A stretch of DNA of 64,000 bases. Origin: Astrocystis sublimbata (taxonomy: Eukaryota; Ascomycota; Sordariomycetes; Xylariales; Xylariaceae). Both the position numbers and the translations under genes were made by a program. The stretch lies in assembly GCA_022453515.1 (NCBI GenBank), contig JAJNNY010000026.1, forward strand, positions 1-64,000. Reading direction: 5' to 3'. Each line of letters starts with the position of its first letter. Positions within the stretch are counted from its first letter, which is position 1. The notes below the pieces were generated by a model. That model was not told the DNA's origin. It worked only from the letters and a program-made list of their open reading frames with translations, and did no database searches. Positions 1-64,000 of the stretch are shown here, in pieces.

Positions 1-884
1 GGTCTGTGACGCTGTTACCGGATTTCGACGAAATTACCTGGAGGTATGTGCCTAGCACGAGTAGTTTTCGCGCAATGGTTACGGGCCTACTTTCAACAGG
101 TGGTAGCTTTAATAGATCCCTTGGTTGGGGTGGCGAACGGTAGCCGGAGCACGCAGATATGTGTGCCGGGTGAAGGAGGCCAACATCACTGTTCAGAATG
201 ACATCGTGGTGGTCTTTACTAGGCCAAGCTGCCACAAGCGCGCGGATGAGGGGATCTACTGATTTATCTGATAGCTCCGCAAGAGCTGGCAGCAGGGCAC
301 CTGTCATTCTTATCATGCCATTGTCCTACAAGGTCCAAACAGTAAGTGCGGGTTCAAGAGGCGCAGGAGACGAGCGAACACACCGGAACGTTGGTGTCAA
401 CTACATCTACATGTGAGTGCGAATGGGCCGAGGCCGGACTGATGCGTGCCGGTGAGCGAGAATCGACATTACCATCACTATCGCCTCCGCCATCGCCATC
501 GCCATGCTTATGTGACCACACTCGCCTGTCGCCCCCAGGCCCAGTTCCAGTTCCAGTTCCAGTTCCAGTTCCAGAGTTCAGCTTCTGGTACAAGCCTTCC
601 ACCAAGGCCTCGAGACGCTGAAGCCTGTTCGCATTGTTGACTCCGCGCCTCTCGTGAGGCACGTGAGGCACGTGCTCCTCCGGAAACTCTTGGCTGATGC
701 ACTGTGTTTCCCGGTGGTAGCAGCCGTCGCATTTGTCTTCGTTGCCAGACCAGGTGCACTTGTGCTTCCGCCGCTTGCACTCCCAGCAGCTTTTGGTGCC
801 CTTGCGGATCTTCCGTCTCTTGGCCCCAGGCTGGGCTGTCGGGGACGGAGGCTCTCGGTGGGCCGAGGAGCCCGAGTCCGCCAT
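1..884 (-). CDS. Zn(II)2Cys6 transcription factor, 5' part (3' end outside window)
   Basis: This is the N-terminal part of a fungal Zn2Cys6 DNA-binding regulator, expected to act in the nucleus. The ATG is at 884-882. A basic stretch is followed at about residues 33-60 by six cysteines spaced CX2CX6CX8CX2CX6C (it starts CWECKRRKHKC), the binuclear zinc cluster. A short leucine-containing helix (NRLQRLEALVEGLYQKL) follows, typical of the dimerisation linker. The first exon frame closes at 354. The frame resumes at 325 after a TTGTAG acceptor and stays open to base 1, reading like the start of the fungal regulator middle-homology region (it contains ILNSDVGLLHPAH). The donor is not fixed; GTGTGT at 383 or GTAGAT at 410 both fit phase 0. 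The gene is divergent from the hydrolase at 1553. Its target is unknown. Confidence 0.88.
541..574. repeat. (CCAGTT)n hexanucleotide microsatellite inside the regulator gene
   Basis: About 5.7 perfect copies of CCAGTT lie in the first exon of the zinc-cluster gene. On the coding strand they encode an alternating Gly-Thr run just after the linker helix. Unit length is a multiple of three, so copy-number change would keep the frame. Confidence 0.95.
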
Positions 885-1552
885 GGGTGGCTAATACGGC
901 AAACCTGCTAGTCGAGGGTCGCCTGGTTGGAAGCGGCGGAGTATGTCAGAGAGAGCCTTGTAGCTTTGGAACTTTGGAACTTTGCTGTTCAATAGGTACC
1001 TAGGTAAGCATTGCGAAGGCAATTCCTGGCTGGAGCTTCGTCCGCGGCGGTCGAATGATGAATCTCTCCGCTGTGGGGAACTGAGCTGAGCTCCATTACT
1101 TAGACCAAGACCTGGCAATGGCAAGCCTTGTGTAGGTAGCAATCACGGCACCTGGAGGATTCGGAAATCGGCTTTAACGGACTTATGCATTCTCTCTCAA
1201 GCAAACCGACCATGGCGAGCGTGGCAATTAGAAATACAGCCCTGCCAGCCTCATTCCAAAACATCAATGCGAGCCACCATTGAGGTCGTGCCGCATCATT
1301 CATCATTCAACCGCCGCGGCTAAAACATCTGCACACTCGCAACGAGCTGGCTATCCAACGCGATGCCCGTACGATGCAGCAGAACATAAAAGCCATGTCG
1401 TCCCTCGGAATTGTACGGTTGAGACGGGGCACAGGAAAAGCAGGACTTCATGAACATCCGTACCTAATCGACTGCCACCTCTACTGAGTACCTACCCCTA
1501 CCTATCCATCACATTTTCCCTTCAACTTTACAGAACAAACCCCCCTGTCACA
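885..1552. promoter_or_regulatory. Shared divergent upstream region, regulator / lactonase-like gene
   Basis: 668 bases separate the two divergent ATGs at 884 (minus) and 1553 (plus). I see no ORF with a credible start. The 60 bases before the hydrolase ATG are pyrimidine-rich, as is usual for fungal leaders, and include TTTACAG, which could be a 5'UTR intron acceptor. No TATA box or operator could be assigned with confidence. Confidence 0.6.
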
Positions 1553-2344
1553 ATGCGTACCACAGGCACGACCACGACCCATGAGGGAATCCACTGGTAC
1601 TACGAACAAGAGGGATCCGGTCCCGACATAGTCCTCATACCCGACGGACTGGGCGAGTGCCACATGTTCGACAAGGCAATCCCCTTGATCGCTGCCAGTG
1701 GCTTCAGGGTCACCACCTTCGATATGCCAGGCATGTCGAGGTCTTCCGACGCGCCGCCCCACACATACGAGGAGGTCACGGCGCAGAAACTGGCCTCCTA
1801 CGTCATCAGCATCGTCGACAAGCTGGGAATCGACGTTGCCACCTTCTGGGGCTGTAGCTCGGGCGGCTCAACTGTCTTCGCCCTGATCGACGGATATCCC
1901 GAGCGCGTGAGGAATGCCCTAGCCCATGAAACTCCTACCTATCAGATGGGCGAGCTCAACCAGCTAGGCAAGTTGGACGACGACGCCATCTCCAACACTT
2001 TGGCCTCGTCAATGCCTGCCATGTTCTGCGGCAATACCGAGGCATGGCTAGGGTTGGGCGATGAGGCTCACGCCCGCATGTGGAAGAACTACCCTCGTTG
2101 GGCTCGCGGCTATCCTCTATCCATTCCCGAGTCGGCACCCATGAGCCATGAGAATCTCCTCAAGCGGCCTCTGTCTATGACGGTCGGCGCGTTGACGCCA
2201 ACCGCCAAGTTTTTCGACAACATCGTGACTGCTGCCAAGGCTGGCGTTGACATTAAATGCCTTCCTGGCTTGCATTTCCCTTACGTGTCGGACCCTCAGG
2301 AGTTTGCCAAGTATGTGGTAGACGTCACTCGCAAGCACCTCTAG
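1553..2344 (+). CDS. Alpha/beta hydrolase, zearalenone lactonase (ZHD101)-like
   Basis: This is a single-exon, 263-residue alpha/beta hydrolase matching the length and layout of the fungal zearalenone lactonase ZHD101 (264 residues), which opens the macrolactone ring of the resorcylic acid lactone zearalenone and so detoxifies it. The nucleophile elbow GCSSG is at 100-104 with Ser102. Glu126 (in AHETP) and His241 (in GLHFPYV) sit where the family acid and base lie (Ser102, Glu126, His242), and the substrate-pocket Trp183 is kept in YPRWARGYP. The family name comes from recalled motif and spacing agreement, not a search. The true substrate may be another resorcylic lactone or a related ester. 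No signal peptide is visible, so it is probably cytosolic. It is divergent from a Zn2Cys6 regulator, which hints at inducible control. Confidence 0.9.
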   Translation: MRTTGTTTTHEGIHWYYEQEGSGPDIVLIPDGLGECHMFDKAIPLIAASGFRVTTFDMPGMSRSSDAPPHTYEEVTAQKLASYVISIVDKLGIDVATFWGCSSGGSTVFALIDGYPERVRNALAHETPTYQMGELNQLGKLDDDAISNTLASSMPAMFCGNTEAWLGLGDEAHARMWKNYPRWARGYPLSIPESAPMSHENLLKRPLSMTVGALTPTAKFFDNIVTAAKAGVDIKCLPGLHFPYVSDPQEFAKYVVDVTRKHL

Positions 2345-2803
2345 ATAGCGCGCATAGTCCAAGTCTCCATGCTTTGACTTTCCTCTTACCCAGGAGCAGG
2401 AGTATGGCTTTGTCAAACTTATGACATGTTAGAACTAGTAAATATACGATTTCTCATGAAATGTTGTATTAAACGCATCTTCCTTGTTGAAAAGGGTATC
2501 GAGGGTGAAATCGATCAATCATTCTGTGGTTGAGAGTTATTCCAGATAGAGGATATTCATTATTTAGTCCATTTGCACACTTTCTAGTATACTTCTAACC
2601 TCAGTTGCAGCTGGCAGTGTTTTGCTCAGCTCCCTTTCCCATGCGCCTAATGACCACCCTTATATGGCAGGGCGTATACCTGGGCTACGCTGTGCCGCAA
2701 GGCTGGCATAGCAGCAAGTTCGGGTCCATTTCTTTACCATCTTCCTTGTAAGACACATTGGTACTATAATGAAATTGTTCGCAGTTCTACTAGGTAGAGT
2801 TGC
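2345..2803. other. Convergent 3' intergenic region
   Basis: This lies between the ends of the hydrolase (plus) and the A49 gene (minus). It is AT-richer than the flanking genes, as expected for two 3'UTRs. No ORF or repeat worth calling. Confidence 0.7.
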
Positions 2804-4248
2804 TTATCGTTTCATCCTTATGTACCTTGTCTTTGGGAACTCTAAGGGCAAGGAGAGCACTGCCATCTGTATCTGTGGCCCTTTCTCCGCACCTACGACT
2901 TTCTTAATTTTGCCGCCAATCTCTTTGAAGTACAATGCAAATTGCTTTTCGTCCAGGCCCAGATCATAGCGGAGCTGGGCACTCTCGAACTCGAAGTTCG
3001 TCAAAATAGCTGCCAGGGCGAAACAATGTGTGTATAGCAACTCCTTGTGTTGCTTGTCTATCAGTTGACTAGACGAGAATTTCCGCCTGATGTTCTGGAT
3101 CACGGGTTCGGGAGCTGGATCTAGCACCTCTCGAAGCTTATCCGCAGCTGGAACTCTGGGCGACCTCCCCTTAATCAATTTTGAGAATTTGATGAGAAAT
3201 TCCAGGTAACGGAGGGCTTTAAGTCTTATAGTAGGATCTAGGCCTTCCCCGATAGGATTGAATCGAGACGCAATGAATGCGCTGTGGAACGTTTTGTTGC
3301 TGCCCTTCTTGACGGCATCTTGCCAGTCCTTGATAGGAATAGCATTCAAAATCTCCATTCCAATCAATCCTTGAAAGGTATAGACATCCTGTATTTCCCG
3401 GGCTTCGAAGTTACCGGGAGGTCTAGGCTTCGCATCAGTAGCCCTCGCCTCGAGTTCCCCTTGGGACGTCATAGTATGTGTGACCTTCCCGATTTCGGAC
3501 ATTACGGCCTGGGATGTAGCAGCGAGTGTCTCGGTCTCTTGATCGGGGTCGACAATGGCGTTTTCGGTAATTGCAGCGAGAGCTTTCTTGGCTTTTCTGG
3601 TGCCAAAGGCCTGGCCCAAGTCGGTTCGGAGTTCTCTCATGTTCTAGGTATTCGATTAGCATCAGTTGCTGACTAGATTGGGTGCATCACATACCTTCGA
3701 CGTTACTCTACTCTGCAGGTCTTCTTCTCCGGGCTGTTGCGAGCGCACAACACCCCTGACAGCCATTTTCCTGGCCTCGACAACAGACAGCTTGCCAGTA
3801 GCTGGATCGAACACGCCAATGTAGTGCTTGAGGTGTGATTCTCGACCGCCGGGCCCATCTTCCTTCGCTGTGTAGTCCAGTTTGCTGTGCGAGGACGATT
3901 GTAGCATGAGACTTGATGTTGCTGATGCAGCATTTCTGCCGGGTTTCTTCCTGGATTTGGAGAGCGCCTGCTTCGAATAGGCCTGGAACTGCACGGAGCC
4001 AGGAATGCGGAGTCCAGGATGCGTAGCTGAGAAACGTAATGGTGAGCTGACAACGGACGTGCCAACTGGGCTCCAGCCGACTCACCTATGATGGGGGGGC
4101 AACTGTTGTTGTCCAGCTGCACAGAGGCGACTTTGACCGTACTCGGTTGAGGCTGTTCGACAGCTGACTGCGTAGCGGCCTTCTTCTTCTTCGGCTGTAC
4201 CGTGCCATCTTGGACACGTTTCCTCTTCTTTTCTTTGTCGCTCGTCAT
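2804..4248 (-). CDS. RPA49: DNA-directed RNA polymerase I subunit A49 (RPA49)
   Basis: A49 is the larger half of the A49-A34.5 heterodimer of RNA polymerase I and aids initiation and elongation of rDNA transcription in the nucleolus. Three exons (4248-4086, 4026-3695, 3643-2804) give 444 residues, near the usual size. The introns of 59 and 51 nt have GTGAGT and GTATGT donors and CAG and TAG acceptors. The protein starts with a Lys/Arg-rich tail. A dimerisation-type domain follows, with LDYTAKE and HYIGVFDPATGKL. The C-terminal part from about residue 165 carries the tandem winged-helix region, beginning MRELRTDLGQAFGT. I chose ATG 4248 because the next residues are the lysine-rich family start; the frame further upstream lacks that character. 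It lies 1.3 kb from the eL41 gene on the same strand, another ribosome-production gene. Confidence 0.93.
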
Positions 4249-5521
4249 AGTAGAGGGGAAGAGGAGAGAATGCCAAATGCGATCAATCGCCAGGTAAAAC
4301 CCACGGTATGCCAATTCCGCGGCAAGGAGGATTTCTGAGCTCTAGGGAGGATGGATGCCCAGATCGAAGAAATAAAAGTATGGATTTCGCTGATTACAGA
4401 CGGGTCTTAAGAAGGGGGTATGTGGGCGTACTGCACCGAGGATTATCATGCCAATCAGCCTACTGGGAGCGAGGTATGCTTCCGATGATGCTCGCGCTAT
4501 CTAGGCATCTAGGGTCCTGCGGGAAAAGTTTTGGATCTGCCAATCGAATGGGCTCTCGAACCAGGCTAGGAAAGCGGTGACTGCACCCCACCAATTCAGT
4601 GGTATCCATACCTACATGTACCTAGGTACATACATGCAGGAGCCGTGACGAGCGTGGTATGCGCGAAACCTGTCTAGGTTCAGCCTAGATATACACTTAT
4701 CTATACCTAGGCGAGCTAGGCTAGATCCCGAGGTCCGCAAGCCAGGCTCAAGCTCGAAGGTCACCTTTGTCCACCACACTGATTGAGCTTAGGTGCCGTG
4801 CTAAGTAAAGCTGTATAGTACCTGGGTAGAGAAGAAAAGACCACGGCAGAGTTGAAATCGGTGTGGTCCTAATGGGGGATCACCACAGCAATGATAAATT
4901 GAATGCATGGAATGCCAATGCCAATGCCAATACAGTGTCGGGCTACCCAGAGGAAGATGATATACCTCGAGTTTGACTTGTGGTCCAGTGCCAGTCCTAT
5001 GGACTAGGTACGTACATGTAGGTAGCGCTTCCTTGACTGTACTTTCAAGTTCCCAGCGAGTACTTGAGCTCGAATCGTTTACATCATCACGTCGTCTCCA
5101 CGAGTCTGGCACGGCCAGAATCTATCATTGTTCAAGGGTCGTGGTATTTGGTGGGTCAATAAATGTCATTTGGCTACCTAGGAGACCGCATCGTCGATCG
5201 GATTGCTTCATGCTCAGACTATGGCCTTCCAAAGTCAATTTCCCCCACATCCATTGCTGCGTAGACAGCTCCCATTTCCTGCTCGATGGTGATTGACCAA
5301 CTGCCCTCATATCGGCTGTATCAATTTGCCAAGCCAGTATCTTCACGTAGCCATGTGTTTGAACTGCGAACCATCCATTTGTTCATCCTGGTGTATGATG
5401 TGCTGGGGGTTGGATGATTCGATGTGATGTGCCGTGTGCTCTAACGAGCTTGGTTTGGTGTTTGTCATGATGCCTTGTTCGTTGTGTCGAAGACTGCTGT
5501 GATCGAGGAGAGGCGAGTTGT
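4249..5521. other. Intergenic region between A49 and eL41
   Basis: This holds the A49 promoter and the 3' flank of eL41. Short open frames here have no family resemblance. One TACCTAGGTA palindrome lies at 4619-4628. The tandem GCCAAT units near 4913-4930 are too short to call a locus. Confidence 0.65.
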
Positions 5522-5665
5522 TTACTTGCTGTAGGTGGTTTCTGGTCAGCGCCCGTGGCGAGGTTAATGGACAACACCTGAGTCAGTGACTTACCTTCTG
5601 GCTCTCATCTTTCTTCTCTTACGCTTGAGGCGGCGAACTCTCTTCTTTCTCCACTTGGCTCTCAT
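5522..5665 (-). CDS. RPL41: 60S ribosomal protein eL41 (25 residues)
   Basis: This encodes the smallest eukaryotic ribosomal protein, a single basic helix in the 60S subunit. The first coding exon (5665-5595) starts MRAKWRKKRV and ends in AGA AG. The GTAAGT donor at 5594 opens a 66-nt intron ending CTACAG. The second coding exon is only seven bases (5528-5522) and supplies C, AAG and TAA, giving the family ending ARSK-stop. The joined frame is 78 nt, exactly 25 codons plus stop, the universal eL41 length, and nearly all residues are Arg or Lys. Length, composition and the correct C-terminus across the splice make this nearly certain despite its size. An upstream non-coding intron is likely (see 5674-5898). 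Confidence 0.96.
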
Positions 5666-5673
5666 CTTGGCAG

Positions 5674-5898
5674 CTGTAAGGTGATCGTGTTAGTAAAGAC
5701 TCGAGATGGCGCAATGTGAGAGTATGATGTCAATGTTGGGCATAGTGGGGTGGTGACCATGGTCGGTAGGTTTGGTGCGGGCAGCCTGGTCGCGTGCAAC
5801 AAAACACGGGAGTGGTGATGGTGTGCAGACATGAATGCTGCTGCAGAGGAATGGTGTGCAGAGGCTGGCGACATGATGGATGCAGGCGGCGGACTTAC
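5674..5898 (-). promoter_or_regulatory. Probable 5'UTR intron of eL41 gene
   Basis: Eight bases before the eL41 ATG is a CTTACAG acceptor (ending at 5674). A GTAAGT donor lies at 5898-5893 on the same strand, giving a 225-nt leader intron. Leader introns are common in highly expressed fungal ribosomal protein genes. The donor choice is inference. Confidence 0.55.
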
Positions 5899-7327
5899 AG
5901 TTTGCTGTTGATGAGGTGCTGAGATGATGTTGCTGGAGGGAGAAAGTGAGCTCTGGCGATGGAGTGGGACGTATTGAAGTAGGCAAGCTAGTTAGGGTTG
6001 TGACCACCCGGTTATTGTTCGGCTGTTGGCTCGTTTGCTGGCCGAAGCGGGGGGACATGGGACGCGCTGCAAAACCAAAGCTGAATCGGTGGGGCACGAG
6101 TGAATGAGCCGGGAATGACGCACATTTGAGGCCCACTGCATTCACTACCTAGGTACCTACGCAATGGAGGGCTCGGGCAGACTGGATACCGACCACCTCG
6201 ACCACCCGAGCCACCTACTTAGGTACCTTAGGTGCCTAGATTACCTAGGTAGGGACCTAGCACCCTAGGCAGGTACTGCCCAAACTTCGGGAACATTTCT
6301 AGCCAATGGCTCATCCTGAAGCTTGCCCTATAGAAAACCCTATAAGTAGGTACTTAGTGTACTCTACTAAGCACTTACAGTGGCAAGCTTAGCAAAGATG
6401 CCAAATAACCCAATGGCGCAGGTTTTCTACTGATAATCTACAACTCATATTATTTAGCACACCTTGCTTGGTCTTAGACTAGGTCCCTATGATCACGTCC
6501 CTGTCACCCTGTATGCCTGTGACTGTGTTGATCGGACTCCAACAGCTGTAGGCCATGGGCTTCTTCACAGCCATTTAGGCACCACAAGCGGGTGTTCTGC
6601 CACTCTTGTAGTCTGGTACAGCGACTCGTTTAACTTTCCCTACTTACAACACGCATTCGCGTGGGCATATCGACACATTATCCTTCATGAGGCTTTCCCC
6701 TTTCATATATCATCTTCATGTAGAGTATTAGCCGTCCTAAAAGTGCTTATGATTATCATATGCAACTACCTAGTATTATGATTATGTACGAGTTCTGCAC
6801 ACTGGTACTATTTGCTCACAAATTGACAATTTTACCCAAGGTTTTCTTTGCTCTCGAGCAAAGAACTAGGAAGCAGTTGATTGCTCCACTAGTACCTAGG
6901 AAGCCTTGTCATTATCACTCACTAGTAAAATCACCTCTCATCTATGGCAATTCATGACTGTGGTAAAGAAACAGCATTGTTTGCACATGTACGTACCATT
7001 GACCAAGGCATTCATGGCTACAAAGGATTTGAACTCAGGTATCAAACGATCGAACACCGGCAGTGCGATTGAATGGCGATAGTGCTTTGACAAACCTCGT
7101 TTAGGCGTTTTAAGCAATATCGTGTTCGCCTTTGATGCATTGTATTATGCTTTATGAGTTGGCCGAATAGTAACCCACATCACCACGAAGGTGCTGAAGT
7201 CTTTGTTTGTAACCATCGTGCAAAAAGCTTATGAGGGCTACCAGCGAAGAGGATGTCAAGAAATTAAGCATTTCAAAGATACTACCATTGAGAAACCAGT
7301 TGTACACAGGGCAGAGCAAAACCACCA
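5899..7327. other. Intergenic region upstream of eL41, rich in TACCTAGGTA-type motifs
   Basis: This holds the eL41 promoter and the 5' flank of the 7328 gene. Between 6146 and 6260 the sequence is packed with overlapping TACCTAGGTA, CTTAGGTACC and CCTAGGTAGG units. The 6300-7300 part is AT-rich with only short frames. Confidence 0.65.
6146..6251. repeat. Cluster of the dispersed TACCTAGGTA palindrome
   Basis: There are exact copies at 6146-6155 and 6242-6251 with degenerate copies between. The same 10-mer also occurs exactly at 4619, 13427, 17948, 30109, 34510, 36534, 36593, 41400, 49468, 51936 and 57731 (start positions). All copies found lie outside coding exons. It is its own reverse complement. 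Confidence 0.9.
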
Positions 7328-8296
7328 ATGCCGCTTTCGAGAATGATACCAGCCGATGGAAACGTGTCAGCATTGACAAGGAAGCTTGAAAGAACGCTAT
7401 CAGTCAACACTCAATTAGCGAATGAATATAAGGAATACCAAGGATTGGCGCCAGTCCAACGGGGCACTCCAACATTGCGAGCGGATCCGAACGCACCAAG
7501 TACAAAGGTGGAATACGTCCCAATTCAACTTGATAATTCCTCAAACTATTCCCCACGGGATCGTGTTACGGGCCGAATACTTGCTCAAAACGGCCGCTCA
7601 TGCTTAAGATGTATGGACAAGAACCTAAGATGCACATTGAACTTCGTCGGCCAGGAGAACAAGCAACAGTGTGCCGCATGTCGTCGCTCGAAAGATGTGC
7701 GATACTGCGTGAGGTATGAGCCTCCCCAAGATAAGGAGTTGGAACTTTTATTCAATGGCCCTCCGTGGAAAAATCCGTACTTCGTAGCGGGAACTGCTGA
7801 GAGCGAAAAGATAGGTCCCATCCCACCCGAGGAGTTAGAGAGACTGCTCCACGACTTTCATGATGGGAAATCAGTTTATGTAATGGGTAACTATGTTCCA
7901 CAGCGCGACGTTCTTAAGTTTGCGCTTCCGCCGTTCAACGGCGCTGATTTGTCGCCTACTCACCGCCCGAAGAAGAAGGCCATCGTGGACCATAAAGATG
8001 TTCTACCCGATTGGCGAAATCGCAGTCTAAAATCGTCATTGGGGAAGGAAAACTTTGGCGATGATGAACGGGAGAAAGAAAAGGTTAATCTAGCTCTGGC
8101 ACGGCGCTCAGCGATGATGCCCAAAAGTCCAGCTGTAGGAGGGCCAGACGAAGAAGGCAGGCAAAATTTGGTGATGATACCACTAGGGGGCAGTGGAAAT
8201 GATCAGATCGATCTTGTCAGCCTTCTACGAGTATCACGGAAATATGAGCCTCGCGAGAAGAATCTTGTTGACCATGTTCTAGGGGAGACATGGTAG
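7328..8296 (+). CDS. Hypothetical protein with a six-cysteine zinc-cluster-like motif
   Basis: This is a 322-residue single-exon protein of unknown role. Residues about 92-129 hold six cysteines spaced CX2CX6CX12CX2CX8C (it starts CLRCMDKNLRC). This resembles a Zn2Cys6 cluster with a lengthened central loop, so DNA or zinc binding is possible. Unlike regulators, the cluster is mid-protein and no middle-homology region follows. The rest is hydrophilic, with a basic patch (RPKKKAIVDHK) near residue 217. The ATG at 7328 is the first in frame; a second Met lies five codons on and gives nearly the same product. The frame is slightly AT-richer than the neighbouring housekeeping genes. It could be a lineage-restricted nuclear protein; I do not recognise a named family. 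Confidence 0.6.
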   Translation: MPLSRMIPADGNVSALTRKLERTLSVNTQLANEYKEYQGLAPVQRGTPTLRADPNAPSTKVEYVPIQLDNSSNYSPRDRVTGRILAQNGRSCLRCMDKNLRCTLNFVGQENKQQCAACRRSKDVRYCVRYEPPQDKELELLFNGPPWKNPYFVAGTAESEKIGPIPPEELERLLHDFHDGKSVYVMGNYVPQRDVLKFALPPFNGADLSPTHRPKKKAIVDHKDVLPDWRNRSLKSSLGKENFGDDEREKEKVNLALARRSAMMPKSPAVGGPDEEGRQNLVMIPLGGSGNDQIDLVSLLRVSRKYEPREKNLVDHVLGETW

Positions 8297-8539
8297 TCAA
8301 TTTTGGATCAGATTGAGAATAGACACACAAAATACATTATCTAATATCATTCAGCGACTATAGCTACCGTATCGTCTTCATATGCATTGTCTATGTTTGT
8401 TCACGTGTTTTACGCAGTAGCCCACGTTGTGATGGTTATCCATTGTCGAGTAAGCAGCTGGTTTTCAAGCCCAGACGTTAGAACGGAGATCCATCGATGC
8501 CGAGAGTCGAACAACAATACATGTCTCCAACACTTGAGA

Positions 8540-10478
8540 CTACCCAAGCCATTCCGCCCAGCTGAAGAGTACCGTGCCTTGTTCATTGTATATGGCTAGA
8601 AAATAGTACACAGGCGGCACACCACAGAACAATACCCGTATTGCGGTTAGCCCCTTGGGTCGGATGCTCGCGCTAAAGCCAGAAATAAAGATGCGAGATG
8701 CAAGGGATGCAATGACGAATATCAATTGATACTTGGCCTTGTCCAACCTTTCGGGTTGGCCTGTAGCGATTACGAGGGCAATAGTAAACGCCATCTTCAT
8801 TGATACCATAACGGACATCGCAAGAAGCGGCAAGATGGTTGCTCTTCTAATCTTAGGCATAGAGAGCGAGAAATTAACGTCGTTTACCCAGACAGGAATG
8901 ACCGCAAGAACCAAAGATTTAACAAAGGTTAGGCCATTTTGGGTGTTTTCAACTGGACGTGTGTTCCCCATAAGGAAGATGGAGGTCATGATGTGAAGTA
9001 GAAGACCTATCTTTCCCAGGTAAATCGAAAGAAATCTAGGCTTGGGGAAATGCTCTCTGGGAATTGGCCTTCCAACAGTTGTTCCTACATGAGTACCGCT
9101 GTTCGATTGCTGGATGGACGTCGCGGCAATACTTCTGACCGCGACTGTACTCTGTGGCACACAGTCAGGCGGCTTGTATGCTTCGTCAAGTACTTCACGG
9201 CTATTGTTCCATTCTGCGCCCCATGCGGAGTCAGACTTGTCCAGGTCGAGTATTCTCCCTGCAGCAATGAGAACTTCAAAGGTAAGCCAGGGGAAAAGGT
9301 ACAAAGCTCCGCAGACTCTGTTTGAGAAAAAATGTTAGAATCTCCCGTCTTTGTGAAAGTTTTATTTCATGAAGCAGGTGTGTCAAGCGTATGTATAATC
9401 GTGCATCATTTCAAAGCAGAATATTGCCGAATCGGGGAATAAAAGACTTGAATCTAAGTACTGACTGGATCAACGGAATTCCCGAACTACCAAAAAGCTT
9501 GATGACCTGGGGCAGGACACCTAGGCCAAAGCAAAACCAACGGAATCCTGTCTGACTCGTCAAGTCCTTGAGTTTCATACGAGCCTTTGCAACATCGCGA
9601 GACGGCGGTAAATTCGTCAACGATGCTATGGCAGTCTTCACACTAGATCTGTAGGGGAGCAATGCGCGGCGAATCTTCTCCTTGTCCTCCGCATCGTCTC
9701 CGGCAACTATCAGCTGTCCGAGGATGATTTCAGTCTCGGTCGCTTCAGGTAGTAGAGGTCGCAGGGCAGCTAGGGCATTTGCTACTTCGTAGCCATGATT
9801 TCCCGTAACCAGTCGATTGAATGAAGCTTCGGCGATAAGACTCCGGGACACTAAATGCTTCACAACTTCTCTTGCCTTTTCAATATCTTGAAATCGAACA
9901 GTCTTGTATTTTTGGCGAGGGATTGCATTCCCCACCTTTACGGCCGTAGATGCTATGCCACCTATTGCTTGACGCGCATTCCACATTTCGACAATTTCTC
10001 GAAGCGCATTGCCTCCTGTCAAACGATCAAGTAAGGTCTCAGCTATGGCCACCCGGGTTGATCTTCCGAATTTGATATAAAATATGATACAACTAGCGAC
10101 AAGGTGGATTCCATCGAAGAATGACATGATCGGGGACATTCGGAAGAGCCAGTGAGGCTCATACCCAAGGCCACAGACGGATCCAGATGGCTCTGACATT
10201 GCGTTCAGCGCGAAACAAACCATCCAGAACAACACAGTCGGACCTGGGATCGTGTTGGAGCTGACTGTAGTGGCATCCTGCATAATTCCCGATGATGTTC
10301 CATTGCCCATAGAGGGCAATTGTATAGTGCTAATTTCAGAGGGACAATGAGCACATATATTATAGGATGTGGAAAGATTCTCTGGCTTTGGTGATGTTCG
10401 ATTGCAGGCAGGTCTTGCGTCAGGCAAAATTCTACACTGGGTTTCTTTGCAATTTGAATATTTTGTACAGGGTGACAA
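8540..10478 (-). CDS. Multi-spanning membrane protein, unknown function; 5' end unresolved
   Basis: Two exons (from about 10478 to 9466, then 9317-8540) join through a 148-nt intron (GTCAGT donor, AAACAG acceptor) in matching phase. The product has at least six to eight hydrophobic spans: near the N-terminus (VLFWMVCFALNAM, then IHLVASCIIFYIKF), before the splice, and five in the second exon, for example GLLLHIMTSIFLMG. A soluble segment of about 200 residues rich in charged helices lies between the second and third spans. The first in-frame ATG is at 10310, giving 540 residues. The frame stays open upstream to 10548 without an ATG, encoding a cysteine-containing stretch, so an unseen 5' exon may exist. 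A possible mini-exon at 10567 did not phase-match convincingly. No family is recognised. Confidence 0.6.
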
Positions 10479-11332
10479 GCTACTAATGGTGACACTGACA
10501 TTTCACAGTAGCCACCAATGATTTAGTTCCTGTGCGTGTTTGACTTACTTATGTCACAGCCCTGCATACTAATCTCCGCGGCATAGAACGCCACCGCTTA
10601 CTTACAGGGGAATCTGGGGATATATCAAGAGATGCTTAAAACATCGAGCGAATCAGCAAGCAGGACATACCATCGGCTCTTGCATCCTTCGGCGGGTAGG
10701 TGTCAAGTTGATCGTTATGTAGCCTGGACAAAGCTGCAAAGGACATGGGGTAGTAACATCATAATACCACCTTCACCTTGTACGTTCCGCCGATCGATCG
10801 GCGGAAATTCAATGTAAATCACGAGAGGTGACATTTCTAGCACAATTGCAGCTTCTCCGTTTCAGTACCTCAGATATCATGATTCGACCGTAAGTATCGT
10901 CATCGCGTTGCCTTGAATGTAGACAACGATTAATTAAATAGCAACTACTGAAACTCACGTATCTTAATTGCTGATAGTTGCTCATTATTAATGTCTGAAC
11001 TAGTTGACTGGTTTGAATCGCGGCATGAGTATAATCACTTGGTATTTTCACAATAAATTTGAGATAGAAATTACAGCAAGCAGTGGTCTTTTTGCGCTTG
11101 TGCAACGAATGAGGCATCGTCGATCAAGTTCAATCCTTCGACTTTCTTCGATGTTTGGCAAAACGCCCAAATACGTAACCTTCTAATGCACATGCAGTTG
11201 TTAGATTTCTAACTCATTATCGATCCATTATGGGTATACATGCCAGTCACAACCCTTTCTCTTATTCATTACTGAACTCTGTCGCTCGCATTAGGCATAC
11301 GTTATTGTTCGGTTATCTCAGACCCCTAGTCA
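10479..11332. other. Intergenic region
   Basis: This holds the 5' flank of the membrane-protein gene and the 3' flank of the surface-protein gene. It contains a CGATCGATCG palindrome near 10792. No supportable ORF or RNA. Confidence 0.6.
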
Positions 11333-12249
11333 CTAATTTTGTTGCATATGTGGATTGTTGCCCTCGAGCTCATATCGACGCTCCTCAGTGGTCGGCAGCT
11401 CCTTAGGTTGTTGGCTCGTAGCAGGCTGCCCGTATATGTTCGGAGACGCGCCGCGAGAGGTCTCGGTCATGTTTGGCGACACAGAACTTGGTGGCATCGA
11501 CGGTGGCATGCTTGTCGGATATTGTGACATATCGCTTGATGGCTTGGGTGCTCTCCTTCTCCGATATGTGAACCAACCCAATAATGCGAGGAGAATGACA
11601 GCTGCCGCCGCTCCTATTCCAATCCCAGCAGAGGCTCCGGCCGTGAGGCCAGAGGACTTCGGTTCTGTTGTCGCTTGAGATGATTCTGACGTGGTGGTCG
11701 ACGAGGGTGAGGTAGGTGACGGGATGCCAGGAGGCTGTTCCAACTTAGCATTTGATTGTTACACTGTATCTTCAATCAAAAACATACCGGTGTTGTGTAC
11801 ATCAGTGCCAACGCGAAGAGATGTTGATCTGTGCGCTTCGATCTTGTTTGCGTCACAGGCGGATTTTGTTGAAGATCTGTGAGCGTCACAGTTATGGGCT
11901 TTTGGTCGGTGTACGCCGATACGCAACGAAACATTGAGAGATGGTCGGCCGCAGTGGTCTGAGCCTGGCAGGTAAAGTTGTAAAGCGAAGGACAACACGT
12001 TACAACGCTGAAGTGATCATCCTGGCAGGCCGACGTGTATTGAGCTGGACAACCACTCCCAGCCCAGGTGGAAGTCGGGCTCCAAGGCACCGACGCGAAA
12101 CAATTTGTTGTCTGTGATGGCCCTCCAAGTACTGTCCTAGCATCTTTGGGGGCGCTATAACTCCAGATCCAAAAATCTTCTGTTTTGAGGCATCCTGATA
12201 AAGTTGGAACCCAGTCCGCTGGCAAAGTTGCCACAGTTGTCGTCGCCAT
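11333..12249 (-). CDS. Single-pass cell-surface glycoprotein-like membrane protein
   Basis: Two exons (12249-11788 and 11743-11333) give 290 residues. The ectodomain (about 1-155) has many Cys and Trp residues, with motifs such as FWIWSYSAPKDARTVLGGPS and VTCCPSLYNFTCQA; this pattern recurs in a common uncharacterised fungal membrane-protein family. After the splice comes a Ser/Thr-rich stalk, a Gly/Ala-rich transmembrane helix (GIGIGAAAAVILLALLGWF) followed by RRRR, and a Pro/Ser-rich cytosolic tail. The layout resembles wall-stress sensors, but no WSC domain is visible and a sensor role is only a guess. The intron is short (44 nt, GTATGT donor, GCTAAG acceptor), and both neighbouring phases support it. 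I chose ATG 12249 because the upstream frame has only a GTG. A classical signal peptide is not evident. Confidence 0.78.
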
Positions 12250-14727
12250 TCTCAGGTGCGGCAAGATATTAGCATACAATTCAGCTAGGTATTCATGAAA
12301 GGAGCGGTTGAACACCTATTGAAAGTAAGATGGGCATTGAGATGCTAAGGGAAGATCAAATTTCCCATTCCCTCGGTTAGTTGCGACGTGGAAGGGTGAT
12401 CCGAGCTAGAAGTCTGAGTAAGACCAGCGTTATGTTCCTGCTAGTCTCATATAACAAGTATAATCACCAATAATTATACTCACCATTGCAGCCGACAGGT
12501 CCCCTTCCATTATAGGTATTGATATGCAATTGGGGTCCAAGAATCAATCTATAAATATAAAATAGTAGGTAGGCTAGCGGACTATCGACCCAATGCATAC
12601 TGGCAAAACTAAGTACCTCACCTCTTAAATAAGTAGTTAGTGGTGCGCATATTAACCGTATCGGCACGCCAAGCCCGCTGGCTCAAGCTTCCAAGACCGA
12701 CAATAAGAAAACCATTCACACATCACTCTTACCTATCTACGAGTAAGGTGTCAAGCAACTCATTGCTGGGAATTGTACCTGATCAGAATCACAATATCGA
12801 AACCTGCTATAAAAACTATTATTATAGTGTAACTGTTGTCTGAACGCGACAGCACAGACTCAATTGTCCGAAATAAGTCAAGTCAAAGTACGAGAGGCTG
12901 TTCTTCACGGGTAGGGAGGTAAATTACCTAGCTTAACGCCAGTCAGCCAAACCAGAATACTGAGTGCATGCTGAAGCAGGATATGTGCTGCTCGGTCTTA
13001 CAGTCTCACTATAAACTTGTTCAAACCTACTTGGGGGCAACCCGTTTCGCTACCCATCCTGCTCCCAGGAATTATCACTCCTTCAACTCACCCGGTTGAA
13101 GCGCATTCCATGCTAAACGAGATATGAATAAGATTTCGGCCGTATTGTACGCTGTTACGAATGGAATGTAAGTGACTGTTGCTTTCTGGATAACAAGAGA
13201 CGAGTATGAGTACCTAGTCTACTTACCTAGTCTACTTACCGCCCGTATAACCCACTCAGTAAGCAGCAGTTTTAGGACTTAGGCCGTGGGCGCAGTATTC
13301 TTGGCAACCTGCGCCATTCCATAAGAAAACAATGCCACTGTCATGTCACATGTGCTTATTGTCTCGGGAGCGGGCCGCGTCTGCACCATGTGAATCGGGT
13401 TAACGGCGAGTGATGAATTACATACCTACCTAGGTAGTTATAAACATCCTCGCCGCTGGATCCCTCATTGTCTTGTCTTCGGTATGAAAGTTGCGACGAC
13501 CTGGCTATGGCTAGTACGATATCTAGACTACTTCTCAATGAGACAGGCTCTCATTTATGCGACCACGTCTCGTACACGAGAAAACCGCGCACTCAACTTT
13601 GCGACACCTGATAGGCGTGATATTCGCCTTATTATTCAACTACTGTTCTCGAACATCCACCTACCTAGTAGGTGGCTTAGGCGCACCGTGCACTGAGAAC
13701 TGGATAAGACAGCGAGCATGAGCATAAAGAGGGCCGGCGGTCGTTGCTATGAGCCCACCAACAGCTGGCCGAAGCCCCACAAACTGGGAATCAAAGGGGA
13801 GGGACGAGGAATAGGATCGTGAATCCCCAAGTACCTGCTGAGGGTATGAACAACATAAGCAAACATGTACCATGTTGTCAACCATCATGTACTTGGTGTA
13901 GGAAGCAAACATTTTGATATAAATCCGCAGGCAATCGACTCCAAGGGGTTGAGAACGGCCTTGGCTGATGGCTGCTTGCGTGGGAGCTCTCCCTGGGACA
14001 CTGTCCTTTCAAACCGTATAGTGAAAAATAAACATTTCCCTGTATTTGCAACCCCTTGGCCATGACTCGATGAGATCTTAAGCCCGTATCTCGAGCTCAA
14101 CAACTGCTGGAATAGGCAAATCGTAGTTGTTTCCCAAGGATCAAAGTTTCTGCTGACGTCTGCAACGTGCCACCGTCCACCATAATTGACAACCACGATC
14201 ACAGCCGTGACGCCCACAGCGGGGTTTTAATACACAAGGCGGCATCTGACATGAGATTCAGAGCTCTGCTTTAAGGTGAGCGGCTCAACAGCCCTAGCCA
14301 GGCCCTTCTGGCAGCGCAACGATCGGCGATGAAGTGAATCATGTCATTGGTATGTCAGAGAGTGCAGCCCCAAGAGACCATGGGCTGGAAACCAGGTTGG
14401 TACTTAAGTAGTTTCCGGGGTGAAACTCGATACTTGCATGTGATCAATGGATAAAGCATCGCAGCACACATAAGTGGTAATTTGAACGGATGCGGGTAGA
14501 GGCGGGTGGCATTTGTCGCGAATCAGACGATTCATTGAAGTCACACGCAAAAGTCCATTCAATGTTAATTGAAATTATAGTTGTATTCAAGAAAAGGGGT
14601 ATGCTAGTAGTACTCTGTAGACGTGATGTGCAACCTAGGAAATGCCGCAACGCCTTGCTTCAATATATCCATCCAAAAACTCTCCGCCATATGTGCAATA
14701 TTATAACAGTAAAAGATGCAGGGTTGT
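12250..14727. other. Intergenic region, no gene seen
   Basis: About 2.5 kb of mixed composition lies between the surface-protein start and the permease stop. It holds one TACCTAGGTA (13427-13436) and a repeated CCTAGTCTACTTA unit near 13214-13240. Open frames are short and show no family features. Confidence 0.6.
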
Positions 14728-16529
14728 CTAGAAGAAGGCGCGCACAATGCGCATAGCCCAGTGGCCCTTCTGGGCGGCAGGGTCTTCGAATTCTGAAGGC
14801 TCCAGTGGGCGAGCACCAGACACCAAGTCGATCTCGGCAAGAGGTACCCACATCCTCCAGTCGCGGGACCAGATCTTCCAGCCCAGGTAGAGGGCAAGCA
14901 CAACGAATGCGGCCAGGTATTGTTGTAGGAAAACAAGGATGTCGGGCTGGGCGTTGGGAGACGGGTAGAGAGCGTTGTAGAAGGTGGCGATGAGGCAGAT
15001 CCAGACGAGGCCGAAACCGATCCAGCTACCCCAGACACCCAATGGGGCCTGGTAAGGAATCTCACGGAAATCACGTCCCTGGGACTTCCAAGCCATGCGG
15101 AATCGGATGTGGGCCAAGCAGCAAGATCCCCAAATGAAGAAGAAAGATAGACCAGAAAGAGCGAGCAGCCACGAGAAAGCGTCGCCACCACCGGGGGCGT
15201 CAACGATGTAACCCAAAAGGCCGAAAGCGAGCTGGATGCAGATAGACCAGATGGGACGGCCAGCCTTGTCGACGTAGGCGAGGAACTTGGGGCCCATACC
15301 GCGGGAAGCCAGAGCCTGCATAGTGCGGGTAGAGCCGAAAGCGGACGAGTTGGCGACACTGATGACGGAGATGGTGATGACGGCGTTAAAGATCGAGGGG
15401 AGCACATCGATACCAGCGTCCTGGATAGCCAAAACGAAAGGCGAGAATCGAGAGTTGGAGCCGTGGGCGAGCGCGAGACGCGGGTCGGTGGACGGGAAAA
15501 TCAAGCCCAGGATGAACAGGTTGACGACGTAGAAGAAGAGAATTCGGAAGAAGACCTGCTTGGCAGCAAGGGGAATGGCCTTCCTGGGGTTGGCCGACTC
15601 AGCAGCGGCCAGACCAACCAACTCAGTTCCACCGAAAGCGAAAGCAGCAACGACGAAAACACCGGCGAAACCGTTGAATCCGTTTTGGAATGCACCTGGC
15701 TCGTACCAGTACTTGGCACCGAGGTAGCCCTGGTTTCCAACGCCACCGACGTTGATGACGATACCGAGGATGATGAAGCCAACACATGCTGCAATCTTGA
15801 TGATACTAAGAGCGAATTCGACTGGGCACTTGTTAGTGATCCATTACCAATAGCATCGAATGGTCATAGCATACCTTCACCAAAACCCTTAACACCAAAG
15901 AATTGAATCAAGACCAGAATGACCAAGAAAACAGTGACCCATATGGCAGAGTCGATGTCATCTCTCCAAAATCGAATTGTACCACTGGCAGCGATGAGTT
16001 CGAAAGGTAGAATTGTAAGCCAGCCAATAGCGTATTCCCAACCAATGGCAAAACCCCTGATAACATAGAGTTAGCAAGTTGACGGCTATTGAGATGAGAT
16101 GGTGAGATATTAGACGCACCATGAGGGGTCGATGAAGCGAACGACGTAAGTGTAGAAGGCACCGTTGACAGGGTACATGACAGCCATTTCTCCCAGGGCC
16201 TGCATGGTGAATAGCAACATGACACCGATGACGAGATAACCGATGATCAACGAGGCGGGACCGCCGTTGTGGAGAGCATTTCCAGAACCGATGAAGAGAC
16301 CAGCACCGATGGCACCACCTATTGCCGGGCGTTAGTCAAAGCCATGAGACGAGCCGAACAGTGTCTATATCTTACCAATAGCAATCATCTGCATATGGCG
16401 ACCCTTGAGGTCGGTCTTGAGGGCGCCCCCGCTCTGGTTGACCACGCCGACTTCCTCATCGGTGGCGCTGCCGGCATATTGGTCCCGGACGACGCCAACG
16501 TCCTTCTCTTTAGTGTCGTAGTCCGACAT
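14728..16529 (-). CDS. Amino-acid permease (fungal YAT/APC family)
   Basis: This is a plasma-membrane proton-coupled amino-acid transporter of the fungal general amino-acid permease type. Four exons (16529-16376, 16318-16120, 16056-15875, 15821-14728) give 542 residues, a normal length. All three introns (57, 63 and 53 nt) fit phase. The hydrophilic N-terminus leads into the first helix signature GGAIGAGLFIGSGNAL. Further family marks are PVNGAFYTYVVRFIDPSWGFAIGWEYA, FGGTELVGLAAAESANPRKAIP and ANSSAFGSTRTMQALASRGM. About 12 hydrophobic spans are visible. The C-terminal tail includes the usual LAEIDLVSGARP. Substrate range cannot be read from sequence. Codons strongly prefer C in third position, unlike the flanking genes 7328-12249, which suggests high expression. 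Confidence 0.95.
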
Positions 16530-19500
16530 GTTGGGGAACTAGCAAGCGTCCTCGCTATGCAGTCAGGGGAGAGAATCCAAAGGACTCGAGCGAGTGGAAT
16601 GTCCGGAGGGGAGTGGTGAGAGGTGATGAGGCAATCCGAGATGACATTCGACAGACGGAGAGAATGGCCAGAAATATATACTCATCGTGCATAACGACGT
16701 GGGGAGGGATCTACACAACTGATAGCGAGTACCAGATATCTCGCCTCCCAGCAGTAACCCTCATCTGGATGTAGCGTCCAAGTCCTCATGCTGCAAGATG
16801 AAGCCAACAACAGGTCTTTTCCTGGGTTGGCTGCACAGAAAACCCCCTACTCTCTACCTACTCACCCATGGGAGCTGCCATCTGAGGTACGCACATCTAC
16901 TTACTCGAACGGCTGCCGAGTCTTATCTTGCACTATACTAGCGCAGCGAAGGGGAGGCGATATCTCGAGGCGTCTAGCGGCTAGCTTACTTGTAAGTAGC
17001 TCATATGGGTATTTAGGGCCAAAGGAGAAATGCCTCTAATAGCGAGTAGGTGGTGTTCGAGACAACAGTGGGGTCTGAAGCTAAGAGTAGTGCCTATCTT
17101 TCTAGGTCGTGTACGATGCTCACGCGACAAATACTATTCGTACACGCACTCTATTCTCGTCGTCTGCTACGCGTGGTTCACTAGCGAAACCTCAAGTCGC
17201 CCATGATGTTGTCTCTCGTCGCAGGCCACCAGGCCGACCATGAGGCAGCGAGGGTGGAAGAACAACCCGCGATAGGTGACCGGTCCCAGCCGTCTGACCA
17301 AAGCTCCGTAGAGACAAGCCGAGATAGAGAGAGAGAGGTCTACCCGTACCGGTCCACCTATTACTGTCAGCATTTACACATGTGTTGGATGGAATCATCG
17401 AAATGGATCGTAGAGATAGCCAACCGTCCCCAGTGCCCCAGAAGTCCCCATCCAGTCCGAATCCCTGCACTGGGAGATGTGCAGGCATGATGCAGGCATG
17501 ATGCAGGTAGGAAGTGTGTGCTGTAGCTGAAACGACCATGGCCAATCACGCGTTCCTCGCGCGTCGCCCCCGGCTGCAGAGACCCCTGGACTAGAGATTG
17601 GCTCGATTGGCAGGGCAAGGAGCGTCCGAATGGGCGACAAGCGCAGGTCGTGGGAGCAGGATTAGGAGGGTTGTGAGAGGCTCGAGAGGGTGGGAGGAGG
17701 GTCTGGGACGGGGAGAACACCCTGATCTAGCTGATCTAGAACATGGTAGGACGACGGCGAGGATGGCACTGACGGAGCAGAGCAGGCCACTGACTGGCCC
17801 CTGTCAAGGCCCCGGGCGAGCCAGGCCCCGGGCTCTGTCCAATCTGTCCTAGCGGGCCTAGGTACGGCCCTAGCAGACCCATCGCGTTGGTACGGGCATC
17901 CCTGACCCACCCCCAGCGGTCTAGTGTTATCGGGCCAAGCAATGAAGTACCTAGGTACCGGGCTTCCAGACATGACTAGCACGGCAGGCTTGGCATGCAG
18001 AGCCCTGGATAGGTGGTTTCCTACACCGCAGCAAGCCACGAACGGGATCGACGATAAGACGAAAGATAGGGAGGGGGCTTGCTTCCATGCATATGCGTCG
18101 ATTCTCTAGAAGCTTTTCCCCTTCCCCAGGCCTTCCTTGTTTAGGCAGGTGCGACACGGCGACATGCAGCACTGCATGGGCCTCGTCGACACCCGTCTCT
18201 CCGAGCTTGGCTTGATCAAGCCTTGACTGCATTCAGCCTTGATGCTTCAACAACGGGCATCGCGTCATGTACTCGTACGGGTACGAGTTCTTAGCCATCT
18301 TGCGCGCACGCGCTGCGACGGCCCCCCCGGCCATCAGCCGCAGTATTCCATCTACGAGTACTCGTCACTCGTACATCGAAGTAGTGACTGACAGGCGACC
18401 CTCCTGACAGACAGTCCCGCAGCTCGAGCCTCACCCGCTCCGCCTACGCCTACGCCTCCGAGTACTCCGTGCGATGAGGCACCATGACTCGTCCGCACCT
18501 GCTCGCCTGTCTCATCTGGGCTCGTCTCGGCCAGTCTACTTCCATTCGTGGTAATCCCATGCGGGCTACGGGCTACTTGGAACGGCTCCGAGCTATGAGT
18601 ACAGCTAGACAACCCCGCGAAAAGAGACGGCAGCAGGGCTAGGAGAGATGCACATTTTACCTTGATTTGGCCAACCCAATTAGATCCCTCCGCCCCAGAG
18701 GATCTTTGTCGGCCATCTCGCCATCCTGGCCGCCTGGCGAGCCTGGCAATTCCAGTACTATGCACTAGCATCCGTCGTGGCTTTCTCTAGCAGCTAATGC
18801 AAGCCCGGATGCCTGGCACGCGATAGGGCCTATCAACTTACAGTAGGAACATGTCGACGAATGCTTCTGGAAGCTTTGTGCGACGGGCTCCGGTTACCTT
18901 ACCCAGTCGAGGGGCGCGCGACTTGGCGCATGCTTGACGACCTTGATCCTATGTGTCGAGGGTGGAATCATCTACGAGTACAGTACTCGAGCTGTCTTGT
19001 CTTATCTCGTGCAGGGAAACGGCGCGCATGGTGCAGACATTGCTCGTTAGTCGAGGTGTCGTCACTTGCCACCTAGCCACCCCAGCGTCATAAGATCGCT
19101 AGAATAATCGGGGAAATGCTATACAGAATCTGGGGATTGCTGGGGAAATCGAACCGTCGGTTTACAGCTTCATCTTGAAGCAATCTTTTACGTTACACAA
19201 ACTCCTTTCTGAGCAGAACGTGCGTGTTCTGTGGGCGGGCGATGCAAGCTAAGGTCACCTAGTCGAAAGATCCCCATGGTGAGGCCCAGATCTGCCCATC
19301 ATATCATCACGGCGCAGTTGCGACTCTTAGTCTGCCTATACGATGGCTTCGGTGAGCCTCCCGCTTACATAACAGTACCTTAGAGCCTGTCCTTTCGCAT
19401 GTACTTTCCTTACAGAGTAAGTGATTTGCCCTTAGCTCCCGATCTACTGTCAGGTTCCAAGCCCGCTAGCCAACTAGAGAACCGGCCGAGAACCACCAGC

Positions 19501-22500
19501 GTCACTCCATACTGCACGTTTTCAGGTGCGTCTGTGAGCTGTCCAGGAAGACCCATGCCATCTACCGACAGGAACGAGCTCAAATCAGTCTTCGATCACG
19601 CTACACGATAGTGGCAAACGCACCCAGGCTCGCCAGGCTTGGTTGGTGAGCGCAGCGGCATCTTTGCAGCACCCACCTTGTGGGCTGAAACACACAATAG
19701 CCACAGGATCAACGCCATACGAGTACACATACCACACACTGGTATGAGATGTGTATGCCTAAGTGCAGTTGTCTGGCTACTAGCTCTGACAAGCTTCGCA
19801 TTATGCGTCTGGTTGTGATGGCTGGTGACATGTTGTCAAGTTTTGGCGTTTAGCAGATTAATCAAACTTCCGGTTCACATGCTTGGCCATTCAAGACCAA
19901 GCCGGTAGCTCCCGAGATTTGGGGTTCCCAACGGTCCTGGCCCGCCAATTACAATTACCTTCACGATATCAGAATGGCGAGCTTCACTATTTACAGACTG
20001 AATTTCGATAGTCTATCATTTTCATCTCAGTCATATTACATTATCTTGTCACCGCAGCGAGGCCCTGTTCTCCAACAACGAATTACTTCTACCACTTGAT
20101 TCGCTAGGTCCAGACGCAACACTCTGTTCCGCCCTACTTGGCAGGTGACTGCTCGACTATCATGTGTAAAAGACCAACTGAAGGGCCACTGGTAACTCGA
20201 CGCTAATCTCATTATGCACAACTTTGGGTAGAAATCTACAGTCCCCATCTTTCTCCACGTTACTATGGCTGGAATTGTGATAGCGTATGCCAGGCACCGA
20301 GCTTCTGACCGAGCCTCGAAGAACTTGGTTATAACCCTAAACTAAGACTAAGGCGTACGGTCACGGTTTGGCCAAGTTTTTCTTGACACCTACATGCGCG
20401 TGCTCAACGGGTCGACTGCAAATACCACCACCGGCGTATCTAGGCGATCAGCATCGGTGCATGAGAAATTTCATATCCAGACAGGCGGGCTGCGCGCTCG
20501 CTGTGCGAATGAAGCAACCAACTAGTCCGGAATCACCTTCGTGCAGGCATATGATGGTTGGATGCTGCAGGAATTACTGGCACAGGTTGATGATCGAGTA
20601 TGTCATCTACCTAGTTTGACTACAATTATGTAAAACAAAGATCACATATTTTACTTATACATTAACCTACTGGGCTGCGCCTCCCGGGTTACTTCTCTTA
20701 GATGTCGTTCATACCTATCGTAGTATTCGCTTCGGAAGTGCCTGTCTCGAACAATGGGGCTTTGTACGTAACAGAAGGATTGTACTCACCGCTTTGTCAC
20801 CCAGATTCTCAGTGGTTTGTTCAAAAGCAGCATCGTATCAACTGATTATCGTGGGTACGTGCCAAACGCAGCTCGGCAGGCTGCAAGGTGTTTGCGGGTT
20901 TCCATATATTATCATCCTTAATTATATGAATGTCAATCAGTCAGTGATTACATATGTAAATCAATCACCAATACATCTAATCAGATAGGCGAGATTCAAA
21001 ACAGCCCGAAGGCCCCTCCAAGGCTCCAGCCAGGCTTCCCGGCAATTTCCCTAATCTTCTCTCAGACCTACATATCGGAGTATTTCGGGCACGGACTAGG
21101 TTTGGCCAGTTGTAGCAAGGTCTTGGAAGCATGTTCACACTAACAGGAAAGTTCTAAAGTGGCCGAGGGGAGAGGGAGGGGGACATGCAGGAAGGTCTTA
21201 ATCATTTCCCGGTTTAGGTGGGGATTATTAATAGCCCTGTAGCCTGGTTCTTGCTCTACCACATTGAAATGCACAATATTAAGAGTATAGGAGGTCGTAG
21301 CGGGGGCTTGACTGTGTAAGGAGATTGAATGACTGACCGACAGCGACGTAGCAACGGCTGGGGTAAGGAGCTAAGAGGTATCAGGTGTGCGGGTTCAACA
21401 GCTTGCTTAGGAGCCCATGGCTGGCCCCAATCTTGAAAGGGAAGATGCCGGGCATCCGAAAATTAATTATCGTGGTTTGCTATAACTGAAACATATTCTC
21501 AGTTCCTCCGCATCGACCTAAGCATGGCAGGTTAGGGCACGAAAGAGGCTGGTTGTTCAGCACTCGCCGAGCTTGGTAAGGCAAGGCAGGGTCGTAGTGG
21601 GCGCATCGGAATCATCTGTGCGCCGTCCCATCCACCACGATGTGATGTACTATATCTTATCTTTGCATCTTGGTAGCTAGGATCCTACGGTGAGTCCCTC
21701 GTCGCAGGGATGGGAGACTGCAGCCCAAGGTACAGGAATACTTCACGAACAGGAGACCAGGACTGTTGGATGACTTACACGGGACAATGCAAAATCCAAT
21801 AATAATGTTTGGTACATGCAGTTTGACACGATCTGGTCCTCAGCAACATTGCTGTTATAGAGCGTATACGCAACCAGTCAAGTATTATTTGCAATTTACC
21901 ATAATGTAAACACTCACCCAGGGTGTTCATTGCCACGAGACATGCCCTAGTTCTACTCTTGAGTCAAGAGTCTCGACTGCATGACTCCACTGATACCACA
22001 ACAGATCGTAGGGCATGGGCATGCACCGAGCTTAAAGAATAGTTAAAATCAATAACCACTCATCAGAGGTGAAACGTATCGCCATGATACTTATGGAGGG
22101 GCAATGTGTGGCAAATGTGACGTACTTCCACCCGGAGTATGCAGAACGCTTGCTAGTCTTTTCACTTCTGTCCGAGAGTCGCAACTCACAAACGAGACAC
22201 TTGAAAGTATGCGACACCGTTCATATAGGTCATGAATTCGGCGTTACGTTTAATGATATGGTATGGCGAGCGTCGCATATCATAGATGGTGATACTAAAA
22301 CAAGAGTTTATGGTGTCAGGGTCAAAAGATGCACATCGGCAGTCCTCGAACTTCATACCACTTTACAGTGATAAGTGAAGAATGTATCGCATTTATTTGC
22401 TTCATGTTGGGTATTACTATTGACTGCTATTGATCATTGATGCGTCGAAGAATCCGCGTGCATCTGACCAATAAAACGTCATCTGTAATTGTCTGATAAA

Positions 22501-22918
22501 GCTCTGTTAACTTGTGTGCTCTGTAAAATCTGCGCATGATGACCGATCATTTCGTACACATAAAATCGTAAATCACTTTTCCTTATCCCCCATAATTGCA
22601 TGCTCGACGGTACCGAAAATATTCCCGAATTTACCAGCAGATTGTGTCAGCCACCATACAGCATGTTGGCCTGTTCCTTGTGATAGAAATATAGCAACTC
22701 TTATACCACCTCTCACGGCTATGCTGATCATTTTGTGCTCGGTCTTCTGAAGAAATCATTGACATGCGCAACTCGTCTCACCATACTCAGACCATAGATA
22801 GTCTGATAACCCCGCGTTCACCGTGCTGGTCGTATCTCCTTTCGTAGCGAAATAAAACCAGCGAAGGAGGCTTTGGAGATAATACATCGACTTGACAATG
22901 TATCAAAAGTCAAGACAC
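16530..22918. other. 6.4-kb gene-free region
   Basis: No ORF here has a credible start plus family features. Contents: the permease promoter (16530 to about 17000); GC-rich sequence with short direct repeats (GCAGGCATGAT near 17466-17510); TACCTAGGTA at 17948; GTACGAGTAC-type palindromes at 18271-18989; then AT-richer sequence. The 22069-22371 plus frame starts with GTG and resembles nothing. No transposase motif, long terminal repeat, tRNA box pair or 5S rRNA was seen. Confidence 0.55.
18271..18365. repeat. Palindromes built on GTACGAGTAC
   Basis: ACTCGTAC and GTACGAGT form 8-bp inverted arms around GG at 18271-18288. ACGAGTACTCGT at 18354-18365 is a perfect 12-bp palindrome. A third, CGAGTAC-A-GTACTCG, lies at 18975-18989. 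Role unknown. Confidence 0.8.
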
Positions 22919-25900
22919 TCATTTGAAAACCTCATCGACCTCACTCAATATGTCGAATACCGCTGCTCTAACGAGTGTTGACTTCTCGGAGCATTTGACA
23001 TCGAGAATGATATTACGGTAATCGTCAACCATACCATCTAGCATGACCTCGGTGTGAAGTTTCAAGTCTTCATGGATGTCTCTTGGCATCTTCGAGAGCT
23101 TAACCTTGGCTGGCTTGTAACAGCTCATCAGCATGGCTCGACTATTCTCTCCAATCTCGGCATTCATCTCAAGCTTGATACGAGCAAATACGCCGCGACC
23201 TATAATATAATTATTAGAAGAATGTTTCGCATATTTAGAATGAATGGTATTGGTACCTTTGTCCTGTCCGCACTCCTCGTATTTTGGTCTCAGATATTCC
23301 TGAATCGCACTGGAAAAGTTTCTGTTCGCGCTCCGCTGCGTCTTTGCAATATCAGATACAAGCGAGGTGATTTTAGTGCCAAAACCGCTGCTGCGTGCTA
23401 TATCTAGGTCATGAAGCATGTTCATGATGTCGTGAAATGCAGCTCTCTCTTGGAGCCTGGACATAATGATGCCTTGGATGTTTTCTTGGTGCTCTTGGCA
23501 AGCCTTAGCATGAATCTCTAGAGCATCCGGAATCTTCTTGGTAAATATTGTTTCCCAGGCGTTACTGATACGTAGAAGGAACGGGGCGACCAAATCTGGA
23601 GGCAATTAGTCTACCTTGCAAAACAAAAAGAAGTCTGGGCTACCAACCTTGGTTGAAGTCTTGAGGTCCTGCTTTAGGTGTGAACACTCCGCTGCCACGA
23701 GTTAGCATTTGGCGAGAATTCACATGACACGGGGACTTACTGGCGACGAAGGGTTGCTCTGTAGCTCCCGCAAGGTAAGCCCCCATCACCCCGCTTGTTA
23801 GTTGGCCATTTGTGAGCAATAGCTGAAGCACAGCCAGCAGCATGAATTGCTGCCCCCTGGAAACACTTGAAGATTGCATTCATGTCGTTGGTCAACTGGT
23901 GATTAAGGCCTTCGTTGGCAATCGTAAGGCGCTGCTTCTCTGTTAGTTTGGCTTCTATCTTCTTGGGGAAACAGCATAATACCATACCTTTCGGAGCTGC
24001 TCGACTTGTATATTTACCCATTTCATCTCAGCTTTCTTGTCCTCATCACTGAGGTAGAATTCGGTACTCTTCTTGGAGGACCAGAGATAGAGTGAGCCGA
24101 GGGTCTGAGAAAGGTCATTCAGGAAGGACTTGGCGTTGCGAAATCTTATTGCCTCAGTCAACCTTCTGACGTGGATTCTGAGCTGTGGAATATCTGTATC
24201 ATCAACGTCGTTGAAACCGTCCGCTACCTCCTTACTGCATAGTTTCTGGTAGGCTCGACTACTGACACAGAAGACAGGCAATGCGGTCGCGACTTGTTCG
24301 TAATCGCGGAGTCCTTCCACCCTGTCCGAGTTCTCGTTGGTATTGTCGGCTTCGTGTTGGTCAAGTCTATCACTGTTAGACATGAAGAAGAAGCCCCCTC
24401 CTTCTCTTCCCCGGGAAAAAAAGGAAACAAGTACATGTTGGCTGAATGACTTACTCTTTCAGACCGAGAGAAAATTGCTCGCGAATCGCTCGCTTGGAGC
24501 ATTCATTTCGTCTGGCAATACACCCAACATGAAGCCTCTCCTTGAGTGTCTCAACTTCCTCTTCGAGGTCATACAGTCGGGTCTGTTCATCGTCTATCTT
24601 GTCCCCGAGAGTTATCTTCTCGTTGGCCGCCGCACTTTTCTTAGACCTGAGATAGTCAGTCATCCGCTGGATGTCCTGCTGTGTCAAGTGATGATCAGCG
24701 GGAAAATCGGGCATGTCTTTCTCTAGGTCGCGCCAATGGTCTTCAGCAGAAACCCATTCAGCATCCTCCTGTCCTTCATCTGCACTGTTTTTTAGCTTGC
24801 GTCGTCTGCTAGCTCTTGGGAGATGAGCTCCCATCTTTCGCTTTGTGGGTGTTACTTTCGGCGGGGTGACTGTTTTCCCCCTCAATTGTTGAGTCCTGCA
24901 TCTATCATAACGATCAATGTGGGAATCCACCTCGTCGACATATTTTTGGATCGCATTCCATCGCCCGGAAATCTTTTCAAGCTCTGAAGATGACCTCAAT
25001 GCATGAAGCCTGCGTATGGCATTGTTCAGTTTACTGGCGTCCTCAGCCAGACCCAATGCATCTGCTGCCTCATCGACGTTGATGTCATCTGTCTTTGAGC
25101 AGACAAATGTTACGTTCGAATAGTTCCCATCCAACTTCAGTTGCTGCTTAAATCTCGTTCCGAGAAGTCTTTGAGCGGCCAGGTCATCGACAGCTCTGGT
25201 AGCCATGGAGACAACGAATAAAGCGTCGCATTTCTCGATATACTTCCCAGCAACAGACGCTCGTGCTGCATTAGAGTCTTGTCCGCCAGGCTGAAGAGAA
25301 TTGACAAGGACATCAGCAACCATACTTGCACGATATTGCGGTGGACAAGGGTATGGATAAGGTAAATCAACGGTGTTTCAGGATAATAACAGCAAAGATT
25401 TCGAGATGAACTTACAAGGTCGACAATGACAGCACCAGTCGTGAGAACATCAGCTTTACTGCGGATGCGAACAACTTTGATCAGAGGCCATAGATCCATG
25501 TCATATGTCGTTTCTTCCTCACCACTGTCGTCCTCGTCGCTGTGGTTCGCATGGCTATCATCACCTTCGTTGCCACCCTCTTCTTCTTCTTCGCCGTTCT
25601 CTTCTACGTCACCATCTTCTCCATCGATTCTTTCACTGGCGGACTGAGCGAAACTCATCTTCTTTCTGCTTTCTATATAAAGCTTCAGGGCCTTGTGTAG
25701 CTTGTTAGCCGTGGGTTTCTGTATGGTCATTGTCGTACCGAGCAATGGTTCCACAGCGTAATGAGCAGCGAGCTCTTCCACGCTCGTGTCTTCTAGGTCA
25801 TCATGAGTGAGATTGGGATAGACGGCTTGGATCTTGGCCCATGCGATCGCGACTTCTGGTTCTTGAAGCTTGGTTTCAAGGGACTTGTCCTCAGACGATT

Positions 25901-26655
25901 GATCAAGATCACTAAATATATACTGCAGCTCACGGAGCCAGTCGTCCTCGGAAATGAACTCGACTTCAGCAACATATTTATGATCGGGATTTTCCGATGA
26001 GTTCCACGATAATTCGGTGACCACAGACGTACAAGCCCGAAAGCAGTTAGTCGGTACCTTGAAAGAATGGGAGTCAGCTTCGCTCATAAGGTGAAAGGAG
26101 AGCACACGAGGATCGACTTTGCAAGCACGCGAATGGATTCCCTCAACTCACTAGCTTCTTTTCGCCTAATAGAGCGTTGATAAGAGAGCTTTTGCCGTGT
26201 CCGGTAGCACCGACAACGCCAATGGTAGTTGCGGGAATCTCCGTTCTCTCTTGAAGATTTTGGATCGACAACAAACGTGCGTTGTCAGCAGAATCTGTAT
26301 CCGACTTCAAGACTTGCATCAACTTCCCCAGGAAGTGCGCACTAGTAGCTTGATAACGGCCGAGCACATCTACTTCAGTGGATTTCATTGCCAGTTGCAG
26401 GCGTGAAAACACACTACCTGAGTCGGTGGCCTGGCCAGGCTGATGAAGATCATGCTGATACCCCGAAGCTTCACCACGACTTAAGCCGAGTTGGTTCTCC
26501 TCCTGACTGTGTCCTGTTTGGCGTCTATCTCTGCGTTCTCTGAAACGACCCTGGAAAGATCCAACAAGTCCATTATCTGACTTGGTGCTCAGAGTACCGT
26601 TGCGCGCACCCATGGGCGGGCACGTGCCGGACCTGTTCAGATTGGCTCTCCACAT
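22919..26655 (-). CDS. Large P-loop GTPase, nuclear GTPase SLIP-GC-like
   Basis: Eight exons (26655-26152, 26057-25416, 25290-24455, 24372-23988, 23931-23741, 23691-23648, 23595-23257, 23199-22919) sum to 1074 codons, 1073 residues, with every junction in phase. The G1 P-loop GATGHGKS is at 149-156. It is followed by the family-like VPTNCFRACTSVVTELSWN, where the Thr can serve as switch I. The G3 box DLPGGQDSN starts near 381 and is created by the second splice. The G4-like SKTD is at 447-450. An acidic low-complexity insert (Glu/Asp/Gly) lies near 310-345. A Lys/Arg-rich segment and a predicted coiled coil (about 560-630) follow. The C-terminal helical region includes DLVAPFLLRISNAWE. This arrangement matches proteins annotated in fungi as SLIP-GC-like, dynamin-superfamily relatives. 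The cellular role in fungi is unknown to me. Confidence 0.82.
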
Positions 26656-27959
26656 GTTGGCTGTGTTGCGGATGAAATGCTAAAGAATGAGGCACATCCC
26701 TAGGCGCAAACAGGTTCAGATGAAATAGTGAATGTGTAATGGATAGTGATCAATGCGAGCACCAGTTGCGTAGGTCAGCGAGTCTCACGTCTTGCCTTCG
26801 CTCAATTGTTCGCGCGGGGCTGTTGGACAATTTCTTGCTGGGCTTTTGGGTCAGGTGCAAGAACTTGCACTATTGTTCGTTATGCTCAGCACCTCAAGCG
26901 TAGGCCAAGACCTCAGCTCAATAGTACCTAGTACCAGTCAGGATATTGTGTCATACCTTCATGCGAAAGATATGACAGGGTAGGTACTGCAAACTACCAG
27001 ACGCAATGTCGATAATTGAGCAGGTAGTTGCTAAAGTGAGATGAAGGATGGGATCCAAGGCTGCATCTTAGCAGCCGCGATGTTGAAGTGGAAGAATATG
27101 AGTGGAAGAGGAGAATGCTGAATCAGTATAGAAGCTATTGGGAGGTCTCAAGTTCTTGCCAAACTTGGGTGGTAAGCTTAAATGTATTAGTGAGATAGAT
27201 GGCTGGTTAAAGCTAGGAATTTTCCGAGGATCGAAGAACAATGAAGAAGGAGGAAAGTGGTTCAGGAGGACCGTTGGCAAAGAAGAGTGTGTATGCTAAT
27301 ATCAGAGAGGTAAGGAAGCAGGAATGTGTGATTTTTCGCAGAATGAACTCCTAGATATTACACGCCAATATGAACCAACCGTGTAGTGAGGAAGTTTGGC
27401 AACACGTCCTCACCAATGGTACTAGGCAGCTTTCATTTGAGAAAAAGCTAGGTGTTGAAGGGAATAGCGTACTTGAAATGTAATGCAAATTAATCAAGTA
27501 ATTGCTACTCATGAGTACTTCTCTTCTTCCGTGTTGGTCGACGATGAGATGTAAGTTGAGCACTTTGGTAGCCTGAGGCAGCTACGGTTGATGCCTCAGT
27601 TATCCCTGTCAGTATGAGCTACCCTGTAAGGTGTACTTACCATCTTAGGTAAGGCAACTACTCGCAAGGTATCTACCTAGAGCTTGTATCCATTGATGCC
27701 CCACATCTAGCGTCACCGCCTACATAGTACCAAACACAGACAAGACCTTTGAAGGCAGGGGCAGGAGGTAGGTACCTACAGCTAAGCTAGAGTAGGTACA
27801 TTATTAGGTACCTACTTAGTACCTACCTTCTAGGAGGTATCTGGCGATACATCTTGCTGCTTTATTCTTGGAATCAGTTACTAGGTACCATCGCATTGCA
27901 ACTTTGCCACCACAACATGAGCTTCTAGCCTTACACAGAAAACAGAGGAGCGCATCAAC
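26656..27959. other. Divergent intergenic region, GTPase / CFIm25
   Basis: 1.3 kb lies between the divergent ATGs at 26655 and 27960. The part from 27600 to 27850 is dense in CTACCTA/TAGGTACCTA motifs. Short frames on both strands lack any family resemblance. Confidence 0.6.
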
Positions 27960-28837
27960 ATGTCCACAGTCACAACAACCGCGCTGCAAAGCGCCCATCC
28001 CCCCACGATACCTCTCCCTTTCAACGCCAACCAGCCGACCACCATCCGCCTGTACCCGCTATCGAACTACACATTTGGCGTCAAGGAGACACAGCCAGAG
28101 GAGGACCCGTCCGTCATCGCGCGACTGAAGCGCCTCGAGGAGCACTACTCGGCCCATGGCATGCGCCGCACATGCGAGGGCATCCTCGTCTGCCACGAGC
28201 ACAACCACCCGCACATATTGATGCTGCAGATCGCCAACGCCTTCTTCAAGCTACCTGGCGACTACCTGCGGCCTGAGGACGACGAGGTCGAGGGCTTCAA
28301 GACGCGCCTGGACGAGCGCCTGGCCCCCGTCGGCCGCCTCGGCGAGGGCGAGGAGGCCGCCAACTGGCAGATCGGCGACTGTCTGGCCCAGTGGTGGCGG
28401 CCCAACTTCGAGACGTTCATGTACCCCTTCATCCCAGCCCACATCACGCGGCCCAAGGAATGCAAGAAGCTCTACTTTATCCAGCTTCCGGAGAGCAGTA
28501 CGTAAACCGGCATTGTTGCCGCCTCATGTTATCAGTGTGAATGTGCACGACTAATGCTCAGCTATTTACTACAGAAATCCTCAGCGTCCCCAAGAACATG
28601 AAGCTGCTGGCTGTGCCTCTCTTCGAACTCTACGATAACACAGCTCGCTACGGTCCCCAGCTCTCAGCAATCCCACACCTGCTAAGTCGGTATAACTTCG
28701 AGTTCGTGAATGAGGCTGGAGAGGTGGTCGCTGCGACTCCGGGAATTGGCCCTGACGGGTATGTACCCAAGACAAAGGTGCTTTCCGGTGGAGACGAGGA
28801 CATGAAGGATGTGAAGGCGGAGAATGGCGCGAGCTGA
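27960..28837 (+). CDS. Pre-mRNA cleavage factor Im 25-kDa subunit (CFIm25/NUDT21)
   Basis: CFIm25 binds UGUA elements in pre-mRNA and guides poly(A)-site choice as part of cleavage factor I in the nucleus. Two exons (27960-28497, 28575-28837) with a 77-nt intron (GTACGT donor, CTACAG acceptor) give 266 residues. The Nudix-type fold region runs from about residue 30 (IRLYPLSNYTFGVKE) to the end. It includes RRTCEGILVCHEHNHPHILMLQ, FFKLPGDYLRPEDDEVEGFK and, across the splice, KILSVPKNMKLLAVPLFELYDN, all strong family segments. As usual for this subunit the catalytic Nudix glutamates are not kept, so it binds rather than hydrolyses. The C-terminal tail is fungal-specific and acidic. It is convergent with the YjbQ gene, 216 bases away. 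Confidence 0.95.
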
Positions 28838-29053
28838 GCCATTGTTATATGGGGCATTGATCGTACGTTGGGGACAAGGTTATCTGTAATACCACGGCGT
28901 AAGGCGTCATCAAGAATTTGGCGCAGACAGCAAACAGGATGCTGGCCCATTCACGCCAGCTTTATAGACATGCAATTGAACTTGAGACTGTGTATATTTC
29001 AGGAACGGGTGTGGGTATACGGATCATTTCCCCTCTCCTCTTACACACACGGC

Positions 29054-29827
29054 TCAGGCCTTCTCTCCTTGAATCGTCGCCATCACCCGGCGTCTCGAGG
29101 GGTCAGTTCGGAACTCGAGATACCAAATGCCCTGCCACGTTCCGGTTGCCTGCTAGAGTCAACAACCACAGGTATGCAAGATGCTGTTTCTTACGGGGAG
29201 ACCTACCAGTTTTCCGTCCTTGATGGGGATAGTAACACTGGCGCCGATCAATGCGCTCTTGACGTGAGCCTGTGTGCAGAGCATGTCAACTTGAGAAGAA
29301 TTCTCATGCTATCTTCACTCCTCTCCACCGAACTGGTCGAGACGTACCGGCATGTCATCGGGTCCCTCGGCGCTATGTCTGTACAGCTCTTGGCCCTTGG
29401 GACCAGCCTCAGGCACTATCCTATCCAGTGCGTCGCTCATGTCGGCGCGCACGTCTTCGTCCCAGTTCTCGTTGAGACTGAGCGCGGCGCTCGTGTGCTG
29501 GATGAACAGGTTGAGCAGGCCGACCTTGTACTGTCTGATCTCAGGCAGGGCCTCCAGGACCTCGGAGGTGACGAGGTAGGAGCCGCGCGACTTCGGCGGG
29601 AGCGAGAACTGCTTCTGGAACCACATGGTCACGGGCGCTGGTGTGCAAGGTGAAATTACGTCACGTTTGTGCACTGCTGCTCCGGGGGCTGAGCTGAAGG
29701 GATTGAGATAGGCGAGTGGGAGGGCCCAGAGATAATGGAACAGTCCTGGAAACAAGGAGACGAGAAGCAGGAAGAAGAGCGCGAGTGTGAGGAGATTCTG
29801 AGAAGAGGTCGAGGTGGATGACGGCAT
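29054..29827 (-). CDS. YjbQ/UPF0047-family protein with hydrophobic leader
   Basis: Three exons (29827-29348, 29269-29207, 29149-29054) give 212 residues. The core from Met68 (MWFQKQFSLPPKSRG) is about 145 residues, the size of the bacterial YjbQ family, for which thiamine-phosphate synthase activity has been reported in Escherichia coli. Conserved segments are LFIQHTSAALSLNENWDEDV, YRHSAEGPDDMP, and after splicing AHVKSALIGASVTIPIKDG and GTWQGIWYLEF. The His and Asp/Glu residues of the presumed metal site are present. The in-frame ATG at 29827 adds a 67-residue leader with a strong hydrophobic span (LLTLALFFLLLVSLFPGLF), which could be a membrane anchor or secretory signal. If the ATG at 29626 is used the protein is soluble. 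The last intron ends in CTAGCAG, a tandem acceptor; I used the CAG. Confidence 0.88.
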
Positions 29828-30405
29828 TTGCGATGCTGGCTTGGTTGCGGGTCAAGTTTGGTTGGTGTTTTTTGGTGGGGTTCCTTGCATGTTTGGGGGC
29901 AATTCGAGCACTTACTTGACTTGAGGTGCTGTCGTCGCAGCAAGCTCTAATCTACCAAAGGTATCTTGTTCCACCCATTGGACTTTGCGATATTTTGTTT
30001 TGTTTGAGCTCCGCAGTAGGTACCTACATAGAGTACAGTACATGCAATGTACACATCTCCCCTATCCTACTACTAGTATTAGGTAGGTACCTCTACCTAC
30101 CTACGTCGTACCTAGGTACTATGTATGTGCTTGTTGATTTTCATCTCATATGGCCGTTCGACGAAGACTGAGGTTCTAGCCACATTCACTGTTTGTTATG
30201 TCAAGCAGCCCAGGACACAGCAGGTGATTCTTACAGATAGGTAATTGGAGTGCTTGCTTGAAACGACGACTCTATCTCGTCTTGTAGTGGATTGATATGT
30301 ACAACAACTGGCCTTGCTCACGTGCAATTCGTCCAGTCCAGATAATCCAGGTACATTGCTGCGCTGTGCAGTGCGCCCAGCAGTTCCTCAAACAGTAGCA
30401 TTGGT
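29828..30405. other. Intergenic region upstream of YjbQ-family gene
   Basis: This holds the promoter of the YjbQ-family gene and the 3' flank of NDUFS6. It includes a run of TAGGTAGGTACC motifs at 30016-30118 with one exact TACCTAGGTA (30109-30118). No gene seen. Confidence 0.65.
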
Positions 30406-31092
30406 CTAGGCGAGCGGATATGACGTCTGGGGGAGGGATTCGAGATGCTTTCGGTTGTGCTCGTTGGCCTGGGATATGTCCTGTCAGCTCCGTCTATCCA
30501 ACATACGGCTCCTCTCCCCTTTCATCGGCTGTACGCCCCAGGTTCTCCTGGTGTCGACCGCCTGGGCACTTACATATGGAAGTCCGCAGTAGTTGCAGGT
30601 GGCTATCTCTGCCTTGTCCGTGTTGATGAAGATCTTGGGGTGTCCAGCAGGCCCGCCGCCTCCGTCACACGCCACCACGCGCTCGTGGGTCCAGCGGACG
30701 GGTTGCCTGTGGATGAGCTCGATGGCGGCCTGGGAAGCGGGCTTTGGGCCAGTTAACCACCGGCCAATTGGCTCCTATCGCGGTGCGTATCTCACCTGGA
30801 GGTCGAAATCGGTTTGCTCGAACCGGGGGCCGGCCATGGCGGTGGCGCGGGGCCGCTGGCTCCTCGACCAGATCTCGGTACGGTTGGGCGCCTGCTTGAG
30901 GCCGCGCTCACTGTTCTCGGCGAGCCCCAGGCTCTCTGCCTCGCCCGTCGTCTCGGGGGTAGTCTCACCCTTCACGCTGACCGGGTTCTGCTCACAGAGC
31001 CGGGCGGACACGGCGAAGGTGCGTCGGGCGGCGGCACATGATGTTGGCCTCGGAAGCCTGGCGGCGCTTCGGATCGGAATGCGCGATAGCAT
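30406..31092 (-). CDS. NADH:ubiquinone oxidoreductase zinc subunit (NDUFS6-type)
   Basis: This is an accessory zinc-binding subunit of mitochondrial complex I, in the matrix arm. Three exons (31092-30796, 30729-30574, 30468-30406) give 171 residues, close to the fungal 18-kDa form. The introns of 66 and 105 nt both fall in phase 0. Residues 1-35 are rich in Arg, Ala and Ser without acids (it starts MLSRIPIRSAARL), a mitochondrial presequence. The zinc domain runs from VACDGGGG through HPKIFINTDKAEIATCNYCGLPY, supplying the Cys, His and CX2C ligands of the family. The last exon encodes ANEHNRKHLESLPQTSYPLA, the usual C-terminus. The divergent partner is the MPP6-like gene. Confidence 0.95.
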
Positions 31093-31891
31093 TGTCGTCG
31101 GGAGGTGCAGTCAACGGAGGGAATCGGAATGACCCTAATAGAGGTGATCTAGATAGATGTTGGACCACGATATCGGGGATGTTGAGCACCTTACTCGGCG
31201 ATTGTAGCTTCGAGAGATGCGCCCGGGCTCGGGCCACACCGGGCATGCCTGCCACTGGGGAGACTGCGGCCGAGAAGGCCTAACCTTCCAAGGTTAGCTT
31301 GCAAGTATCTACTGTAGTCGGTAGGTAAGGCGACCTAGGCCAGCTCTGACTGGCCCAAGTAGAAAGTGTGGGTCTGCTGGTCGGGCTAGAAGGTATCACT
31401 GTGTCAGTAAGGTTAGGCTACGAGTACTTAAGGCATGTGCACCTTCCTCAGGGGCCAAGCCTGCCGAGCCTACCTACATGTAGGTACCCAAAGTATCTTA
31501 GGTCTGTGTCTATACCTTGGGTCCTTGGCTCCCTTGGTACAATATCTAGGTAGGTGGTGCGCGAAGGTACTTGTCGCAAAGTCTGATGTTGGGTCTCAAC
31601 GAAGTATTGTTTACACAGGCTGATGGGATTTCTTGTTTTTGATTCTCACCTCCCTCATCACAGCTTCACATTTATAAATCTTCGACTCCCACAAGCCGCC
31701 CACAGGTTCTCTGAGTGAAACATTGCCGTGACTGAGGCGCCAATCCTCCAACCTTTGCCCTCTTTGGCAATTGGCCTCCTCACCTTGTATCTTGCGAAGT
31801 CGAGCTGCTGAGGCACCCTTGCGCATCATCCCTTACCTACCTCTACCTGGCTCTATTCGCCGCGCGATACTCGCAGCAGAGGTCGCCCAAC
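31093..31891. promoter_or_regulatory. Shared divergent promoter region, NDUFS6 / MPP6-like
   Basis: 799 bases lie between the divergent ATGs at 31092 and 31892. The middle (31290-31560) is rich in TAGGTA-type repeats. I see no intervening gene. Confidence 0.6.
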
Positions 31892-32840
31892 ATGGCGTCC
31901 CCGGGCACTCCCAAGACCATGTCTTCCAGACTACTGACTATGAAGTTCATGCAGAGAGCCGCTGCTTCGACACCCTCTTCCGCCCCGAGCACTCCCACTC
32001 CCCCGCCCAGTGATCAATCCAGCAAGCGTCGCAAGGTCTCCCACAACGACACGCCGTCAAAGAGCGTAGACTCGATTGTAAACCAAGCGGCTATCAGGAA
32101 GGCCATCGCCGACGAGGAGAAGAAAGTCGAGCGTGCTAAGCTCAAGCGTGCTGAGGAGTTGGGCGACGCCCACTGGGTGCTTGAGGTGCCTCCGCAGACC
32201 AGGATCCTTGCGCCGCGACCCCCCTTGAATGTTGTACAGGTTGGCTTTGCGCAGATCGACTCCTCTGCTGCGACCGGAGATGATTCCGATTCAGACGGTA
32301 TCTCACATGACAGTGTACCAGCCCTCCGGCGATACAACATGGACAAGAAAATGGTGTGTCATACAACTTCATGGGCATGGTCGGACGGTGTTCTTGCCAT
32401 TTGCCGTCTGCCACCTGTCCCTATCTTGGCTGACATTGATTCAGAAAACAAAACAATCTACGAAAAATGACAGTGACTCAGACTCCGATTCAGGCTCTGA
32501 TTCCGATTCCGATTCCGACTCTGGCAATTCGTCGTCGCAAGAAACCTCCGGGCGACAGTCGTTCGGCTCCAATTCACAGCCCTCTTCTACGACGCAATCC
32601 CCCGCTCGGAAGGTGCCGAAGAGAAAGAAAAGCCTAGAGCAGCTCAAGGCCAAAGAATTCGCAGAGAAGCGACGGAAGAAGGAGATTAAGCTGAGTAAAC
32701 AAATAGGTGCGATTTCGTCTATCTCGTCAGGAGGCGGACCCTCCCCGCGTCAGACCGTGAACTTCACTTGTTTCAAATGTGGACAGGCTGGCCACAAAGC
32801 CTTAGACTGCAAACAAAACGGAAACCGGCAGAAACGATAG
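31892..32840 (+). CDS. MPP6-like nuclear exosome cofactor with C-terminal CCHC zinc knuckle
   Basis: Two exons (31892-32353 and 32445-32840; 91-nt intron, GTGTGT donor, ATTCAG acceptor) give 285 residues. Residues about 10-21 (MSSRLLTMKFMQ) are the signature of M-phase phosphoprotein 6, which helps dock the Mtr4 helicase on the nuclear RNA exosome. A conserved helix segment, ELGDAHWVLEVPP, follows near 90. After the splice is an Asp/Ser repeat stretch of about 20 residues, then a Lys-rich helical part. Near the C-terminus is one retroviral-type zinc knuckle, CFKCGQAGHKALDC (CX2CX4HX4C), a single-stranded nucleic-acid binder. The intron is well supported: both phases agree and reading through it hits a stop. 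A nuclear RNA-surveillance role is inferred from the MPP6 motif. Confidence 0.85.
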
Positions 32841-35800
32841 ACCGCTACTATGTATTGCTTGTGATGGCGGCACGTGTTGCATGAAAACGGTTCAGTCGGC
32901 TGCTGCTGTTCCTGTTGTTCGTCTTGGGCATGATAACTAGGCATATAATCTTCGCAGTCATATCCGGCTTCAGCAGTGAAATTTTGGCTGCCTCGCCGAG
33001 GAGCCGAGAATCGACTTGCGCATGATTCCGTACACCTTGGGGATGGACACGGGAACGCGTCCATTGGTTGGAAAGATGTAGTACGGTAGGAATGCAGTAA
33101 TATAAAAATATGGCCCAGTCTTCTTGTGCAACATAACACCACTGCCGAGGTTGATGAATTGAGATTTCCCAATCGTTCCGCACCGGCTATCCATTACCAC
33201 TAGGTAGTTCAACATGAACAGTGCTTACCAAAACACACCTGTGATCTCGATCGGCACGCCTAGATTTCAATCCATGTGCTCGTCCGTATCAGGCGGAGTT
33301 GGATGATTCGTTCACCAGTCTTGAGACTGCGGTAAGCATGGCACACTGTCGACCTGTCCCAACATGAGTCCGTCTCACGGGCGCGGTGACCACTTGACAC
33401 GGCTTTTGATACTACTCGCCTCCTCGAAGCGTTGGAGTAGAACTTGCCATGGCTATTAAGGTATCACGACACGTTGACAGGCACTCCACTCCTCGGCCAA
33501 TAGGCTTGGTACTCATTTCACTGGCGGAGGGATGTTGTTGCTTTTCCCAATCATCCGGCAGCGCAGTCTCGAGGCCAGACCCGTGGATATGTGATCTGCG
33601 GTTCTGGCAGCGGAGGCCAGGTTGACTGTTGGCTCAGAACCCCTGTACTCGCCTCTGAGCTACCCAGTCCAAGATCACGGCCTTGTTGGTTCTTTCGTTA
33701 GGTAGCGTCTTTGGCATAATCCTAACATCTTGCCCCCCCCTCGATTCACGAGACCGGAACGAAGCCCGAAGGGAGCCTGACGTGACGGTGTAGCTGTGAC
33801 CATGGGCCGTTGGCACAGCATATACACCAAGACATGACGATCACATAAACTTCAACAAGACCCCATGTTTGTATGATTTCATGTTAAGACTTATCGAATC
33901 TGATGTTATGATACAATATCGCGGACATTGATGGGCGGCTGGCTACACAGTGGCATGGCTGCGGCGGCGGCCAATATTGAAAGCCACAATAACTAGCTCG
34001 GCGCAGAGGCGTGGGACATTGCATTGAGCCTACAGTAGATGATACCTACCTACTTAGTCAATAAAGCGCCGCGCGTCGTTCGTTGTAGTTGTTGGGTAGA
34101 AGCTCTGATAGCAGACGCTTGTTGGTGACCTCGAAATAGGTGTGTTGCACGCAGGCGAGTTCTTATCCCTGACCTTATTGCAGATGAGTCTGGTTCCAAT
34201 GAAAAGTAAACAGGCGAAAAAGCTGCTGCAGGTCATTCGCATTTGCCTCTGCCTCTCCCCGCCCCTGGCCACCATCTGATGCTGAACATATCCATTCATA
34301 TGCTGAACATGTATGCATGCGATGCTAACAAGGGACGCTCCGTTAAGGCGGGTTAGCCTGCTAGGAGGTAAGCAAGACGGCGATGCCTGGGCGAAGTCAC
34401 GTTGGCCACGTGTTGGCCGACTATTACATGCCTCCGATCTGCAGATGTCCGTTGGGCTATATTAGGAAGAAACCTGAAGAGCTGCAAGTATTGTGTAGGT
34501 ACGTATACTTACCTAGGTAGACTGGAGACTAACTGGGAGAGGAGGTCGAGTTACGGTCTTGTCTTTTATCACGGACTACCCACCCTCGATCTGCATAAAT
34601 TCCCCGATATCCTTCAAGTTCTGGCCATGACTTGTGTCTACCGCCAAAGCGATTCATTGTTCTGCGGCCTGCACTTAGGTAGTGAGCAGATTTAGCACAA
34701 GGGAGCCGTAGCCAACAACGCCGGGCTTGGGTTCAGGACATAGGTCCTACCCCTGGCCACGCTCGCGGTTCGCTGAACGATTGTTCTCGTCGTTTTCCGG
34801 CACAGGTTTCACTTTGTGCTTTGCAGGATCCTGACATGCGAGGCTCCCTCGACACGTATTCAAACACCCACGACCAAAGAGTTACTTACGTATACACAAT
34901 CGATCCTCAAGTTTTGGGTTTCACCCCCAGATTGGGTATCTACCTATCTTAGTCGATCATCGCCACATCCTTGTCCGCCCAGGCATACAGGCTCCTCGTC
35001 ATCAATTGAACCCCAACGGCTGCCCTTCCGCAAGTCATTGGCATACATACATAAGGTACGAGGTAGTGTGAGTTGTGAGTTGTGTGTGGTGTGCCGGCAA
35101 CGTGTCTGCCCGCCACTGCAAGATTTCTACTGTAGGTACCTACTTACATCTCCGCAATATACGCAAGGGGTCGGTGACACCCCAACCTCACATAAGAAAA
35201 GCAACAGGTGAACTCCAATTGACCGATCATCACCGTACCACTCACACTCACTCTTGGCTGACTCATCTCGGGAGTTCAATCAAGTACCTACTTTAGTACT
35301 TACGCACCAAACAACGTCTCACAGCCGGCGCGTCGGGCCCTGTCTTAGATATTTATATAACCTTGCAGCAGCACCTCCGCGATCGCGGCAACCTCGCATC
35401 TCGTCTGAGAAAACTCTGGAACCTGGTCGAGCATCCCTCGACTCACACTCTCGAGTAAGGCGACCCCGGCATCCCGGTAGTATAAAGGTCTTGGCCGCCC
35501 AGATCTCACAGGCCGAGGCTACCTAGGCAAGCCCGAAGTCGTTACTTATATCTATCTATCTACCTATCTACTACCTAGGCAGTATCTCCATAATACTACC
35601 TCGCACCCAGACATACAGTACAGCACATGGTGCTCGAGTCTGACGCCTCAGCCCGCAGCAGCAGACTCGCAGTGCTTTTTCTCGATTCGAACCGTGGGCT
35701 GCGCCTTTTTGGGGCAGAGCACCTGCAGTTCCCAGACTCGGCACGACGTCCCTTGCTGAACTACCCCCAAACCGGAGCGCCCTTCCCCATTATTAGATAC

Positions 35801-35917
35801 GGAGGTCCGGAACTGGCTCGAGTTTTCTTCTTTCTCTCTGATCGATCTACATACTAGCAGTGTAGCAGGTCAGGGTCAGGGTCAGGGTAAGCTAAGCTGC
35901 ACGCGACATTAAGGCTT

Positions 35918-35941
35918 TCTCTCTCTCTCTCTCTCTCTCTC
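35918..35941. repeat. (TC)12 microsatellite
   Basis: A perfect dinucleotide run of about 24 bases in the upstream region of the protease gene. Such pyrimidine tracts are frequent in fungal promoters. Confidence 0.95.
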
Positions 35942-36629
35942 CCCCGCCTCTGCAGTGCCGCTACCACGCTGTTCCCAACACGGAACGCCCCTCGCAATAA
36001 TCTGCATACGATTATTGCGCTGGCCGGATCGGTGGAGAGCAAGCGAGGTGAAGCGTGACCTGCAAGACCTGCACTTGACAGAGCATCTGCGTCTCTCGGC
36101 ACAGACTGCTCGGCATCCGATAAGCTTCAATTGGCGTCGTGCTCAGCGCGGGTCGGTGGCCGCCCCGTTGCCTGCCAGGACTGCTGCTGGTGCTGATCGT
36201 GTTGATCCTACTCCAGACTCGCCAGAGTCAATTCCAAGTCGCCGGAACCAACCTTAAGTCCCCCGGGAACTAGCGTCTCCCCACATCGTCGAGTCGGGTC
36301 GCTCTCCCTGGACGCAGCGGTGCGAAGGCGGTGCAAGGTGCAACCCTGACCGACAGACAGGCCTCGACAAGCAGCCCGTGGGCAGCAGTGACACTCTCGA
36401 CACTCGACACTCAAGGTTGACACTGACAGAAAGACTACATACTACATAGTACAGGCCAGACAGGCCAGAGACAATCTTGCCGGTCCCGGATCCCGACCGC
36501 TCTGCAATCCCCGTACCCCGTCCACCTATTACCTACCTAGGTACCTATTCCTCGTCTCTACCTATACCTACCTACTATATTGTCTACTTACATACCTAGG
36601 TACACGTAGGTAGCCCTGCCGTTCACTAC

Positions 36630-36630
<1 letters not shown>

Positions 36631-36660
<30 letters not shown>
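36631..36660. repeat. (AGT)10 microsatellite
   Basis: Ten perfect AGT units, about 150 bases before the first in-frame ATG of the protease gene and probably within its promoter or leader. Confidence 0.95.
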
Positions 36661-36661
<1 letters not shown>

Positions 36662-36935
36662 TTGTGCGGTATTACTACATACATCATTGTATTGCTGTAC
36701 GTGGGGTAACTAGTGCTCCCTCCGTCTCTCTATTCCTACCTACATAACATGTACGTCTTCCACGCCACCGTCTCCGTCTCTTCTTTCGTTGCCACCGCGG
36801 TGGTTTTTAATGACACCCTGTTCCTCGGCTCTCGCCTTGCGGCTACGTCCTCCTCTCTTGCTACCGTTGATTCTAACGACCAGGCCCTGCGTTTCTAGAT
36901 CCGTGCTGCGTCCTGGCTACAGCCCATTCTCCAAC

Positions 36936-39900
36936 ATGAGTCCTAGCACCCCGCGTCAAGGCGAGGCGGCATCGCCTCCCATGCTGCAACGGGAGACTCA
37001 CCTTAGACCTGTCGAGCGGGTGACCGATCAGCTCGAAATACCTTCGCTAGATGATCGACAGTACCGTGTCATCCGGCTCCCCAACGACCTCGAGGCGCTC
37101 CTGGTGCACGATCCCGAAACGGACAAGGCCAGTGCCGCGCTGGACGTCAATGTTGGAAACTTCAGTGACGAGGATGCGATGCCTGGCATGGCACACGCTG
37201 TTGAGCACGTACGTGGACTCCATCCCCCGGTGTTCGCAATGTACCGAGACTGACCAATTGGCATCTAGCTGTTGTTCATGGGGACCAAGAAATACCCCGA
37301 AGAGAACGCTTACAACGTCTATCTTTCATCCCACTCTGGCAGTTCTAATGCCTACACCGCCGCTACGTCTACCAACTACTACTTTGACATCTCGGCCAAG
37401 CCCAGTAATGGCGAAGAACCATCCGAGACCAATCTGTCGCCCTTGCATGGCGGGTTGGACCGGTTTGCGCAATTCTTCATTGAACCGCTCTTCCTTCCCT
37501 CGACATTAGATAGGGAGCTGCGCGCCGTCGATTCCGAAAACAAGAAGAACTTACAGAGTGATGTATGGCGCTTACACCAGCTGGAGAAATCGCAGTCGAA
37601 CCCTAACCATCCGTACTGTCATTTTTCAACAGGCAATCTAGAGGTGCTCAAGACCAACCCAGAAGCCGAGAATATCGATGTGCGACAAAAATTCATCGAC
37701 TTCCACGGGAAACACTACTCTGCCAACAGAATGAAGCTCTGTGTATTGGGAAGGGAACCACTGGACGTGTTAGAAACTTGGGTGGCCGAGCTCTTTTCAG
37801 CCGTGCAGAACAAAAACTTACCTCAAAACCGCTGGGAAGACGAGGTGCCGTACAATAAAGACAGCCTCGCCATGCAGTGTTTTGCAAAACCAGTCATGGA
37901 CTCCAGAGACATGAATCTCTTCTTTCCATTTCTAGACGAGGAGAAACTCTACGAGAGTCAACCAAGCCGATATATAAGCCACCTGATAGGTCACGAAGGG
38001 CCCGGTAGCATCATGGCGTACCTCAAATCCAAAGGATGGGCAAACTCGTTGAGTGCTGGCGCATATAACGTATGTCCAGGCACTCCAGGGATTTTTGATT
38101 GCCAAATTCGCTTGACCAAGGAAGTAAGCTTGCTCCCAGCCCGAGGACACCATCGTGGTGCTAACCCTATGCGCAGGGACTTAATAACTACCAAGAGGTC
38201 GTAAAGGTTTTCTTCCAGTATGTCTCGTTACTTCGCCAAACACCTCCAGAGGAATGGATATTCAACGAGCAAAAGGAGATGGCCGATGTTGAGTTCAGAT
38301 TCAAGCAAAAGACGCCTGCGAGCCGCTTCACCAGCAAGATCTCCTCGGTGATGCAAAGGCCCTTGCCGAGGGAGTGGCTTCTCAGCGGGCAGAGTCGTCT
38401 CAGGAAATTCGACCCCACAATGATTCAGAAGGGGATAAACACTTTACGCCCCGACAACTTGAGAATGACCATCGTATCTCGAGAATTTCCCGGCGATTGG
38501 GATAAGAAGGAGAAATGGTACGGCACAGAGTACAAAACGCAAAGCATACCTGATGAGTTCTTGGCCGAGCTGTCGAAGGCGTTGGAATCGCCACCCGGGA
38601 AGCAACTGTCCGCTCTACACCTACCGCACAAGAACCAGTTCATCCCGACCAAGCTTGAAGTCGAAAAAAAGGAAGTGGACAAGCCAGCCACAGCACCGCG
38701 AGTTATCCGGAATGATGAACTTGCGAGGACCTGGTGGAAGAAAGACGACACTTTCTGGGTTCCGAAGGCCAGCCTCATTATCAGCATGAAGAACCCCATC
38801 GTTTTCGCATCAGCCAAGAATTCCGTCAAAACAAAGCTCTTCACAGATCTGGTTAGGGACGCACTGGAAGAATACTCGTACGACGCAGATTTGGCGGGCC
38901 TGCAGTATAGCGTCTCGCTTGACTCTCGCGGTTTGTTCGTCGAGGTCTCGGGCTATAACGACAAATTGGCCGTCCTTCTTGAGCAGGTGCTCATAACAAT
39001 GCGCGACCTCGTTGTCAAGGATGATCGGTTCGAGATTATCAAAGAAAGGCTCACGCGAGGATACAAGAACTGCGAGCTTCAGCAGCCATTCTCGCAGATA
39101 GGAGACTATGTGTCCTGGCTTACCTCGGAGCACGACCATGTTGTAGAACAGCTCTCTGCGGAGTTGCCTATGATCACCGCGGATGATGTTCGATCATTTC
39201 ACCAACAAGTCATGTCGCAGCTTCATATCGAATCCTACGTTCACGGCAATCTATACAAGGAAGATTCATTGAAGTTGACGGATATGATCGAATCGATCCT
39301 GAAACCCCGTGTTTTGCCCAAGGAAGAATGGCCCATCATGCGCTCCCTCGTGCTGCCTCGCGGGTCGAACTATCTTTACCAGAAGACCCTTCGGGACCCG
39401 GCCAATGTAAACCATTGCCTCGAATACTACCTCCATATCGGGGACAAGGGCGACCGATCGATCCGAGCCAAGACACAATTGTTGGATCAGATCATCCATG
39501 AGCCTGCCTTCGATCAGTTGAGGACCAAGGAACAGCTCGGGTACATTGTCTTCAGTGGCCTCCGAGGCTCTGCGACTACGTACGGTTTCAGGTTCATTAT
39601 TCAGAGCGAAAGAACTGCGGATTATCTTGAATCTCGCGTCGACTCATTCCTACAAGCCCAAACTACAGCTTTACGAGAAATGACGGACGCAAATTTTGAA
39701 AGTCACAAGCGAAGTGTGGTTGTCAAGCGCCTGGAAAAGCTGAAGAACTTGGACCAGGAGACAGGACGGCATTGGGCTCAGATAGCCAACGAATATTATG
39801 ACTTCGAAGCCGGTAAGCTCTGACAGCTGCTCTCTCTCATTCTCACGTATGCGACGAAAGATGATGAGGCTAACCATGACCCCCTCCAGCCCAAGAAGAC

Positions 39901-40197
39901 GCCGCACGCGTGAACAAGCTAACCAAAGCCGAATTGATCGATTTCTACGAAACCTTCATAGATCCGGCATCACCAGCCCGGGCCAAACTGATAGTACAGC
40001 TGATCGCCCAGGGCAGTAGCTCTACAACCGAGGAAGCCGGTGTCAAGAAAGAGGAAGAAACCGTCCCGATATCGAATGGGACCAAACCACTGTTGATTAC
40101 GAGCGTGCGAGACTACAAGGCCGGACTGGCGACTACAGCTGGTGCGCGCCCACTTTACGACCTAAGTGAATTCGAGGAGTTGGACTCGAAACTCTGA
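36936..40197 (+). CDS. STE23: Insulin-degrading-enzyme / Ste23-type M16 metalloprotease
   Basis: This is a zinc metallopeptidase of family M16A, homologous to yeast Ste23, which trims the a-factor pheromone precursor and degrades small peptides inside its closed chamber. Four exons (36936-37208, 37269-38123, 38177-39812, 39890-40197) give 1023 residues, the usual size. The inverted zinc motif HXXEH reads HAVEH at about 87-91, ends exact with exon 1, and continues LLFMGTKKYPEENAY. Downstream family marks are SSHSGSSNAYT, GFRFIIQSER and LRTKEQLGYIVFSG. All introns are phase-consistent. I use ATG 36936 because the conserved part begins soon after. An upstream in-frame ATG at 36810 would add 42 residues with five Arg and no acids, a possible mitochondrial presequence. 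Confidence 0.95.
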
Positions 40198-43061
40198 AGC
40201 CATGTCGATCGGCCGTTGGAGATGAGAGAGTGGGACACTGGGAAGTAACGCTGGTGCTGTGATGAGCACGATGATCGTACGTCTCCAGCGGCCACTCGAC
40301 TGGCATATGTACCTCGGCAACGCCATTCGCAACTTTCCAAAAGCGTTTGTCAGGGCTAATCGCTTGATTCTGGGTAGACTGTTATGCATAGGTACTAGGT
40401 GGGAATGTTACGTTAAAGATAGACGCTAGAGAAAGATCATGGGCACAGGACGGCATGGGGTTCAAGACATGCATAGAATGGGAGGAGGGGGGAGGTAAAG
40501 GCCCCACGCATGCAGGACCTGCTAGGTATGATAGAGAAACAGCGTTGCTAGAATGAGTACAACATGAAGATATCATGAGATATCATGAAAAGAAGGAGGC
40601 ATTCGGACTAGGATCACACGAGATTGTTGTCTCTAGTTTCTTTCAGTTGCCGTTGCTGTTGCACACAGGGCATTGCAATGGAAGATGAGGTGATACATAA
40701 ATGGTAGAATGGACTTGACTGATACTGTCCAAGAAGCAAGTACCTAACCTAGACAGTTCCACGTATTCCACATAGGACGGACCATTGTTATGGCTGTGAT
40801 GACTGGTAGGCAGCTACAAATGGCGATTTTTTTAATTTTTAATTGTTTTTGGAAAAGAAGATCATGATCGGTGTGATGCAAGCCCTGACTCGAGGCACTG
40901 CTGCAGACTTGCCACAATGCACGAGGTTGTGTACCGCAGTCTCACCGCCTTTCCTCCGCATCAGCCTTTAATGAATGTTTCAATGTCAGCCCAGCCTGTT
41001 CATGACCAGAGCTTGGCCCCGGCTTTTTGCCCCGGGCAGGGTGCATACATAGTATTATTCACTCCAACATGTCAAGGATACCTCTAGTATATAATATCTA
41101 GGTGGTGTTTTAACCCCGAGTCGTGGGTTTTAGCGGCCATCTGAGTGAGCGACAGGAGACATGAATACTTAAGGCATATCGTAGGTAGCGCCTACTGGAG
41201 ATCGATAGCCAAGACAACTTGCAAGCGCAGAAAAAAAAGATCAAAAGATGGCATAGCACGGCTATGGGTGAGGGTGAAGGAAGGTACCTAATGGATGGCA
41301 GATGGTCACCTGCATGTACTACTAGGTATTCCTTGACGCCGGGTACCAGGAGCAGCAGCCCGCTTCCCCTTCCCCCACCATCTCGCCTATGTACATATGT
41401 ACCTAGGTAGATTTGTATATGCATGTACCTTTTCTGGTGCAACCTTGGGCCAACGCAAAGAGATTCAAGGTTACCTGGAGCGCGGTACACAGACGCCAGC
41501 CCCTCTCACATGTAACAACCACCCATCCACCCACTTCATGTCTGCGACTCTGTAATCCAAGGGATGCCAAACATGTGCAATAGCGGGACGTATGGTTATA
41601 AATGTTGGTAAGGCACTTACTTTACTTATTCACTGTCCGTAATACCTGGCTCTTGAACTTCTACACATTATTCAATGAGGAGAGATGCTGTTACTTTAGC
41701 CTGGGATAGAACAAGCTCTACCTACTCTAGGGCAAATACCTACATGTACCTAAGGTACATACCTAAATACTTATAGTAGGGCAAGAACAACTCGAATTAC
41801 TTGTGAATGCTACCTCTCAGAGTCACACCCAAGTTAGAAAATGCAAACCTTGGCTTTGTTTGATTTTTTTTTTCTTGTTGTCTACCCCTCCACACTTACC
41901 TACCCTTGGCTTAGTGTGCGAACTACACTACATAAGGTACCTGAAAAATAACTCTTACTCAACTGGCTCAGGTTCTCGGTTGTCTTGCTCATGTACATAT
42001 ATACAGTACAAAGCAGGCATTGCCCAATTTATTGCATTGACCTTCTCGGGGCGGCCTCAGATACATATCTAGGTACTTAGGTAGTACATTTTGGACGTTG
42101 GCAAGCATGTGTACATCATACCTACATACGGTAACCTTAGGTACCTACCTCCTAAAGGGGTTGCTGAGTGGTGGCTTCAAGGTGTCTAGGAGGTAGGTGA
42201 GTGCCTGGTAAGGTACCTACCTACTAAGCATCGAACCTCGATGGAATGATCGAGCAACTGCCTGGAGTTGCCCGCCGCGGGGTGGCTGTTTAAGGTACCT
42301 GTAAGTACGGAGCACAGGCAGTAGCCCAAGGCGTTGCTCACCCCCGCTGGTCACAGTCACCACTGGCAGGCAGTACGTACTTCTTATGTACATATGAGGT
42401 AGGCCAGGTAGGTACCTCTATGTACCTTCATGTATGTGCCTGCTGCACACTGCATCCATGCGGCATGCCATCCACCATGGAAACCTTGGGTTGGAACTGA
42501 CCTTGAGCGTACCTACAGCCAGCTCCCAGCCGAGCCAGACTTGCATCTTGCATACCTCGTAGCACTTACACTTCAATCAGCATCCATTAGAAGTCTCTGA
42601 CCGCCATAGACTGGATCCTCTCCTCCCCTTCCACCTATCTTGCTTGCCCACCGGCTGCGATTAGATGCTGTAGCCGTAGCACACCGTGCAACGTGCAACT
42701 GTGACTCCAGTGGCACCTCCGCCTCCGCATCCGCCCTGCGTCCGTCCCCGTGCCCGTCCCCATCCCCATCCCCGTCTCCCTGGGCAAGCGAGTTCGAGTG
42801 AGAGGGAGCGTACCTCTATCTGGAAGCGAATCTGGAGGGATACCTGTACCTAAGCGCCTCTTCCCCACAGACCGCACCGCACCGCCAGACAAACATCACG
42901 ACCTGGGAACGCCCCCATCGCCAGTACCACACCCACACCCACACCCACACCCGCCCATCGCCACCACCACCAAGCACCACCACGGTCACAGCTCTGCGTG
43001 TGCCTATGCGTGCAGCAGCTGGCAACCCTGGCGACCCGACATCGTGTTACCCGGTAAACAG
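40198..43061. other. 2.9-kb intergenic region and probable Ubp12 leader
   Basis: No gene is supportable. It includes a T/A-rich tract near 40830, TACCTAGGTA at 41400-41409, many TAGGTACC-type motifs at 41740-42430, and from 42720 a C-rich stretch with CCCCATC- and CCCACAC-type short tandem repeats. Part of 42600-43061 probably belongs to the 5' end of the deubiquitinase gene. Confidence 0.55.
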
Positions 43062-46000
43062 AGCTGCCCGCGCAGCTCGCCGCCAAGACGTCTTCCCAAA
43101 AGAAAAGGAAGATTGCCCCGCGACCGCCTGCTGCAGGAGATGAGGACATAGACAGCATACACGCAGACATCCCCGTCCAGTCCTGCGAGCAGGACAACGA
43201 TCCCAGCTTCTCCTTCTCCTTCTCCTCGTCGAGCGTGGACGTGCTGCCCGCCTTGCCCGCCTTGCCCGCCTCGCCCGCCTACCTCCGTGCCGGCTCCCTT
43301 CCGCCCGCCTCGAGCCTCCCGCCCCGTCTGCAGACACGCCACTCGGGCTCTCCAGCCCTCGCCGAGGACGGCTCGTCCGTCGCCAGCTCGCCCTCGGGCG
43401 CCTACGCCGACCTCTCTCTCCACGACCGTGGCGCCGATACAGCAGCTCCCGACCTTGCTGCCCCCCATCGCAGAGCATCCTCGCCCTTCACCAAGACCGC
43501 CCATCATCGTGCCATCATGGGCGGCGCCGCCGACTTCCCCGAACGTGCATCCTCGCCGCTCAAACGCCGCGCTTCGAGCATGGAACCCGACGTCGACACA
43601 CAAGATGCCGACGTCGATGTGGACATGATCAACGTCCCGGCTTCTGACACAACCTGTGCAAACTCGCCCTCCTCCTTGCATCAAAACGTATCGAGCACGG
43701 CCGATTCTTCCGAGAACGCGGCCGGCGTGCAGCCATCTACACAGTCCACGACAGCCGACGACGTCAGTATGGCGTCTGCTGTTGATGCAACTCCGGGTAC
43801 TTACATCGGCCTCTTGCTCCTGTCTTGTTCCACGATCCTGGCCCACTAACATGTCTCAGCCTTACAACCTCCCGAATCGGTCGAAGCTCACATAACTGAG
43901 ATTCGCACCCTCGTCGAAGACTTCAATCGGACACCTATCGACGACGGACAAGAGTGCTACATCGTGTCGAGGCAGTGGCTCGCGTGCGTACCCCTCGATT
44001 CGACGAAGAAGCAGGCCGCTGGCGAAGCGTCTGCAATCCCGCCGGTCGATAACTCAGACATCATAGAAGAGGTGATTGATGATCCTTGTGTTGGTAAGGG
44101 AGTCGCCGACGTTATGAGGAGGAAGTTTGTCCGTCTGAAGCCGGGATACGGGGATGAGTACTTTCTTCCGTTCCCACCGGCGGCCTGGGAGCTGCTGATG
44201 CGATGGCCCGGCCTGAAAGATGGCCAGCTCCCCATTCGCCGTACAGCCCTCGACACTAGTGAACATCGCGATGGGACAAATGTTCAATTTGAATACCATC
44301 CTCTTGTCCTCACTGTTCACCGCCTCTGGTCTGCTCACAGCCAGGTTCCGGTTGATGCGTCATTGAAGGCCATGGACCCTGCCCCTCCCAGGCTTGCTCG
44401 TAGCAGCAACATGAAGTTTCAGGCTTTCCTGAAGCAGGCGAAGGCAATGACCAAAATCGATCTATCCCAGAGGGTTCGGGGTTGGCAAATACCGAACGCT
44501 ACAGATCAGTACGCAGCTGGCACCAGCCAACCCGAGAGTACTACTGAGTCTGAATCGCTATGGACTCGTTTGCTTGTGGACGTGGGGTCCTTCAACGAAC
44601 TAGAGAGAAATGCCGACAGGCTCATGATAGATTTCGGCGACCTGACCAACGACCCCAACAATAAGTCGGGCAAGACTGAGTCCAATCAGACCCTGCGTTC
44701 CCTCGGCATTGCCAAAGATCAGCCTATTGTTCTTGATCCTCACGAGGAGGGCACACAATGGACTTCAAATTATATCCCGTCCGATACCGCAACGCTCCCA
44801 ACCCGAACCAGCTCTACAACCCTGACCGTTCAAAATCACGTGTCTCAGGGTGGCCAGACTCCGGTTTCTTCGAGCGTTGTCACGCGCGGCAGGGCAGCCA
44901 AGTCTGGGCGAACTCTGGGGTGCGTAGGCCTGAGCAACCTTGGTAATACATGTTATATGAACGCCGCCCTCCAGTGTCTTAGGAGTGTCGAGGAGTTGTC
45001 GAAATACTTCCTAGCTGGTGAGTGGGAGAAGGAGTTGAACAAGGCCAACATTCTTGCTCATAATGGAGATGTTGCTGCGGCTTATGCCCACCTGCTCAAG
45101 GAGATCCACAAGGATCCGCCTCCCAGCTCTTTCGCGCCGCGACAGTTCAAAAATACCATTGGTCGTCATGCTCCCCAGTTCTCGGGTTACGGGCAACAAG
45201 ACTCCCAAGAGTTCCTTGGTTTCTTGCTTGACGGCCTCCAAGAAGATCTAAGTCGCGTGAAGAAAAAGCCCTACATTGAAAAGCCAGACTCTACTGATGA
45301 AATGATTGGCGATCCCGCCGCCATTCGAAAAATGGCCGACGAGGTTTGGGATATTACGAGAAAAAGGGATGACTCGGTGATCGCAGATCTATTTACTGGC
45401 CTCTACAAGTCGACGTTGGTCTGTCCGGAGTGTGACAAAGTCAGCATCACGTTTGATCCGTTTAACAACCTTACACTACAGTTGCCGACCGCAAACAAAT
45501 GGAACCACACAGTCAAATTCTTCCCACTCAATGGTCAGCCCATTGACATAAGAGTTGAATTAGATAAGCATGACAACATTAGGGCTTTGAAGCAATTCGT
45601 CGCGGCGCGGACTGGGGTTTCGATTGAACGACTCCATGGGTGCGAGGAGTGGGCGAAGAAGTTTTATAAGCATTATCTTGATAATTTGACCGCAAGCGAC
45701 GAGATCACGGGCAACGACAACGCGTGGGTATTCGAGTTGGAGGACAAACCTACGAATTATCCTGGAACCGCGGCAAAGCCACAGAAGTACCGATCCCTGC
45801 TCGATGACAGTGCACCTGCGCCCGTCTCTTGGGACGATGATCCAGACGCGGCACGACTCCTTGTCCCAGTCTTGCATCGAAAACCCGGGACGGCCAAGGG
45901 CTACCAACCCCGCAAGTGGGAAAGTGTCTGCATACCTCACTTTATCATGGTTACTCCGCAAGAGGCAAGAAGTGAAGACATCATTCGCCGCAAAGTCTTA

Positions 46001-48217
46001 GAAAAGGTAGCAACATTCACCAAGCACCGGTTTTTTGCGCGCCTGGACGAGTCCGACGGTTCCGAAACAACAGATCCCGAGATAATCGGGCCTAACGGCT
46101 CGGACACAGCTTCGTCCATAGGAGGAAAGGTCGTCGCTCAGTCGGATGGAAGCGAGGATGATGTTGTTGATGTGCGAATGATAGACTCAACCGATGATAA
46201 GGGAATCGTTAGAGGGTACGTACCATACAACTTCATTCTATCGCATAGCCCATATGTTAACTCCTCTTCCGACAGCTCTTTATTGCAAAATCGAATCAAG
46301 ACTAGGAGGCCAGCGTGGATAAACCCGAAGACCTTACTCCCACCACCATTGCAGAACCTATTTGACATGGGGATTTGCACGGAAACTTCGAGTCCCATAC
46401 CTACGGGCAGTAATAGTGTCTCAGACGACAAAGACTATCCTAGGCTCTCATCTCGGATTCCAGCAGAGTCACCCTCGTCCGAGGACCAAGCTGACGATGC
46501 AACGAACGGTACAGCCTCAAACAACGACAGCAGCTCTGATGAAGCGACTCAACGTAGCATCGAGATGCCAATGACACGTATGAATGAAGAAAGTGATGAC
46601 GACAGTGAACCACCCATCAAGGTAATTCGAAACCCTTCACTCAATTCATGATCAACAAGCCGCGTATAGATTTGAGACAATAGTACATTCATGCTGACTC
46701 AAGCGCAGTCATATCCTCATCGGCCCAAAAACCAGCGTGCAAAGGGGAATACCAAGCTTCCCAATGGCCGCAAGAAGTTGAAGAATCGACAATATGGCAG
46801 TAAAGGGGCCAAAAAGCGGTTACGTCAGCAACAGCGCCAACAACAGGAGAAACAGAATGCCATCAATTTTGAAGATCCCGCTGATCTAGATGATCCAGTG
46901 CCCGATGGCGGCCCACTCATTCGACTGAAGGAAGGCCTTGTTGTTGATTGGTCAGATAGTGCGTACGAAGAAATATTCGGTGGTGGCTCATTAGAAACAT
47001 GGGGAAGCTGCGATGTTCTCCCTGATCCAGATCTGGAAAAGGCTCAAGAAGCACGTGCTAGGCGCAGGAAGCATGGCATTACATTAGAGGAATGCCTCGA
47101 CGAGTTCGAGCGGGACGAGGTGCTTTCGGAACAAGACATGTGGTATTGCCCTCGTTGCAAGGAACATCGCCGGGCCAGCAAGAAACTGGACCTTTGGAAG
47201 ACGCCAGATATCTTGATCATCCATCTGAAACGTTTCAGTTCTAGTGGGTACCGACGGGATAAGTTGGAAACTCTCGTGGAATTTCCCACTGAGAATCTAG
47301 ATATCACTTCGCGCGTACTGCAAACAGAGGATGGGAAACAAGAGAAATATGACCTGATTGGGGTTGACTGTCACTATGGAGGATTAGGAGGAGGTCATTA
47401 CACAGCTTACGCCAAAAACTTCAACGATGGACAGTGGTATTCTTACAATGGTAAGTTGATAGACAACCCCTTTCCGCCGTAGCCATGCTAATGGTCCGCA
47501 GATTCGTCAGTGTCCAAAGTCACCACTGACCGCATTGTGGACTCTTCGGCCTACATGTTATTCTATCGCCGACAATCCACCGCTCCTCTGGGCGGTTCCA
47601 AGTTGCACAGTGTCCTCGAACGCTTTGCAGATGACGATACGCTCGAATTGGGGGAAGGTCAGCGTCTCGGCGAAGGCTTCTTCCCGGATGGGTCGTCGAG
47701 CGCGTTACAAGGAGCAGGAGTTTCTCGCCTGGCCGGAAATCATGGTTCTAGTGGAGAGCTGCATGAAGGCTTTGGATTTCAGTCAGGACAGATCATTGAC
47801 GAGGATGAAGGCATCGACCTTGAAGATTCGAAGCCAAGCGCACAACCATTTCTCGTCAACACGTGGAATTTCGCAAACCTCGAGAATATGCCCACCGGTG
47901 GAGGCAGCCCCTTTGACTCGGGCGCTGCTTCCGACGAAGCTCAACATGACTCTTCTGGAGACGAAAGGGCGCTTAGCCACCGGGATGATTTCGAATCCAA
48001 TTATCCAGGGATGTCGGAGTACAGACTATCACCAACAAATCCTCCTTCATACGTAGAGCTTCCAACGACCGACCATGTGGAACAATCTCTATCCACTGAC
48101 AGGAACGACATCACACATGAAGTCCATGAGGTTTTACCAGATGGTGAACAGGAGCCACAATCAGATGATGCGGCGGAGATTCACCTAGATGACAGTGATA
48201 AGATCAGGGTCCCCTAG
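43062..48217 (+). CDS. UBP12: Ubiquitin carboxyl-terminal hydrolase, Ubp12/USP4-15 type; 5' end unresolved
   Basis: This is a cysteine-protease deubiquitinase. Exons at 43062-43796, 43860-46621, 46709-47450 and 47502-48217 join in phase and encode at least 1651 residues. Order: a disordered Ser/Pro-rich N-terminus with RASSPLKRRASS; a DUSP domain (QECYIVSRQWLACVP to WPGLKDGQLP); the Cys box GLSNLGNTCYMNAALQCL with the catalytic Cys codon at 44951-44953; two CPXC zinc-ribbon pairs (CPECDKV, CPRCKEH); a long basic/acidic insert splitting the catalytic domain; the His box GGGHYTAYAKN with His at 47396-47398; and an acidic tail. The first exon shown opens after a CAG at 59-61 of the 43000s and needs one base from an earlier exon. 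Its start was not found. The first in-frame ATG, at about 43517, is possible but would discard an open, coding-like stretch. Confidence 0.9.
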
Positions 48218-51200
48218 AGAATAGCATACATCTCTCCAGTACATCTGCAGCAGGCTCCATCCTCTCGGTCTTGCCCAAACACATACGCTCGGTGTTTTTG
48301 TTCACGCTTCTCGTCCTTGCTTTACCCCACAGCGTCATAAGACACCAAATTTCAGTCGAAAGGTGCAGTTTTTTCAAGGTGCTCATTCAGAGTACACAGC
48401 GCAATTTCACTGGACATTTCCGCCGCCCGGATAATTCGGGCCTGATGATACCAGTTCGCACAGCGCAATAACACATACGACCGAACGGATATGATACACG
48501 AACGAATAAACAAAATGGGGGGAAATTGTAGATAGAAATTAGACCTCGTGGCCCCTTACTGAACGACTGTAGACTGTCGCATTCAAATGGTGGGGTTGGG
48601 GGCATGAGCCGAGTTGACTTCCTTCAAAGTAAGAGATGACTTGGTTGCGGCTGGCGAGTGATGGATGATGAATTGATGGATGGTGCATTTGCATTGCATA
48701 TCCCCAAATGCTACTGATTCGGCTATGACTGGTCAGACTGGGGATGTTGGCGTTTTTGTTGTATGAAGTTCTGATAGAATACATGAACCTCGTTGGTTTT
48801 GTACGAGCATCACACAATTTGGGTTACGTGCGATTACAGTTTGTAAGAAGATGATTTGGGTCTTGTGCAGCCCATGCATATGCCTGGTAAGCAGTCCTTA
48901 TTTCTTTCTTGGATTGTGTCTGCGAGACTGTGTCAGGGATGGCGATTTTCTCTATCCAATGTGCAATTCAAGAAGTAAAAGGCTTGGACTTTGCCAATTG
49001 TCGAGAAATGCGTGATGTCTACTCAAGTACTTAATTAGGGTGAATTAGAACAGCCATGGCCGGATAGGAAACCAGGCCTACGTGCCTTGCCGAGTGACGA
49101 TACTCTTTTTGTGCCTTGGCCAGATAGATACGTAGACCATTCATTCGCCATGTTGATCTAGTAGTTGTTCTTTAATTTCCAAATCGATTTGCATTCAAGA
49201 TCTACGGATTTAGTAGTATTGCATGGGATCATAAGATGAACGATACAGAGAGAATAGAGAGGGAAGGGGTGAATTATTATCCGGTACAGTTCCGGCATAG
49301 ATGACATGATGTCTAATCTTGCATATTATTCGAGGGCCAGAGAAAATAACCTTGCCTGTCTATTACAAGATCCCCGCTCTTCTTATGGATTGCGACATGA
49401 AATGTCGATTGCAATGTATCGTTCATGTCGTTTTTATATGCGAATATACCTTCACTCTTCCCTCGCATACCTAGGTAATTAAGGCACGGGATCCGGACAA
49501 TAATGACAACCCAAGAAGTAGTTGTTATCCAAGCCTACGATTGTACTGTTTGCATTAAAGGCTGGGCTTATCTAGTTGGTGTTACAAAGAGTTGGGGTCC
49601 ATGAGATTAAATGGACCTGTAAATTATCATATGAACAAAAGAAAAGTACCTATTTGAACAGAATTGCTTTAGAACTGCGGAAGTTATGGTTTCTACTAAC
49701 AAAACATACAATGTAAATTTGCATATAGTAAGAGGTACTGCCATCCACCTGGATTACAATGTAAATTTGCTCAAATAAGTACCTTTTACCTTTTACCTAG
49801 CCACAGACACAACCAGACAGTCCGTGATGTTTAGCATGCCGATCATACAAATAGATGTCTGAGAGTTGGAGTCAGTTGATCGCTTGTGTCCAAGCCCTTT
49901 ACTCTTCTCACCTGGGCAGCTTTCACACTCCGGAGCAGTTGAGATATCGACTTTATTAGTAGGGACTTCAATCATGTGGTAATAAAGTTTTACTTACTCT
50001 ACAAAATTGATATGCCGAGTTTGTGGTGTGCCATCGGCATTTCCAAGTCCCTAGCACCAGTTAACTTGACTTATGACCTGGTACTCCTATCTTCAAAATT
50101 TCGGACCTGCTTGAAGATGCGTGGCAACGCAACCGAGCCAGATGTCTGTTTGTGCGCCACTGATAAGAATTTGATTCATGAGAGTCAATGTCATCGCCTC
50201 TGCCTGGAACACGTGAAGTAGTCAGATATGCATTTTCGTATCTAATATTGCATCGAGATTGCTGGTATGCGAGCAGATACTGAGCATTAGTTTTGCCACA
50301 ACCATGACAGCCGTGGTGTGATAACGGCCGGCAATCAACGCAGTAAATTCAAGGATATATGCATTTGACCACGAAATCGTGTTCTCAATTACAAGGCGAG
50401 AAAGAGTGGCCTGACTTTTGCAGACTAAAGCCCTGGTGGAGATATTGGGAATTGAAGGTGTGGCAGAGACGTGGGAATAGCATGTTACTGGGCGATCCAC
50501 ACCTGTTACTCGTTATTTCCGCCTCTCAACACAACAGAACAAAGTTAGTTGAATTGATTGCCTGAGTCGACAGCGAGTTACACCAACTTGCCAAGGAACG
50601 TGGTTCATGGATTGCCTCAAGACAACCAACCTTAACTGATGCTTATCTTTCTTATGAGGATTGATTACATGAGACAGGATCGGAAACCCCATTCTTGGCT
50701 TATATATATGTGACGAGGTGTGGTCATAAGTGTGACGATTCCTAAGTGAATGAGGATCTTGGCAAGAATATTTCCTCATATATGACTCGTATTAACGTGC
50801 CTCATTCATGGGAACAACCCGATACGTTCCCATAGTTGTGGTGTGATTCTGTCTCTGTGCCGCTGAATAGTTAATCATTTTAAACTTCACAGGCATCTTT
50901 GCAATTTTGGTCTTCAGCATCGTTTTCTTTCCGAATCAGAGAATTGTTTCCGCCAACCAAAGTGAGCAGGTACAGGGACCTCACGAATCGGTCACCACTT
51001 ACATGGGCACTCGGTAGGCTGGGCAGGCTGGGCACAACAGTAACAAGCTTCGTTATGTCTTACCTATCAGGCCCAGGTATCTATTGTGACGACGGAAGCA
51101 AAGAGGGGATCCTGGCCCAGGCCATGCCATATACAGGCATGCATTCTCGGCGCCGCTACTTATGACTTACTTACCTTATCCCAAGCCATCGGATACACAC

Positions 51201-53708
51201 AATCCCATGATTCGGTATTACCACAGTCTCGGGTTCGCCTCGGATCCAACGCCGGATAAGCTCACAACTCCCCACAGATTCTAGGCTTGGAAAATAAGCA
51301 CTACTTACACCGCGTGCAGGTACGCATAAAGAGCACTATAGGCAAGAGACGAACTATCCTGCGCTTGAGGGAATGAGAAAGTAAGCAGTAACCTGACCAT
51401 CTGGGCTAGTGGCTGTTTCTAAGCACATTTGAGAAGCTGAGTGCAGCTAGTGTTGCTTACATTGCCCACGTCTTACAGGTTACAAGAAGAGGCAATACTG
51501 TGTGACCTTTTTGTTACGCACATATAATACCCAGAACTTAGGCAATGATTATCAATGGATCTATCTGTCTTGTCAAGCTCGACGGGCGCAAACGCGTCGC
51601 GCCACAAGACACCATCGCCGCAGGGCTTACGCTTATCTGTGGGCCGTGGCTGGCTGAAGACGCGATAGAATGTTCTTTGAGTCTTTTTGGCAACGATGTA
51701 CGTAAAAGGTTACCCACCACGGATCCTCCAACCTCACGCCCGAGACGCCTATCCGTAGTTGCAGACGGACGAGCAGATAATGAACGGAAGAATCCATTTC
51801 TGCACCCATGCTCGCCACGCTCCAACTCCACGTAAGTCGGCCGTAGTGCCATGAGATGAAACCGTAGGTCAAGGTCAAAGTGTTGAGATGGAAGAGGTAT
51901 GTGCATGGGTTAGAGGATAGCTTGCAATGAGGGGCTACCTAGGTATTTACTTTTCACTGCACTCGGGTCGCAGTTGGGGAGCTAGACAGACCAGCTCGCT
52001 TAGGTAACTCTCTCTCTATTCGCTGGCTCGTGATGTTCTTTTGATTTTATCTTGTGGCTTACATATATCTACGCATAGGCTGTTAATATGGCAATAGTGC
52101 ATATATAGCAGTTTACAACATATATTATGTATGTTCAATGAGTCGATAATCGGCAGAGAGCCAAGAATATAGGTGCACCAACGCCACCTACCTCAGTACT
52201 TGTAGGTATATAATCGCCCAGCCATGCCAGCCGAGCCAGCTACGAGTACGCACCACTGTGAGGAGTGCGAAACTACGTGAGATGCATACAGTCTTCAGCG
52301 CATTGACTCTGGGTTCTGTCCGGTGAGGTCTGTTGTCGTTTAGCCAGCCGGCGATCTCGAAGATCATGGATCATGCTATGATGCAGCTTACATTGACACC
52401 ATTAGGAAGTTGCCGTATGGGCTCCGTGTGTGCCTCGGGGAGGCTACGTTTAGACTAGTGTTTGTGCAGTCCCAACCTCGACACATTCGTTCTCCAAGGT
52501 GGAAGTGCCCATCAGTGGGATGAGGTGCTCGGTAGGCGAGAAGCCAATTTAGTAATTGTTCCCATACAACAACAGCTCCAGGGCGGGAACTTGCCGTTCG
52601 AACCTTGGCAGAGAGCGGCATGAACGTTTGACAAGGCCCAAGGAAAAAGCACAAAGGTGTCCAAGGGTCCAGGACCCATGAACGCACTTTATATTTAGAG
52701 GCTGTTAGACACCGGGCATGAAACCTTAGCTCCGGCCCAGCATTTGTACATAGTATAGACGCACGATCCGATCGCGGAGTTGAGGGCGGTTGACTAAACT
52801 AAACAGGGCTGAGGTTGATGAATAAGTACATAACCGAAGGGCCACCAATGTTCATACAGTGCAAGTGCCGTGGTGATGTGCTGATGGTATTAGTTGTCGA
52901 GCTTGTTGAGGTATGACGAAGGCACGCGAGGCACGTGCGGTTCAATTCCGATGAAGAGCTACCTGTGGTGTATCATCGACGGCGGATGCGGCTTTGACGC
53001 AACACATCTGGTACCTAAACCACTTTAGATATGCTTCGCTGTCCATTATTGGCAAGACGAGGGGACGTCAAAACGATCGGCAGCAGATGTCCCTGGCAGA
53101 CCAGAAGGATTGTCTGAACGGCATGCCCGATCAAGAAACCACATCTGGACGACTCTACCTGGCGAGTGTGGTTGCCTGGCTGCTTGTCTCCTTCGGGGCA
53201 TAGTTATTGAGAACTGCGCCTCGTAGAAGCATCAACTATGACAGGAAATAGTATATGAAGGTTCTCGGTTGGTTGAGTAAGTATGAACTGATGGACCATA
53301 TGGTCGATTTCCCCGAACGAATCTTCGGGTCCGAGAAAGACATCAGCAGTTACCAACAACATAAGCCTCGCAGGCCTCGATGAGTGCTGCAATTCAATTT
53401 CTAGTGTACTTATTCATCCGTTGTATGTACCCCTGCATATTTCTTCTGGAAGGCCTTGCTCATGTTTCCTGGAAAAACCACTGTAGGGTTGCTGAGACAC
53501 GCCAAGATATCCCATTTCCTCGCAACACACATGAAGCCGGCCCGGGCCTGCATTTGCATAACTTGAGATAGCCGACGAACCGACCAGGTACGGAACCCTT
53601 CTGGCTGGCTGGCTAGACGGCCTAGGCAGAACTTAGGTCGATATGTGGCGCCATTTCTCGACCTTTATGGATTTATACCCAAGTACTTTTCTTTTGTTGG
53701 AAGTACGA

Positions 53709-53740
53709 GTAGGTAAGTAGGTAAGTAAGTAAGTAAGTAG
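53709..53740. repeat. (GTAA)n imperfect tetranucleotide repeat
   Basis: Alternating GTAG and GTAA units over about 32 bases, in non-coding sequence. Confidence 0.9.
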
Positions 53741-56700
53741 TCAATCCCAGCCGTGCTCTGTTCAGCTCGGTGTAACAAGAGCCCTGTCATGTTGTGACTT
53801 ACACCTGGTTCACCGTAGAAGTCCCGACAAATCGTGAGCCACTACTTGGTGTTTATTGTTTGCTGAGAGTCTAGACCTGGCCTTGGGTGCTGTGCAGCCT
53901 GTGCTCGAAGGCTCGCCAGATGCGATTAGATGACACTATCTCCAGCACCCTTGTATGGGTGAGAGAGAAGATAACTGGATTAGGCAGGTATTGGCGGAAC
54001 GAGAATCTTCAGCCGAGTAACCAGTCGCGCTTGCGCGAGGAGGCTCTCGCATTACCCCCCGACTCCCCGACTCCCCCTTCACCGGGCCGTGCTTGTAAAT
54101 TTCGCACGTCCTGCAGTAGGTATGTAGTACAGAACGATCCATGTCGTAGCGTAGCGTATGCGCACGTGTACCGCGCGGAGCTTACATGCATAGAACCAAC
54201 GAACTTGCGGCCTGCGGGCGGAGCGCCCTCCTTCCTATTCATGGGTCCGACAAGCCGGTGACGGGTCGATTTACTGGCTGCCATCGATCTTGCGCTGCCC
54301 AATGGCGCGGGGCAGAAACGCGGCCTCTTCACATGTTATCGTGTTCAACAAATCCATACGTAATGCAGCAGAGCAGCATAACATGCAAGTATCATGTACG
54401 CTATATCCGATAGACCATGGCGTAACCACTGCCTGCGATTTGATGTGTCACTGGTGGGTACCAGCCGAAGTCTGGATTCTGGCGAAGTCTGGCACGATCT
54501 GGTTCGGAGGTGGTGTACAGATGCGATCATAGGTGGCGGACCAGCATTGCGACTAATGCGGCCTTCTCCATCTGCAGCCCGTCTCACCGTAGCTGCTGTA
54601 GTGTATATGGGCTTGCCCTGCGTCGTGGGCGGCGAGGCGGTGCGAGATGACCAGAGACATGTCGGCCTTGTTATACTTGGATTCCTCTGCGTGTTGTCGG
54701 CATGTACTAGAAGAGTAGGTTGAACAACTGCACCTCACGAGTACATACCAAGACGATTTCAGCACGGTCGAGGGGCCATCTCGCTTATCATTTGGTCTTT
54801 CGAGTTATAAGTAGCACGCAATATACGGTGACTCGGGCGATTAGCTCTGGGGTAGCATGATCGAGGCACAGCCAAGCTCACCCCCGATATCGTCGTAATC
54901 TGATACTACAAAAAGACAGATCTGGGGAGGCGATAGCGGTCGGCATACTGTAGGTCTACTAGCAGGGGAAAGATAACATTTCACATCAACGTAGTATTCC
55001 GTCAAGCCGCTCGTAGTCTGTCTGGATCTAGAAGGTGGCATATACGTAACTAGGTAGGTATGATAGGTCCCAAGGGTCGGTTGTTGCAGCGCTTTATGTA
55101 GCCAACGGATCAGAACACGAAGGTATGTGAGCTCATCAACCTTAGAGAGAGAGGAAGTTGAGAAGGCGCTGGGCCGGGGTGACCATCTTGTGATGTTCAA
55201 ATTGAAGAGATACCTGGTTGATACGTTGATAAACTTGGGGCGCAGCCGGGTACTGCTACAGTAGTACGATCTATGTCTTCAAACGTCAAAAGGCCATTTA
55301 AGAACAAAGCCATTGATTGTCTAACCGGAAAGGCTACAACGATACGATCTGAACATGTGTGACGGCACTGTACAAAACCCAAGCATGCTACCTACCTACC
55401 CCCCCGTCCCTTGACGCCGCTGGAGGGCCTGGTGAGCCTGGGGCGTGTGAGCGCCGGTACAGAATTGCGTAAGTGTATATCCGACAGTACTTTGTAGATA
55501 ACTATAAATTTACGCTGTACATGACCAGGACTTGAAAGCGGACATGGATGCATGGGTATCATTGATTCAGTGGACTCCTGGCTTATGATAATATGGTGAT
55601 AGGTAACTGCACCCAACAGAATTGAAACACCGAAAAAAGATCGAATGCCCGGAGATGGCTGAACCAAGTTCATTCCCCGCGTCTAGACCAGATGGACGAT
55701 CCTTAAGTTTCCGGGGCTGCCTGCTGTTCTTTTTGTGTTGGGCTGCATCACGAAGCTGCCTACTGACACTAGATGCACAGGATCCTTTCCATTCTATGAT
55801 CCCTTAGCTACATGTATGTTTATATGCAAGATATCGACAAGCTGTAGTGGACATGTTGCGGTACTACTCGTACTATGTCCTAATACCTGACTGTGCGTGA
55901 GAATAACAGGGCAAAAACTATGTAGGCGTATAACAAGGTCTAGAATGCGGAATCCTATTGTTTCGGGGTGCCCGCTTCTGAGGGTTCTATGGCACAACTT
56001 GACCCTAGCAATTCGCGTCCATTGGTGAAGCCGTAGGGAGGTAGCTCGACAGCCAGAGACAGCCTCGAGAGCATGGTTGTATCGCACTCGCGCCAAGCGA
56101 GATGTGATGGAGGGAATGGCATTTATGTATTTACCTAGACACCTTCTTGGTTCCCTTCTAGCATCGACATACCAATTCGCCCGTCGAACGGGCTTGTGGA
56201 GGACGACGGCATCGGCATAAGAACAACCGCCACACAGAAGACGGCGCAAAGATGGATGCGTGGAACGGTCAATTGAGGAATAAAGCTGTGTAGTGCAGCA
56301 TACCCACTTTTCCCTTGCCCTGGTCAGGAAACGAGAGGTACGGAGTAGGTACCGTACAGCAGCGCAGGCTTCGACTGAGCTTCGATGAGGATTCTCGAAG
56401 AATTCCAAGAACGCCGAGCATGCGAGGAGGGTGGGCACAAGCTGGTAAGGCGAGAGACCTGCAGGGGTGACCCGGACAGGACGCAGACCAAGTCAGCCAG
56501 TCATCTCGCTATCTTCGTCGAAGCTAACGATGCTGGCTGGGGTTCCTGGCGGGTTGCTTACGATGCATCCCCTATGGTGTAATCAAAAGGGCGCCAGGCC
56601 TGAGTCGGGACTGCATGCTCACTGCATGCTCACTGGCTGGAATCCTCCGAAACAACCTTATTCAGTAGCATTATTAATACGGCTCCCTATTCGCTGGGTG

Positions 56701-57913
56701 CCAGCACTCCATGTTCGATCCCTGTCCATCTGACACCTCGTTCTGAGCGAGGTCTGCATGTTGTTGTGTGGTTGTAGGTTCGCGAATGCCGAGTCCACAA
56801 GCCCCGCGTGTCTGACGAAGTCGCATCGACCCAGGGGATTCTAGGCTTGCTAGTATCGTAATGCCCACGCCTCGAAGTCTGCAACAGCATACCTTTGCCG
56901 AGCTCGATTTACACTTGTACGTTGACGTCAGTTCTCGGTATTCCGTAGCGTAATGGAGATAAGGAAGAAGGAAAGAAAGAAGCTTGAAAATGTGGGTGCT
57001 GAAACAAAAAAAAAACACACATTGGACCCATCGTCGTGGGCTGCAAAGGGCAGCATCCGGCACTTACATGGCTCCTAGCCTACATGTGCCTAGGTACTGT
57101 ACGGAGTATGTGTGTGTGTGTGATCTCTTGTCTTGGGTAATTAGCAGCGGTGACATCTATGATATAGCTCGGGGAGGATCCTGGTAGCATTTAGGCACTT
57201 ACACCACATCCTCACCACATGTGTCCGGCATGTGTACCTAAAGGTAGGTAGCTTGACCACTGACCAGGAGGTACTGTACTCCGTACGAGGACGCTGTTGC
57301 GGTATCTAGCACGCCTGGGTCTGTCTGGGGGATCTGGACGTCTGGCTCCTGTCTGGCGTTCCATGATTTGGAAGGCGACATGGATGGTCCAAATTCAGGG
57401 AGGCCGAGGAAGCTTCCAAGTTGGCTAGCAGTGGGCTCGGTGGGCATGCTGGTTCTGTGCCGGGAGGTACCTACATGCCTAGATGTATCTGGGAAGGTAC
57501 CAGCTCGCCAGGTTGCCAGGTAATGTGCCGTTACCACCAACCTTGAAGGTCTAGGTTAGGTAGCACTGGCATTTGCTAATCTCTCCATCTCTCTCCATCT
57601 TGACCTGGCGTCGTACCGGCTGGTCCACGGGTATATGTGTACCCCCGAATTTGCCCTTTATTCTCGATCCTGTCCCTGTACTGTAGGGCTTCTGCGACGA
57701 CCCAAACAAACCGCCGACGGACCTAGATACTACCTAGGTAGGTTAAGTACCCTAGGAGGTAGGTAGGCACTCACTTGGTAGAAGGTCAGGTGGCGTGTTA
57801 CGCTTCTCGCACCTGTACAACGGCGCGCCGGTTGCGAGTGCCTGAGGTCGCCAGCAATTGCCAATTGCCCGTCACTCGCTGTTACCGCTGTCGCGCGATG
57901 CACGTTCGTCGAC

Positions 57914-57943
57914 ACACGCAGACACGCAGACACGCAGACACGC
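57914..57943. repeat. ACACGCAG octamer tandem repeat
   Basis: Nearly four perfect copies of an 8-base unit, in the upstream region of the phosphodiesterase gene. Confidence 0.9.
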
Positions 57944-58285
57944 TCCTGCCCCCCGACTTTCCCAACATCCTCAAGTCGACTTTCCTAACTGGACCTTTCC
58001 CTGCGCCGCGCTACTGCGATCCAGTGCACCTCTCTCGACCTGCCTACCCACGCGGGCCACGGTAGTAGGCCTTAGGTGCTTTAAGTAGCTATCTGTATCT
58101 GCTGCCGCACGCTTGCACGCTTGCTCGTCTACCTTAGCTCCGTCTGCTGCCGCCCGGCTCATTTTTCTTGCGGCCATCTTGTCCGTTACCTGACACACTC
58201 CCGCACCTAGCTTTCGCATCCAGCTCTGGTCCAGACATTCTACAACTACATCCTCTACGGTCCCTACCTACTTTTACTTACCTAC

Positions 58286-58310
58286 CTTACCTTACCTTAC
58301 CTTACCTTAC
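58286..58310. repeat. (CTTAC)5 pentamer repeat
   Basis: Five perfect copies in a long pyrimidine-rich stretch about 1 kb before the phosphodiesterase ATG, probably promoter or leader. Confidence 0.9.
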
Positions 58311-59290
58311 TCTGCCTACCTAACCTACACTACCCTGCCTACCACTAACATACCCTTCCTTACCTCCCAACCAACCATTCGCTTGTCAACCCGGCGTCTC
58401 ACCTTAGACCTACCCACGACGACGCCATCGCTGTCCAGCAATCTGACCTACCTACCATTCTGTCGCGACCAGCATCAGCCGACCCCTTCTTCGCCTGCCT
58501 TGAGCAGCATCGCACCGTTATTCTGTATTTTCTCTCGCTTTTGCGTGCTTCGCCTTTCTCTCTTTGTCTCTTGTTTCTAATTCGCCCGAGCGCGTGTGTG
58601 TTACGGTGGCCTTCCCTTGCATGCCCAATTTCTTGCGCAAATTCACCTTTTCCGAACATCGTCGACATCTCCTCGACGGTACCAATCATCTCGCTGCTTA
58701 GCTAGCACGGCATATCTGGGCACTCCTGTCGCGACTCGCCACCACGCTCTAAAGTCCGTTCAAGCGACCGCTATCTGTGTTGCAATTTCTCCAACCGCTG
58801 TTCAATTACGAACTCACTGGCTCGGCCTGCACAAGCCGGCGCGTTGACCTCACTCTTTCCCACAGCTTTCCCATGTTGATCTCGACCCTCTCCGTATATC
58901 TCCACACGTCGCTTCTTCTGTCGCATTCTCAATAACCGTTCGCCCTTGCCGGACATTCCACTTTTCGCGTTGGATGCTCGGTTGTTCAGTCTTGCGTCAA
59001 TCACCATCGCTAGCCGATCGAGTGCTTGCTCGAGTCTCTCCTGTCCCACGCAGCGCAGCGCAGCGTAGCGCACCGACCGATTGCCGGACGTTGTACGGGA
59101 ACCTGCAAACCCCTGGTAGGCGGCCGCGGGCTGAGACACCTGGCTGGCTAGCATCTGCTGCCCAGCGTGAGTGCGTCTCACCTCCCCTTACATAATTAGG
59201 ATCCGCGCTTCCTGATCCGAGCCTGCCCTTCTGTGGCCATTTGCGACGAAAGTTTATTTTCAGGCGGAAGCGCTCCAGTCGCAGGACTGG

Positions 59291-62076
59291 ATGCCACGGT
59301 CCGCCATTATGGATAGTAATACCTGCAATGTTATCTATGTGGACCGCAACGTCTGCGACAACCGGTCCATCGAGTCGCCCGACGAGGAACTGCTGGAGAT
59401 CGGAGAGCTGAGGGGCAATCTGAAATTGTTATTGGATGCTTTTGGCAATGGTGAGTTGGTAGTATGCGTCCTGTGTATCTTGTTTACTAATCTTACTTGC
59501 TACAGTCCATGCATGCTCGAATGGTGCCCGGTGTCTAGAAATACTCGTCAACTTGCATGATGCTTCTATGACCGAGCTGAGGCCAACGCTCATTTTCATA
59601 GACACGCCACAAGATGAGGTACCAGCTGAACGAGTATCTGTGTCACGCGACCCCTCACCATATTCTACAGTCCCCGCCAACAGTGAGAAAGACAGCAACA
59701 CGATAAAGGACTTATATGGGATTGGTCTACTGGAGAAACTCGTTTATGAAACGCAGTTGAGGAGTCTTTCGAAACTGGTCTTACCTATCCCGGTTGTCAG
59801 TTTCTCTTTGTTACACACCCCACCAGCAACAAGCAGAACACTGGAGAATCCGTTGCGGGCTTCGTATGCCGAGTATCTTGCCGAGGCCCCAGAATCCTCT
59901 CCCAATTCCATGACAAGCCGCGCTTTGCTGCGGAGGTGCCTCGATTCGGGTGCTGTAGATGTCATGGCCAGCCCGATTCATACCAAATCCCTCACAACGC
60001 TAGAGGTTCACGCTTATCGAGCGCACAAAGAAGTGCTGAAGGACTAACAAGCCTTCCTGGAGATTCGAAAGGGTCGGAAACGATCCTGGGTAGGAATCCA
60101 TGAGGAAAAGCCGTTCGCGTACTTGAGGGAAGCTATGGTATCAGGCTTGATGAGCGGCATATGTCGTCCGGGCGAAGAGAGCGAGAGAAATATCTCCACA
60201 GTGAAGATCGACTTCGCGTCCAAGCCCCGTGCCGAAATCGAGGAGGCACCAGGGAAATGGCACTTCTGTGCCCCTAGTTTTGACGATGACTCGCTTCTCA
60301 TTGCGGCCACCCTGATGTTTAAGCATGCGCTAGCGATGCCGGAGTTGGAGAAATGGCGGATATCCACAGGTAAATAACAGCTTGAGACAACGAAAGTCAT
60401 TGGGCTTGTTGTATCACCTAGAGCTAACACGCAGACAGATCAGCTGACGACGTTTCTCGTTGCATGCCGCGCCGCGTACAACCAATTTGTTCCCTACCAT
60501 AATTTCCGACACGCAGTCGATGTGCTGCAGGCTACATTTGATTTCCTGGTACACATCGGAGCTTTGCCGCCGTATCCTCCAACATCGGACGCTCCGTCTC
60601 CCGCAGAGGCGCCCCCAATTACCTCATTGATCAAACCATTTGAAGCTCTGGCGCTCCTTGTTAGTGCTATTGGTCACGACGTGGGTCACCCGGGCGTGAA
60701 CAATGGGTTCCTCGTCGTTCTCAATGCTCCGTTGGCTCAATTGTACAATGATCGCTCTGTTCTCGAATCGTTTCACTGTGCAGCCTATTCCCAGATCCTC
60801 AGAAGGCATTGGCCTCGGGTATTCGAAGACACAAAGATGCGCACCTTGATGATCAGTTCCATCCTCGCAACGGACATGGGTCTACACTTTGACTACATGA
60901 AGAGATTGCATGATCTACAGAAGAAGTTGAAGTCAGAACCTAACATTCACCAATGGTCTGAACGCACTATCGAGGATCAGAAGGCTTTGATATGTTCATT
61001 GTTGATCAAATGCGCGGATATCAGCAACGTCGTAAGTTGTGCTTCTACCACGGAGCAAATAGTAATTGTTGTCTAACCCGTGACTGTAGGCTCGCAAATA
61101 CGATACCGCTCTTCAATGGATGAACATTCTGTGTGATGAGTTCTCAAGACAAGCTGCGATGGAAGAAGAGATTGGTATCCCATCATCGCTTATCTCACCA
61201 CCGAAAAAGGACTTTCTGTCACTCGCCAAAGCACAGCTCAAATTCGTGACACTGTTTGCCATCCCACTGTTCCAAGGCGTGGCTGAAGTGCTCCCTCAAA
61301 TGCAATATACAGTTTCGGAGATCGACAAAAATACGCACCATTTTGAGAAAGCAGTTGAGAAAATCCCAAAAATGACGGAGGAGAAATTGAGACTTTTCAC
61401 TGAACAGCCCCTTGATTCCGACGTCATGAAGTTGGTCGAAAGCCTAGCCATGGAAGACGAACATTTTTCTGTGGGCTTAGCAGAAGCCGATCTGGTTCCA
61501 GTCCCAACGAAGCATGCCGAAATAAAGGAAGCTACCTCTGCGCCCCCAGGTAAACTGAGCCAGGTCCCTGCCATGCCATACAAAGAGATCAGCGGCATTA
61601 GCACCTCGTTGGACTACGTGGCGGATTTCGCCGCTAGTGACCCTTTCCACGCCGGTGGACACGAGGATAGATTGATGGGGGCACAAGATGACAAACAACG
61701 CTCGTGCGAAGCAGCCACCGAGAGCAACTCTGCCCCTGGTTCCAGCGACTGGCAGTCCCAAGCCACAAGCGCTACAACCGGTAAGATGCCGCTTTCGCCG
61801 AGTACGCAGGGGACGAGCATCGTGAGCCAGGACTCGTCAGACAGGCCGTCGAGTGATCCCACAACCGCGGTGACGGCCCCCGACTCGTCCCGCACCACCA
61901 CGCCGGTTGCGGTAGTCGATACGACTCATCCCTCGGAAGAGGATTACAATGGTACCTTGAAACCCGACGGGACTCTTAAGAAGAAGACGAGTCGTTTTAG
62001 GATGAACGTCTCTACGTTTTTCAGACGGAACAAAGGCGCAAGCTCTCCGGCTTCTGGCGGGTCGGGTAGCTATTAA
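59291..62076 (+). CDS. PDE2: Class I 3',5'-cyclic nucleotide phosphodiesterase (PDE2-like), with an in-frame stop
   Basis: This HD-domain phosphodiesterase would hydrolyse cAMP and so restrain protein kinase A signalling. Exons 59291-59450, 59506-60369, 60439-61031 and 61090-62076 give 868 codons in one frame with matching phases. The catalytic domain has HNFRHAVDV (about 362), HDVGHPGVNN (about 421) and KCADISN before the third intron, the metal-binding His/Asp set. A Ser/Thr-rich, basic-ended tail follows. The N-terminal 230 residues include a receiver-like segment (LRPTLIFIDTPQDE). Codon 234 is TAA (60045-60047). The frame continues unbroken after it with QAFLEIRKGRKRSWVG, so the stop cuts the protein before the catalytic domain. 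It may be a real nonsense change, a sequence error, or lie inside a weak 57-nt intron. ATG 59291 is first; 59309 is an alternative. Confidence 0.9.
60045..60047 (+). other. In-frame TAA within the phosphodiesterase frame
   Basis: TAA follows GAC and precedes CAA GCC TTC in the same frame that is open from 59508 to 60369. One C-to-T change from CAA would explain it; this is the CpA-to-TpA direction of repeat-induced point mutation. The surrounding GGACTAACAA also matches a fungal branch-site consensus, so an unrecognised intron is the main alternative. Confidence 0.85.
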
Positions 62077-64000
62077 CCCAGCTCGGTCTTCTTGATGCTT
62101 TCGAGGCGCTTAACTTTCACCAACGTATTTCATGGCTCGACGAGGAACAATTGTTACTATTACGACCCATAGTATTATGATACCCAATTAAAATAGAAGG
62201 CGCGGGCGATGACGGGAACAAGCAGCAGTTGTACAGGGCCGTCAGTGGAACGGATGGATGTATGCTTGTTTTCACGTACATATTGTATATTAGCACGGAG
62301 GAAGCGAAGACCCCGGCAGGGTCTCGGATTGTCTATCGAGGTACATGGCACATGTGAGCTGATGCCTAGGAGGCGACTAAAACAGCATTGTTACTGGCTG
62401 CATACATGGCGTTCAGGTATTCGGGGCGGGGCGGTTGACCAGGACCACCTGTTGGTTCGGATTTGGCGTGTAAGAATGGAGCAGGAGTGAGGTGATGAGG
62501 TTTATACTGTAGAGGGATGCATTGATGGCCCTGACAAGAGAAATCCTGCTTCGACGGGAGCCCAAGCGGCAAAGCCAGGCAGATGCCAACAAGTAGACGC
62601 TCGCAGACTTTTTTGGGGCAATAAACTCCCAGGTGTTGTGCGTTCTGTGTGCGGTTCGCGTTGACATCAACTGGAGACCACGTCTTTTGTTAAGAGCGTC
62701 AGCAAGCATCAAACGAGTCGCATCCACCTGCTTCCAAGTATAGATTACTATGTATATATATAAAAAGGAGATTCCCCGGAGCCGGTGCTCTTGAGTCGTA
62801 AATACTGCTAAACAAGCGCTACATGTGGCCATCGGCTGCCTCGAAATGTCGTTTGGGACATATGGAACAAGAATTCGACCGATTGGAACATGGCTTCGAT
62901 AAATGATTTTTGATATATAACACGAACTGGAATCTCCGTTTACTCCAGCTTCTCTCGGTTGACGCGCGGGGAAAGCTTCCAGACAGGCGAATGAGTATCG
63001 TCACCAGTTTCGCAGGCGCTGCGGAGATGGTGCCTTGTTGGCTCAACGCTGCTAAGAGATCAATCAAGCTACGTGAAGCGCGTGGGTTCACTTTGACCTT
63101 GGTGGATCTGGCTTCACAGTAGTAGATAGACCAGCATTATGTGTGCTTGTATTTGTATGTATGCATTTGCGATTGGCTGTTTTCACATGACTGATAGCTA
63201 ACGGTCGGTCCTTTACATCATCTCTCACACCTACCCGTGGACCTAGGTACTGTAGGCTGCGACTGTACGGGTTAAGCTCGGTTGATGCATACCTAAGTAG
63301 ACTATGCATACAGACATAACATAGTAGGACAAACTCAGGCCGGGCATGTCAGGAAAAGGGCTGGGGATAGTGAACTGGAGACGCGGGTAGTTGCTTGATA
63401 CAAGATGACAAGGTGCCTATCAGAGTATGTGTCCGGGTTGCCTACTTGAAGAAACCAGCCGCTTGACCAAGACCAGGCATAGATAGACATGAATACCAGT
63501 CAAGCCCCACGTGTTTGGGTGATGAACCACGGGATACCGCATCCGCAAGCGCATGTGTGGGCACGATACCGCATGTCGATAGCCGAAGGGGGAAGCCAGT
63601 TGGTGGTAGATAAAACGCTGCTGTTGATAAATGTTGCATCCGTTGCTAATTCCAACAGTATGACGTCCCCGGGCCGGTATTTTCTAGAGGGATAAATGTA
63701 AAGGAAAAATACCAGGTGTGCGGTTCCTCGGCCAGAACTGGTGATGACATTGATGGGGGATGGATGTTTGTAGGTGGACATTGGAATCGGGCATGTCGGG
63801 GGATGAACACGTGAAAGTGTTGGCGTCTAGAGGGGCCAGGCTAGGGGGCTAGGGGCTAGGTTCCTGCCCTCGGCTGGCATGCAGTCATATGTCATAGGGG
63901 TGGCTCGGGTGGCTGATCTACAGGGTTCCCCGGCTTTCGAGAAACGTTGAAGATGCTGCTTTCAGCGGCCCCCTCCCCCGAGCCGCCAGTCTCGCCAGTC
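62077..64000. other. 3' flank of phosphodiesterase and gene-free window edge
   Basis: 1.9 kb without a supportable gene. The longest frames lack an ATG or family features. The last 150 bases are G-rich with a GGGGCTAGG repeat near 63840-63860. Confidence 0.6.

Follow-up and report, generated by a model that had tools for sequence, protein, structure and literature searches.

The only class I (PDEase_I) cAMP phosphodiesterase gene found in the genome assembly of Astrocystis sublimbata, a sordariomycete of the family Xylariaceae, is interrupted by an in-frame TAA ahead of its catalytic domain, and this codon is probably a genuine and recent nonsense allele. The sequence analyzed, here called the window, comprises positions 1 to 64,000 of contig C109 (505,521 bases) in a genome of 42.6 Mb and 189 contigs. 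An earlier note on the window had described a stop codon interrupting an otherwise intact phosphodiesterase and had listed several ways to account for it. That observation was confirmed, and the note's account of the gene, its frame, and the stop held. Of the options that it listed, a nonsense change is the best supported, as the gene is otherwise intact and all 118 listed homologues that cover the site are continuous there; the 57-nt intron and the RIP-type origin that it also proposed did not survive.

An in-frame stop within a conserved coding sequence

The gene consists of four exons (Table 1) separated by three standard introns of 55, 69, and 58 nt, whose phases agree. Counted from the ATG at 59291, the frame is 868 codons long including the terminal stop, and the TAA is codon 234; counted from the ATG at 59309, the start used by the deposited model, it is 862 codons long and the TAA is codon 228. 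In an alignment, the start methionine of the orthologues P0002, P0005, and P0006 corresponds to the earlier of these two. The four exons, the 868-codon frame, and the splice phases described in the earlier note were all reproduced.

Table 1. Coordinates of the phosphodiesterase gene, its in-frame stop, and the candidate introns and restart codon around it
Feature	Positions	Strand	Remark
Class I (PDE2/PdeH-type) cAMP phosphodiesterase gene	59291..62076	+	four exons, one in-frame stop inside
Exon 1, deposited model	59309..59450	+	in-frame ATG also at 59291
Exon 2	59506..60369	+	carries the stop
Exon 3	60439..61031	+	HD-type catalytic domain begins
Exon 4	61090..62076	+	remaining catalytic domain and tail; terminal stop TAA, then C
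In-frame TAA	60045..60047	+	alignment column is Gln in 107/118 and Arg in 11/118 homologues (among the matches listed)
30-nt "intron" implied by deposited P0001, GTGCTG...CTAAC...GAG	60033..60062	+	almost certainly an annotation artefact
57-nt intron of the earlier note, GTTCAC...GAG	60006..60062	+	judged not real
First in-frame ATG 3' of the stop	60135..60137	+	restart would retain the whole catalytic domain (604 aa)

We translated the two sides of the stop and searched them separately. The 633 codons downstream contain no second stop and no frameshift, and their product matched PDEase_I in a Pfam search (E 1.6e-64); this piece alone scored 218.4 bits against PF00233, for which the curated cutoff is 24.8. 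It is also 100% identical, over its full length, to the deposited A. sublimbata protein P0001 (F4808DRAFT_450836). The 233-aa upstream piece matched no Pfam model. The HD-type motifs YHNFRHAVDV, GHDVGHPG, ATDMGLHF, and KCADISN are all present, and their His and Asp columns, which we take to be the metal ligands, are invariant in 23 aligned rows, in agreement with the earlier statement that the ligands are retained. Since the PDEase_I match falls in the downstream piece, a product truncated after 233 residues would, as had been predicted, be expected to lack the catalytic domain.

Conservation at the stop was assessed on the protein models of relatives. The search matched 1,633 homologues, of which 120 listed ones were examined, the deposited protein of this same gene included. 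Among these listed matches, 118 of the 119 other homologues span the stop site, all of them without a gap there, and the sole one to fall short of it, P0113, is a 526-aa fragment. The covering homologues have only two residues, Gln and Arg, in the column of the stop itself (Table 1), and 96 of the 118 have Gln in the column that follows; Xylaria longipes, for example, reads VVKDQQAFLE where the window encodes VLKD-stop-QAFLE. Because every covering homologue is gapless here and the column is one of Gln or Arg, the stop lies in conserved coding sequence and not in an intron of the family, and because all 118 are continuous across the site, the interrupted frame is not a product of chance. This continuity and the PDEase_I match downstream bear out the claim that both sides of the TAA are coding in one frame. 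Two record names from another species, Hypoxylon texense, seem to be shifted: its homologue of the neighboring ubiquitin hydrolase (USP) gene, P0153, is named 3',5'-cyclic-nucleotide phosphodiesterase, and its phosphodiesterase homologue, P0047, is named serine/threonine protein kinase.

The stop position falls in a predicted helix that ends the N-terminal domain (residues 213 to 241 in the numbering of P0002; mean pLDDT of the model, 65.3). The predicted order of strands and helices in this domain resembles a degenerate alternating receiver-type fold. Neither in 59309-60044 nor in the homologues did any Pfam model, receiver models included, match this domain credibly, and hits to the catalytic domain took up the PDB comparisons, so a receiver-like N-terminal domain stays an idea.

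Other explanations for the stop

A consensus error, with a sense codon in the organism and a T introduced by assembly or base calling, is unlikely, although it was reasonable to list it among the options. In its favor, the base is known from one assembly only, and the rest of the gene is intact. Against this, C109 is a long contig, and the residual errors of the assembly appear to be of another kind. Contig C32 (34,536 bases) is in part redundant with C179; across 17,034 columns of alignment the two never differ by a substitution, only at 29 gap columns, and 25 of these adjoin an identical base. The comparison is made up of two stretches, of 10,377 and 6,657 columns, that overlap on C179, so that the zero is a loose upper bound drawn from about 10.4 kb of C179 counted partly twice. 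Residual errors thus look like indels in short homopolymers, whereas the stop is a substitution, and this makes an assembly error at the stop improbable within that loose bound.

The second of the two stretches covers the part of C179 that the first does, but on the opposite strand, for which reason C32 looks like a fold-back leftover: its positions 17,522 to 34,536 are a redundant, folded-back copy of C179:671,985-682,358 with small indels only, and its first 17,521 bases gave no alignment to the stretch of C179 compared. Within this copy sits a second, frame-broken version of the adenylate cyclase catalytic region; it appears to be a remnant of assembly and not a duplicated gene.

Rather more doubtful is a leaky stop, at which UAA-C would be read through at a low level with insertion of Tyr or Gln to give some full-length enzyme. 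The frame downstream is conserved, and the hexanucleotide after the stop, CAAGCC, fits five of the six bases of the readthrough consensus, CAR-NBA or CAR-NNA (PMC4446449); its last base, however, is C in place of the final A that both forms of the consensus carry. The CAA is moreover the codon of the next conserved Gln, so this context is inherited coding sequence, and as none of the 118 covering homologue models is broken at the site, relatives do not share the stop as they would in programmed readthrough, and there is no sign of selection for leakiness. In yeast, tRNA-Tyr and tRNA-Gln are said to be the most efficient readers of UAA, but in the assay of the paper itself only extra tRNA-Tyr, and not tRNA-Gln(UUG), clearly raised UAA readthrough (PMC6614816).

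A search of the genome for tRNAs gave at least 62 matches, and ARAGORN, run on 50 of these 62 places, called a tRNA at 44 (two of them, L049 and L050, without a resolved anticodon) and none at 6. No TTA anticodon was present among the tRNAs called at the 50 places. At least five tRNA-Gln genes were found, three with a CTG anticodon, one with TTG, and one intron-bearing gene that received no ARAGORN call and was read by eye as TTG; a UAA-reading tRNA-Gln was not among them. An altered code was considered and rejected: the terminal stop of the same gene is likewise TAA followed by C, and TAA is therefore not simply reassigned. On contig C171, tRNA matches of equal score at 12419, 14486, 40835, and 42900 form two pairs about 28.4 kb apart and alike in orientation, a pattern suggestive of a large direct duplication on this contig or of an assembly repeat.

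That a short intron splices out the stop is very unlikely, even though one version of it is implied by the public protein. An exact spliced match of P0001 to the genome requires four introns (55, 30, 69, and 58 nt), of which the second covers the stop, and the deposited protein accordingly lacks ten residues around the stop that are kept in all 118 covering homologues listed. Judged on sequence, this 30-nt intron is almost certainly an annotation artefact. Both it and the 57-nt candidate contain a CTRAY branch motif, namely the CTAAC at 60044-60048, and the earlier note was correct in its description of this branch site, the poor GTTCAC donor, and the GAG acceptor of the 57-nt intron. The motif is created by the stop codon itself, and the coincidence is mild: when 26 codons (25 Gln codons and the stop) were tested, 3 yielded a CTRAY motif with T in first place; 14 had a GT-AG pair with a length divisible by three inside 57 nt, and 5 had one inside 30 nt.

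In Fusarium, 2,022 introns span 42 to 529 nt, a range that includes 57 nt and excludes 30 nt; donor position 5 is G in 93% of them and the acceptor begins with Y in 93%, RAG acceptors making up 5.7% (PMC5677156). Neither candidate agrees with this donor and acceptor consensus, position 5 being T in the 30-nt and A in the 57-nt version and the acceptor GAG in both. Scores computed from the published Fusarium donor frequencies (PMC5677156) were -6.0 bits for GTGCTG and -5.4 bits for GTTCAC, compared with 0.3 to 5.6 bits for the donors of the seven other introns of the window (those of this gene and of the USP neighbor), which are 51 to 87 nt long and all end in YAG. The two donors score like typical exonic GTs, given that 59% of the gene's 125 exonic GTs do at least as well as the 30-nt donor and 50% at least as well as the 57-nt donor. 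We also enumerated all frame-keeping, stop-avoiding GT-AG pairs with a donor in 59900-60044 and an acceptor in 60048-60199. Among the 33 options obtained, the deposited 30-nt intron is the shortest, and the 13 that measure up to 120 nt all lack a YAG acceptor. The ten residues that the 30-nt intron would drop belong to the predicted helix, and the residues encoded by 60006-60062, whose presence in homologues had been put in question, are kept in all 118 covering homologues (17 of the 19 codons aligned).

The USP neighbor (43517-48214; P0121) provides a contrast; the exact spliced match of its deposited protein has four introns, of 63, 60, 87, and 51 nt, each length being divisible by three. 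The deposited protein omits 60 nt, 46216-46275, at a place where 12 of 14 aligned relatives are without the extra residues; the relatives P0125 and P0132 have inserts of about 17 residues there.

We give little credence to the idea that the stop works as a switch governed by leakage, yielding either a free N-terminal regulatory domain or the full phosphodiesterase, with readthrough of UAA-CAAG at a low rate that varies with conditions, reminiscent of yeast PDE2, setting cAMP levels. Less credible again is a restart at the in-frame ATG 3' of the stop, or a transcription start within exon 2, either of which would yield a separate catalytic protein and leave the N-terminal domain on its own. The ATG to which the earlier note pointed does exist and retains the whole PDEase_I domain, and the stop lies between the N-terminal and catalytic domains. 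An out-of-frame ATG at 60100 comes earlier, however, no covering homologue among the 118 examined is split at the stop site, and ribosomes generally re-initiate poorly once they have translated a frame of 233 codons.

A-to-I editing of the mRNA, as in Fusarium, can be dismissed almost entirely: although the organism is a sordariomycete and a predicted fold places the As of the UAA in a hairpin loop of sequence AACA, with a U at position -1, the preferred setting for this editing (PMC11156358), the fold is no better than those of shuffled sequences (z -0.65; 47/200 as good), a UAA edited to UGA remains a stop (PMC11156358), a double edit would give Trp, which is found in 0/118 covering homologues at this column, and TAA is the noncorrectable allele in Fusarium CHE1 (PMC11169179). 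Premature-stop correction converts UAG to UGG by one edit, and editing is rejected here because a UAA is not correctable in that way. RIP was likewise rejected as the origin of the change, since only its direction fits; the composite index of the gene is negative (-0.59), and a DNA search of the genome found no second copy.

Age and expected consequences of the probable nonsense allele

Returning to the nonsense allele as the preferred reading, the gene has no other break and the sequence flanking the stop has not drifted, so the change looks recent; its origin may lie either in nature or in culture. Several measures could instead reflect an older relaxation of constraint. The end branch of this phosphodiesterase is 0.18, compared with 0.041 to 0.099 in its four nearest relatives (Xylaria) and a median of 0.11 in the 26-row tree. 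Tajima relative-rate tests across three partitions, four sister species, and four outgroups gave chi-square values from 0.02 to 19.1, several of them significant, with a range of 0.06 to 6.4 in the catalytic domain alone. Two departures occur at positions that are invariant in 110 other homologues, residues 729 and 732 of P0001, both in the C-terminal tail and outside the catalytic domain; more than two such departures are seen in only 4 of the 111 homologues compared, and the median is 0. The mean distance to nine shared species is 0.259 for the phosphodiesterase and 0.258 for the neighboring USP gene, a ratio of 1.00, the top value among the ten species compared (about 0.83 to 0.99 in the others). 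We read these figures as a mild acceleration that is largely common to the USP gene, and not as proof of a recent origin. As far as its sequence goes, nothing in the gene, as we read it, clearly points to a prolonged release from constraint.

A nonsense change at this position would replace a conserved Gln or Arg in the long predicted helix with which the N-terminal domain closes. The ribosome would reach codon 233 and then release a fragment without the HD catalytic domain, and the mRNA, with two introns downstream of the stop, would probably also be a target of nonsense-mediated decay. High-affinity phosphodiesterase activity would be lost as a result, and cAMP would then be broken down mainly by the low-affinity PDE1-type enzyme.

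A search of the genome revealed no other PDEase_I gene. Contig C35 carries a PDEase_II (PDE1-type) gene that has no internal stop, and the adenylate cyclase catalytic domain lies in a 2,087-aa open frame on C179 and again on the redundant C32. With PDEase_II and adenylate cyclase both in place, the cAMP pathway has not been lost as a whole. A null of the high-affinity enzyme is tolerable, to judge from Magnaporthe oryzae, in which a delta-pdeH mutant is viable: its colony growth is reported as not significantly different on four media, though on complete medium the mycelium underwent autolysis once 14 days or more had passed (PMC3046207). PDE2 is listed among the few genes repeatedly mutated during adaptation of yeast to glucose limitation (PMC7880691).

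Relation to known systems

As biology, a nonsense allele is ordinary, and this one is useful mainly as a caution about annotation. The record F4808DRAFT_450836 looks intact because its probably false 30-nt intron bypasses the stop, and surveys built on such models would overlook the probable loss of a high-affinity cAMP phosphodiesterase. Should the allele be genuine and of natural origin, the strain would represent a naturally occurring near-null of PDE2 among filamentous fungi.

The gene shares its domain order and HD-type motifs with the fungal class I phosphodiesterases of the PDE2/PdeH type, from which this copy differs by an in-frame stop before the catalytic domain. The Pyricularia (Magnaporthe) oryzae protein P0079, which we take to be the PDEH of the Magnaporthe papers, is 57% identical to the downstream piece, and yeast caPDE2 (PDB 6cpt) is the best PDB match both by sequence profile and by a Foldseek comparison of the orthologue model.

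The stop of yeast PDE2 at which readthrough occurs is the terminal one, in keeping with the wording of the corresponding paper on C-terminal extensions. The six bases after it, CAA-GAA, drove robust readthrough in reporter constructs (PMC4446449). The two genes belong to the same family, and CAAG comes after the stop in both. Unlike the yeast stop, the one described here is internal, precedes the catalytic domain, and is followed by a context that lacks one consensus base, the likeness being one of sequence only. The Fusarium genes PUK1, AMD1, and CHE1, which undergo premature-stop correction, also have an in-frame stop in a sordariomycete gene, but there UAG is edited to UGG, whereas the codon here is UAA and the stop is absent from all covering homologue models.

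The loss of PDE2 in laboratory-evolved Saccharomyces cerevisiae is likewise an ordinary mutation of a negative regulator of cAMP/PKA signaling (PMC7880691). The present case differs in concerning one filamentous fungus, known from its sequence alone; if the allele arose in culture, it would be a parallel to the repeated loss of PDE2 in laboratory yeast.
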